Assembly (NCBI GenBank): GCA_014526335.1 | Contig: JACTAT010000024.1 | Coordinates: 459,635 to 523,634, forward strand | DNA: 64,000 nucleotides | Source: Chrysaora quinquecirrha | Lineage: Eukaryota > Cnidaria > Scyphozoa > Semaeostomeae > Pelagiidae | Direction of reading: 5' to 3' | Part shown: positions 1 to 64,000 of the stretch, piece after piece | Layout: every line of letters starts with the position of its first letter | Position numbering within the stretch: the stretch's first letter is position 1 | Position numbers and translations under genes: made by a program | Notes under the pieces: generated by a model | Told to the model about the DNA's origin: nothing | The model's input: only the letters and a program-made list of their open reading frames with translations | Database searches by the model: none

Positions 1-317
1 AACCCTGATGGTTTTGGTTTGCTATTGAATTAATCGATATCCAATGGCAAGTTAACATTCTTAGAACCTTGTTGGATTACTAAAGCTAAAGTGGATTTTT
101 CTTTTTTTTTTTTATATCAATTCGGCTAAAAACTTTACAATTTACTACACGAACAAACTAACAGAACAAGACGATAGTGCAAGGAGCATGAAGATACATG
201 GCAACCCTGCACTTATTACAAATATTAATACTAGTGAATACTAATACCAATACAAGAAGATAAACTTACAGCAATACACACAAAAAACATTTATGATAAA
301 GTAAAGATGGCATAGGT

Positions 318-656
318 TCAATCAAAGCGTTCGGTAGCATATATGTACTTTAATGTAGCCTCAAGGATCATTCTATTGGACATAACTGGCAACTTTTCAT
401 CACCATAGAGTAGGATTTTAAGAAGCGCTTCATCAGAAAGGTCTGATAAGCCTTGAGGTTGTAATATATTTCTGACGGTATCGAGAAGATCCTGTCTTTG
501 CGCATCATAGCTATGGCAGAGCAGCAAAAAGTGTTCCGTGTCCTCAACCCCATCGTTGATAAGACACATTGGATTTACTGTGTCTTTAAAGTTGTGTTTA
601 AATTTGTGAAGATTTAGCTTACTTAGACCCACACGAAGTTGTGTTAGAATTGCCAA
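318..656 (-). pseudogene. LINE ORF2 C-terminal segment with Cys/His pattern
   Basis: A 112-residue frame that follows the thumb region directly. It carries CLINDGVEDTEHFLLLCHSY, the CxxxxxxxxTEHxLLxCH pattern common at the C-terminus of animal LINE ORF2 proteins, probably a nucleic-acid-binding knuckle. The stop at 318 is followed by about 200 bases of untranslated 3' region and then the T-run (A-tail on the coding strand). Confidence 0.75.
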
Positions 657-1447
657 GCCTTTCGGATCGTGGATGCTGTAGACAGGGTTGGGAAGGGACG
701 GATGAGTGAAAATAGTTTCTTTTTAAATATGCCCACAGTTGGCGATTGTCTTATCTCCGAGTCAAGTTTATTCCATTCCGAAAGACAGTTTGGGTAGAAG
801 CTTGCACCAAAACTCATTGTTCTTGTACGTATTTGCCCAATTATAGATGGTCTACGGAGGCGATAGTTGGATTGTGGAAGAGGTGGAATAGGCTGCCTTG
901 TATATTCAGGTGTTAGGTTGTTGACAAACTTGAAAAATAAAACAAGACGCCTGCTCCAACGTCTCAGGTTGAGCGATTCCCACCCAAGCTCGGTATAAAG
1001 TTTCTCTCGAGAAGTGCCTTTCCATGCGCCAGTTACCGCTAATGCAGCAGAATATTGAACGGATTCAATTTTTTCCATCAGATGATTTAGTTTCAGACTT
1101 TCACTATATATGCACTTCGTGGCTGGTATGTGATAGATAACGTCGCCGTAGTCTAGATGCGGTCTTACGTATAGTTTATAAAGTTCGTTTAGGGTGTGTC
1201 GAGGTAGATACTTCGAAAGGTATTTAATCATTCCTATTCCTCGTCTGGATTTAGAGATAGCTGACTTGATATGACCATTGAAAGCTAACTTAGAATCAAG
1301 TACAAGACCTAGATGTTTGTGCTCTTCAACTTTTAAAACTGGGGTATCATTGAATAGGATGGGTGGATGGTCAAGAGGTTTCTTTTCCTCGAAAATGTTA
1401 TTTCGACTGCTTGTTTGGTTGGGTCTGGATTGAAAGACATTTTCCAT
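644..1447 (-). pseudogene. LINE RT thumb and connection region
   Basis: The frame contains HKHLGLVLDSKL and YKLYVRPHLDYGDVIYHIP, the post-palm motifs shared by CR1/L2/Rex/Jockey-type LINEs, then VQYSAALAVTGAWKGTSREKLY and GWESLNLRRWSRRL, and ends with FGASFYPNCLSEWNKLD, the usual C-terminal pattern before the tail. It overlaps the next frame (318-656) by a few bases through another frame change. No host function is expected. Confidence 0.85.
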
Positions 1448-1484
1448 TTATTAGCCCATTGTCTAATGAGATTCAAATCATGGT

Positions 1485-2384
1485 TTAAATCACTCGCGGC
1501 GGATATGGGGTCACGGACAACGGTGAAAAGCGATGTATCATCTGCAAAAGTTTTACGTTACATTTTAAGTTGTCAGTTAGGTCGTCAATATACACTAAAA
1601 AGAAAAGAGGGCCTAATATGGAGCCTTGGGGGACACCGGCAAGGATATTTCCCCAGTCAGATGCTTTGCCATTCAACACTGTACGTTGTTTTCTGTCTGT
1701 AAGAAAATTTCGAATCAGAGACAGTAATTGACCGGAGATACCACAGCGACGTAGTTTAAACATGAGACCATCGTGCCACACTCTGTCAAATGCTTTAGAT
1801 ATGTCAAGGTATACGGATCTTACGTCAAGTGTTGGGTTGCAGTCAAAAGCTTTAGATATGGTATGTACTATTGATAGTAATTGGTTAATTGTCGAATCTC
1901 CCGGGCGAAATCCTGACTGATTAGGGTTCAGCAAATTGTTTGAAATCAAGTGCTCGTAGACAGTATCAAAAACTAACTTCTCTAAGATTTTGCCAAACAG
2001 TGGAAGTAAAGATATTGGACGGTAATTTTCCTTCGAGTTTTTGCTGTTCTTTTTATGCACAGGTACTACATTTGCTCTTTTCCAAGTTTCAGGGAAGATG
2101 CCATGGACTAAACAAGCTTCAAATATTATTTTCAGGGGCAGAACTAGAGTCCAGTCGCATATTTTTATCATGCGACCTGATATTTCGTCCCAGCCATGAG
2201 CCTTATTCGGGTTCAATGATCGAATTATCTTTAATATTTTTTCATCAGAAATATGAAAATCTGTGAGGGGTGGTGTTTCTGGCTGAAAGTCCGGTGGAAT
2301 TTCACTTGCAGTATTCAAGGTTGTACATTGGAGAACAAAGTAATCATTAAAGATTTGTGCCTTGGCAGAGTAGTCTAGGACCAA
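1485..2384 (-). pseudogene. LINE reverse transcriptase, fingers and palm
   Basis: RT motifs occur in order: GWDEISGRMIK, WKRANVVPVHKK, NYRPISLLPLFGKILEK, NQSGFRPGDSTINQLL, VYLDISKAFDRVWHDGL (first catalytic Asp) and GVPQGSILGPLFFLVYIDDL. The second catalytic box is present in the DNA (FADDTSLF) near 1545 but in a different frame, because a one-base indel lies immediately before it. The frame then runs on into unrelated residues to 1485. This is the second of the frame breaks that inactivate the copy. Confidence 0.9.
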
Positions 2385-2388
2385 TATG

Positions 2389-3363
2389 TCATTTTCTAAA
2401 AGTGGGGGGGATAATTGGTATTTTGTTTTTATTCAAGATCTTATTGACCAGTGACCAGTAAGATTTTCTTCCAGTATTAGGATTTGATAGCATGCGTCCA
2501 ACGTCCATCAAATACTTTTGCTTAGCATCTTCAATAAGCTTGGTCCCTCGAGATATCATATTCTGTATACCCTCTAATTTATCAACTGGTTGACCATTTT
2601 TCACAAAATTTTTATAAGCTAGATTCTTTTTGCGTATGAAATTTTTAATATGCTGGGTTATCCAAGGAGACTGCTGAGGCCTAACTGTGATGGTTTTATT
2701 GGGTATAAAGTTTGAGAAAATATTCAACAGAATTTCATTAAGCTTTATCACTTTCAAATTTGGGCAATCAATTTCACCAAGAATTTCACGCCAACGAAAC
2801 ATTTCAATGCTTTTCCTTAATGAATCTATATTAGCTTTGTTATAAGACCAGACTTTTCGCTTGTATGGCGGGAGGGGCAAATTTTCTATTGTCAGTTTAC
2901 CCCAAATAATTTGGTGATGGCATTGTTCATGAAGCGAAGGATGAACTCCAGAGTCGATAAAAAGATTGGGCTGATCCGTTAATATCAGATCGATACATGA
3001 TCTGGATTCACCAATAAAATGAGTTGGTTCAGAAATTAGCTGTTGGAGCCCAAGCTCCGCGATGAACGGCTCAAGGGATTTTCCTGCATCATTTTCCAGG
3101 TCATTCTCCCACCACTGAGGGGAGCGGGCATTAAAATCTCCGGTAATAATTATGCAGTAAGGATTCTCAGCAGCCATCTTGGATAACATTTGCTCAAAAT
3201 TTTCCATGAAATCACCTAACTCTGTTGCACTCTGACTGGGACTTCTATAAATGGTTGAAAAAAAGTACTTTTTCCGGTTCAGTTGAATTTCACAAACGAT
3301 ACATTCAGGAAGTGTGGCAATGTCAGGTCTATTTGTAGCTGGAAAAGAATCTTTTATATACAA
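2389..3363 (-). pseudogene. LINE ORF2: endonuclease C-terminal half and linker to RT
   Basis: The frame begins with LYIKDSF, the expected continuation of the endonuclease after the one-base shift at about 3360. Catalytic-core motifs are visible: TIYRSPS, IITGDFNARSP (Asp/Asn of the exonuclease-endonuclease-phosphatase fold), SCIDLILT, and an H-containing SLHEQCHHQIIW in place of the usual SDH. After about residue 160 the segment is the basic linker that precedes the RT domain (WITQHIKNFIRKKN). The frame ends at 2389 and RT continues in another frame from 2384. Loss of the frame makes this non-functional. Confidence 0.85.
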
Positions 3364-3985
3364 CCCAACACCTCCCGTTTTACATTTAGTGGATGGTTAT
3401 CATTAATGAATGTATATCCATCTAGCATCACATTACAGACATCAACTGTGCTGTCTAGATGAGTCTCAACAACTCCTATAAAGTCATAATTATAGATTGA
3501 ATTGTACGCCTCAATTTGGGAAATTCTGGTGAAGTCATGTGCAATGATGCTGTTTAGATTCCAAGTACAAAAATTAAAAGTATTTAAGTTTGGACCAGGA
3601 TTGCTCTCAACATCACCACTTAGTAATATGGTCCTGTGCGTGATCCATTGCATATGCAACATGTAGTACAGAAAAAATAATGCATAGGGGTACCCGTAAA
3701 CATGAGGAAGACGTTCGACTGTCAATGCTCCAGGTATAATGAGGTGAAGCCTTCTGGTCAATTCGAGCGCAGTGTAAAGGAATATTTTAACATATGCATA
3801 TAATCTAGTAAATACATGCAAGAAACTGGAAGAAGGATAGAACGTGCACTCTGCAAGGACTTGGATGGTAAAGGAAAAGGGTAATAGGAAGACTGATAAT
3901 ATTACGAAAAGCCGCAAAACAGGAAGAACCTTAGGATCGTTAATATCGTCAAGAGGAATGAGAATCGGCGCATTTGTCTACTTGT
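3354..3985 (-). pseudogene. LINE ORF N-terminus: hydrophobic leader, 2A peptide, start of endonuclease
   Basis: No ATG opens this frame. The longest reading begins with an in-frame TTG at 3917 and the frame stays open up to a TAG near 3985. The first 24 residues are strongly hydrophobic and resemble a signal peptide, followed by further hydrophobic segments. A canonical 2A sequence lies at residues 101-109 counted from the TTG. Endonuclease domain motifs follow directly (NFCTWNLNS, then VGVVETHL-like FIGVVETHL). The frame ends at 3354 where a one-base shift separates it from the rest of the endonuclease. In LINEs of sea urchins and other invertebrates 2A peptides in this position separate a leader from the polyprotein; that role here is inferred. 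Confidence 0.8.
3591..3617 (-). other. 2A-like ribosome-skipping peptide motif
   Basis: The nine codons encode GDVESNPGP, an exact match to the D(V/I)ExNPGP consensus, preceded by LLS. Skipping would occur between the last Gly and Pro, releasing a hydrophobic leader of about 108 residues from the endonuclease-RT protein. The motif is fully conserved although the surrounding element is frameshifted. Confidence 0.85.
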
Positions 3986-4059
3986 GAAGGAAGACAAATG
4001 GAACGTACCAATTGCTGCCCGCCATTGACTTATATCAACCTGCATCATCAAATACGGAT

Positions 4060-4870
4060 CTTCTCATACATATTTTGCGTAAATAAATACAAAAGCTCTT
4101 TCGAACACTGGAAAACTGATTCGATACGTAAGTATATGACTGAGGCGTAAGCAAGTTCACTGGCATCAGAAAAGCAATGTAACTGAATAGACGCTATTTC
4201 CTTTTCCTTAAAATAGCATTGAGAGATAGAAATTTAAGTACAGAAAGTAAGTTTCTGAAGTTCAGAAAGCAAGGATTAGTATTTGAGGCGGTCTTCTCCT
4301 TGAAGTTCCTCATCCCAAGTTACCTTTGTTGTTGACACAGAGTTGCTGGAAAAAAGCTTTGAAAGTTACAACAAAATGGCTTAACACACCAAGAGGATCG
4401 AAAATCTTAGCAGTGATTTTCAACAAAGATGTTTTAGAAGGTGAAAGCTGTTTTGCATATTGATAGACGTCCTGTATATTAAAAAAGCAACTCATCAGCT
4501 ACAGTGTCCCAAGTGACTCCTAAAACCTTTGTTACGTTCTTGTTGGAGACAAGTCGGTAGCTGAGGAAGAAAGATTTTGTTAAGCTGAAGCTGAATCCAA
4601 AACAACAACATCGTTAGCAACATTTAATCCTTCGCCTTGTTGTATTTGTTCTAACAGTTCCTTAAAGTTCGATTGTCATTTACGCAGATTGAATCGTGAA
4701 GAACTGGTGATTTCCTTAGTGGCCTTATAGATTTCTAAGCATTCCTTAGTACTGTTAGCACCTGTAGTCATATCATAACATAAAAGTTATTGATTACCTT
4801 GGAGACTTCAGGATATTTGTCTTTAACAAAAGTGATGTTATTATGTATAGTTGCGCCGAGAATAGAAGAT
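4060..4870 (-). pseudogene. BEL/Pao RT C-terminus and RNase H remnants
   Basis: Scattered frames continue the Pao protein: ILGATIHNNITFV, then in 4310-4495 SLLKITAKIFDPLGVLSHFV and KAFFQQLC, and near 4150 the RNase-H-type FSDASELAYASVIYLR. The YVDD catalytic box is not preserved in any frame I could read (the matching place reads NFYVMI). After about 4060 the similarity ends near the 5' end of the neighbouring LINE. Confidence 0.7.
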
Positions 4871-5304
4871 GAAGATTTTTACCTGAATGGGAGGCGACAG
4901 AAATGTAACTGGACAATAGAATAATTTCCTGCACCTACGTCTTCGAACCATAGAAATCGCAACATATCACGATCACTTTGTTTGATGCCGATTTGTAAGA
5001 ATGCCTTTTCAATATCCGCTGTCAAAGCTATAGAATTACTGCTAAAGTTGATAAGAATATCATACAAAGCCGGTACCAAGTTCGGCCCTCGGTCCAAACA
5101 ATCGTTTAGCGATAACGATTTCCTTGATGCTTTAGCGCTCGCATCAAACACGACACGTAATTTACATGTTTCCCTATCGTTACGTAATACTCCATGATGA
5201 GGCAGAAAATGTTTCTGTTTATTCACGTTATGCGATTGTACGACCCTTTCGATAACGCCTGATTTGAGTTGCTCCTTGATTACATTATCATACATACGTA
5301 ACAA
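4870..5304 (-). pseudogene. BEL/Pao reverse transcriptase, N-terminal part
   Basis: Conserved Pao RT motifs are visible: LRMYDNVIKEQLKSGVIERV, HFLPHHGVLR, KLRVVFDASAKAS, SLNDCLDRGPNLVPALYDIL and IALTADIEKAFLQIGI, where the last contains the first catalytic Asp. The frame breaks at about 4880 just after the QLHFCRLPF (normally VVFGL.SSPF) segment. No functional protein is possible. Confidence 0.85.
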
Positions 5305-5436
5305 TTCGGGATTCTTTCTTAACCCGAGTTTCTAATGATTTCAAACGACCTTCGCATTACTCATAGTTATCAGGAAGCGATTCCAGTAAATCGTCTAACC
5401 AAGATAAACTAACTTCATAGCGATTGCCATCAAAAT

Positions 5437-5970
5437 TTATATTGCACTGTTCGATAAACTTAAATTTGTGTGTGACTTAACTGGCCCTGAAACGATCCAC
5501 CCTAACTTACTTTTAATAGCTTCTGGACCAGATTCTCCTCTTATTTCGTCTCCGACAACGAATTTATGATATTTATCTAAACCAATTAATATGTCGATAG
5601 TCTCACTATCGTTATCTACTTTACAAGGATCATCTGCGAGATTCAAACTAATAAGATGATCAAACAAATCTAAATCAATCTTAGTTTCGACTGGAGAACA
5701 TAAAACAGGATAGGTTAGAGCGAGTATTTCAATGTATTTACTGCCTGACGTTTCTAGTTTGAGACTGACCTTACTACACCTATGCTTGCGAAATTTATCA
5801 GTAATGAAAGTATTTAAATTCAACATTTCCGAACCTTGCACATCTATATCTAATTTAGTTTTAAGATTTTCTGTGATATATGTATTTTGACTACCGAAAT
5901 CAAACAACACACGGATAGATACCTTATCATTTTCATTGTCCTTGACTGCATATGTTCTTGCTGTCTGCAT
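5437..5970 (-). pseudogene. BEL/Pao aspartic protease (DUF1758-like)
   Basis: The 177-residue frame contains VSIRVLFDFGSQNTYITENL, matching the DUF1758 retropepsin active-site region, but the catalytic triad position that is normally D-S/T-G reads D-F-G, which would disable the enzyme. Further motifs are IDILIGLDKYHKFV and SKLGWIVSGPV, typical of the end of this domain. It is followed by the linker YEVSLSWLDDLL..LPDNYE that leads to RT, visible in a shifted frame at about 5310-5440. Confidence 0.8.
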
Positions 5971-6054
5971 TAGAACTGCTGTCTTCTTCCTTTTGTGACT
6001 GCTCGTTGCTGAAACAGTATCCGTTCCATTTTCTCTTTCATTCTGATTTTAAAT

Positions 6055-6530
6055 TTAACTCCTTTTACATAATGCCTGATTATGATGTCCCTGACATGTC
6101 CTACATTTTCTTCTCGCATCACAGTCCTTTGCCATATGACCATTTCTTAAAAAGTGAAAGCATCTACCAGATTTCTGAATGATTTCTTTCCTTGTGTTTA
6201 CTGATTGAACCTTCTTGCATTCCGCAGAATAATGATTTCCTGAACAAAACAAACATTTAGGCCAACTTGACTTCGAATCTTTAGAATGAAGCGTAGTTGC
6301 TGAAGGTATTTTGACAAAGGGTTTCTTAATTCCAGGATTGGCATTTGCATTCGCTATTGCAACATCTTTGTTGATCTCTCTAGCTTCCACTTCTCTCTGT
6401 AGTAAATTCATGAGTCCTTTGAGAGACCAAACGTCCTTTGTAGTTGTCGAGCGATTTGCAATGAGATTGAATCTTGCAAACGTGACATTATTAGTGGGAT
6501 CAATAGGCTTCCATATGCGTCAGAAGTAAC
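6055..6530 (-). pseudogene. BEL/Pao gag zinc knuckles
   Basis: The frame at 6055-6411 carries CLFCSGNHYSAEC, then CFHFLRNGHMAKDC and CRTCQGHHNQALC, which read as three consecutive C-x2-C-x4-H-x4-C knuckles; the second has Phe in place of the second Cys position (CFHF), so it is probably damaged. Upstream, 6411-6530 reads as the link from the gag domain. In BEL/Pao these knuckles bind template RNA. The frame ends before the protease begins at 5970. Confidence 0.8.
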
Positions 6531-6542
6531 CCCCAAAGTTTC

Positions 6543-6923
6543 CTATCCTCCAATCTGAATGTTTATTGTATCATAAACTAATCTTAGTTTAGCAATGTTC
6601 TCTGTTTCACATGATTTAAGCTTAATAAGTTCATCCATGTGAGCACTAATGATTTTTTGCTTGTTCCCGAATCTTTCTTGCAATAGTTTGATTGCCAAAG
6701 TATAAGTTCTTTCTCTGAGGGGCAATCCTTCGCTAGCTCTTGCTGCAGTTCCTTCCAATGATCTTTGTAAGTAGTTAAATTTATCAATTGATGATAAATC
6801 TTCATTCGAGTCAACCATGCTGACGAAACTATCCCAGGATGTAAGAAATTTAGTTATCTCACCATTGAATTTTGGCAGAGGAATCTTCGGTAGTTTTGCT
6901 TCAGTAGATTCATGTTCTCCCAA
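6543..6923 (-). pseudogene. BEL/Pao gag-like DUF1759 domain
   Basis: The 126-residue frame has the DUF1759 signature: KIPLPKFNGEI, WDSFVSMVDSNEDLSSIDKF, NYLQRSLEGTAARASEGLPL and AIKLLQERFGNKQKI. In BEL/Pao elements this domain heads the Gag-Pol polyprotein. The frame stops at 6543 and the zinc-knuckle segment continues in another frame after a short gap. A start ATG is present at 6923, about 20 residues before the first conserved motif, with no LTR recognised upstream. Confidence 0.85.
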
Positions 6924-6959
6924 GTTTATTTTTAATGGTCATTGTTGCGGAATTTTCTT

Positions 6960-7740
6960 TCTCAATAGAGCACGATGAAACTGTGATAACATTTTAAATG
7001 GAAGATGGAAAGGGGAATTGTGGAACAAAGACTCGGATCAAAAATTCATGAAGAAATTATTTGTTGATTTAAAAGTCTACGACTTATTTTTATTTAAAGT
7101 CATCAAAAAAGTGTTATTAGACTAATAATATTAATAATGCTGCAAGCCGCCCCTGCTGCTTTGCATAGTGCACTACCCTTCCTTGGTGTTGAAGATGGCA
7201 TTTGTGTCCTTTTTTGTCATGAATTGTAACTTTGCTATGTCTCCCACCTGTCCTTTGGGCCCTAAATTGCATTTATACACTAGCATCCCAAAGAAATATT
7301 AGAGTTGAGGATTAAATTACATAATGACCTTTTTTGTAATATCAATGTCTGCATCCTCAAATTATTTTTTTTTTTAAATTCAGACCCTGTGCACACGAGA
7401 ACAGGACCAGTTTGGTTCCGTTCTTTTCTGAAACTGATCCCAAATTCCCAAATTTTGCTCCCGTACACAGGCGATCGGACTGAAAAAATTTTGCATGCAC
7501 ACAAGACCCAGAAAGTATGTTCAGACCGTTCAAACAAAGAACAACACATTTGGGCACCCAAAACCTGAGATTTCTTTCTCTGTGAAGCTCGGCATGTCCC
7601 TTTACCAAACACTGAAGAAGTTTTGTCTCCAACAATCAGATAAGCATCTGATAAAGCTCAAACTCTCAACAAAACTAAGAATTTTATTTCGACCAATGAA
7701 GAAACAGCCTTGCTGATGAAAATTGTTTTAGAATACTAAA
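6960..7740. other. No recognisable gene
   Basis: The interval holds only short overlapping frames on both strands between 7280 and 7716, with no protein family recognised, and a T-run near 7367. It separates the BEL/Pao copy from the remnants of DNA transposons. Confidence 0.5.
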
Positions 7741-8370
7741 CCAGAAAGCTTGCTGATGCCCAGGATAGGGAAATGGTGAGATCGAAGTATGAAGATATTT
7801 ATAAAAGTTTTCTCGAGGCCTATCCTTGTGAAGATGATGGATTGGTAGAGTTTCCAAAATGCCCAGAGGAGTTTACAAAAGATAAAATAACATCCAAAAT
7901 AAAGAAAATAAAAAGACTGGATTCAGGAAAACAATAGATAGTGGTCGAAAGGGTGGTGGGGGGAGAGTTGTATATGCCTGATATGACGACTGCACAGAAA
8001 TATGGTCTGGTTGCCCTGCAGCAGAAAGTATTGTTGAAGGGATTGAGACTGCTGAAGTAAGCCTTGTTGAAAATGTTTCACTTGATGAAAGTGAAGAAAC
8101 CTCAAGTCTTCTATCAACAACAGGAAGCCCAGCAACAGGCAAAGAACAAGTAGAACCTTCTGAGCTTACTCTGGAAAATGAGTTTGAGAAAGAAAATTAT
8201 ACAAGCATTGAACCTCTAAGGAAGAAAATGAAACAACAGAAAGAAGAGCTCTCCAATATTTTAAAAGACACAAAGAATGCCAAATCAATAAAGAAGGTTG
8301 CATTTCAAGAGCAGATGATGAACTTGACAAAAGAAGATGTGCAGATAAAAAGGAAGACGTGGAAATGAAG
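7741..8370 (+). pseudogene. Degenerate Myb/SANT-like (MADF-type) protein of transposon origin
   Basis: Plus-strand reading gives EMVRSKYEDIYKSFLEAYP, then KDKITSKIKKI, then in another frame DSGRKGGGGRVVY and WSGCPAAESIVEGIETAE, followed by an acidic Ser/Thr-rich stretch and a basic coiled tail (EPLRKKMKQQKEELSNI). This layout matches small trihelix/MSANT-like proteins frequent in invertebrate transposons. At least two frame changes and stops interrupt it. A link to the transposase remnant 700 bases downstream is possible but unproven. Confidence 0.45.
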
Positions 8371-9039
8371 AAGAAGCTATTATCGCAATATGAAGCATCA
8401 GAGCAGCAATGATTCAACAGCCAATCCATTTGTAGAATATTTAAAATGACAATAACTGCACAATAAATTCTGAACATTAATATCAGTAGTTCACTACAAT
8501 AAGTTTATTTATCTTTAATGAGTATACTTTGCAACTATTTTTACTTCAGAGTGATGATTATATTTAAATGAAATTTCACGAGCCTGTCCTACCATGCTGG
8601 TTAGAATCAATTAAAAATAAATCCCTTAAGACTTGTCGCTGCCTGGAGAAGTGCTGCAAAGTAACTGCAGCAATAATATTCATCATAGATGACAAATATG
8701 ACAACAGTGTGCTCGCATACCCAAAATTTATGTGCTTTCTTCTAGGATTCATTTCTATCAGACATAGACAACTGTAGAGGCAAGGGACAACAAAGCTGTT
8801 TTTAAGATTTTTGCACCCAAGAAAAACAGCTTCGAACTAATTTAAAAATGGCCTCGTTTCCCATCTATACTAATTTGGATCAGATCCAGGTGTTCAAAGA
8901 GAGCGAAATGGATCAGATCCAAAAAAGAAAAGCTATTTTAAGTTGTGAAAGGTTGTCTTAGCTTGTGAAAGACAAAATTAAACCATTTTTCTCAACGTCT
9001 GCTGCTGATTAAAGTGCATCTCTGTCTTCTCTGTCTTGA

Positions 9040-9640
9040 TTGAGCCAAATGTTTTGTTGTTTTATCAGCCACTATTTCAAAGATGTATCGTCTATGGGTA
9101 CCAACACTTGCAACGAAGGTGAAACTGTTAATTGCCAGCATCTTTCAGAGGAAAGTTCATTGATTGCATATGCATCACTGACTGCATTGAAATCTTTACA
9201 GGAAGACCAAAGAACTTAACAGCCCGTGCACAACCTTCGTCAAGCTATAAATATAAAACACATGTGAATACTTAATAGGGAGCAGATGGTGCTGCTATGT
9301 TTTTGTCACATGGTTGGGGAGGAAGAGTATCTGATAAGCAGATAACAATGGAATCTAGATTTTTACACAACGTTACTATTGGTCACTGACTGTCTGTATA
9401 ATGGCTGACAGAGGTTTCTTAATTAAAGATGAACTAAACGAAAGAGGTGCACTATTAAAGATTCCTCATTTCACTAAAGGGAAAGAGCAATTTTCGGCAA
9501 AAGAGGTTGATAAGTCACGGCAACTGGCTTTTGTTAGAATACATGTTAAAGAGTCACTGGTCGTTTGAAGGATTTTAGATTATTACAAACTGTGATACCA
9601 ATTACACAAGTCAACTTACTGGATAGAATTATGACAATTC
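9040..9640 (+). pseudogene. DDE_Tnp_4-type transposase remnant (ISL2EU/Harbinger-like)
   Basis: Read across several frames the plus strand shows DCIEIFTGRPKNLTARAQ (first catalytic Asp), SYKYKTHV, GADGAAMFLSHGWGGRVSDK, QITMESRFL, LADRGFLIKDELNERGALLK with the second Asp seen as ADRGF, IPHFTKGKEQFSAKEVDKSR and QLAFVRIHVKE with the terminal Glu. This is the DDE superfamily endonuclease fold shared by IS4/ISL2EU and Harbinger elements. Stops and indels (about 9240-9270, 9400, 9560) make it a pseudogene. It lies tail-to-tail with a SWIM/YqaJ-type remnant on the opposite strand. Confidence 0.8.
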
Positions 9641-9895
9641 TCTGTGGTGTGATAAATTTAAACAGAAGTATCATTAATAAAAAAGATGTCTGACATGAAC
9701 TAGACTAAAAAACCATGATTTGACATTATGAAAATAATCACAGTTATCTCTGGTTTCAATCATTTGAATAACAGTATTACTAATAAAGAGAATGTCTGAA
9801 ACGAAATTCTGGAATTTTGTCAACCTTCTGAATGTTGTCAACAACTATGGCTGTTTTATTGATGTTGAACGGCTCCTGGAACTGTGAGCTGGATA

Positions 9896-10589
9896 TCAAA
9901 TTATGTCTAAAAGATGGATCTGCATGGCAATTCTTTCCCTTGGTAGAAGCTGGAGACTTTGTGGTTGGGAGCATTTGTTTTTTGCTCGTTTGAAAAAGAT
10001 TTGGTCCATAGGGGTTTGCTCAACATGCTTCTTTCTTCCTTTCCATGAGAATAGTTTGCTTGTACAAGCTTTTTCTTCATTGACTTTGTAATGTAGAGCA
10101 GCCTCAAGTTTCAAGAGCCATGCAGCAACATGACTACATTCGGAGCCCAACCCAGCCATAGACGCATAATTGTCACTCAATATCCAACCATTTTGGATGT
10201 TTATTGTCACCCAGACATCATACATCACAGCTGATTTGCTCTGTCTTTCACTTGGTAAACCTAAGAGTATAAGTAACAAATCTTTCCAGATAATAATGGC
10301 AAAAACCGAAAGTTAATGCTCAGATCAGTAATTGTAATATCTGATTTCCTACCTTTCACTTCATGAAGCAAAAAGACTTGGAACAAGTTTCATGATAGAA
10401 GCAGTTCTGCACATGTCCTTCTCTGAAAAACTCAAACCCATCTAAAGACCTTAAATCCTTAACTGCCTCCTTTGTGTATTCACTTAGAGTATCAACCAAA
10501 TATTTAATCACATTCGACCACCAGATATTGGGAAGCTTCCTGATATCTTCCAGCCATCCTGTTGTTGCGTATAGGTTTTCAAGCTTCAC
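9896..10589 (-). pseudogene. SWIM zinc-finger / YqaJ-family protein remnant of an ISL2EU-like element
   Basis: Two minus-strand frames read on from one another. The first (10356-10589) has KLPNIWWSNVIKYLVDTLSE, YTKEAVKDLRSLDGFEFFRE and GHVQNCFYHE. The second (9896-10279) has SMAGLGSECSHVAAWLLKLE and KKHVEQTPMDQI. Together they match the N-terminal and SWIM regions of proteins that carry a downstream YqaJ exonuclease domain and accompany DDE transposases in ISL2EU elements. The nuclease core itself is not visible. The gap between the two frames may be an intron or a deletion. Confidence 0.65.
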
Positions 10590-10599
10590 TCCATTTGTC

Positions 10600-11160
10600 A
10601 GAGTTATTTTATCGCTGTAACGTAATTTATCTTCATTATATAAAGATTATAAATATTTTGTTCAAATTCTGAAATTGTTTACAAACAGATCACAGAAGAA
10701 TTAATCAAATCAAAGCGTATCAATAACAGTGGAACACCAGAACTCAAGCAACCTTTCACTGCTAACAACATTCTTTCTGCCTATCAGTGTGCGCCCACAT
10801 CTTAGATGTGTGGGAACACTAAAGTCATGTATTAAAAAACATACCAACAACATCTACAAAGGTACCCAGCATTCATTATCAGGAGGTAATAGATCCAAAT
10901 AAGCTTCCGGTAGTTTTGAGTGGAGAATAGTCGAAACATTCTGACATTTGGAGCTTGGGCATGTAAATGACAGTCAGAAAAACTTTTTTGCAGAGAATTT
11001 GAATGTCTACTTTTGAAGGGAGCATTGAGCAATCAGTAGTCAATGTTAAAGGAAACTATAAATGCTATCTTCTAGAAATTTTGCATCAATACTAATGTTT
11101 TTAAGGGATAAAACATATGCTATATTATTTTTGTTTCACGATACATACACGCATCATCTC
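10600..11160. other. No recognisable gene
   Basis: AT-rich sequence without a convincing frame. Terminal inverted repeats of the ISL2EU-like element could not be identified here or near 7.7-9.0 kb. Confidence 0.4.
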
Positions 11161-11164
11161 AAAA

Positions 11165-11960
11165 CTATGTCTTCAGTTTCAGTCTTGGCTTTTTGTTAGA
11201 CTGTATTTTAGTTGGCTGAGGTATCTGTATGAAGTGAGATACAATAGATGTAACTTTATGGTTGTCCTGTTGAGCAGCTACTCCTGACTTATTGGGATAA
11301 ATCACATTGTATGGTTTTGTCGTGAAAGGTGAGGTCAGTTTGTTGTGTCTGTCTTCCTTAAAAAGCACAAAATCTCCAACTTGAATGGTACTGTCCTTCA
11401 TATCTTTTCTTTTGTTGGCATATTGTTTGAGGTACTCTTGACAGTGCTGTTCATGGTTCTTTGCTTCTGTCTGTCTATGCTTAACAGTTTCTTTTGATAA
11501 TGTTGGAAGCTTTCCATAATTAGCAGCTTTAAACAGTAGTTCAGCTGGAGGTTCTTTAGTTTTTGTATGAGGAATTGTTCTATATTGTAGCAAAAATCTG
11601 TTTATCTCCTGCTGCCATACCCTCCCCTCCATTTTAACAGTTTTCAGTGCTTTTCGGAGAGTTTGATTAAAACATTCTACTTCACAGTTCCCTTGTGGCC
11701 ATTTCGTGTAGCTGGGTCTTTGCTGATGCTGAGAGCTGTCAGGTATCAGTAGTAATCATCACCACTGAAGGGGGTCCATTATCATAGGTTATAAATGTTG
11801 GTAACCCATGGACTGCAAATATCTTGCCTAATTTAGGTATAATGGTGGAGGCTCTAATCGAGTGAATGATTCCCAGTTTGAGGAATCTGGAATATTGGTC
11901 GTTAATGACTAGACAATATTTGTCTGAAGGAAGTCCTTTATAAAAATTGATTCATAGTTT
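11165..11960 (-). pseudogene. Ty3/gypsy integrase fragment
   Basis: The upstream part (about 11690-11960) reads in broken frames as IFAVHGLPTFITYDNGPP, with the second catalytic Asp, and WPQGNCEVECFNQTLRKAL, with the Glu. The frame at 11165-11632 continues with VWQQEINRFLLQYRTIPH, TKEPPAELLF, and the C-terminal VGDFVLFKEDRHNKLTSPF that precedes KPYNVI. These are the core and C-terminal domain of a Ty3/gypsy integrase. No RT, gag or LTRs are nearby, so this is an isolated fragment. Confidence 0.85.
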
Positions 11961-11964
11961 TTGT

Positions 11965-12500
11965 CACCCTGAAATTTTTACTCAAAACAACAGATATCAA
12001 ATCTTCCTGTGATACAAACATTTGAAAGACTCCAGGTCACTGCCTTATCTGTCATAACCTGACAATGTTTGAAGTTATTTCTTACTTATTACTTCAGGTT
12101 ATGCTTGGGCTATCTACTGGAATGTTTTGTTGTACTCGATTTAGGGGGAGAAATCCAGATCAATTGGAAATATCTTGTAGTGTATCCTGTGATCGTACGT
12201 GCACTGGGGTGTTAGTAAGTAATGAACTTGCCTTCACTCTGCTGTATACCAGACATAAAGGCATGTAAGGATGGGGAGTACTACCCCCTCCAAAGAAACT
12301 TTTCTGCCTGTCCAACAACAGCACAAGTTTGCCCTAACAGATCCAATGGGTATATTATAGATTATAGGAATTATTATAGGAATTGCTTTTATTTTAGTTA
12401 TCCTCTTTATTAAAGTATGGACATGTTATGTTAATTACTTGAATATACTGTTAAATAGGAGTGTCACACAAGTGGCACACGGGACTCTGTTACATGATAT
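11965..12500. other. No recognisable gene
   Basis: Sequence between the gypsy fragment and the 3' end of the multi-exon gene. It has short plus-strand frames only (12065-12413) without family features. Confidence 0.4.
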
Positions 12501-12501
12501 A

Positions 12502-15500
12502 TTAGAAAATAGAACTAATGTCTATTGTAATAGTTTTCTTTAAGTATTGGAGAGCATTGACCCAGTCTTTAGGTTTGATATCCTCTGGCTTTGCAATAAT
12601 CTGCTGACATTCCTCTATGAAGGCTTGTGGGAGCAATTTTGGGTAAGCAATTTTCGTGATGCTCATTATTTTACATTTGGGAAAATGTAGAAGTTGTTTA
12701 TGTTTTACAGCTACAGTGTTTATTCTTCAGAAAAGATGCAAAGTTCCCTCTAGAAAATGTCATTCTGTTAGTTTCTTAGGCAATTTAAACCAATGCAAAT
12801 AATGTATTCATGTCTGATTTCTTGTCATATTCTGAGTAGTTTGACACCAAAATGCCTTCTCAAAATCACAACCCATTGCGGTAAATTCCAAGACTACTAC
12901 ATGTTGTTTCATTCCAAAAATGATAATTCTTTACAATTTGGCAGAGGAAACTCACTAGAATGTCAATTCCAAAGATACCTTAAACATATAAGAATAAATA
13001 CATACTTCATTGCAATCAGTTCTGTTTTATAAATATACATTTTTCTTCATTACCAATTTATGAAGATCAGCTTATGTGCTATATTGTCTGCCAATATTCG
13101 AAAAAATGCACTCACAGTGATATGCCTGACATGTTTTGGTCACCACCAGATAGCAGCAGTGCATGGTCTCTTCTGGTAGCTCCTTGCCCATGGTTTAGGA
13201 TCTCTTGGGTGAATGTTTTCCCTACATTCATGGCCTTTCCATACAAGAGGGCAATATTTGTTTCACCTGTAAGTAATTTTTGATATTCAAGAATAGCCTA
13301 TTTCCTTTATTACACACTTTGGTTCCCAATATGCGCTTAAGTGCATATATTCTTGTGAGTTTGATTTGAATGCTAAGTGAGTATGACCAGGGATTTAATT
13401 TTGGCAATATAAACCTATCTACTTAAAAACTCCTAATTTTTTAACAGGCAGATCAACAAATTTTGCTCTAAGCGTTTAAACATCAAACAAGCTGAGAAAT
13501 TTGAAAATTGATACTTTCTCTCAGTTTTTTTTTAAACATGAAAGTTAAATCAGAGTGGATCAACGTTTCAAAGGATGTGTCATTGACAGTTTTCAAAAGC
13601 ACGTTTATGGTGGAAAAGTGGGTATGATATGGCCGTTTATCTAAGAATTTAAACCGGTGGACATAAGCACACTAAATTGCTTAGTGGAAACCAAACTTAA
13701 TGAAGCATGATGTTTTAAATTAGAAATCTACCTTGTTGACACCTGCTACAATGGCCATTGCTGCAACTGTCACAATGTACACAGGGTTGAGAAATGCTCA
13801 GATGATTATTGACAAGAGGATTGTGTGTTTGGAGGCAATATTTTCCAACAATTAATCATTAATATCAGCCAAGTCTCATTACAAAAAGAATGGTTTAAAT
13901 ACTCACGGGTTTCTGCTGTTTCTCCCTGACACATTGAATAAGGAACGAGTCGGGATAGAACAAAAGCTCTTGCCAACTTAAAAGGCTTTTTAATTACTGT
14001 CATGTTGCTTGACAGATCCAAGAACCTGCAAAGAGTATATATTTAAATGCAGTGAGAAGACCCCATTAGGAAAAAAATTATTTACTTCAAGCAGCATAAT
14101 TTTTTACCTCTGTGAACAATTCAAAAAAAGAGGAAATTGTCCTATTGTGTGTACTGTTGTCCAAATGTTGGTTATTGGAGATGGATTGCTCAGAAACGAC
14201 GATGGGGTGAATGGACAGACCTAGGTATACTGTTGTCAAGATAAAACCCATCCCTTATAGCATTGTAATTTTTCATCAAGTATAAGATAACAATCCAGGC
14301 AGAATGGGTTCTCTATCCCATATACATTAAGGTTGATACCATGTATTGTGGAGCCCAAATTTTTATTTTCTAATTATCGTGTAGTATTATTTGGAAATCT
14401 GTATTCTTCGCTGTCAGCACTTTGATAGATCAGTATCTGTGTCATTATTAACATGGAATGGCCTTTCTTGCGGAAAATGCAATGAAATTTTCCGTAGCTG
14501 TAGCAATGCCATAGCAACCAAGTTTTCTGGTAAAATTTTTGGCAGAGCAATAAATAGTTGACAAAAAAAGAAACTTGTTTGCTAAATCTTAAAAATGCTA
14601 AGTTTTCAATTACCTTTTGTTGATTTCATTGCAGACAGTCTTGTCGCCTGAAAGTTTATCTACAATGCTTAATATGGCATTTTCTACTGTCCTTCCAGGT
14701 AGTGAAAAGAACTTCACCTAGTGTTGTTGCAGACGCCTGCCATTTTCAATTTGGAGCTAAAATTAAAGATTGTATTATGTTTAAAAGGTTGCCTGTTTTT
14801 AAAGCATACCACGCCTGGCATAAACGTTGAAGATCTATGATATGATTTTCTCTTGAATTGCCACTTGAATAACCTGATGAAATTACACTTAAAGTTATTT
14901 CCGTTTGACATTTATGACATCAATGGTGGAATGATTTAGGTAGTATTGTCTTATTTCAGATTCCTATAACTAGTTTGAGAAATAAACTTCATGCATGCAT
15001 AAATCTTACTACAGTTGTGTCCTCTTTCAAATACAACAAGTAGTCACTGAGGTCTATTCTTGATAATCCTCCACTGACAAATAGCCTGGAACCAAATCCA
15101 TTTCTTAATGCAGCAGCAAACTTTGTTCTAACATCAAAGACATTTATATTCAACACTATGTTCCTGAAAATGAAACAATAGATTAAGATGTATTAAGATT
15201 ATATTCTTTTCTCTTCCACTTTAAGTCCATTCTACTCTATCCTATTTTCATTTTCATCCTTCCATTCCATTCAACCATATGTTCATTCCGTTCTGTCTAT
15301 TCCATTCCTTTCTATGTCAATTCCCTTTTGTGTTTTCCTTTTCATCCAGTGGTTATTCCATTCTGTCAATTTCATTCCATCTCATTTCCATTCCATTCCT
15401 TTTTATGTCCACTCCATCCTAAATTCATTCTAGTTGATCCTACTCTCACTCCCTTCTATCTATTCCATTCCATCCTAAGTCCATTCTACTCTATCCCATT

Positions 15501-17435
15501 CTCATTCCCTTCCTTCTATTCCATTCCATCATATGTTCATACCATTCTTTCTAATCCATTCCAGGCTGGGTTCATTGCATTCTCTCTATTCTATTCAACC
15601 CTATGTCCATTCCATCCCAACATTCCTTTCTTTGTCCATTCAATTGCTTCTATTCCATTCCATCCTAAGTCAATTCCATATTATTCAATTCCATCCCAAG
15701 TTCATTCCATTCTCTCTATTCCATTCCATCCCAACATTTCGTCTTATTATCACATTCCACCGATCTATTGCTTCATTTCATTATATTGCTGATTGCCCTT
15801 TTCAGCTTTTCGTTACAATTTCAACATACACGCTTTTTTTATAAAGAACCTAGCTCGGGGCCTAGTTCTTAAAGTTTCTTATTTTTGGATCTCTTTTGAG
15901 ACAATTGTAGTTCCAAAAGTTCCTTAATAGTTCCTTAATTTTAACTGCACATACAGTTTGATGACTATGAAACAGATACACTTGGACGTAAGCAAAGCTC
16001 AAGAGTACTGAAGGAAACATTTGATACATGCGTAACATAAAATTTATGTGATTTTCTTCTGCTAATGAAAGGAAGCGGCATTGTAATTCTGGATTGTTTG
16101 CATTGTTCTTTACTTAATTTCCCTCTACTAGTATAAGTTCTTTAAATTTTCTGGCCTTCTGTTCCTTATAAAGTGGTTCCTTATAAAAAAGATGTGTACA
16201 TACCGACTTGCCCACACTTGAAAAGGGAAGGATGAAACAATTTTTGGGAATGACCGTTTTCTTATATTAAGTAGATTGAAAACCAAAAACTTGCTTACTT
16301 AGTTACAATCTGGTTCTCGTTTGATAATCCTCTGCATGAACACACCCAATACCCAGCAATTTGCTTTTTTGTTTGATCTTCTAGGGTCCCAATGATTTTT
16401 AGAACAAAGTCCCCCAAGAGAGCTTCATTTGCTGCACCTTTACGCCCATTGGCCTGTTTGTAATATGTAGATTTGTTCTTAACGATGTACCAATTCTTTC
16501 GGTTAGACTCGTCATAGGATGAATTCATGGGTTCATTCACATACGATAACTGCAACATGAAATAAACGAAGTCACGAACAAGCGAAATTTATGAGAAAAA
16601 TGGTGAACAATTTTACGGTAAGTTGAGATGAAAAAATGAAAATCTTCCTCTGTTTCCGACATTGTTACAACAGTGCGTTTTCTTTCCCGGTATGTATCGT
16701 CTGTCCGAATCAGCCTCCAAAAAGACTTACAATGGATGAATGTGAATAGAAACTGATCATAAGTAAGGCAATGGCGCCTGCAGGCGTATTCTATGATAAT
16801 TATTTGTAATGATTGCTAGCGGAAACACTGCGCAGTTCCCTGAAGTCACATTTTCCAGAACACGAGACTCTCAGATGAAGATGGTCTTATTTTTAGATTC
16901 TGCATGTTATGTGCCTTTTGTATTGAATGTATTAACAATGGGGAATAAGGCTTCGCGGTCTGCAAACAATCCTTTCACGCCAATATTATAATGAAGTCGG
17001 GAAAGTGTGTTTAAGACTAGTACCGTACATTCACGCTACGATTTTTTCCTGCTTTTTTTAGAAGTACAAATACCTATGGAAAAGTAGATATGCTGGTGTA
17101 TATCATGGGATATCTTCAATGATTTTTTCCAGGAGTTTCTTCTATGAAAGTACCCTCACTGAGTTTTTGTTCTTCAGTATAACCCCGCAAAAAGGGCACT
17201 CTTGTTCTAAAAAGAAAGCCTCTGCCCAAGGAACTGGTACTTCTTAAAAATTTTGTACACCTCTCCAAGGTATCGTTCTAACTGAAATCTCGTACGCTTT
17301 TTTGAAGATGCTTCTCACCTCTGGAGAAATGTAGCCCATCAACAGCCCTACGCGAAGAGACAAATTCATCACCATTTTAAGCACTTCCTTTATGTAATCT
17401 CGAAGTAAACATATCCCTCGGGCTTGCTTCAGAGA
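12502..17435 (-). CDS. Unrecognised multi-exon gene with open, phase-compatible exons and a P-loop-like motif
   Basis: Minus-strand exons inferred from splice consensus: 17435-17319 (optional first), 16549-16299, 15163-15010, 14717-14614, 14025-13907, 13766-13743 (8-codon microexon, skippable), 13266-13116, 12661-12502 with a TAA. Every junction keeps codon phase and no exon contains a stop, unlike all neighbouring genes. If the first exon is not used, an ATG at 16558 opens exon two in frame. Visible features are NWYIVKNKSTYY, AGYWVCSCRGL, SRLFVSGGLSRIDLSDYLLY, VPYSMCQGETAET and YGKAMNVGKTFT, close to a Walker A but with one residue too many. I do not recognise the family; a faint likeness to DUF927-type helicase/primase N-termini is only a guess. 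The last acceptor is weak. About 320-360 residues in total. Confidence 0.5.
15220..15770 (+). repeat. Degenerate CCATT/TTCCAT pyrimidine-rich satellite-like array
   Basis: About 550 bases made of variants of ATTCCATTCC, with recurring TCCTAAGTCCATTC and TATTCCATTCC words. The unit drifts between five and ten bases. It lies in the intron between exons 16549-16299 and 15163-15010 of the minus-strand gene. The apparent Phe/Pro/Ser/His-rich frames inside are by-products of the repeat. Confidence 0.85.
15829..16196. mobile_element. TA-flanked MITE, copy 1
   Basis: The ends are inverted: the left begins CACGCTTTTTTTATAAAGAA and the right, reverse-complemented, begins CACATCTTTTTTATAAGGAA. TA dinucleotides flank both sides (15827-15828, 16197-16198), as for Tc1/mariner/pogo elements. 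Sub-terminal AAGTTTCTTA and GTTCCTTA words repeat inside. It sits in an intron of the minus-strand gene. Confidence 0.75.
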
Positions 17436-17452
17436 CTAATCGTCATGCGTTA

Positions 17453-18258
17453 CACGTTTTTTATAAGGAACACCTTTATAAGGAACTCGAGGCTGAAAAT
17501 TCCCAGAAAATTAAGGAACTGCCGAGGCTCGGATGAAAAACTAAAAATAATGTTTTTCAAGAACAAGATGATTTGTACAAAAAATAGCAGAATAACAATT
17601 CATTTCCCATCGCTCTTCCAAAAAAGACTCCATTTATATTTAAGGTTAGAAAATGAAGCAAGTTTATATGAATTTGCTGTAAAAATTAGTATTATAGTAT
17701 AGTGGTATTGTATAAAAATTAACATATCTCACAAAAAGGAACAGCATGAGGAAGTTCAGCCTCATTTTGTTAAAAAATTAAAGAATGCCAGGCATCGACC
17801 TCGCCAGCCTCAACTCAGACCAAAGGCCCCTTAGAAAAGAAACGTGTAATTGTTGTGTGAAATCTCAGAACAGATATCGAAGTGTCAGCAAAGGAAAATA
17901 TATAATACTAGCAGTATTTTTTATTCATAATGACACTACAAGATTTTTTTATAAGAAACTGGTTAATAAGAAACCTTGAACTAGGCACCCAAAAAGTTAA
18001 GAAACTTTTAGAACTAGGAAGAAGGAGTTAAGAAACTTAAGAAATTTTCCTGTGATTTCTCAAACCAGCATGGCTAATTCTTTGTAATACAATAATATTA
18101 ATAATTTGCTTGCTATATTCACGTTCTTTTATCATTTTACTGCAATTTATTTCCATTAGATTAAGAAACTGTTGAGAAACTTATAGAACTTAAATTCGGC
18201 CACAAATTAAGAAACTTTTAGAATTAGGGCCGGAGCCAGGTTTCTTATAAAAAACGTG
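17453..18258. mobile_element. TA-flanked MITE, copy 2, same terminal repeats as copy 1
   Basis: The left end reads CACGTTTTTTATAAGGAACA and the right end, reverse-complemented, CACGTTTTTTATAAGAAACC. TA flanks both sides (17451-17452, 18259-18260). Its interior differs from copy 1 but shares TTAAGAAACTTTTAGAA-type words. It lies immediately upstream of the optional first exon of the 12.5-17.4 kb gene. Confidence 0.75.
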
Positions 18259-18259
18259 T

Positions 18260-19180
18260 ATATCACAGATACATTGTCATACAAAGACAAGGATTAATTA
18301 GAAAACAAAATAACTTAAAAAACTAGAAGTACAGTACAGTAATGGGATAATACAATAAACCATCTAAAGCCTTTGGAGTAAAATTTTGAAAAAAAAACTT
18401 TGCTATAAATTAGCTGAAATCTGAGGAAATTTATTCGTCATTTAACAGCTTTCTTTAAATTGTTTATTTCATTCAAACACGTTTTTATTACACTTTCAAT
18501 AAGCAACTAGATTTTGGCCAAGCCCGCAAGAGTTGCTTAACAAATCTAGTATTTCAGGGAAATTAACAAGTTTGCAAGGGTGTCTTGTATGGAATAAGTA
18601 AGCTATTTCACTAAAATTTTTTACAAAATCTCAGCCCTGGTTGCTTGTTGATAAGTGGCTTGTTGATAAGTTGCTTTTTCAATTTGAGGTGTGGGTGTGA
18701 CTGAAACGTGAGTTTTTGAAAAACACGGAGCATTTGCTAGACGCACTCAGATTGATGGCCGCATTGTGTTTTGTTGGCAATGGCGGCTAAAATAAATCTG
18801 AAGCTGGGACCATTAATGTAGTTTTGGCTGGGAACATATGAATAATATCGTTATAGTATATTTCTTCACTGGAATTAACTAAAATCTGAGAAAGGTAAAA
18901 ATCCTTTTGTGGAACTCAGATGGCCAAAGCAGAAAGCCATTATAGGTACTTTTTAAGTTTTCTTTAGGCCCATCTTAAAAGCTGATGCCAAAAATTTAAC
19001 GCTATAAATATCAATGATCAATGCTTTAGGATGATAACTTATTTTTTCCCTACTCAATTGAAAACTTTGTACTTCAATGCAGCAGTGATTGCAGTTTAAT
19101 GAATCTAATTATGCTGATAAATTAATTCAACTGCTATACCCTTCACGTAATGAATTACATTCCAAACTTATGCTTCCTGA
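18260..19180. other. No recognisable gene
   Basis: AT-rich sequence. A few related words around TAAGCAACTAGATTT and GATAAGTTGCTTTTTC (18,500-18,690) may be partial inverted copies. Nothing coding was recognised. Confidence 0.4.
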
Positions 19181-19186
19181 CTACAA

Positions 19187-20717
19187 AACAAGCCTTTCAA
19201 ACTCATCTCTGCCTGCAGGAGATTTTGAAATAATTTTTTTCTGCTGTTCTGCAATCTTTTTGTTTTGATAGAAATCCATTATGTAATTATAAAAGAAGTG
19301 CATGTGAAAATTCTGCATGCATGAACTTCACAACCTTTTAATGTTTTTTCTGCTGTTTTCAGATTCCTGATAGCTTGTCTTGACAGTATTTGCTTGTCTG
19401 CAGTTGTTCACGTCATGGAAAATATACAGAGGAGACTTGTGAGGATTTGTAAAAGAATGGAACCTATCACCTACCACATATCTTCTTGGTTTGCCAGAAA
19501 ATAGATGGACAAACATTTCATCAGGTGGATCATATGTGTCTGTACCCTTGTACTCCCTTGGCACTACTTCTGGTGCACTGATGCCCTAAAAGGGGTAAGC
19601 AGTAAAACTTGTATAATGTTACAGTATGCAAATTAAAAAGTTTTTTATTGATTTGTGAGCTTTTTTATTCTAATATTAATATATTCTAATTTAATGTTAT
19701 TCAGAATAATTACAACATACCGATTTTGGCTTTTTATCAGCATTTGGCACTTCAAAGCAACCATCAAATTTACCCCAAAGTGAATCAGTCATTTCTGGAT
19801 CTCTTGCATTCAAATGCCGTACAAGAGTGCAGGCAGTGTCACATACAAATGTGATTGGAGGATGGCACAATGAAAGATATAAATCAGCTGCATCTCTTAC
19901 TGACTCTGAGGTAATGAGGAACTTGCTTGCCACTGTACACTACAAAAAACGACTGCTCTTAGTAATCTACCTTTAAGGACATAATTGTTGGGCAGTTTTG
20001 AAAACGTATGGTCAGATCCCTAGCTGGCCAAATTAGCCCAGTTCCCAAGTTCAGTGCTGGGTATTTTGTTGCAAGTATGAGATATAAGATATTCATTGTG
20101 TTGGCATTTTATGGAGGATGGGGCAGATACATAGACCCCAAATCAGTATGACTCTGTATCTGCCTCAACTTATTTTGTCAGTGGTTGTGGGATATTTTAA
20201 TTGATCTACTCTGTCTCCTCCCCTTACTCGAAGAGACTTTAAAATTCTGTACATAACTGTATATGATTAAGAAAATATATAGGTAAATTGAAAGAAGAGA
20301 AGACCACATAACTGGCTGCTTTGTGTAGAAATCATTATTACGGCAAAGAGTTAAATAAACAAGCAAGCAGGAACATCGCAAAGCAAAAAACGACAGAAAA
20401 ACTATTAGTTTCTGATTAAAATTCTTTTTTAACTAATATTTCGCACTGCCAAGCAGGGCTTCTTCATAGTTCACAGCGAAATATTATTCAAAAAAGTATT
20501 TTAATCAGAAACTATATATTTTCTGTTGTTTTTGCATCACAGTGTTCCTGCTTGTTTTTTAATATATAGTAATTGTGTATACAAAACTTACACCATGTCT
20601 GCAGACAAAGTGCTAGAAACCACCAGTTCGGCCTTCTGCTTGTTTGAGTTTGTGACATGGTGATTTTCCAATTAGTATGCTTGCATATAATGCTTGTACC
20701 TTGTGTCCCAGCAAATC
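19187..20717 (-). pseudogene. Spliced TE-associated protein resembling KDZ/HMGXB3-type genes, with in-frame stops
   Basis: Three minus-strand exons fit splice consensus and keep phase 0: 20717-20592 (acceptor TTTCCAG, donor GTAAGT), 19939-19721 (acceptor TTTTGTAG, donor GTATGT) and 19585 onward. Motifs are HFVCRHG, SVRDAADLYLSLCHPPITFV, CDTACTLVRHLNA, RRYVVGDRFHSFTNPHKSP and HDVNNCRQANTVKTSYQESE. Likeness to predicted invertebrate KDZ-transposase/HMGXB3-related proteins is by memory only. A TAG interrupts exon one (GGF-stop-HF), and a TGA follows KRL near 19328. Coding similarity continues past that TGA as SSCMQNFHMHFFYNYIMDFY to a TAG near 19183. Apart from the two stops, the exons read cleanly. 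Confidence 0.55.
20357..20558. repeat. Near-perfect inverted repeat forming a long hairpin
   Basis: The left arm (about 20357-20452) and right arm (about 20470-20558) are reverse complements with few mismatches, sharing AACAAGCAAGCAGGAACA-like ends and TTTCTGATTAAAAT in the centre. The loop is short. It falls inside the intron downstream of the 20717-20592 exon, so it looks like a small foldback insertion. Confidence 0.75.
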
Positions 20718-21044
20718 CTGGAAACAAGAAATATATCTCAATGCATTAAACAGAAACAAATGCAGTCCACAGAGAGCTTAGGGCTGGGGAGCATTTTAAT
20801 GCAAATATTGCAAATGTCTGAAAAACTGGTTATTTTTTAAACAGGGTTTATGTAGCTTTGTGTCAGAGTTGTATCATGTATTTTCAGAAAATATGAGGTG
20901 AAATTTTTCAAATGACAGCAACAGAACGCGAACTATATTTATTGAATTGAGAGGACGTTTCATTGTCTGTGGTAGCTTTTTATGCTACTCTTATAAAAAC
21001 CTCAATAAGTTAAATGCCTAAACGGTTTGGATTTTTATACATAC

Positions 21045-24000
21045 ACAAGACGATTTTGCACTCTTGAGTTTGCAGTAATGCGTAATCTCTAAAATCCTTT
21101 CTTTATCATTCCCTTCCAGATCCTCCCTGTTGGCCATAATACTTCTAGGGGCTCTTGAGATCTCTGATGTTGGTCTGATCTTAATAAAATGGTTGTCAAT
21201 GGTGTTGATGGTAGCTCCACAGTACCATCGCTCAGCAGAGTATTCAATGCACCATGCATGTAATCAACAGGAAATCCCCACACAGTATCAAAATAATCAA
21301 GCTGACCAAGTGTGCAATAGCCTCTAACTCCAAATATCTAATAAAATATAAAACAATATTTTGCACATGCTGAAATAAGAAGCTGCCAAGTCAGGCTATC
21401 TCTATGCACAAGTCAGCCCACCGTAATGTCAGCCCACAATGTTATTGACTAGTTATTTTGTTATGTGTGGTGAAATTAGGGGCTGCCTCCATACCTCTGC
21501 TTTAACAGTGTACATGCAAAATTAGGTGTAACACATGACGGCCAAATTGTCCAACACATGAGAGGCTGAATTGTCTAACACATGATGGGTCAACTTTGTA
21601 GTGGGCTGACTTGTCCTGTTACTATGTTCATAACATACATATTTCAAAATACGACACTCTAATTTGATAAAGTAGAAAGAATGACATTGTTAAAGTTACA
21701 GACTTGCTGCTCTCTAGGGCCAAAATTCCTTGGGCAAGCATTCGCAATTTGCTTCTTTCTTGGTATGTTTCATCAAGATCCTCAAGAGGATAGACATGAA
21801 CAGTTCCACCATTTACTGTTTTATAGCTGCAACCTTCATACTCACAGAATCCACATCCAAAAGCCCCATTAAACTGTATTGTCTCTTGTACAAGGCATTT
21901 TGCAGGAAGATCCAAGCTAGCACTCAATAGCAAACATTTTATTTTCAAATGATTCCCCTTCACTTCAACATTGATGCCTAAAGAATGAAAGAAACCTAAC
22001 CTGTCCTCAGAGGCAGAAATTCCACATATTTAGGGGAGACAAACATTTTTCAGAGACATAGTGAATGAAATTGTTCTGTGTGGAGGACAAGATGAAAAGT
22101 AATTCAAGATGTTGGCCTTTTCTTGGAAAACACATTGAAGAACAAAGGTTATACTATAAATTTAGGAAAATCATAACTTTACTGTGCATTGCATCTTGGC
22201 ATGAAAGTAGCAAACAAGATACAAGCTTTACCTTCTTATTGTAAAAGCAAACATTCTTCTTTTAATGGTTGAAGGAAAGTTGACAAAAGAGGCTTTGTAT
22301 TACCAAACCAAAGGCCAGCTAAGATCTGATATTTCCTGGATCCTTTGTTAGGAAAGAAGCAAGATTCTATCAATGCTTGCTCTTCAATCTTATTGAAAAA
22401 CAGTTGGCTGTTTGTAACATGCTTAATTTTTTCTAAATAATATATTGAATTAGATACATTTACTGCATTCTCTAAAACTTTCAAGCAGATGAATCGCAAT
22501 CATTTTTTTCAGGTATTTGAATACTGCATAAAAATAAACAATACATTGAATTTTTCCAACTGAGTTTTGAAGGTAGGTTTAACAATGGAGAATGTAAAAT
22601 AGATTATATAACAAAGTTAATTTTTTGAACATTCATTTTTCATGTAATTTGTAAATATGTTGAATCTTCTATGTTGGCTTGCATATTATCGATATTATTC
22701 AATTCAGAAAAATCAAACTTGAATAAGCTAAAATTTACAATCAAACAAAATTTGAAGACAGAGTGCTCAAACATTTCATATTTACCTAAGTGTTGGTGGT
22801 AATTCATTTATTCCTAGAAAAATTGGACATAGCTGGAACGTTGAAGATTTAAAAACTGATATTCCATCAGTATTCATCTGTAATGTAATGGTTAGATGAT
22901 TGCTGTCAAAAAGACCTTCTGCAACTAGGCTTTTGTATAAAGATCCATCATAAATGTCTTCAATTGTATTTGAATCAGTCTTCACTTTTATAGCTGAGGT
23001 GATTCAAGAAGTCAGGATCTGCAATGAAAGAGATTAAACTAAATATAACTTTTCATCGATGACAAAATAGGTTACACACAACTGACAATCGTTTCTGACA
23101 TGACAATGTAACGAATCAATGTCAAATCTTCAATAATACTAAATGCCTTTGAATGTGCAATTGCCAACAAAAATTCTCCTACTTACATTTTGCAAATTAC
23201 TTAAACTGGTCTCTGATAGGCATGTAAATGAAATACTTCAAACTGAAATCTGCATTTGAGCACCTGTTGCATCTCCTTTCTGGTTCTTCACATTTGCAAC
23301 TGTCACCAATTAAGCAAAAACAACTGGAGCAATAATAATGTTAAACAAATTGGACTTTCTTCTTGCTGATATCAAAATACTGGTAGAGCTGTTTTGCAGA
23401 TGTCTTGCATATGTTTGGTTTGAGACAATGAAGGCTTGTCAACACCATCATGTTATCCAAGGCTTCTGTGGACAAGTTATGTCGGGAGACAAGCGCTAAG
23501 TGTAACAGCAGACTGTCGGACAATGTCAGAGAGCATCCATCATATAAATATTGGTTGTCCTGATATGAGGTATTTTTCAAGTCGTTAAAACGCAAATGGG
23601 CACTCACCACCTCTTGGAAATCCTGATTGGTCTCATGCTTTCTGTTTTTGTATCTTCTTTTTCAGCACTGTCAGTTACAGAGCAGTCAAAATTATCCTGA
23701 TCAAAATCTATCGCAATCGTGTCAGTCACATACGTCCACTTAGTCTGGCTCAATTCATTCAGCTTTTTGATGCTATCAGTCTGCAATGTACAGGCCGCAA
23801 GTGGTACTTTTTCAGACTTGCTTGGCCCAGTTGGGCCACACGAGCTGCCAGTGTCATAGCGCAATGTGGATTCTTCTTCCCCTTTTTCAGTCCCACCCCT
23901 TCTAGTCTTTCTGAACTCTATCTTTTTGAAGCCATCTATTATTTGCTTGCCACCGAGTTTGGTCAATGTACTGTCAACAGTTTCTTTGAAAGAATCATGG

Positions 24001-24101
24001 CTAAGCTGAGGTACATGGTGATTTAGCCTCTTTGAAGTGTTCAGAATTTGCTCATAATTACTTATCTCAGCACAGCCTTTATCAGATTTGTGCTTTGCCA
24101 T
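21045..24101 (-). pseudogene. Spliced CACTA-like (Transposase_21-type) transposase pseudogene
   Basis: Minus-strand exons: 24101-23604 (MAKHKSDKG start, acidic and Ser-rich), running with a frame change into about 23610-23187; then 23018-22786, 22335-22232, 21977-21700 and 21337-21045. Junction phases agree (2, 1, 0). Diagnostic motifs are LSDSLLLHLALVSRHNLS, IEDIYDGSLYK, MNTDGISVFKSS, INELPPTLR, LAGLWFGNTKPLLSTFLQPL, DLPAKCLVQETIQFNGAFGC and YFDTVWGFPVDYMHGALN, the pattern of animal transposases related to the EnSpm/CACTA group. In-frame TAA codons lie after KKVQFV, after DQFK and after CLLLQ; a frameshift occurs near 21225. It ends next to the 19.2-20.7 kb pseudogene, so the two might once have been a single transcript. 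Confidence 0.65.
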
Positions 24102-24348
24102 TTTGAAAGGGAAAGCCTTGATGTGCGATTTTTTATTTTATTTCCATGCTGCGCTGCCTTGCCCTTGTGCTGGCACCATCAGAACTGGGCGCCCTGTCAC
24201 TCTTACACAAAAAGCAAACGCCCACAGGGGACTACTGATATTTGGATGATTATAGTCTTTTGCAGGAGACCCATAACGATTGGCTAAAGGTAAGCCAATC
24301 AGATTTGTAGTGGAATGGTGTTACGGCGCCAAAACGTAACCACAAAGT
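24102..24348. promoter_or_regulatory. Possible bidirectional promoter interval
   Basis: This is the space between the ATG of the minus-strand CACTA-like pseudogene (24101) and the plus-strand frame at 24349. It is less AT-rich than its surroundings and contains several CpGs (for example CTGCGCTGCC and TTACGGCGCC). The call rests on position and composition only. Confidence 0.25.
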
Positions 24349-24591
24349 TTGTTGATGATTGAGTTTGGACGGAGTCAAAGTCGCTGCGAGTTTCTGAGTT
24401 TGGAGGTTAAACTTTTATCAGATACAACTATGGTTCTTTTCGTTTTGGTAGAGAGGAAAAACCAGGAAAACCCACTATGGGATATTGTTCCATTAGCAAA
24501 TGTCCAAAAAAATGCTTTCAAAACTAAAGAAAGCATCGCCCAGTGCATATCAAACAGGACAGTATTGCAGGTTGAATGGTATGGAGCCTAA
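24349..24591 (+). pseudogene. Hypothetical first exon, BEN-protein-like N-terminus
   Basis: The frame contains MVLFVLVERKNQENP followed by LWDIVPLANVQ and a conserved-looking tail VLQVEWYG. This resembles the start of BEN-domain proteins (short strand, charged linker, V-P-x-x-x-V motif). A TAA comes six bases before a good donor (GTGAGT, near 24599), so either the exon is broken or the likeness is accidental. It is divergent from the CACTA-like pseudogene. Confidence 0.25.
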
Positions 24592-24599
24592 TGGAATGT

Positions 24600-25600
24600 G
24601 AGTTATCTTTCTTTGAAAGCTGTATATTCTTTGGTTTACAGGGGGGTTCAATGTGTTGAAAACTTTTGGAGTTTGAAATGAAGTGTTTTATGCCTATTTT
24701 AGACAGAATTAGTGTTTCAGCTCATCTTTTGCTATTTTTGTATTCAGCATCTTCTAACTGTAGATGCCTCTTGAAAATTCATGTCTAAAATACTTGTAAT
24801 ACTTGCATTTCAGCATTCATTGGTATCCATTTAGGAAAAGAAGACAAGGATAAATTGTAACAAAATAAGTAAAAGCCGAAGGCTGACAGGCCTAATATAT
24901 ATTCAGGTTGAGAAAAACAAGTAAAAATGCTTTGAAATTTCATATTTGCCTGATTAAAAATGTTGATTTATCATATTTACATCTATAACTTCCTTCTGAA
25001 ACTCTTTTTCTACGTCTTTATCCTCTTCTAAGGCAGAAATCATGTATAAAATGCTCTCATCGTCAACAAAGCTAAGTGTTATCAAATCCTCCATTGCAAA
25101 CTTCGAAAACCGCCCTGGACGTTCTTTGGTCACGTGACACATTTCATAGTTGTTTCAACATCAGACAAAAGACCCATTGTCTGTGTCCTAACCAGTCCCT
25201 TTCTATTAACTATGATTGCTCTATGTGTGTTTACTCTTTGGTGCTAATGCCGTGAAGCCTTGATTTAGTAACGAAAAGAGCAAGAACAACTGTTATGAAG
25301 TTTCTGTAGCATGATAATTCTTTTCCTGTTTTGAATAATCTCAATACATGAAACTTTACACTTCTTTTCCTGTTTCAATTGAACTTAAATTCTAATATTT
25401 CAAAGAAAATGAAGCTTATTTTCCTGTTTTCAGAAAACTGATTTTTCTTAGTTTATTTAATGAATGCGTTTCAGTCAGTCATAACAATGTTTAAGATATA
25501 ATATTTAAGTTCTGATAGAGGATACATGATTTAAGTGTAAAAAGTATCGTAATATTACTTTTATCTTATTTTCTCAACCCAAATTTAATGCTCAAATAGA
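24600..25600. other. No confident gene
   Basis: The only frame of note is minus-strand 24954-25142 (about 62 residues, acidic, SFVDDESILYMISALEEDKD); I do not recognise it. The rest is AT-rich. Confidence 0.35.
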
Positions 25601-26221
25601 AAAAGAATATGTGATATGTCTTCATATAAACACAAATCTGGTGCTCAGAAGAGGAGAGATAAAGAAAAAAAAGACCAAGAAGCGCAGAAGGGTTCTCGGA
25701 CACTATTTCAAGTTGGAGTTAAGAAAATGGTCTTCATGGAAAGGGCCAATACACCAGATGCCAACATGAGGCAGAAACATGACAATTAAGTGGAAAGAGT
25801 TGATGCTGGAGAAAAACTAGAATTGGAAATGAGTGAGTAAGGAGAAGGAGATATCTCGATGGATAATGCTGATAGTACAACAAAGCTTACACCCTTTGAT
25901 ATTGGAACTTTTAATGGCCCCCAACGCAGAGTCTGCTTGAAGATATAATAAGTGCTGACCCAGTTCCTTTCCCAAACCAGCTACCCATTGATAAAGATGG
26001 CAACAAATTATCACCTTCTTTACTTCTCTGCAAACATGAAAATGGAGAGACAAGTGAAATAATTTTTTTTTATTTTTCAATTCAATTCAATGTATATAAA
26101 AAGGATAAAATAGTATAAAATAGTATAAAAAAGCTATAAAACCATCTAAGCTAAAAAAAACCTATTATAAAATAAAAAATTGATTTAAAAAACTGTCCTA
26201 GATCCCCTAACAGATGTTAAC

Positions 26222-26666
26222 ATTGATCTTAAAAGGTTAAAAGAAATTTTGTCCTAATCAGTGTCATCATCTCGCAATACTTCTTGTTCCCTTAAATTGA
26301 AAGTTTCTTTGCCAATAGCTTGTGAAAGATCTGGCATTCTTTTGCCATTGCCCTGTTTGTGCCGAAGACAAGGGGTGTAAACGTTCCACTTTCTATTTTG
26401 ATAACCCTCTGGTTGTAGGCCCGCTTATTTTCATTTTCAGCTTTTTTTAGAACAATTTCAGTCGGTAAATGTTTGTTCGATTCAGCAATCACATTGGTTA
26501 TTCTTACGTCAGAAAAAGCAGTCTGGCCATCGCGGAAAAATCTTCTTTTCAATACAAGTGAAAGAAAATGGGGTTTTTCTAGCCCTTCTGAGAAGCCTTG
26601 TATTGCATACCAGGTAGATTTTTTTTGCATTTGGGGAAAACCCAACCCTATCAGCATTGGCCTCAA
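26222..26666 (-). pseudogene. TE-borne C-terminal domain fragment, same family as 63.4-64.0 kb
   Basis: The frame has DGQTAFSDVRITNVIAES, NKRAYNQRVIKIESGTFTPL and VFGTNRAMAKECQIFHKLLA. This block recurs in predicted proteins of many invertebrate genomes, usually downstream of retroelement-like sequence; I know of no settled name. It lies in antisense inside the hAT pseudogene, so it marks an insertion. The region after about 26220 towards 26062 is A/T-rich and may be the 3' tail. Confidence 0.6.
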
Positions 26667-27961
26667 GGCTGGGACAAGAACACCAAGTGGAAGAAGTGGT
26701 GGGAAAAGTTTCTAGGAGAGAATGGTCTTGCATTTCATGGTTCTTCCTTCGAATTGGTTTATGTCAATAACGGAAATTCCTTAAGAATTCTGGAGCTGTT
26801 GACATTGCAAAAGTGAAGTCTTCTCAAGAGAAAGACAAATGGATGCAAACATTACCTTTCTCCACAGTCGCAAAATGAATTGATTTAAGTCTCTGCTGCA
26901 AGAGTGAACAATCATTTTTTGGAAGAATGTGGAAATTCAAAGTATTTTTCAATCATTATGGACAGAACTCCTGATTCAAGCAATATTGAACAAGCTACAT
27001 TGATCTTGTTACCTTCAAATACATGATGACACTTTTTCTATTGATGGACGATTCTTAGAGTTAGTCGACTGCTGCAATAAAACTGGAGTAGAAATTGCTT
27101 CAATTATTATCAACATACTTCAAAAAATGGCATATCCATTCTTGATTGTCATTGAAAAGGGTATGGAAATGCAGCAAACTCATATAAGATCTCCCAATCC
27201 CTTGAGCCTTTACTCTCCTTGTGTTGCCATTCCCTCAATCTTTGTGGAGCAGATTCAGCAGAATCGTGCACACAGGTTGTAACCTTTTCAGATTTGTACA
27301 AAAGTCTACAATCTCTTTCAAGCAGTCCTCAGAGATGGAAGATTCTGCAAAGCAACATTGGATCGTAATTACATGGTTTGTCTGAGACTAGATGGACAGA
27401 TCGTGTTGTTAGTGTTTGTCCTTTTGCTGCTCATCTCCTAGACATAAAAGCTGCACTCCAACCATTGATTGTCTTAAACCTTATGGCCAAGATCACAACA
27501 GATGTCAATAGTACAGTCCAGTATGTATCTTCTTTTGCATGCATACTGCTTTCAGCAATATGGCTTAAAAGGCTATTGATCAAAGGAATAAGATGATACA
27601 GGCAAGAAAAGCTACAAATTATATTGAGGTTTCAAACCTCTGCAGCTTCGATGCTGCTTTGAAATATCTATTCAAAGAATAGCCATAGTTTTTGCAAGAG
27701 AGTGTTAACGTTGCCAATGCACTAAATATTTCTGCAGAATTCCCTTCAAAGCAAAAAAGTATGCAACCTATGCTCAATGAACCTGGAGAAAGCCAGTCAG
27801 CCAGTAGTAACCATAATGCATTCAAAAGCGAAGTTTTTTATGTTGCTGTGGATCACAGGAATAACAACAAGCTACAAAGCAGCATGCCATATAAATGATT
27901 ATTTCTTTTCTGTGGCAATATCAGAAGCCTCATGATGAAATGGTTCATAATGGTTCATAAG

Positions 27962-28205
27962 AGGTGGTGTGGCCCAGTGGTCAAGGCGTTTGGCTCACCA
28001 TTGTGAGGTCTTGGTTTCGAATCTCGTTGGGACCACTTTCCACAAGCCTACAGTCAACTCAGCTGTCCATCCTTCCGAGGTCGGTAAATGAGTACCCAGG
28101 GTATTTGTTCTAGAATATCAGTCTGGGGGCACAAGCTGCAGGTCCACATCAGCTGCATAGCTGCCAGAACCCCCGACCTGCTTCAACAAATAAATATTGC
28201 TTGCT
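27962..28205 (+). mobile_element. tRNA-derived SINE inside the hAT pseudogene
   Basis: A polymerase III type 2 promoter is visible: box A-like TGGCCCAGTGG at 27970-27980 and box B-like GGTTTCGAATC at 28013-28023, spaced as in a tRNA. The head is followed by about 165 bases of tRNA-unrelated body (ACCCAGGGTATTTG, GGTCCACATCAGCTGC) and a TTGC microsatellite tail at about 28195-28211. The hAT reading resumes just after it. Clear target duplications were not found. Confidence 0.8.
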
Positions 28206-28579
28206 TGCTTGCATGATGCTTGCACTGATTTTGGCAAGAGAGGGGAATGATATGAATCAAGTGGAGCTTCAAGACGAGGTATTGCACTTGAAGAATGTGC
28301 ACATTGCCAATTTTGGAGAAAAACAGCTGCATCCATATGCGCTGTTATTAGATATATGCATATCTATAAAAATAGCCAATTTCAATTTGGAAGACATCTT
28401 CTGCAATATCCGCGCTGCACTCAGAATATTTTGCACACTGCCTGTTACATTTGCATCTGCACAACTCTCCTTCAGCAAGCTCAAGCTTATCAAAAATATT
28501 ATGCAAAGTACTATGAGGCGCGGATGCGGACAATACTTGGATAAACTTTTTGTCATTCAGTTATTTGTACTGTTTTGCT

Positions 28580-28758
28580 AGTTTATAAAAATTCGCTCTA
28601 ATTTTAAAAAATTTGTTCTAATTTTAAAAAATTCTTTCTAATTTAAAAAAAACGAATGCTAATAATTCTCTTGAAAAATAAATGCATTCTAATTAAAGAA
28701 TATTCACTCTAATTATAAAATTCATTCTCATTAAAAAATATTCATTCTAATTAAATTA
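28580..28758 (+). repeat. Left inverted terminal array
   Basis: About eight units of roughly 20 bases each containing TCTAATT followed by an A-run, for example GTTCTAATTTTAAAAAATT and CATTCTAATTAAAGAATATT. The array ends where the coding frame begins (LLREAATVRKDE). Confidence 0.75.
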
Positions 28759-30028
28759 TTGCTTCGTGAAGCAGCAACAGTAAGAAAGGATGAGAAAATC
28801 CTAGTTGGAATCAGGGATAAAGACTGTGTAGCAATAGAGGTACACTATCATAAGAAGTGTTACAAAAACTATACAAGCTTTTTACACAGGGAAAACACAG
28901 GAAAAAGCACAGAATCATCCTTCCTTTATGCTGCTTGCTATGAGAAATTTTGCAAAGATGTGATTGACCCTCTTATAGCACATAAAGAAATAAAGTACAT
29001 GGCAAAACGTACACAGAAAATTCCTCAAAATAGTGAATGAAGTTGAAAATATAGATGCAAGCAGTTTTCGTCGATTCAGGCTTAAAAAAAGACTAAAAAT
29101 ATCATATCCCCAGCTTGTGTTTCATACCCCAAAAGTTTGTAACCAAAGTGAAATAGTTTACACTGAAAATCTTTGCTCAGCAGATTTAGTTGGTGAAAAT
29201 ATGGCCAGTAAAGATTCGAATCATAATGATGAAGATTATGAGGAAGATAGTGAAAATGAAACCCAATGGGGAGAAGAAATAGCGCAGCACAACAAATCAA
29301 ATGTTGATCCTACTTTCAATGTCAATGAGGCTCAAATTCTGTTTCATGCCTCAATGCTCCTAAAAAGCAAAATTAACAAACCTGGCTTAGTCACTCCATG
29401 GCCCCCTCTTGCAGCAGACATTACAGAAGATAATGTTAAAAACATTGTTGACCCAAGTTTATTTGACGTCCTTGCCTGGATCTGTGGGTTCTCTGAAGAT
29501 CCCAAGCTAGATAAATATGTAACTGTAAAAGATTCTCAGTTTTCAAAATTAATGTCATTAGCACAAGATTTGATTTTTATTTCATCTGATGGTAAAAAGC
29601 CAACACCAAAAAGCATATCATTTGCCATGGCAATAAGGCAGCTAACAGGGTCATCTAATGTTCTGAAGTTGATGAACCATTTCGGACATTGCCTGTCTCA
29701 TAGGTATGTCCTTTGTCACGAGACAGCTTTGGCTCAAGTAAACATATGAAGTCAAGGTACTTCGCCACCAGGGTTCTCCAAGAGTGATTTTGCTACTCTT
29801 TCTTGGGATAATGATGACTTCTGGACAGTGGCGGACTGGCTACCATTTATCCCGCCGGGAAAAGCAACAAAAAGGCGCCAATAGGTGGGCAAACAGTAAA
29901 AACCCGCATAAAAGAACCCCTGATTTTTCTGAACAGGCTGAACCGGTTCTTATATATAGGATGCATAACAAGAAAACAGCCTCGAAGAGGTTCTTAAAAA
30001 TCATTTTGAAACAGCTTGTTATAATATA

Positions 30029-31777
30029 TTACACATGGTAGTTCTCAAGTCCTTGAGGAGATATTTTATGATCATCAGACATATCAGCTGTTATCAAACA
30101 GCCAGTTTTTGCAAATAATGTTCTCACAAATTCTTTTTTGCTGGTCACCTCTCTCCAAGCCTCGCCTGTCCACTTCGTCATCAAAATCCTCCTTTCTTTA
30201 GCTGAGATTTTATCATGCCACTCGTCTACTTCCAACCACTTTTCTATAGCTTCACCTATCTTCCCTTTCATTAGCCTTCCGAATCCGGCATCTATAGGTT
30301 GAATTTTGTCGGTATGACTTTCCGGAAGCATGTAGATGCACGCATTGATTTTATTTCGACAAGCTTGATGAAATGACTTGCTTTGTTGAAAGCCAACATT
30401 ATCCGCAAAGATAACCTTTTCCTCTTTGTCTTCTCCAATCCCAGGAGAAAGTGTGCCTTCAATCCACTGCATGTTAACTGCTGCATCCATCCAAGCACAT
30501 TGTTGAAAGTACACATCCACTCCCTTGTCATACTGTTCTTTTTCCAGATTGTTCACATGTCCTTTTCCTCTGAATATCAGAGCTGGCTTGACATTTTGCT
30601 CTTCATCAGCACGAATACACAGTTGGAGAGTTGCTTGTCTTTTGTCCAAGCCAGAAGACGGCTGTGATACCCAAACTTGCTTGGTACCCAATGTATCATA
30701 AGTCTTCTCTTGATCGACGACGAATGGGAGGGGTACTTGATCGATGTTGTACCTATTTTTAGGAATCCAACATCAATATTTTAGATCAATCTTGGAACTG
30801 TTCCTTCTCCGTTGTTTATTCAAAGCTTTCCTAAGATCCCTGTGAAACATTTGAATCTTCTCTCTACCATCATCTGCACAATCTTTCTTTTTGTTGGTTC
30901 TTGGTCGAAGTACTATTTGGTGCCTTTTCTTGAAACGTTGAAACCAGTTAGCACTTCCTTTAAATTTTCCAGCTTCATCTTTACCGTAACACAATGCAAT
31001 CTTTGCCTTCATTTTGTTTTTAATCCACATCTTGGAAACTTTGCTGCCAGTGGCTCTTCGTAGTTTGAACTCAGATAGTAGAAGGTTTGAGGCCAAAGGA
31101 TATTTACCCGTGCGTTTTGATCTATTTCCAGCAATCCTCCTCCTCTGCCTTGCAGCCCTCACTCTGCCTGTATTCCTTTTCTCTTTATTTAACACAACTT
31201 CTGCTAGAATTTTTTTCCTGTCTTTGTTCCATTTCACCACCTGGAATTTGCTGACACCTTTTTCTTGTGCGACTGTTGTGAATTTATTAGTAGAGGTTTT
31301 CAGGGAATCCAGTAGATCCGGAGTTTGCTTTTTAAACTCAACACTGTAGGATTTCCTCTTGGCACTACCCCTTCGCTTTTCATGTGACTTTGGCTTGTTC
31401 TGCTGGTTAGTAGGCCCATCATATTGACTCTTACTTTCAACATCAATAACAATTCTCGGCAAATTTTGCTTCAAGTCAGTTTGCACTGAATCTTTGTTGC
31501 TTGAAGAAGGATTATCAGTTGCAGTTGGATTTTTGTGTTTGAATTGCATATGGATATCAAAATATTGTTTTCCTGTGAACGATTGATGACAAATGCTGCA
31601 TAAAACAGGCTTACCAGGTTCCACTGTCTTCTTTAACGTTGGTGTGATGTCATACAGTGTCCCATCTTTTAATTCAACTGATTTCTTCAATCCGCAGTCA
31701 AACAGAGTACGATTCATCTTCTCAAACACAAAGCTGATCAGATGTTGAAGAACAAAGATTGAAGAAGAGAGACACAT
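30029..31777 (-). pseudogene. Tigger transposase, one nonsense codon from open
   Basis: The single frame from ATG 31777 to the stop at 30029 (582 sense or stop-containing codons) is interrupted only by a TGA at 30773-30775. In order: a C2H2 zinc finger (CSICHQSFTGKQYFDIHMQFKH, residues about 60-80, given here as positions CSICHQ..HMQFKH), basic HTH regions (KKGVSKFQVVKWNKDRKK-like), a CENPB-type segment (KFKGSANWFQRFKKRHQIV), then DDE_1 motifs after the stop: YNIDQVPLPFVVD with the first Asp, RQATLQLCIRADEEQN, VIFADNVGFQQ with the second Asp and LPESHTDKIQPIDAGFGRLM with the third. The GGA-to-TGA change in DLKY-stop seems to be the only defect. Confidence 0.85.
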
Positions 31778-31942
31778 TTGGGGACATGATGGACTATCAC
31801 GAGTTGAACTGGATTGGAGGCTGGATTCCCCCTCCTCCCCAGGTTCCTAGCCTCGTACTGGTCTTTCATCGCCGAATCTGAATCTGCTGGGAATTTAGGC
31901 CAGCAGTTAGTATTTTGATTTTTGAATTTTTCACACAGAAAA

Positions 31943-32349
31943 ATGGCAAGTGAATACGAGCTCTTCGTGGAAGCAAGTGTGCGTGGCTATCACGCATATT
32001 TCAAGAACGTCATTGTTTATATTGGAGAAGTGCTAAGCTGTGAAAGTGAACCGGACAATAATTATGACAGTTTTGCAATAGCAGTTAAGAATAATGACGA
32101 GAAAACTGTCAGTCATGTTCCTATCGAGCTTGCAAAGATTTTCATGACTTTTTATCAGATTATGGTGAGGTTCAGGCAGAATGTATTGGTAGTAGATGCA
32201 ATGAAGTTCAAACCAAAGGCCTAGAACTTCCTGTGGACTACAGACTTTCTGGAAATTACACTTACCTGGTAAGCGTATTGAAGAAATTACAGCAGAAAGA
32301 AGACAGGAGAAGTAGCTGGAAACTTACTGATGTAAAAAAATGTGTATAA
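31943..32349 (+). pseudogene. HIRAN-domain ORF carried by the Tigger element
   Basis: It begins MASEYELFVEASVRGYHAYF and contains IGEVLSCESEPDNNYDSFAI and AVKNNDEKTVSHVPIELAKI, the HIRAN pattern (GYHxY, E.dN.yD.fAvaV, vgHvP..i). A single-base shift at about 32155 separates this from DYGEVQAECIGSRCNE and KGLELPVDYRLSG, the expected end of the domain, which closes at a TAG near 32349. HIRAN domains bind DNA ends in HLTF-type helicases. Here the domain stands alone and is transcribed away from the transposase, so the two genes probably shared one promoter at 31,778-31,942. Confidence 0.75.
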
Positions 32350-33239
32350 AACAGTGTTGAGTTCCATTGACTTCTAACATGTAATGAATAACATAGATAA
32401 TCATCATGTCTGCATGTGGCCCATCCATTCATTGTGAGAAGTATGTGCATTCCCGACAAGATATTGTGAGCAACTTTTTCAGATAAAATACTTTATTGAA
32501 AGCTCCTATGGAGTTCTAAAAAGGTGAAGAGAATGTGATCATAAATTAATTTTGATTTCAGCCTCTGGAAGGGGGCATGTCCTACTGCTTTTAGGGTGTG
32601 CACATAACAAACATGAACTACTTCTTCTTAATAAACATACTTCTCAGAATGGTAAGAGGCCTAACTGCATATTTTATTTTAAGATCAAGAACATTTGAGT
32701 TTTTACCAGTGATCTTTTATATAAGAACCTACTGCATTTGCCAGGCTGAAGTGGTTCTTATAAATATGGTGCTTTATTGGTCAAAAATCAGCCTGGAGGT
32801 TCTTAATCCGCAGTTTCTTTTATGCGGGTTTTTACTGTATTGCTTAGCTTTGAGGCTAGTAAGACGGGCCTCGCAAACTTCATGTGGCCAAGAAACAGTT
32901 TTTTTCAATACAAATACATAACATTTTTTTAAATCTCTCCCAATGGACTGTGGAATGGTTTAAAAATTAGGGCTACGAGTGCAGCGAGCAAAATTTGGGT
33001 TCATTTTTGAAACCACACCATTTAGAAGCTCGCAAATGCTCCATTATGAAAATTCCAGTTATCCAGACACTAACTATTCCAAAATTCTACAGAGAAAGCA
33101 ACTTCTCCAGCCTAGGAGACAAGGTCCATCCAATTGTCCATGACTTTTACCCCAAAGGAAAGACAGTATACGTGATCAGGCAAGCCTCAATCAACAGAAT
33201 GGGGAGAGCATGTACGTTGTAATTTCATCTTTTCAACGG

Positions 33240-36130
33240 TAACTTGTGAGCAGTGTAAGCCAAAACCATCTAGGGGGGTCGGGGGATGCTCCCCTGGAAA
33301 ATTTTTCAAAATACCGGCCCTTGTTTGGCTTAGATTGGCATTTTTTTCATATACGTTACAAAAAACTTCAGAAACGACTTCAACTTAGATGAGCAAATAG
33401 ATGGCTTCAGCACTATCTAGTGGGGGAGCTTAACACTAGAATCGTGCAAAATGTGATACCAGCATGAAACTCGGTAGAAATAGGCAGTTTGATACGCTGA
33501 AAAAGATAGGATGTAGACCCACGCTGAAAAATGCCCCTTTGTTCTATTTTTAGACTGGGGTACTAGCTCCCAGGCCTCTAAAAGGAAAGTTGGAATACCT
33601 TTGCTGTATATCAAGATAAGAACATGAAACTTGGTAGAAATAGACAGTTTGATATGCTGAAAAAGATAGGATGTAGACCCAGGCTGAAAAATACCCCCTT
33701 GTTCTATTTTTAGACTGGGCTACTAGCTCCCAGGCCTCTAAAAGGAAAGTTGGAATACCTTTGCTGTATATCAAGATAAGAACATGAAACTTGGAGAAAA
33801 AGACAGTTTCATGCGCTGAAAAAGATAGGATGTAGACCCACAGTGAAAAATGCCCCCTTGTTCTATTTTTAGACTTGAGTACTAGCTCCCAGGCCTCTAA
33901 AGGGAAAGTTGGAATACCTTTGCTGTATATCAAGATAAGAACATGAAACTTGGTGAAAAGGGGTAGTTTGACACGCTGAAATAGATAGGATATGGAAAAC
34001 GACTGAAAAATGCCCCTTTTTGCTATTTTTAGAATTGGGTAATTGGTATCAGACCACCACGTACGCCACAACAGTAGTTTTGTTATCTGTGCTATTTTTA
34101 GCCTGGGGCCATTTGATAACAATATAAGCTGTTAACAGTAGTTTTATTGTAAAATGAAATTCGGGCATCAAACTTTGCGAAAAGGGGCTGTTTAATAAGG
34201 TAAAGAAACCATTCCAAAGAAACTGGGAACCAGTGCGTGAAGCTTCAAACAATCATGCTCATGAGCCACACATTCAAATTTTCCCTAAGGGTCATCACAC
34301 CACGCGTGCGATATGAAATAGGCACATCCATAAATCTATGACAACGGTCCTTTCAGGTCAGCCAACAACATCAGCAAACCGATAGGGTTGCCATCACGCG
34401 TAGTGTAATACAGGGCTGGTTACAATCAACAGTCTACAACAATATATACAGTTAGCCCACCTTATGGCCTTTGGAAAACCACGACGGCGTAAAAATTGGT
34501 GGTGTTAACATCATGAACATCAAATACGCTGGTGACACAGACGCTACAGAAGCTAGTAGATTGTTATGTCAAGGAGAATGATGATGCTGGGGTGGCACGA
34601 GTGGCACTTAACACAAAGAGAAACGAGACGATGGTCCTAACGAAGCTTAAAGATGTTCCCAAGTGCAAGATCGATATAAACGGCGTGCAGCAAAAACAGG
34701 TCTAACTATTCAAATCCTTGGATCCTTCGTTAGGTAGTACCGGAAACAAGGAGAAGAAATAAAGGCCAGAATAGAAATAAAGGCAAGTCAACATCACGGT
34801 CATGCAACAAGCAGCAGACGAGTCCTTCCATTACTTGAAGAAGAAGAAGATCCTTAGCAGACCTGAAACTAAGGATCAGTCACTCTTGGGTTACTTTTCC
34901 TCGCTTGACAGCTATAAAAATCACAATTTAAAAGAAATCTCACTTGCTCAAAATGCTAACCATTGGTCGTTTGATAAATTGTACTCCATCTCATCCCTCT
35001 AAGCATTTATTCACTGTACTTACTTCGTGTTATGTTGGATGTTATCATTATAAATATCCCTGGTCTAAAAATTGTACAAATGGGCATTTTTAGGTCGTTG
35101 TCAATATCCTATCTTTCTCAGTGTGTCAAAATATCGCTTTTCACCACTTTGATATATGTATCACAATACATATTAGAACTACTGTTATAGCTTATGTAGA
35201 GGTCTGATACCAATTACCCCAATCTAAAAATAACACAAGGGGGTATGTCTCAGTTGTGGTCCACATCCATCCTTTTTAGCATCTCATACTACCCCTTTTT
35301 CGTCAAGTTTAATGCATGTGCAATTCATATTAGAACTACATTTGTAGTTACGTAGAGGTCTGATACCAATTACCCCAATCTAAAAATAACACAAGGGGGT
35401 ATGTCTCAGTTGTGGTCCACATCCATCCTTTTTAGCGTCTCATAACCCCTTTTTCGTCAAGTTTCATGCATGTGCAATTCATATTAGAACTACAGTTGTA
35501 GTTACGTAGAGGTCTGATACCAATTACCCAAATCTAAAAATAACACAAGGGGGTATGTCTCAGTTGTGGTCCACATCCATCCTTTTTAGCATCTCATACT
35601 ACCCCTTTTTCGCCAAGTTTCATGCACGTGCAATTCATATTAGAGCTACAGTTGTAGTTACGTAGAGGTCTGGAACCAATTACCCCAGTCTAAAAATAGC
35701 ACAAAGGGACATTTTTCGTTTGGGGTCTGCATCCTATCTTTTTCAGCGTATCAAACTGTCTATTTCTGCCAAGTTTCATGTTCTTATCTTGATAAACAGC
35801 AAAGGTATTCCAACCTTCCTTTTAGAGGCCTGGGAGCTAGTACCCAAGTCTAAAAATAGAACAAGGGGGCATTTTTCAGCGTGGGTCTACATCCTATCTT
35901 TTTTAGCGTATCAAACTGCCTATTTCATGCTGGTATCACATTTTGCAGGATTGCACTATTTTTATGTGTTAAGCTCCCCCACTAATCATGGTTGAACTTT
36001 TTCAAATTTGTCCAAGTTTCGCTCTACAGTAACTCCTAATCAAATTGTTGGGACTAACGTTGCCAATAAGGTAAAATTTTTGGACCGACTAGATCGACTG
36101 ACAAAATATTGAGGGTGTCACACCCCGACC
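33240..36130. repeat. Large palindrome with inverted arrays of about 150-160-bp repeats
   Basis: The left arm (33419-34060) has about four direct copies of a unit containing GATAGGATGTAGACCCA, CTATTTTTAGACTGGGGTAC and AGCTCCCAGGCCTCTAAAAG. The right arm (35040-35985) has about six copies in the opposite orientation. Outside the arrays the arms still pair, for example GGGGGAGCTTAACAC (left) with GTGTTAAGCTCCCCC (right). The centre holds a LINE remnant. All lies inside the hAT-like element. Confidence 0.8.
34310..34800 (+). pseudogene. LINE reverse transcriptase scrap
   Basis: Broken frames read VNIMNIKYAGDTDATEAS (normally YADDT; the first Asp is Gly here), NTKRNETMVLTKLKD, CKIDINGVQQKQV and FKSLGSF, the post-catalytic region of an RTE/L2-like RT. 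No endonuclease or tail is present. It sits between the two repeat arms of the palindrome. Confidence 0.6.
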
Positions 36131-39100
36131 CCCCTCTAATGTGCGCCCCTGGCTTTAGATCTTTGAGAGGGAATGGATACTTATTTAATATGATGAGAGG
36201 GAGGGATGATTGTTTTTTGAAATAACAAGTTTTTTTAAAAAAGTTAAGGCAAAGGGCGCACCGGGGAATTTCCCAGTGTCCTGTTGGGCCAGTCCCCTTC
36301 TGCTTCTGGAAACCAAAACTGGAAAGGGAACTACACATGTTACAGGTGGGATTATCATTCAACGATGCAATTCTGAGGCTGGAGAAACAGATTAAAGAGG
36401 AAATTTGGCCAGATCATCAACATTGAAACTGAGCGCAGATGAAATTAAACCTTATTTTCTTCGACAAAAAGTCACTGTTGATCTCAAGGAAGAACTCAAT
36501 GAAATATCCATTGAGCACTCAGATTATCTGTCAATGCAAGACAGAGGAAAGAGACTTGATCTTGCATTAGTAATGTCTTCAAAGGTCAGCAAAGGGAATG
36601 TCTTTTGCCAAACTGGACAAGTTTTAACACTTTGGTTCAAAAAAAGAAAATCCCAGTTTTGTCAAGGATTGGATATTTGCCAATCATTAATGCCCCTCCA
36701 ACAGAAATATCATCTGTCAATGCTATATTGGAACGTAGTACACAAATAGCAGACAAGTCAAGTTGTCGCTATGTCTGTCTCGTCTTTGATGAAGCTGTTT
36801 TTGCAAAGATACAAACAAGTCCACTGAAAAGAGACAGCTTATCTGAATAGGTTCGTAGTTCGTCTCGGAGAATTTCACATGGCTATGTCATTCTGTGGTG
36901 CAATCGCAAAGTTATTTAAGGATGCAGGATTGAAGGTAAATATTAAAAAAAATATTTTTAGCCATAATTAATCACCTAATTAAAATTGGTTGCTATCTCT
37001 TTCTTGAAACAAATCCGCCTCAGAGGTCTTGAGTTAAGTGAGTATGATGTGCATGAAATCCATTGGAATTTTTTTTCTTTTTGTTTCATTATCTGACGGT
37101 GGAAATGGCAAAAATTTCATAATTAATGAAATTAATTTATTCAAGGACTTGCTCGTTGAATCTGAGATTGTTGCAGAAGGATCCATTAATGGAGTTTTGA
37201 AAGGAAAACATTACAATCGAAGTGTGTGTGCACATAAAGTATTATACGAAGCATTCACACACATGCTATTTGATATGCATCTGCAGTCACTGCCTTCAGA
37301 ATCACAGGATAACATACTAGAGTTCATTGGTAAAGTATATTTTTGATATTCATAATTGATTTTGGTTGTAATTCCTTTTTGAAATTAATAAACTCTATTA
37401 TAATTAAAGATAATATGATGCAAAAAATGAAGAACTGTATTAAGCAAAATAAAAATTTTTTATTTCCCTTCATGCAATTCACATACTTTTACCATTAAAT
37501 CAATACATTCTTTACTAGAAATTGATGATATCATTCAATTTTGTAGAGTGTATGGCTGAAGCATACCCAGGTGAACAATTTGAGCACTACGTCCTCTCTC
37601 CAAACTTCGAGTCTATTCAGAATGATTTCGATGCCTTTGTGGAGGAGATTTTTTATTTGGAGATGGTACAGATTCTTCTTCTGTTCATCCGAGCAACACG
37701 AGAAAACAATTGGGAGTTGCATCTATCAGCAGTACGGTCCATGCTACCTTGGTTTTTCGTTACAGATCCTGTCAATTATGGGAGATACGGATCTATCTAT
37801 TGGCTGGAGATGATCCCTATCAATTCAACACACCCAGGTATATGTTTTATAGTTGTAGAGATGACAAATGTTGTGAAAGTCGTTATGATAACTGTTTTGT
37901 TTAATTCATCATTGTTTTTTGACACAGGACCAGGCAACCCATGGAGAGTACTGGATATTGATAAGATCCATCGTCAATTGGGAGCACGGCTTTGCGATGC
38001 ATTAATTGGATATCATGCATTTACAGGTATTTGCAAACTGAGGGCTCTCCATAAAATCAGTTGTATAAATTGGTTCTTACATATTCTCAAGCGCCAAGAG
38101 CTCTGTCATATTTATTCATAACTACCATTACTCTATTACATTTCTAGGCTGTGACAGTACAAGTGCTTTTCACTCAAAGGGAAAAGTTAAACCCTTCAAG
38201 GTTTTGGATAGTAATTCTGATTTCCTTAGTACATTCCAAACTATTGGCTCCACTTTCTCTTGGAACGCTTCACTGGAAAAGCAGGTTGAAAGATTCGTCG
38301 GTGTACTATATCAGCAAAAAAAGAAGAAAATGTTGATATTGCCCAATATAATATTTTTCGGCTTGGGAGATATTGTGGGACTGACATGCCATGCACAAAA
38401 GATGTATTGAAGAAGCACTTGAGCCGAGTAGTTTACCAGGCTGCAATCTGGAAGCAGTGTCTAATCCCCGTGATGAACTGCCCAGACATTGATCAACAGG
38501 GCTGGAGTGTGGACAAGGAAGGGAGTGTGAAGGTAGACTGGATGGACTTGCCACCTGCCCCAGATGGAATATTGGAAAATGTTCAGTGCTCCTGCAAAAA
38601 AGGCTGTGCCTCAAACAGATGCTCATATCAAGAAGCAAATTTACAGTGCACAGGTCTCTGTCGATGCAGTTCATGCGAAAATAGTATGGCCAGCAGTGGA
38701 GACGGAGCTGAAAGTAATTGCAGTTATTACAGTACTGATGCATCAGAAACAGATGAAAGTGACGTTGATGATTAACATTTTACTTTAATAACTATTATTA
38801 CTAAGATTTTTGCTTCATACCTCATTGTTTATGCAGGTAAAACAAGTTCTCAAATTGGCCCCCTTCGACTGGGTCCCTCTTGGAGGTTTCATTTCTCGAT
38901 TAGTTGATTCATGAGCCAATACCCTAGAGACCTATGCATTAGATAGTTTAAGTAAAAGATTCGATGTAATTGTCTCTTCTCAAGTTTTGTTACGTTTTGT
39001 GTAGCTTTCTAGCGACTTTTACATCTAAGTCTCATTATCCTCCGATCATCCTCTCTGCTAAGAAGTCCCAGAGATCGTGATTGGCACAATTTAGAAGATT

Positions 39101-39448
39101 TAAGTTGTATTTAAACTATTGCCTAAAACATACACAAAACTAATTGCAGTTTTCGTACTAAAGCAACTGCTGTTGTATTCCAACATACAAATGTTCCTTC
39201 GCAGCTACGATACAAAGGAGTCCTGTTCCCACACTTCTAACTAGTAACTAAATGCCCCAATTTTTTATAATTCAAACTTTTTTTAACCTAAAGAGCATTT
39301 GGAAGTATAGTTTCCTTCAACTCAGCATATGTAACTCACTTTGCTCATTGATTTTTTATATTGATGATGTCATAGATCTATTACCAACTTTACCCCCTCA
39401 TTTCATGATATTGTGCAAACATATCATTAAGGGGTTCATGGTTTCTGG

Positions 39449-39945
39449 TTAGCAATGTGTTAAGCTACATTTCTGCGCAAAAAGTTTTATTCTCGCCATA
39501 TGTGCAGCAGAAATGGATTTCTGGACCGGAAAGAATGCCACACGTGACGGCCTAATGCTTTCCCATGAAGAGTGCTTGCTTCTCAGATACAGCAGTTGGT
39601 TCTCCTGTATATCAATTCGAGGCCTCCCCCTTTCCCCAGTGTTAACTGGTTCCATGTGATACCCCTGGCAACCATTCAGTGCAATGGCATGAATCATGTT
39701 AGCCACATATCTCTTTCTATCAACAAACAGTCCTGCCAATTATGACAATTTATCACCCTATCACAAATCATGCTGAACGAAAAGCAAATATCATGCAACC
39801 GTCTGTCAAGAACATCAAGTCTATCTAAAGACTCGTTTCCAGAATTTTCTGCTGTAGTTTATCTAACCTCTGCAAGAACGGTTTTGCAGCCCTGCACAAA
39901 AGCATCAAAATCTCTCTGTCTGGGTGGTACCACTATATCCGCCAT
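39449..39945 (-). pseudogene. Integrase-type transposon protein, N-terminal part
   Basis: It starts at ATG 39945 with MADIVVPPRQRDFDAFVQG and reads through one TAA (after VLAEVR) and one frame change near 39735 into DRKRYVANMIHAIALNG, then GERGRPRIDIQENQLLYLRS. The GRPRxxIxxxQLxYL block precedes a homeodomain-like helix-turn-helix in a family of animal integrase-core (rve) proteins found in Ginger-like and other elements. The catalytic core itself is not visible; 38800-39440 reads poorly. Its position at the right terminus, opposite the CXC gene, suggests it was the element's recombinase. Confidence 0.5.
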
Positions 39946-40014
39946 CCTTAATCCTTGCTGCAAATACTCACAATTAACGTTTCTCAAGTAAAACGATTAT
40001 AAGAATGTATTTCA

Positions 40015-40219
40015 AACAGAATGATTTCAGATGAGAATGAAAATGTTTTAATTAGAATGCATTTATTTTTCCAGGGCATGCACTTTTAGTCAGAATGAAT
40101 GTTTGAATGCATTTATTTCAAACAACGTGCATTTTAATGAGAATGAATTTTAGAAAATTAGAATGAATGTTTGAAAATTAGCAAGTGTTTTTAAAAATTA
40201 GAACGGATTTTCATAAACT
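40015..40219 (-). repeat. Right inverted terminal array
   Basis: This is the mirror of the left array, with units such as GAAAATTAGAATGAATGTTT and TTTTAATGAGAATGAATTTT. The outermost 30 bases align with the left terminus with about four mismatches. It starts about 70 bases outside the ATG of the minus-strand integrase-type frame. Confidence 0.75.
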
Positions 40220-40389
40220 CATTTAAGCCAGAAGCAACGTTTCCGGGCATAAAAAAAAAACCTATCCAAAAGCTAGCTGTAACCCTGGACCTAGACTAGC
40301 CTTTTCTTTTAAGCTGGTGTTAGATTAAAATACGTCTCAGGGTGGATTGATTATACTAATGCATACTACTAGGCTTTTAGATAAAAGGT

Positions 40390-42308
40390 CTAATAGCACG
40401 GTATTTCATTATATCTGGAAGATTGTAAATAATATGGTTCAATCATACCATAGTTCTGTTGTATCGGATTCTGGTATGGTGAAAGTTGTTGGAAATGAGC
40501 CTGGCCAGGAATCTGTTGAGGGGGTTTATATTGAAGAAAGCTGATCGGTTGTTGGTTCAGCATCGTCATATTTGAAGGCTTTGGCATTTGATTTTGAGTT
40601 GGGTAGAAGTGTTTGAGGGATGATATGTTGCTGAAGCTGGTATGGTTGAAATTGGTGTGGCTGTTGTTGAAGTTGTTGTTGTTGTGATGATTGCTGCTGT
40701 TGTTGATTGATCTGGTTTAGTTGAGATTGCTGAGGTTGTTGATGTTGTAGCTGTTGCTGCTGGTGTGTTGGTTGCTGTTGTTGATAATGCTGCCGCTCGT
40801 GTTGTTCTTCATTAATTGGGTTTACTTGGTGGTTTCCTTGGTTGTTTGAAATTGGTGGTAGGTGGAAGTTTCTTTGACGTATTTGCCTTGATGTTTGAGG
40901 AGGTTCTCTATTAGGCGTACTTGAAATTTCTGACTAGCACTGATGTGCCTCTTTCTGTGAGGTGTAGTCCGTCACGTCTTAAATCTGGGTCTGTCAATGT
41001 GCTGGTATTGTCGATTATAAAATACTCTAGGCGACTTGCCATGATTCTCAGGTTGTCATTAATGAAATCGATTTTTTCTTCGAATTCTGGATCGCGGTCT
41101 TCATTTCTGACCTCTGTTGGTAGAATGTTGGATATTAATAATTTTGCCTGTGGATATTTTTCTTTGATGTATTTTATCAGGTCTTCGAATAATGCAACAA
41201 TTTCAGATTCTGTTTCAGATCTAAGATTATTTGTGCCTGCGTGAATTAATATTGTTTCGACATTTACTAATTTTAACATTGCAAGATGGGATTTGATACC
41301 TTGGATATTCCGCCCCCGAAGTGTTCTTATTTTCGTGTAACCACTTCTGTCAAATTTCTTTGGGTAAATTCCTTGTATGATGGAATCACCAATTATAAAG
41401 GTCTTGCACTCGATCTCCGTTATTTGACGTGATGAGTTGCCATTGTTGATTTGTCTTTGGCTCCTGCGGTTGATGACAGGAATAAAATCATCATCAGCTG
41501 CTTCTTCTGCTGGAGATCGTTCTTGCAGGCCAGGTTGTACTGCTTGGGCTTGGTCCGTAATCGTTGCCTGAGGTTCCGTAGTATTCGAGCACGTTATATT
41601 TTTGTTTACATCTTGTAGTTCGTCCTTGACATATCGTCGCAATTCAGAAAGGGATTGGTGAATTTTCCTTTGATTTTCCGAATTTTTTTCTATGTGGGAT
41701 TTCAGTTCTTCCATTTCTGTAGTGAGGCTTTCTATTTTTATTGTTGTAAATTTGTTAGTATTTTTTTCTATTGTTTGTTCATCGTACAGGTTTTGCTGAA
41801 TTTTTGTAATAATGCTTTTTGTTTCTTAAATTTCTGTAGACATTTCTTTTTTTAACATTTTGGCTAGGGGGCAATCAAGATCTATTTTATCCTCTGTAAG
41901 CTTATGTTGATTCTGTGGATGTTGCTTAACTTCGTTGCTTGTCTCGTGAGCCAATTTCTCAACTGCATTTAACCTCTCTATTAGATCCGAAATTGTTTCT
42001 TTATTTCTCGTTACTTCGTTTTTTAGCCTTTCGTTCTCCTCTTTGAGAAGATATATCTCTTTTTCTAGTATGATTTCTTCAAGTATGCTGTCGCTACCGA
42101 TTGTGCCGATAGAATACTCGTCTGCGATTTCTTCATACGTTTGTTCAGTTTCGTTTCCTTTGAAAGATTCAATATTGTTTGTATTGTCTTCTTCAGAATT
42201 ATAACTCTCAAACATATCATTTTGGCTTTGTTGCAGCATAATTTCAAAGCCTTTCAATTCACTGTTTTTTGACTTCAACTCAACTTCCACATCACCAACG
42301 TGGATCAT
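40390..42308 (-). pseudogene. LINE ORF1: coiled coil, SGNH esterase domain, Q-rich tail
   Basis: The minus-strand frame from 42308 has a leucine-rich coiled coil (LLKEENERLKNEVTRNKETI) and one in-frame TAA at about 41826, after which the same frame continues to 40911. The esterase domain shows TFIIGDSIIQGIYPKKF with the nucleophile Ser, TILIHAGTNNLRS and DGLHLTERG with the Asp/His pair. Past 40911, a shifted frame gives a Gln-rich tail encoded by CAA/CAG-rich DNA (40590-40800). Esterase ORF1s are typical of CR1/L2/Rex-type LINEs. ORF2 is absent; the large element ends 170 bases downstream and may have separated them. Confidence 0.8.
40590..40800 (-). repeat. CAA/CAG-rich low-complexity tract encoding poly-Gln
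   Basis: On the minus strand the DNA is an irregular run of CAA, CAG and CAT codons (QQQQQ with H, P, L). On the plus strand it appears as TTGTTGTTG and TGCTGCTG. It is the C-terminal tail of the esterase-type ORF1. Confidence 0.8.
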
Positions 42309-42309
42309 C

Positions 42310-44400
42310 AGAGGATATGAATAGTTGGGATTGAAAACATCTTAAAATCTTAATGTTGATATGTTTATATCATACTTTAAAGTGCTTATGCCACCAAATA
42401 TTCAATCTTAATTTTTTTATGTTTTCTGAAAATTCAATCCTTCCTGATCTTCTTTATGGTAGTTTGGCTTCTTTCTGACGAATACAACTGATTTTATCAA
42501 TGTTTGAAACTGGACCTCTCGTGTGAAAGCTGCTGTCAAGTTGTGACCTCAGTTTTCATCATACTGCAAACCAATGGGAAGAAGCAAACCCGCATCACAA
42601 CTTTTTCAATATCTCTGCTCAGAGTAGGGTGATTTTTGTTCTTGTGGCTCATATGAAGCGCAAATCTTTCTTCTTTCATTTGGTTATAATTTTGCTGCAT
42701 TTTAAGCATTGTAACTATTTTTAAATAATTTTCAAAAATAGTCAGTAGAAGATTTTTGTGACATGACATTGATGTGCGACTTCTCTTCGTGACTATGGAT
42801 TGTGTTGTTCTGTTGGGTTGATCTCACTCCTGCACATTGTTCTTGGGGTAATTTTTGCTCTCATTCTTAAAAAAGACTTAAAATTTAAGTTAATTGAGGT
42901 GACAAGAAATAATGTAGCTTTCAGGAGCATGTTACAAGAAGAAACAAGGAAGTTTGAAGCTGACGAATTGATGACGTAGAAGAGACCTGCTTCCCTATAG
43001 TTATTCTAGTGTGATCAACACGTACACACATGGGATATCTAGGCTGATGAACCACCCATTGACCAATAAATAGCAGTAAGGCAGTAAGTAGATAAGCAAA
43101 CCAAAGAATTCATGCTTATTGCAAAACTTGCAAAAAATAAAATATAAAGATTGAGAAAACAATCTACTGTTATTACAAATGATTGTATAGAAATTATTTA
43201 CATTATACATGATTTACAATGAATTAACAGTGAAAATCCTGCTTTTCTTTTCAGTTGAGGTGATTCATTAACAGTTGAGAGACTCAAAAATGGCATTGAA
43301 GAAAGGAGTACTTTATCATCTTTACAGTGTAAATTAGAGGTTTCATACCCTGCCTTGAGGATTTCCACACATTTGGACAATTTTTGGGAGTAAGTCTTGT
43401 TGTCCAAAAGATGTTTCCCGAGTTTAAACCTTTCACTGTCTGCACTGCACAAGTGTAAAAGACAAAATTAAATAGTGTATTTAATGCAACTAAACTTTAT
43501 GATGCAGTATGCTATCTGTATTTTCAATTTACAATTGATTATCATTGATGAAATAATGTCTTTGATTTGAAATTCATACAAGGGCATTTGTTACTATTTT
43601 TAGGTGATCGGGAGACAACCGTTTGATGAAATTATCTCCAGCAATATTCTTTTAATCAAAACTATTCTTTTTATGCTGTCAATGCACCATATAATCTTTC
43701 AAGTTCATATGCAGATGTTTTGTTCATTGCCTGCTTTGAAATTGTGAAATCCAGAACAAGAACAGAATCTGGATTACCATGGGAGCAAGAAGAAAAATGT
43801 AACAATATACTGGACCTCATTCTTGATAACTTTGCCGTTAACAGATTTCAAATTGTAAAGAAATATAACAAATGCCAATAGTACCATAAAGTTTGCAAGA
43901 GATAAAGGGCGTAAAAACATGACATAGAAGCACAATTGTGAGGCTTCTTCGGTGAAATTATCAAGGAGCAAAGTCGATAGCCTTCTCAATTCTTGAAAGG
44001 ATGCCTTAGCACTTCAAATGTAAGCAAAGTGCTTTGCTTCTACAGGAAAGCAAGGTAACGGAAAACAGATAATTTCTTTACAAAATATTTAGCTCAGCTT
44101 CAAAAAAGAAGCTTATCACAGAAATGCATATTACAGCCTTTACACAATTGTTCAGCTGTGGTGTATCATCTGTTACCATGATCCATTGCACATATATTGG
44201 TTTTGTTAGAATTGCACCAAAATTCGGAAGGAAGAGGAGAGTCTAATGACCAGAGTGATCATCTGAGGTTGTCAAAAAGGACTGCAAGAGCTTTCAAGGG
44301 AAGGTTACCTCAAAGAGCATTGCAAGAGCCTGTTGTTCTTATACTGGAAGAGATCTACTCATAACAGCTCATGATGAAGCATTAAAAATTCACTGTATTT
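42310..44400. other. No confident gene; one possible exon
   Basis: The minus-strand frame at 43198-43452 (ADSERFKLGKHLLDNKTYSQ, 84 residues) follows a plausible acceptor and might be an isolated exon; the family is not recognised. Other frames here are short and unremarkable. Confidence 0.35.
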
Positions 44401-44419
44401 TAGGCATAGATGAAAAGCA

Positions 44420-45380
44420 AAATGCTACAGCAGATTTGCATTAGCTTACAAGACAATTTTCAATTGATGGCTTTATTACCCAGAAAAATGATCGCAAACG
44501 TGGAAGGGGTGGCAGTGTTGTGGTTTATATAAGTAACTCACTTAAATGGATAAGACGCCAGGACTTAGAATGCCCAGATATCGAGTGCGTATGGCTTGAG
44601 ATTCTTTTGAAAAAATCTAAAAGTCTAATTGTTCAAATACCAGCAATCATCTTGCTAAATCCATTGTGGTAGACAGTTGTCTGAGCGACAACTGCATGAT
44701 TGGTGCAGTCAGAAAAATGCACAATTTCCGTCTCCCGCCACAAGAAATCAATTGCAGAAATGACAGAAATTACAACAAGGAATTGTTTGTAAATGACCTA
44801 AAAAGTGTCCCTTGGGTGCATGTTTATAACAGTTCAGACATAAATGCTGCTTAAGATAGTGTTGAAACTTTTGTAACTGACTCAGTAAATAAACATGCAC
44901 TGATAATAAAAAGGGAAGTCCATGCAATACGATGTCCATGGAGAACAACGGAGGCGAATAAGGCAGTCAAAACAAGGGACTACTATCTTCGTAAGGCAAA
45001 GAAGTCTGGGACCGATAATTATCGGAGCCTCTACAAAAATGCAAGAAACAAAGTTAACAGACTAATCAGAAAATCTAAAGCCAAATATCATCGAAACTTG
45101 CTAAATGAAAATACTAATGATCCGAAAAACTAGGTATATCCTATGAAAGAAAAGCCTCAATCAAATTATAAGGCATTTGAAATTTCTGGCGAATCGATAG
45201 GGACATTGCAAACTCCTTCTGTGAGTTTTTTGCATCACAGGCTGCAAAGCTGTGTGAATTATTACCTAATCAATTCAAGTGGCAAAATACCAGCGATATC
45301 CCCCAGACGCCTCATAGTTTTAATTTTCAACCAGTCACTAAAGGAAGAGTTCTTTGTAGTCTTAATAATTTAAAGATGAG
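44420..45380 (+). pseudogene. LINE endonuclease C-terminus and linker
   Basis: Fragments include GGSVVVYISNSLKW, IECVWLEILLKKSKS, and 44666-44854 with CLSDNCMIGAVRKM, where the catalytic SDH is SDN. The linker follows (CPWRTTEANKAVKTRDYYLR, YRSLYKNARNKVNRLIRKSK). The loss of the catalytic His adds to the frame breaks. Confidence 0.75.
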
Positions 45381-45409
45381 CTGGCCCAGACAATCTGCCT
45401 CCAAGACTC

Positions 45410-46823
45410 GTGAAATATGCTGCTGCAATTCTTGCAGGTCCCTTGTCTTATCTGATAAATCTTTCATTTAAACATTCAACTTCTCCGAAAAGTCTCAAGA
45501 TTGCAAAAGTGATTCCGTTACTCAAATCAGGACCAAGAAAGAGCTTAGAAATCTACAGACTGATCTCTATCTTGCCCATACTGTCAAAGATTTTTGAAAG
45601 GATTGCTTACCAACAGATTGCAGAATTCCTTGAGAATAATAAACTAATTGTTTCAACACAATTTGGTTTCAGGAAAAGATACAACACTGAACCTTGCAGT
45701 TACAGTATTTACAGATAGAATCAGAAGATCCATTGACCAAGGGAAAATGACAGGAGCAGTGTTTATAGACCCGTGGAAAGCTTTCGACACTGTCCAACAT
45801 TCAATTTTACTTCAAAAATTACCTTTTTATGGTATCCGTGATGCTGTATTGAAATGGATGAAAAGCTATTTGAAAGAGAGAAGGCAGTTTGTTCAGTATG
45901 ATGGGGAAAGCTCTGACGTTTTCAAGGTAGAACATGGTGTGCCACAAGGATCTATTTTAGGGCCATTGCTCTTTATTTTGCATATCAATGACTTGGTTAA
46001 GGCTGTAAAAGAGTGCCAGGTTCTCATGTATGCAGATAATACAGTCATTTATACTGCAAGTCAAATCATCACTGAAATTTAAAGGGCTTTGACCAATGAG
46101 ATGGAAAATATCTCCAATTGGCTCGATAATAATAGACTTGTGATAAATCTTAAGAAAGGTAAAACTGAGGCCATGCTACTCGGGACAGCTAAACTTCGTT
46201 CAATGATAGGAGGGTTTAACGTATTGTTTGGTGACAAGCAAATAAATGTTACAGATACATACAGATACCTTGGAACATATCTGGATCAAAGTCGGAGCAT
46301 GAGATTGCATCTTGACCATGTCAATAAGAAAGCTTCAACTAAGCTAAAACTTCTCTCAAGGATGAGGCCTTTACTGACTAGATCATCTGCTGAGAGTGTC
46401 ATTGTACCAGGAATCCTTTATTGTTCTACTTCTGTCCTAAAATTTTCTGACACAGACTCAAGATAATTCGAATAACTTCAGAATAGAGCTGTAAAGATAA
46501 TTTACGGAAAGCAACAGAAAGACTCCAATTTAATGTCATTCGAAAACACCAAGAAATACAAGGCTTGTCTATTGGTTTTTAAATGCCTAAAGAGAGCATC
46601 TATAGAAGTTGTGAACACATGTCTTGAGCCCTTAAATCATAATCAGAACACTCGCAACAATAAATATGCAGCCAAAATCCCGAGAGTTAGGACAGAAACA
46701 GGAAAAAAGGCCTTTTGGTTTCAAGGCCCAAAAATTTACAATGAACTGCCTACCAACCTTCGCCAGTTGGATACATTCATTCTTTTCAAGCAAAATCTAA
46801 AACGTTTTTATATGTATAATTAA
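45410..46823 (+). pseudogene. LINE reverse transcriptase and C-terminal region, YADN variant
   Basis: Motifs in order: SLKIAKVIPLLKSG, FERIAYQQIAEFLENNKL, QFGFRK, AVFIDPWKAFDTVQHSIL (first Asp; normally DLSKAFD), EHGVPQGSILGPLLF, then VLMYADNTVIYTAS, where the second of the two catalytic Asp codons is AAT. The thumb follows (YRYLGTYLDQS, NKKASTKLKLLSRM) and the end reads FWFQGPKIYNELPTNLRQ. Frames change near 45650, 46085 and 46466. Confidence 0.85.
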
Positions 46824-46949
46824 ATCATTTTTACCGTAATATATTGTAATCCTAGTTTTTTAAGATAGGGCCCTCATTCATAACAGTACTTCGTGTGTTG
46901 AAGAGGTTACCCTGCATAAATATTGTTTATTATTATTATTTTTATGTTG

Positions 46950-49900
46950 AAATTGCAAAGCCAGCAGTCTGATTTTAGCCAATTAACAACCCTCTATATA
47001 TCTTGGAATCCTTATGTAGGAAAGATATCTCAATTTGTATAGCTAATATTTCCATTGTCGAAAGTGCATATTATGTTTCAATTATTAAGTCCACTCACCA
47101 GTCTGGAAAGGAAAAAAATGTCAAAACTATTTGGTATTCTATCCCAGAATGAGAAAGTTATTTTCAAGGCACCAAAATCTTAGAAACTATGAAAAGTGTT
47201 TATTACAAACAAATAATCTATGGAAGTGAAAATAGTTCATGCAGTGGATGCAGCTTGTTGAAATCAATAAAGTCATTTGTAATGAAGGTCCACAGATCTT
47301 GAACCTTAACCTCGTCAAAATTAAGAAGTTCCACTAACAAATGCTCTAGTCTTGGTCTTGGTTAGACAAGGCAATACAAGTTTCACCTCTGCTGAGAAAT
47401 GAAAGAAGTTAAATCACTACCATCAATTGTACTGCTACTCAAAACTGAAACATCTGTCACTTAGTAAACAAGTTGCTTCTCTTCAAGCATCCAGTCAAAA
47501 GCTGTCAACCAAGGTAGTAGAGTATGCTCAGAGAGGAGATTTTTCAGCAATTTCCTATTCCCTGATTGAAGTTTATGAAAGAGGACTATTAGCTGGAAAA
47601 AGTAGTCGATTGAAATTCATGCGAAATATCTCAGAGAACATATAATGTAACAAGGAGGATTTACGATGCAATAAGAACAGTAGGTGCAATGCAGACATCA
47701 AGACTTATGGTTAATAATCTTAAGAGACCTTCCCGATTTAACACCAATATTATCATGACGGGAATTTCAGCGACACCTCTGTTCAAGTGTCCTTATAGAT
47801 TCAGCTTTTGAGCAATTGGCATTTACACTCTACAGTGCATTAAAAAATGTGAAAAATATTGTACGGAGCATCATAGTCAAAAATGCGTAACATGAGACTG
47901 CTATTATCAGCAGGTTTGAATAGGCTGCAAATGGGACAAAGGTGGGGGATGGTGTGGCAAATAGGGGGATGGTGTGGCAAATAGGCCGCTGGTCATGTAA
48001 GAACTATCCTTGACACACAAGGTTGCCAATGACAAGGAAGCTTACAAAAGACTTTCCTCAGCTTTCAAAACTAACAGGGCTGGTGGTCATGCATGATGAT
48101 CAATCCTCTGCATTGAAAACTTGACTGATAGAGGTCCAATCGTGACAAAACTTGCATATTAGGCAATGTCTCCGAAGGCTGTTTCCAATGATATGTGAAT
48201 ATTCAATTTTAGCTGATGTCAGCATCTTGACAATAACATGACCATGGAAACAATAATGTAAGATTATATGTTGCATCTCCATATTTGTTTGCAAGGCAGA
48301 TTCTATATCTAACACAATTGTATAATTGACATTGAAATCTGAGCATGACTTCTTGTCCGTGATCGTTGAATGGAATTGATTATTGAAATGTCATCCACTG
48401 TTTGCTATTGTGTACCCAATGCTAATATCAAAAGATCTGTTTCTGCTCACATCAGTAATTGATTCATATTTTAAAAAATAGGTGAATGAACAGCTTACAC
48501 CTTGAGATATTTTATGTAAAATGATGAATGGGAGAAAATCGAGCTATCTTTGCTGTCATTATAAAGTCTGGAGGCTGGGATGGGTGACAAATCTTGTATT
48601 GAGAGTCTTCTATCTTCAAGACAGATAATGTGAACTGTTCAACGCTAAAAGGTCATGTGAAATGTTTAACTTTGAAATACAGGCAAAAGAATGGAGCAGT
48701 ATTGATGTCAGTGCTGACGATAAGTTTTATTCCTTTTGATCTATATATCAGCTTATAAAAGATATTGATTAATCATTAGGAAAAACATAAAACAACTGCT
48801 AAGTTAAATTTGATTAGAAGCCGGGTGCCTACAGGAAAACATACAACCCATTTTTTCTTGCAGGACAAGGCAGTGGTATTGATGGTGAAGCTGCTGAAGA
48901 TCTTGGTGACAACAATTCCCAAATATGAAAAAGGGAAGCAAACAAGAACGTTAAGATTTGTTTTATATGTTACGAAATTAGAGTAGTTGATGATCGGTTT
49001 TCCAACCAAGATGGGCTTAGAAGATGTGGGCAAGAAAGCTCCAAGGAAAAGATACAAAATTTTCCTCATCAAAACCAAGCAGCAGATTTCATGAAGCAGC
49101 AAGAAGATTTCACAATTTGCAAGTTGGGCAATCTTCCAACCTTTTCTCAATAGATGTACATTATAACATTGCTACCTTAATATGTAGTAAAAAAACTCTT
49201 ATATAGGAGGAAGAAGAGAAATTCTCCAGAGATGAAGACAAGGCTGATATCAAGAACGACTTTTCCATTTAATGTGCTCAAAGATTGTTGGGAAAAAAGG
49301 GAGATTACAACTCCATCAGTTATTGTCAGGTTTTCAGTCAATGTGTAAAGAGACTGACATTGAACCTATTTTTAGCCATGCTCTTTCATTGCAAAGAGAA
49401 ATAACATGAACATGAGACAAGATTAATCCTTAGCTTGTTAATGAGTCTGTGCGAATACAGTGTTGCAATTTTTCTTTGTCATTTTTCTGTCTGAATGATA
49501 TGCACTGATGTGAACACCACAGACAAATTGGTAAAACATGCTTGTATACATGCAAAGCGCTGTGTAGCTCTCCGGGATGTACTAAATATCAAAACATTTT
49601 CCACACAAAAAGTTTTGGAATTTATCCAGCAATGCCTGGTCAGGGGAAAAAGAGTACATTGGGTCCCATCAAATGACTGAAATTGAAGACCGAGACCCAA
49701 ATGGCAAAGTAGACTCCAAAGGCAGTATCAATCCTAAAGAGGGTCAGCAAAATTTCAGAATTCTGCTAGCAAATACAACAACACTTAGTGAAGCTTCATC
49801 ATACCGGACCACATCCTTACCTGTCGGTATTGCCACACCAGATGGTACGCAATGACAGTCGGACAAAATCACTTGAATAAAAATCTCTAAGTATTTACTC

Positions 49901-50400
49901 TCTAAAAGACTGCTGGATATATCATGGAATGGTGCTGTTTCTTTCAATAAAACCAAGAACAACTAACAGAGAATGGTTAGTTGCAATTCTTTATGTGTCA
50001 AACCCTAAAAAAGTTGCTGAAGCAAAACGAAGTGAATGAAGCATATTTGCAAACCAATGCAAAATCACCCACCATTCTTCCATCAAAATGGACATAAAGA
50101 ACGCATCATTTAGCTCCCCAGCTCGTTTATTTCAAAGCTAAAAAGGAAAAAAGCATTTGCAAGGTACCTCTAATTATCAACTGTAACTAAGACAAATGGT
50201 TGATTTGACAACAAGGAGTTGTGCAATTTGCCATTCTGTAATCTTGAGAAGGTAGATACAAAAGATGTTCTGCATGTTGCCAGTGACAATTATCCTGCAG
50301 TTGTTGTGGAAAAGGACACAGATATATCGCTTCTCGTTGTAATTGAATAAACATTAATTTGTCAAATAGTAAACATAATTTTGTTAAAGACTCATATTGC
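46950..50400 (+). pseudogene. Scattered remnants of an unrecognised transposon protein
   Basis: Plus-strand fragments only. 47427-47645 gives VVEYAQRGDFSAISYSLIEV and YERGLLAGKSSRLKFMRNIS, and 50225-50350 gives KVDTKDVLHVASDNYPAVVV followed by EKDTDISLLVVIE. The second resembles the D-x-D-xx-VL strand found in many uncharacterised invertebrate TE proteins. The space between is broken by stops. I cannot name the family or prove the fragments belong together. Confidence 0.3.
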
Positions 50401-50787
50401 GGCCAGCATGGCTGTTGGAGTTAACAGTGGCAGTTTTTTCAAATTAATTGTCCCTTGCATTTACAGAATTCAATTCATCATTATTCTCCACATCCTCCTT
50501 GTTTATGGTATAACCCAAGTTTCTGAATGGCAAGAGGTATACAAAAATATGTGATGAAAAGTATGTCAATGTAGAAATAAATTTGAAAAGTTTGGTTCTG
50601 AAATATGTAAAGTGTTGCCTCAACTGCATGTCATTACAAGAGATGTCACAAAACTGCCTACAGATTTAAGGTGGGGAAAGTAAAATATTTATAAAAGGTA
50701 CTGGAGAACGTTACTTGCCTGGATCGTATCAAGGAATAGGGAAAAAGGCATCTCTTACAAACCAAACTCTCAAACAACAAAATCCTA

Positions 50788-51466
50788 TGGCTTATGATAA
50801 TTTGCGGAATTTTTGAAAATTTCAAAAAAAATTTCTGCAAAATTTTTGCACAATTTTCGCAAAAAAATAATTATCCTAAATTCTTGAAGAATTGTAGATT
50901 TAATGATAAAAACGAGGACTAAACAGCTTATTTCGCAAATTACCAATTAATAATTAGCGGGATTTTTCTAGAAAGGACTCAGAAGTAGAGACAGGCAGAG
51001 CAAGGACGCTGAAAACTGGTTACGCAATGTTAAATGATGCTAAATGAACATTAAATTGAAACTTTGAAATGTTGAGCGCAGGACTATAGTGAATAAAGTG
51101 TCGTTTAGGCCTAGGCCAAGAGTGTCAAAAATTAATTGAAAAATTTCTTCATTTAGCATGATAGGCAGGTTTCTATGCTTTTGATTGAACTTTAATAGCG
51201 ATAAAACAAGGTAAATGCATTATTAGAACAACTGCATGTTATTTTGAAAATAATTACTAATTAGTAATTTGCGAGATATCTTCTAATAATAGGACTATTT
51301 GCTTGATGAACCACGAGAATGGCTTCATGACACAGTATCAGAGGCTGTTTATTCCTCGTTTTATCATTAAATGTAAATTCTTTAAGAATTTGGGGGTATT
51401 TTTCCTGCGAAAATTTGGCAAAAATTTGGCGGAATTTCCAAAAATTCCGCAAATTATCATAAGCCC
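50788..51466. mobile_element. Foldback MITE with long inverted repeats
   Basis: The left end reads TGGCTTATGATAATTTGCGG and the right end, reverse-complemented, GGGCTTATGATAATTTGCGG. Inverted similarity continues for about 160 bases per arm, including GATAAAACGAGGA-type words, and TA flanks both sides. The centre (about 50,960-51,230) is unique AT-rich DNA. No coding capacity. Confidence 0.75.
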
Positions 51467-51859
51467 TATACACGGCTTAGTTGCATAAGTCATGAAATTG
51501 CAGCATTAAATGTCAATAAATTCAGTTAGAGAACTGAAAATTCTGTTGTTGCTCCTGTATCAGCATTCGTGGTCAGCAACTGCTGGCATAACTGACTTGC
51601 AAGAGGAGGAAAAAAGGAGTAAAAAAGGAAAGAGAAGATTTAAGCTTTGAAGGAGACAAAGAATTAAAGGCAGTATATGTAGTTCAGTGAATGCCAAAAA
51701 GAAGTGCTACTAAACGAGCTGCAGGACAGGTAACTCAGAGTAAAGATGATATGCAGTGTCAGGACCTATTCATTCATTTTCATTATCATTTTATCAATAT
51801 TTAAACAGGAGGTGATTTTCAGCTTACAAGAATAAGAAAATTAAAAATGAAACCTACTA

Positions 51860-52569
51860 CATTAGTTCCGAAAATTTTCGGACACTTTTAATTTCGGACA
51901 CAAATTTTTAGTGTCCGAAATTTTATTTTCACCATTTTTTCTCTCACTAAGAGAACAAACCAGAAAGAAGGCCTCGAATTTCTATGTTTTCTTGGTTTCC
52001 AGCATTTTATCAAAAATCGCCCCTTTCATTATTATAGTAAATGTTATGCTATTAGAGATTGGAGGTCCAAGGCACTAAATCTGTTCCTGTGAATGAGCAG
52101 GGAAAAATACTTGCCTCTAAAATATAAAGAACCCGTTATTTCAGAGGATCGATCGAGAGGCTCTTTTGATTTTCCATGTTCTTAAAAGGGCATACTTCTG
52201 TTGGAGTGCAAAAAACTATCAAAGCAAATCATTATGTTAATGTTTTCGTTCCGCCAAATCCAACAAATCATTTTCAATCTTAGACCTAAATATTGACGCC
52301 TTTGCTTCAGTTTCAAAAGAGAAAGTTTGATTCATGTAGTGCTCATTAAGTTATGCAAGAATCGATCAGTGGAAGGGATGTGATAAAATCTATTTTATTT
52401 GGGTTTGTTTTATTAATTTTACAAAGAAAATTTCTAAACACCTTGCCTTTTCTCTCGTCCGAAATCAGACTGGGAAATTGTCCGAAATAGGTAAAATATT
52501 GTCCGAAATTTTTGGGTCCGAAAATATTTTGTCCGAAATATATGGTTCAGATTATTTTCGGAACTAATG
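51860..52569. mobile_element. TA-flanked MITE rich in GTCCGAAA words
   Basis: The inverted ends read CATTAGTTCCGAAAAT on both sides (right end ATTTTCGGAACTAATG), with TA at 51858-51859 and 52570-52571. The octamer GTCCGAAA or its complement recurs at least eight times near the ends, for example 52,487-52,540, suggesting sub-terminal transposase sites. No coding capacity. Confidence 0.85.
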
Positions 52570-52889
52570 TAACACTATTGTTTAGGAAATAATTAATCTA
52601 AGTCGCTGCTCTACAAAGGGGTCGTGTTTTGGTTCTGTGAAAGGTTCAAAAGATACTCTCTAAAACCTGTTTTAAAATGAAGAACTGATTCTTTTTATCA
52701 AATGTGGTAAAGAAAAGCATTCCAGTTTTTGACCCCTGTGAAACAGAAACATTGTGTTTCATGTTGTAACCTAATTTGGGGAATTTGCAGATCTCAACGA
52801 TTTCTGGTTCTATACTTTGAAATCATCGATCTTTTAGTGAACTGAAGGCAAGGTTTTTGGGACAGATGTCATGCAAGACTTTATTTACA

Positions 52890-53660
52890 CAGGGCATCCG
52901 TCCTTACATTTGGCATCCTCTATAAGCTTGTTTGCTCTTGTCTGCAAATTTTGAAGCTGAGATAGTTTGATGTTGGAAAGAGCACCCCAGATAATGTAAC
53001 CATATGGAAGATGGCTTTCAAACAGAGCTTTGTAGACATGGTCAAGTTTACTTTGCGGAAGGATGTTTTTCAGCTTTCTTAACCATACTTTCAGCTTGTT
53101 TTTGAAAGTTTTGTACTGCTGTTTCCAGTTTAGGCCTTCATCGATGTAGATATAAAGGTATCTTGTCTTGTCAACCCTTTAAAAACTTCATTATTGAGGA
53201 CAGTATCTGGCAAATCATTTCCTACCCTGTGTAGTTGTGGTCTATGGCCTTTGGCCTATGGCCTTTTGCTAGCATTTAAATTAAGTTTATTTATCCTCAT
53301 CGAATTCGATATATTTTCCAGTCGTTTTTCATATCTGCTAGAAGTTCATGCAAGTTTTCTGATGCAATGTTCACACATGTATCATTGACATACGTATTTG
53401 GAGTTGTGCTTTCTAGACAATTCTCAAAAACATTAATGCATAGTATGAAAAGCAAACAGGAGCCCTGCGGAAAACAGCATTCAATATTTGCTTTGCTAGG
53501 AGTATGTCCGTCAAAATAGCAGAACTGCTCTCACATTGGTCAGATGAGAATTGAACCAGCATTGATCTACCCTTGCACCATACTCTTGCAACTTGGACAG
53601 TAAGATTTTATGGTCAATGGTATCAAATGCCTTTTTAAGATCAAGAAATATACTCAAATT
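52890..53660 (-). pseudogene. LINE reverse transcriptase fragment
   Basis: Broken minus-strand frames read KKAFDTIDHKILLSKLQEYG, FNSHLTNVRAV, then the region normally PQGSCLGPLLF as PQGSCLLF, and further on ALFESHLPYGYIIWGALSNI and KLSQLQNLQTRANKLI, which is the thumb region. The element seems to end near 52,890. It is independent of the LINE that begins at 53.9 kb, whose RT has the different GCILSPMLF motif. Confidence 0.7.
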
Positions 53661-53920
53661 TATTTTCCATCATCAGAGTTCTTGAATCATTTAAATTTGG
53701 CTTTTCTGGTTTTTTTCCAAGGTACTTAAGAGGGTCATTAGAAGGTAGACATTTTATCCTATAAAAGTACAGAGAAAGCTGATATGCAGGTGGAAAGCAA
53801 AACAAAGCACAAAACCTGCACTCTTTGATTTCTTTCAAGCCAAGATGCCAATTTGATTGATTTTTACTATTTCGTTTGTTTTTCTTAAGAACCATTACTT
53901 AAGTTTTTTTTAACATTGAC

Positions 53921-54573
53921 TTACATTTGAATATCTTTTGTAAAAGTATTCAGAGCATCAAGTTGATTTTGTAAATCCTCAGCTGATTCCGAAAGGAGAA
54001 CTAAATCATCCACGTAAAAAAGAGTACTGAAAGTTCCATTCCCAATTTTCACTGCATTCAATTTAGAGTTAATTTTTTCATTTAAATCATTTAGAAACAA
54101 GGCAAACAACATTGGACTTAAAATGCAACCTTGAGGCACACCACGTGCACACCTGAAGAATTCAGTTAAATCGTCATTAGCATGAGCGCAGGTACTTTAG
54201 AGTATAAAATTGAGATTATTTTTTAAAATTTAACCGTTATTCCATCAGCAAAAAACAGTTTATTCAAGAGCAAGGAATGAGGAACTCCATCAAAAGCCTT
54301 CCTAAAATCAGCGAAACAAACACAGAAACTATTATTATGATGAAAAAAGTTTTGAATGATGATATGAAGAGTTAACAGCTGGTCTGATGTTTGATGACTC
54401 TTTCTGTAAGCAATTTGACTATGATCAAGAGTATCAAAGAAATCTAGAAACAAATTGTGTCTTTGCAAAAGAATACCTAAAAATAATTTACCAAAGCTGC
54501 TAAAAAGAGTTATACCCCTATAATTATCTAGATCTGACTTATCATCACCTTTAAAGAGAATGCCAACTCCCAC
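53921..54573 (-). pseudogene. LINE reverse transcriptase
   Basis: The frame at 54573-54223 has SDLDNYRGITLFSSFGKLFL, IAYRKSHQTSDQLLTLHIII and VCFADFRKAFDGVPHSLLLN with the first catalytic Asp. The second frame (54139-53921) has MPQGCILSPMLFALFLND and LFYVDDLVLLSESAEDLQNQ with both catalytic Asp. About 25 residues between are out of frame. The thumb is missing: after 53920 the sequence becomes unrelated (53641-53895), so the 3' part is truncated or replaced. Confidence 0.8.
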
Positions 54574-54683
54574 TCTTATGGAAATTCTCCAGAATTAAAA
54601 ATTTTGTTGAGAAGTTGAGTAACGACAATCAAGAAAGATTCATTCAAGCTTTTCAAAACTTTGGCTGTTATGAGATCAATTCC

Positions 54684-55207
54684 TTAGGCTTTTCTTTTAT
54701 TAACTCTACCTTTCATGGATTTGACTTCATCTAAAGTAATCTCTGAATTTAACATATCATTAGCATAATTATCTAAATTTTCACCTACAGAGGGTTCCGT
54801 TACTTTCTCCGCTATTACTGCTGCATTATCAGAGTCATTGAAATTTAGGAAACCGCTGAAATAGTCGAAAAGTGTTGCTTTGTCAGACTTATTTTCATTT
54901 GATTTCCATTTGATTTCATACCACAGTCCGACATTCTTCAAAAATGTTTTGGAGATGAAGATTTCAATTTAACTATTTCCGCCTTACGATAATTATAATT
55001 CATTTTACGTTTTAACTTAAGAGTTTTATAATAGATCTTTCTTTGTGAAAAATAAGTTTGTTTCTGACTTTTCTTAATCTCTTTGCATTCATCATCGAAC
55101 CAAGGACATTTTTTAGATCTATCACCATTTATCTTGTGCAGTCCCTCAAACAGTTTCTTCATTTCCATTGAAGAGTTGGAAATGTCAACTAGTTTACAAC
55201 ATAACAT
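54684..55207 (-). pseudogene. LINE linker between endonuclease and RT
   Basis: Two overlapping frames (55207-54938, KKCPWFDDECKEIKKSQKQT; 54941-54684, FDYFSGFLNFNDSDNA and ITLDEVKSMKGRVNKRKA) match the basic linker and the start of the RT domain, where EVKxxxxKLKxxKA is usual. Confidence 0.65.
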
Positions 55208-55313
55208 ATAACTTACAACATATACTTCAATAGGAACAGAAGGATTATCCAGTTCTTTGCTTAAATGGTTTAAAAATTCCTTGACTTACATATCTTAAGT
55301 TTGACTTACGTAT

Positions 55314-56400
55314 CTATGAAGATACGTATCTGGCATACGTATCTTCACTAGTGACAAAGCGCTTATTATAGTTGCTTTTTAGATTTTCCGAAATTGAATT
55401 GTTTGAAGTTACATTTTCAACTTCATCAGTGTTGATATTCACCGATTGACTAGAAATCATTTTATTTAATATGTCAGCTTTTATGGCTGCCTGTACAGGC
55501 ACATGATCTGAAACTTCATTTATATCCCCTATTATCAAATTAGAAATATTCTCAAAGAACTGTTCCATAGCAATATCATAATCGACAACACTGTTCCCAT
55601 AAGTAGTAAAGCAGGTGAAATTACTAGTATTGTTTGCATCAATTCTACCATTCAAGATACGGAATCCAGAATACCTACAATATTTAAATACCTCCTTTCC
55701 GTGTGAATTTATATTACCAAGGTCTTGCCTAATGCATAAATCTAAAGTGTTGTCTAGTTTGTATTCATCATCTAATGGGAGGAAGTCGTCAATTTCGTCA
55801 TCGTAGATAAAATCATTATGATTACTAGTGTGGGCATTGAAATCCCCCAGAATCAAACATTTACCTAATTTTTCATAATTAGCACATTCTTCAGTCAATG
55901 TTTCAAAACTGAATCAAAGACCATTTTTAAACCATGTTGAATCAATGGGTGGAATGTACGCCACACAAATAATAATATCGCCACAAAAATTAAAACATTC
56001 CTTATCCAATTTACACCACACTCAGTAAGAATTCAAGGACAAGATACTAAAATGTTTTTCAATGCTTTTACGGACAAGAAGGGATATGCCACCGGATGAC
56101 CTACCCCTAACACTATTACGTGCACCTTAACAATGGAAAGCAGTAGAATCCTCATTCCAGTTATCAATATTCCAGTCATTTTTGTCACGCCATGTTTCTG
56201 CTAGACAAACCAAATCGTTATTCCTAGAAAAACTGTCAATAAAATTAAGATTACCTGATGAAATCGTAATAATTTTATCATCTTTAAGCCCATTAATGTT
56301 CCAAAAACAAGCCCCTAAAGTTCTTTTCCCTATGTCATTATTCTCACAAACAGTAGAAGCCAGAATATCACAACCATAAGAGTCACTAATTAAGCCGTCA
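55314..56400 (-). pseudogene. LINE endonuclease
   Basis: Read across two or three frames: FWNINGLKDDKI, NDLVCLAETWRDKNDWN, GRSSGGISLLVRKSI and FCGDIIICVAYIPPIDSTW, then in 55898-55314 KCLILGDFNAHTSNHNDFIY, YCRYSGFRILNGRIDANN, FTCFTTYGNSVVDYDIAM and INEVSDHVPVQAAI. GDFNAHT, SVVDY and SDHVPV are catalytic motifs of APE-type endonucleases and are intact. The 5' edge at 56400 is the target site of the hAT-like insertion. Confidence 0.8.
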
Positions 56401-56599
56401 GGCTGGAGACAAGGGGGTGGGAAGCGGGTTTGCGCATGCTCATTCTAGTCTCACGAGTAAGAGACTAGATCGCTGCAGTTCCATCTTGTTGCATTGTGTT
56501 CGGATGTCAAAGTTTTTTATGGCCTAGGCACATCTTGCAACATCTTCAATATTTTTTGCAATCACCTGTTATACCAATCTTTGGTTGCGTATAATTTAG

Positions 56600-56757
56600 T
56601 CTCTAGTTTATCTATAGTGGGAATACAAGGCCTTTTACCGTTTCTGGAGGAGTATGTTGAGGATTTTAATTTGAATGGCCTGAAGAATGGAATCGATTCT
56701 TTCATCTTGCTTTACAAAGGATTCATGTGTGGTCCCTACCATTATTGTGAATTTTAA
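56600..56757 (+). pseudogene. EXO1-like N-terminal fragment captured in the hAT-like element
   Basis: The frame reads VGIQGLLPFLEEYVEDFNLN followed by GLKNGIDSFILLYKGFMC. The invariant start of EXO1-family nucleases is MGIQGLLxFL, followed some 25 residues on by a V/I-D-xxxWLHKGAxxC segment; the fragment matches that spacing (GIDSFILLYKG..C) with the start Met replaced by Val. About 45 residues only, so it is likely a captured exon. It could still be chance similarity outside the GIQGLLPFL word. Confidence 0.45.
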
Positions 56758-57315
56758 TGAACTTGTTTGCTGTTATAAAACCATTTTGGTGTCCTATTCT
56801 CGAGCTGAGATGACGATGTAATTGATGAGTCCTCTAAATGTTGATAACTAGCATTCTCTTCTTAGGAATTAGGAAGCCAATGTTGCAGATAAATCCTGTT
56901 ACCTAGAGTGGATGGCACTCCATGATGCCCCTGCCTTGATCAGATAATACAGATCACTTTGATCTTGGGGACAAGAAGCCATTTAGCCCTTTGGCCTTTG
57001 CTAAATAGTTGGATCTTGGTTTTTAATACTGTGTGGTTTCTTTTTCACAATCTGCTTCTAATCAAGTATAAGAGAATAATAATTTTATCATATTAACCTT
57101 ACAGTGGTAAGACAAATGAAAGTCATGGGAATGAAAAATTGGAAATTAAGAACCCAGCATAAACAAATTCAATTACATTTCAAGGTGCTTTTTTGTTGAA
57201 CACCAGGCTGTTTTCCAAATGCAAGGATATTTATTGAGGTCAAGATGTATTTCCTATGGAAAGTTTTCTCCTGCAAATGGCTTCCATTTACAACACAGTT
57301 CATATAATAACTTTT

Positions 57316-58078
57316 CATATAACATACCCTATTAGCAAATATGTGATCTTTCAAGAAATGGCTGTATGCTTCACTTCATGTTAGCAAGTCCTGGACAAAA
57401 ATACTGTATTACTATAATGGCAACATTTAACATCAAATGTTGCTGAATACTATTATAAACAAATTAACAAAAAATTTTTCTGAACAGCTTCTGAACTTCA
57501 TGTCTACAAGACAAATGTGATCTGTATTACCTGCTCAAGGCAAGGGTATCATGGGGTACCACCCATGTTATGTAGCAGGATTGATCAGCCACATTATTAG
57601 TTGATTTATCAGTCGTAAATGCCAGAAGTATAAACAGTTTCAAAAACAAATTAGACACATTTTATAAAGACAAAATATTGTCTACAGACCCTAGCGCATA
57701 TAACATACCCTATTAGCAAATATGTGATCTTTCAAGAAATGGCTGTATGCTTCACTTCATGTTAGCAAGTCTTGGACAAAAATACTTTATTACTATAATG
57801 GCAACATTTAACATCAAATGTTGCTGAATACTATTATAAACAAATTATCAAAAATTTTTCTGAACAGCTTCTGAACTTCATGTCTACAAGACAAATGTGA
57901 TCTGTATTACCTGCTCAAGGCAAGGGTATCATGGGGTACCACCCATGTTATGTAGCAGGATTTATCAGCCACATTATTAGTCGATTTATCAGTCGTAAAT
58001 GCCAGAAGTATAAACAGTTTCAAAAATAAATTAGACACATTTTATAAAGACAAAATATTGTCTACAGACCCTAGCGCA
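57316..58078 (+). repeat. Tandem direct duplication, two copies of about 381 bp
   Basis: The first copy is 57316-57696 and the second 57697-58078. Both start CATATAACATACCCTATTAG and end CTACAGACCCTAGCGCAT. They differ at only about ten positions. Each copy ends with a short frame resembling a LINE ORF2 C-terminus (INSFKNKLDTFYKDKIL). The duplication is recent relative to the surrounding decay. Confidence 0.85.
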
Positions 58079-58265
58079 TTTTAACAATAAACAACAACAC
58101 ATAAATTTAAATTATAACATATTAATGGGGTCTGCTTGAGTAAAAGGGGTAGGCTTGCAGCTGATGGTTTTGATTACACAATTTTCTTTCTTTCTTTGCC
58201 CCCCAGCTCTCCTTTTTGCTCGAGTGGCCCCTATATGAGTTTGCTACAGGCTCTTAGCCTGCTGC

Positions 58266-58301
58266 AAAAATGTATAAGTATAAGTATAAGTATAAGTATT
58301 A
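58266..58301 (+). repeat. AAGTAT microsatellite
   Basis: About five tandem copies of a six-base unit (TATAAG). It follows GGCTCTTAGCCTGCTGC and probably is the 3' microsatellite tail of the LINE whose C-terminus is seen at 58020-58070. Confidence 0.75.
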
Positions 58302-58329
58302 ACTTTCTCAGAAAAGAATTATTTTAGAG

Positions 58330-59560
58330 GCCTCACAGATTACATAATCCTCCTGTTTCTCTGTTTCAAAGACACCCAATAATCTATACCTGGGAAATAT
58401 AACTTTGGCTTAATCATACAATTCAGCAGCAAGACTTTAAATGGGTATATATCAGCAAAGACATTCTTTATAATGATAATGAACAAAAGTTCCCATGAAT
58501 TTATAACAGCAAAAATGTTCATCATAAAAATCAGCAGAAATACTTCAAATTTGGAAGATCAGCAGACAAGACAAGTTCTTCATAATACACTCTGACCTGG
58601 ACTGGTGATGAATCCATGTCCACTACATTGAAGTCTTAAGTAACTGGCCAAGAGTCTAAAGGGGAAGTAGAAATACAAACAAACAGATACGAAATTTAGA
58701 TTGAAGTCAAATTTATCAACCCAAGCCTGTATCAACTACTTATTGTTCTAGTTATGAACAAAATATGCCATCAAGACATCAAATGTTCACATCAGCAAGA
58801 AAGTTTTTCATAATAGTTAGGAACAGAGGTTCCAATGGGTTTATAACAACAAACAAGTTCTTCATAATAATTTTATGCTGGGCCACTCCTCCTGTTGTGG
58901 GCCTCTTCCAGACTGAGGAGCTCTTTACCGATACCTCTGACAGTGTGTGACCATCTCGTACATGTGTGATGTGAATTCATTTTTGCATATTTCCTCATCT
59001 TCTCTTCTTGTGAAATTTGTCCATAAATCATGAATGTTCAATGATTCAAATCTAAAGGACCAGTGAATAAAGTTAAAAACATTTTGCAACTCATAGGCAA
59101 TGTATAAAAAGTCAATGAGACATCAATGATTCCCAGGTAACAACATATGCGGAATACGATGGTCATATATTATTGTCATAACAATGGGCCTAGATTTCAA
59201 AATGGCACCAAAAACTTGGAAAGTAGCACATTTTCAAAGACCGATTACACTACTAAGCAATGGGGCTCTATGGGGTTCTGTAAAAGTTTTAATATTTTCG
59301 AACATTGGTTTATCATTCTCAACATTTTATTTCATAGAACCCCTCATAATTTGTGTAGAAATGCGGTGTTGAAAATAGGCTTCGTGGAGGTCTTGAAAGT
59401 AGGCCGCAAAGTACTAATTTTCGAATACGTTTTTCAAGACGAAAACTCAACCGAACCGCAATGCAACTTTAATATATTAAATCAATTAGGTTTAAATCAA
59501 TGTATCACCTCTAAAAAAGTAAAAATCTATGAAAATGATAAAGATACTTACTTGTAAGCT
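58330..59560. other. No recognisable gene
   Basis: Right half of the hAT-like element. A plus-strand frame of 136 codons at 59147-59557 shows no family features and no splice context; it is listed only for its length. Confidence 0.35.
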
Positions 59561-60150
59561 GGATCAAAAAATTGAAGCGACTTTCAGCCAGCAGCTTCCA
59601 TGCAAAAAAGCAGCTCAAGGAGCATGCACAAACCCGCTTCCCACCCCCCTGGCTGGAGACCAACTTGGCAAAACCCCTAGTAATCATCATCATTATAACC
59701 AGAAAATTGTTTATTATATTCTTCATAAGAATTCAATGTGAAACCATCATTAGAGCCTTCAAATTTTTCTCTGATCTCCCCATCGATTATCCATACAACC
59801 TAGATACCAAGTTGAGCCTTATGATCAATTATTTCATTCATCATTTCTTGAATGCCTTGTACCAGATCTTCCCTTATAGTAATGTTTTATAGATTCGTTT
59901 CGGCAGTTGAGTTGGCGCATAAAAACAACAACACTTGCATATTTGCTTATAAATAACAAGAACAACTATTTACAAATGTAATTCTGTGCTATTTTTGTTT
60001 GGCTTCGATGCCATCTCCCGATCTCTCTCTTTTTAACCACTCCTTAAAGAATATAACATAACACTTCAAGACTAGCTCCTTCAAAAGTAACAATAATAAG
60101 CCCAAATATGGTAAAATAAAAAGCAATTTGATTTACAAGGTGTTAAACTA

Positions 60151-60687
60151 TTACAAGAATATCCGCTTGTTATGATTACGAGGCAAGATATAAACGAGGT
60201 TAAAATATGATGTAATATTAACTTTACAACAAGTAATATTCTCAGCCTTTTTCTTCTCTGCCATCACTCTCTCCGTTGTTTTGTCTGACAAACATTTGAC
60301 ATATACTCCTCTTGGTTGTCTGTCTCTCCCTTTCTTCCCTACTCTATGAACAATATCTATTTCACTCTTCTTCACCTCAACACCAATATTTTGTTTCAGT
60401 ACATCGATGATCTTCTCCTTTATCTCTTCATTTCTTTCTTCCTTGACCCCAAAGACACTAAACAACGATTTGCGGCTGTATTGTTCTTGTCTTACACTTT
60501 CAAACTCAAGCTTACTTATTCTAGAGCCTTTAGCAGCAGCTTCTTGCTCAATCGAGGAGATACGCTCCTCACTTTCAACTTGATCATTAATGATTTCATC
60601 AATCCTACCAGTATTCTCATTCTTTCCCTTAGATAAGATATCAACCCTATCATTCAATTTCACAAGATTGTTTTCCATTTTATCCAT
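60151..60687 (-). pseudogene. LINE ORF1 protein, coiled coil plus RRM-like domain
   Basis: The frame starts MDKMENNLVKLNDRVDILSK with heptad repeats to about residue 75 (RISSIEQEAAAKGSRISKLE), then QYSRKSLFSVFGVKEERNEE and GVEVKKSEIDIVHRVGKKGR, which is the RRM-type region of L1/Tx1-like ORF1 proteins (Q.sRr..l.i.GvpE, I...HR.G). The frame seems truncated after TERVMAEKKKAENI. It lies upstream, on the minus strand, of the endonuclease at 56.4 kb once the insertion is removed. Confidence 0.7.
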
Positions 60688-60885
60688 CCATTTTAAGATA
60701 GAATTCTAACTTTTGAGAATCTTCCTTTGTTCTTTCTCTAGAGTTGTAAACAGCTTGAATATATCGTCAACATTTTTGGGATTGGCTGTACCAATACCTA
60801 CAAAAAACAGGCATTGCTTGTGTTTTCATATGTTCTGGTGAATTAATAAACAATTTTGTTGCCATTATTTATCTGCAATTGTGAC

Positions 60886-61110
60886 TTAGAAAAACGTGAA
60901 GCAAATTCCCAAGAAGAATGTTATACTCAACTCTACTTTTTTGCGGACACTTCTAAACTTGGTGTTGCAGTAAGACAGCTGTTGGTTGGATCTGTCTACC
61001 AACCCATAAATTTCTCTGATAATTTGTGCAACAAATGAAACTTGTACAATGGACCTTTTTCTGCCTAGATTCACTTCAATAGTGTCCCAAAACTCCCCTC
61101 CTGATGGAAC
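60886..61110 (-). pseudogene. piggyBac transposase C-terminal fragment, inverted relative to the main copy
   Basis: The minus-strand frame reads NLGRKRSIVQVSFVAQIIRE, then IYGLVDRSNQQLSYCNTKFR, and is clearly related to the plus-strand segment at 62,600-62,760 (REIYGWVDRSNQQLSYYNSQ). The block corresponds to the (Y/N)xxMGGVDxxDQxxSYY region of piggyBac transposases, with the conserved Asp. Only this segment is present. Confidence 0.65.
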
Positions 61111-61430
61111 TCTGTTGTCAAGGAAAGTAGAAGCAGTTTGTCATTCTAGGACGTCTTCATTATGAATAAGTGGAATAGGGATTTTGAATACCCTCTCACA
61201 AATCTTTTCAATTGGCTCAGACTCTCAGATCTTTTTGGTAGATGTTTTTTGCTTTTTTGTGGTTTCTTTTTGTGTTTCTTATAGCAGTACATCATAATAA
61301 GGGAATGGGTACTAGGGAATGCAATTTCGGAGGGAAAGTGGTAAGCTTTGTCCTAATCGGCAATACCTCCTACTGTTTTTCTTCTTTCTAAATTTATTTA
61401 TTTATTAATAGATTCAGCATTGAGCTTGGA
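61110..61430. other. No recognisable gene
   Basis: AT-rich spacer between the two oppositely oriented piggyBac fragments. Confidence 0.4.
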
Positions 61431-63200
61431 GATGGAATTTGGTAGTTCTTCTAAAGACAATGAAAGTTGATGCAATGTATTTTCTTTTGATGAAGATGCT
61501 TTCAACAAGGAATATGAGCCTAGCGACAATTATAATCCTGAAGGGTATTCAAGTGATGATGACGTCAAAGGTTGCTGTCATTGGTCTAAAACAAGAACTG
61601 AAAATACAGATGATCCTTTCAATATGGGAAATCAAAACATTCCTGAGTATGGGCAAGTTGCAATCCATTTGATATTGAAAAGAAGCCGAATGACTTTGTT
61701 GAGAACATTATGGATGACGAATTCATTCAAACATGCATAGACACAACAAATGAGCACAGAGAAAGCGACCAAATGTTTGTTTAGAAGATTGGTAAAATAT
61801 CAAGGGATGAGAAAGGTATGTGGTTTATTCTAGGCTTCTATGCTTTAAAATGGCACTTAAAATTGTTAAAGCTACCACATATTGAATGGGCCTGGAGTGA
61901 TGACCCACTGAAGGCTCAGGAAGTCAAGAGGACCATAACATTGGATGTCTTTTGCCTTATGTTGGAGCACTTTCAAGTGGTAAAGCCATCTATACTACCC
62001 TCTCAAGACAGTGAAAGTTATCACCCATTGGAAAACATCAATGCAGTAGTAATTTACTTGCGAGACAAGGCAAAGGCATCCTGGAGAGTTGGTCCAATAC
62101 AGTATTGATGAAGGAGGAGTAAAAAGTAAAAGCAGAAGGAATCCAAGAAAGACATAGAATCCTGATAAACCAGTTTGTATGGGTGTGACTGTTTGTAAGA
62201 TAAGCAACAAAAGGCAGCTTGGCAGTAACCTTTTGTGAAACCATTGCATAAAGGTTAGTGAAAACAAATTTTAATCCACAAAAAAGTGAGAATTACTACA
62301 TAATAGTCCAGCTGCTGTTTGACTTAAAGGGCAATGGCAGACTAGTGGTAATGGACAGTGATAGTGCTAAAGGATGCATGAATGCTGTGGGAAACACATA
62401 TTATTTTACCCAGTGAGGGAACAATAAACATCTCCCTAAAAGCCATAAGGAAATAGATGGCCATGTGAAAACATTTTTCAGACGCTATTGGAAAATCCTA
62501 CTCCACCAATTCATAACCATAATGGACTGAAATGGCAACAATGCTGTAACTTTCCTTGACAATGGAGTTTATTCAGGGAGACAATTTTGGGACAATATCG
62601 CAGTCAACCAAGGCAGGGACAGGTCCATTATACATGTTCCGACGGTTGCACAGTTGAACAGAGAAATCTATGGGTGGGTAGACAGATCAAACCAGCAGCT
62701 GTCTTACTACAACTCTCAGTTTAGAAGTATACGCAAACAAAGTAGAGTTTTTGACAACATTTGCAAAATGTATGTGCTAGTTAATGGTCATACTCTTTGG
62801 CGCAATAGGAATCAACTCACACTAGTATTGTCTAAAGATGCAATATCACAAAAACAGTTAAGATTTGCTGTAATCCCTGTTTGGTATGGGATTTACCGCA
62901 AACAAATGGGCAGGCTTAAGTTTTGCACTATCCTGCAAACATGCAGATAAGGCACAGAAGACTTTTTGCATCAACGCTGATGTCTCCCAGGAAAGGCAAA
63001 CACAAAACTGGAAATATATTGTCATCAGGAGCAACAAGTGGAGAAAATTCATCTTATAAATGTCTCAAGTGATCCAGTGCTTGTCACTCACTTGTACTCT
63101 GCTAACCAACAACTCAAGACAGTGCTGGAAGATTATCACATCCAAGGAGAATTTGATCTGCAGAGCAGCCAGTATCAAGAAACTGTAGAATGATTATGGC
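61430..63200 (+). pseudogene. piggyBac transposase remnant
   Basis: Plus-strand pieces: an acidic N-terminus (FDEDAFNKEYEPSDNYNPEG), then 61818-62108 with FYALKWHLKLLKLPHIEWAW, LDVFCLMLEHFQVV, SESYHPLENINAVVIYLRDK and a frame-shifted SIDEG, and 62654-62950 with the GWVDRSNQQLSYYNSQ block. These are the order and motifs of DDE_Tnp_1_7 (piggyBac). The middle, including the catalytic Asp positions near 62150-62400, is full of stops. No TTAA-flanked ends were identified. Confidence 0.7.
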
Positions 63201-63363
63201 AGCAAGCAGCAGTAAGTAGAGAGAGATGCTGTCAATGAAATTTGAAACCCCCAGAATTTTTTTTGCCTAAATGATATATAGATATGAACAATAAAGCATT
63301 AAATCATTGAACAAGGATGGTAAATAATAAAGAATTCAGTTGTTTCAATTGTTTAATGTCTAA

Positions 63364-64000
63364 TCTTTCCAACAGTAGAAACTATTTCGATCTCATTGAC
63401 ATCAACAGCAACTTTATGACAAACTGATCTCAAACCACGCACGCAAAGAATGGCAAATCTCAAGAGTTGAAATGAAAGTTTTGTTCTGATCCAGTGTACT
63501 ACATTGCTTATCTCCAGATCCTTCTTGGCGGATAATTTCCTTGCAAGCTTACATAAAAATTTCTCAGTTTCTCTACCACAACCTTCATAAGGGATCAGTA
63601 TAATCGGGCTAAATAAGCCATGTAAAATGTTGATTACTCTGTGATTGTAGTGTCTTTTCTTTTCATTTTCATTGGCTACTAAAGCAGTAACGAATTTCTG
63701 TGTGAGATGGCTTTTTGCAAAAGGGTTAAAAACCTTACATCCCTAAATGCAAGCTGACAGAATCCTTGTGCACTCACATCTAGGCGGGCATCATCTGTGG
63801 TGTCAGCATTATTTGGAAAAACCTCTCCGGAAAGTGGCTGTAGATGTGGCTCTATTGGCATGTCATTACAGACTTCTTTCAATAAATATGCAAGCGTGTC
63901 TCTGATCTCGTCATGTCTCTGGTGGATAAATCCTCCTTTCATACAAGACATCGCATGATCCATGTCAAAACACTTGCCACAAGCACAATTACTAGGAGGG
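63364..64000 (-). pseudogene. Partial TE-borne protein with Cys/His motif, continues past the window
   Basis: The minus-strand reading enters at the window edge with CACGKCFDMDHAMSCMKGG, then FIHQRHDEIRDTLAYLLKEV, PIEPHLQPLSGEVF, DDARLDVSAQGF and FRDVR. After a one-base shift near 63730 it continues with ANENEKKRHYNHRVINILHG, IPYEGCGRETEKFLCKLARK and TKLSFQLLRFAILCVRGLRS, ending near 63,364. The C-x-C...H...C start and the later block define a family common in invertebrate genomes that usually follows an RT-like domain. The 26.2-kb fragment is a second copy of its last third. The nature of the parent element is unknown to me. Confidence 0.65.

What the first reader, a model, noticed from the sequence alone, without database searches (positions are those of the whole stretch)
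28580..40219. Large element with inverted arrays of about 20-bp units, a CXC-tailed spliced gene and an integrase-type gene
The outermost 30 bases at 28580 and 40219 are reverse complements with few mismatches, and both continue inward as arrays of the same short unit. The enclosed genes converge: a spliced plus-strand gene with a CXC-like end, and a minus-strand frame with the GRPRxxI block seen before integrase cores. Array-type termini with this gene pair are not something I can match to a named transposon superfamily. That it is one mobile unit is inference; the inverted termini are seen directly.
Basis: partly seen in the sequence, partly recalled or inferred. Interest (0 to 1): 0.78.

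Follow-up and report, generated by a model that had tools for sequence, protein, structure and literature searches.

The report
Jumping genes nested inside jumping genes
A stretch of animal DNA that looked like one strange mobile element is really a wrecked stack of known kinds of jumping gene: one with an integrase, cut open by a second with a DNA-trimming enzyme, with two more inserted later.

Summary
The inverted arrays are real, but the CXC/integrase gene pair is an accident of nesting. (1) The arrays are the inner ends of an IS3EU/GingerRoot-type integrase transposon. Its true left end is 28512 (TATGAGG...), 68 bp outside the reported end. The right tip, lost in the window, survives on contig C381, probably the other haplotype; the flanks give a 6-bp target duplication, AAGTAC. 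(2) Another copy of this family (C348) carries a HECT-like gene converging on the integrase frame, and no CXC gene. (3) CXC-family genes form a different transposon of about 7-8 kb: four complete copies have their own TAG.CCG ends, with no integrase found in any of the four. Predicted protein: hAT-like RNase H domain, FEN1/EXO1-type nuclease, CXC tail, fitting AcademX. (4) In the window the CXC element ends at 39554, exactly where the integrase gene breaks off. A deletion (inferred) fused its truncated gene to the left array near 28756. Pogo-like and foldback-like elements inserted later. The single-unit reading holds for the termini, not for the gene pair.

The parts
28114..28511 (+). Relic of a hAT-type transposase gene into which the integrase transposon inserted; last 6 bases (28506-28511, AAGTAC) are the target-site duplication
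   Evidence: Flanks joined with one AAGTAC read on in frame across the site, with one stop soon after; the duplication matched at 1 of 7 offsets tried, offset 0. The hAT label is a motif recalled by eye (LPVT..A.LSFSKLKLIK); Pfam found no family in this stretch.
28512..28755 (+). Left end of the IS3EU/GingerRoot-type transposon: 70-bp tip (TATGAGGCGCGGATGCGG...) plus array of about 20-bp units (about 28582-28755)
   Evidence: Same tip and array at C381, C295, C302 and C348; alignment to the C381 right tip
28756..29892 (+). 5'-truncated part of the CXC/FEN transposase gene (first retained exons), with a frame change near 29010
   Evidence: tblastn: P0006 residues 10-83 at 28798-29019 and 83-340 at 29018-29821; P0001 221-485 at 29012-29821. 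In C157 the homologous exon runs on upstream.
29893..32838 (-). Nested pogo-like transposon inside the CXC gene
   Evidence: 24-bp perfect inverted repeats; DDE_1 E 5.3e-13 and HTH_Tnp_Tc5 E 9.8e-7 on the minus strand. Flanking dinucleotides are AA and TA, so no clean TA duplication.
33272..36135 (.). Nested foldback-like palindromic element made of inverted arrays of about 160-bp units
   Evidence: Inverted arms 33440-35952 at 97% and 33272-36135 at 73%; inverted pairs among the 160-bp units
36282..38772 (+). Further exons of the CXC/FEN transposase gene; CXC-like tail at about 38584-38685. Most of the nuclease domain is missing.
   Evidence: tblastn exons 36282-36935, 37140-37328, 37534-37836, 37900-38763; no match to P0006 residues 728-1183. 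Of 9 motif strings searched for in 37001-38800, only the GCDS and SKGK strings were found.
38898..39554 (+). Right subterminal region and right terminus (TAGGCCGTCACG... read inward) of the CXC transposon
   Evidence: Also at C343:536444-537968 without a CXC gene in the fetched stretch; last base 39554; ends compared with C390, C251 and C157
39555..39945 (-). N-terminal 138 residues of the integrase-type transposase, interrupted at 39554/39555
   Evidence: tblastn of the C295 integrase: residues 1-62 at 39945-39760 and 74-138 at 39748-39554
40000..40217 (-). Right terminal array of the IS3EU/GingerRoot-type transposon, its outer 70 bp and about 344 bp of flank lost in this haplotype
   Evidence: C381:15865-16906 is 99.6% identical to 39177-40217 and continues to the tip at 16976

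Best explanation
The region is a mosaic of nested, decayed transposons, not one new element. Steps in order: (a) an IS3EU/GingerRoot-type cut-and-paste transposon inserted with a 6-bp duplication into a hAT-like relic; its intact form has tip plus array termini, a spliced HECT-like gene and a converging D,D34E integrase gene. (b) An AcademX-like transposon, which encodes one protein made of an RNase H transposase domain, a FEN1/EXO1-type flap nuclease and a CXC zinc tail, inserted into the integrase gene after codon 138. (c) One deletion removed the integrase carrier's interior and the 5' end of the AcademX-like element, joining the left array to the CXC gene in mid-exon near 28756. (d) A pogo-like and a foldback-like element inserted into the CXC gene. 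(e) The right tip was lost in the window's haplotype, while the other haplotype lost 23.4 kb on the left. Shown: termini and duplication, the composition of other copies, the position of the break, the predicted folds. Inferred: the order of events, a single deletion in (c), that the termini are bound by the integrase through the arrays, and that the flap nuclease trims ends during transposition of the CXC element.
Against: The duplication rests on one locus, with the left flank from the window and the right flank from C381. C381 is 99% identical over most shared stretches but only 83-86% over 40217-40901 and 41316-42305, so its allelism is not perfect. No copy of the integrase family with both tips was found; C295 starts at a contig end and C348 lacks its right tip. 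The CXC element's left end and its duplication are gone in the window, so its insertion cannot be proven by a duplication. Similarity of the window's CXC-element end to other ends is short: 10, 8, 7 and 6 of 12 terminal bases, with local scores of only 10-12. No close DNA copy of the window's CXC element was found: the dedicated search never got an answer. Foldseek itself gave no match at E <= 0.001 for either model. Pfam did not recognise the hAT relic or the C348 second gene itself. C157 shows only a 2-bp match of its flanks.
Confidence: 0.88

Rival explanations
1. A genuine two-gene transposon: a subfamily of the array-ended integrase element that has taken up the CXC gene as its second gene in place of the HECT-like gene, and moves it.
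For: The CXC gene lies where the HECT-like gene lies in C348, in the same orientation, converging on the integrase. One contig length, 2738133 bp, is listed both for a CXC relative (P0036) and an integrase relative (P0176), so the two may lie on one contig elsewhere, at unknown distance.
Against: The CXC gene starts in mid-exon right at the array, the integrase gene stops at codon 138 exactly at a TAGGCCGTCA end, and complete CXC elements have their own ends without integrase in 4 of 4. A full-length CXC contig (L032) has no integrase match in it, including about 2.1 kb downstream of the gene.
Confidence: 0.07
2. The CXC segment was pulled in as filler DNA during repair of an excised integrase transposon rather than by its own transposition.
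For: The left junction is ragged and in mid-exon; no CXC left terminus or duplication is left in the window.
Against: The right junction is exactly at a TAG.CCG terminus, which insertion explains without coincidence.
Confidence: 0.05

Closest known systems
IS3EU/GingerRoot DNA transposons
   Same: TA..TA termini (TATGAGG..CCTCATA), 6-bp TSD, integrase-type DDE transposase; published marks read in passages of PMC10045372. Fungal IS3EU also carry passenger genes, some opposite to the transposase (PMC12730594, passages).
   Different: Here the ends are long arrays of about 20-bp units and the second gene in C348 is HECT-like. Whether animal IS3EU entries in Repbase already list such a gene could not be checked.
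Academ DNA transposons, AcademX lineage
   Same: Nuclease-encoding, 3-4 bp TSD (stated for AcademX in PMC10045372, passage); here a FEN/EXO1-type nuclease fold and 3- or 4-bp flank matches in 3 of 4 complete copies. Recalled, not checked: Academ proteins carry an XPG nuclease and a cysteine-rich region.
   Different: No Academ reference sequence was available to compare; membership by sequence is untested.
hAT transposases (Hermes)
   Different: hAT elements have 8-bp TSDs and no FEN-type nuclease (recalled); sequence identity over the alignment 10%

Membership tests
IS3EU/GingerRoot | TA..TA termini | tested here: met
   TATGAGG at window 28512 and at C381, C295, C302 and C348 tips; feature stated in PMC10045372
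IS3EU/GingerRoot | TSD usually 6 bp | tested here: met
   AAGTAC at one locus, flanks from window and C381
IS3EU/GingerRoot | Integrase-type DDE transposase core | tested here: met
   C295 frame: rva_4 E 2.1e-81, rve E 6e-8; D243, D300, E335 invariant in 28 sequences. Missing from the window copy.
IS3EU/GingerRoot | Phylogenetic grouping with IS3EU/GingerRoot transposases | not tested
   No reference sequences at hand
Academ (AcademX) | TSD of 3 or 4 bp | tested here: inconclusive
   TTTA in C251, TTT in C390, GAA in C434; only 2 bp (TG) in C157: 3 of 4 complete copies. Short A+T-rich matches can be chance; not testable for the window copy.
Academ (AcademX) | Encodes a nuclease (XPG type, recalled) | tested here: met
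Academ (AcademX) | Sequence similarity to Academ transposases | not testable with these tools
   No Academ profile or reference sequence available
Ginger1/Ginger2 | TSD of 4 bp (Ginger1) or 4-5 bp (Ginger2) | tested here: not met
   TSD at the window locus is 6 bp; published lengths from a passage of PMC10045372

The most novel reading that the evidence does not exclude
The TAG.CCG elements encoding an RNase H (hAT-fold) transposase fused to a FEN1/EXO1 flap nuclease and a CXC tail are a transposon superfamily separate from Academ, hidden in animal proteomes as uncharacterised proteins of about 1,400 residues, in which the transposase brings its own 5'-flap nuclease to process the ends it cuts.
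Probability: 0.2. Interest if true: 0.55.

Novelty: new member of a known kind. Interest (0 to 1): 0.3.

Why it matters
It shows that two abundant, poorly annotated animal gene families, the CXC proteins of about 1,400 residues and the rva_4 integrases, belong to different transposons and should not be read as one system. It gives the CXC family a concrete domain prediction (RNase H transposase, FEN-type nuclease, CXC) and shows in one genome that its members sit between their own inverted ends. It also points to a HECT-like ubiquitin-ligase gene as partner of the integrase element.

Full report
Observation. The inverted arrays are real and well above chance: 26 of 30 outer bases match, and array-to-array alignment scores 69 against a maximum of 37 in 500 dinucleotide shuffles and 19 on the same strand. 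The arrays are units of about 20 bp. The window lies at C179:459635-523634 of a 328-Mb assembly of an unnamed animal-like genome.

The ends. A search of the assembly with the right part found matches at C381, C295, C348, C302 and C343 besides the window. At C381, C295, C302 and C348 the homology to the left array starts not at 28580 but at about 28510-28512, with a 70-bp G+C-richer tip TATGAGGCGCGGATGCGG.... A second search with a tip plus array of C295 gave 6 places: C295, C381, C302, C348 and the two ends in the window. The window's right end is cut at about 40217. C381 is 99.6% identical to 39177-40217 and runs on through the tip to 16976. C381 looks like the other haplotype: it matches 11964-15742 and 42306-46441 at 97-100% and joins 15742 directly to 39177 at a shared CCAACAT. 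It is only 83-86% identical over 40217-40901 and 41316-42305, which a simple allele does not explain.

Target duplication. The window reads AAGTAC|TATGAGG at 28506-28512 and C381 reads CCTCATA|AAGTAC at its end. Of 7 end offsets tried only offset 0 gives a 6-bp match. Joined with one copy, the flanks read on in frame (...KLKLIKNIMQST/MTQE*VTNLALLS...), which I recognise from memory as a hAT transposase C-terminus; Pfam finds no family in it. TA..TA ends and 6-bp duplications are the published marks of IS3EU/GingerRoot (PMC10045372, passages only).

The integrase and its real partner. The minus-strand gene in the window matches only residues 1-62 and 74-138 of the homologous frame in C295. That frame is 500 codons from ATG to TGA, with rva_4 at E 2.1e-81, rve at E 6e-8 and D243, D300 and E335 invariant in 28 aligned sequences. 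In C348 the copy has left tip, array, a spliced plus-strand gene at about 636895-639160 and a converging integrase frame of 457 codons at 639568-640938, truncated at its start and with an internal gap. The plus-strand gene has no Pfam match of its own. Of its 20 listed relatives, 8 carry PF00632 HECT; P0243 passes the HECT cut-off and P0241 does not. In one EukProt source the closest relatives of this gene and of the integrase are named gene832-124_t and gene833-125_t, that is, probably neighbours, while the best CXC relative is gene1845-2078_t. No CXC match was found in the fetched stretches of C348, C302, C295, C381 or C343; C295 begins at a contig end and says nothing about its left part.

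The CXC gene is from another transposon. Its relatives are animal proteins of up to about 1,450 residues: 182 at E <= 0.001, the best 120 listed. In the same assembly a relative (P0006) gives 56 matches, 33 of 1719 candidates having been scored. I fetched five of these places. C251 and C257 share 7.8 kb at 99.5% identity. Complete elements with inverted ends were delimited in four: C251 (7,858 bp), C390 (7,282 bp), C434 (973-8255 of L036) and C157 (1125-8050 of reversed L037), with ends TAGTCCGG, TAGGCCGT/TAGACCGT, TAGTCCGG and TAGGCCGT. Flanks match over 4 bp (TTTA), 3 bp (TTT), 3 bp (GAA) and only 2 bp (TG) respectively. No integrase match was found in any of the four; no HECT-like match in the three tested, C251 not having been tested for it.

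How they came together in the window. The CXC element's right terminus (TAGGCCGTCACG...) ends at 39554, and the integrase gene resumes at 39555 with ATGCTTTCCC, which in C295 and C348 is preceded by TTTGCA. TAGGCCGTC occurs once in the window on both strands. The match of this end to other CXC ends is short: 10, 8, 7 and 6 of 12 bases; to C157 the first 8 bases match and a GTCCAGAAA block further in is shared. The subterminal region 38898-39557 also occurs at C343. On the left, the CXC gene begins in mid-exon next to the array near 28756, whereas in C157 the exon runs on upstream. A single deletion from the left array into the CXC gene would remove the HECT-like gene, integrase residues 139-500 and the CXC element's left end together. 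That order is inference.

Later insertions. A pogo-like element lies at 29893-32838 and a foldback-like element at about 33272-36135. The window's CXC gene has a frame change near 29010, lacks the part matching P0006 residues 728-1183, and so lacks most of the nuclease domain.

Verdict. Both are members of known kinds.

Noticed in passing
L009 (G000:C348:632001-642000), about 4895-8938: Array-ended integrase transposon with a converging spliced HECT-like gene whose end keeps an RTCGP motif resembling a HECT active-site region (by eye).
   Followed up: partly
L032 (JAJRVU010000273.1): A 6.5-kb contig filed in a Planctomycetota MAG carries an uninterrupted open frame of 1,466 codons of the animal CXC transposase family: probably eukaryotic contamination.
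   Followed up: partly
window 33272-36135: Foldback-like element built of inverted arrays of about 160-bp units; related units at C302:867528-869388.
   Followed up: no
window 31919-32224: Plus-strand frame inside the pogo-like element that looks HIRAN-like by eye; not tested.
   Followed up: no
window 15742 to 39177: A 23.4-kb stretch absent from contig C381, joined there at a 7-bp microhomology CCAACAT next to an ATTCC-rich array at 15264-15731.
   Followed up: partly
C343:536935-537775 (in L016): Insertion of about 840 bp inside the C343 copy of 38898-39557, flanked by ATGATGTCA on both sides, probably a small transposon.
   Followed up: no
window 57316-58079: Two tandem copies of 380 bp at 98% match.
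   Followed up: no
P0036 and P0176: A CXC relative and an integrase relative list the same longest contig length, 2738133 bp; distance between them unknown.
   Followed up: no
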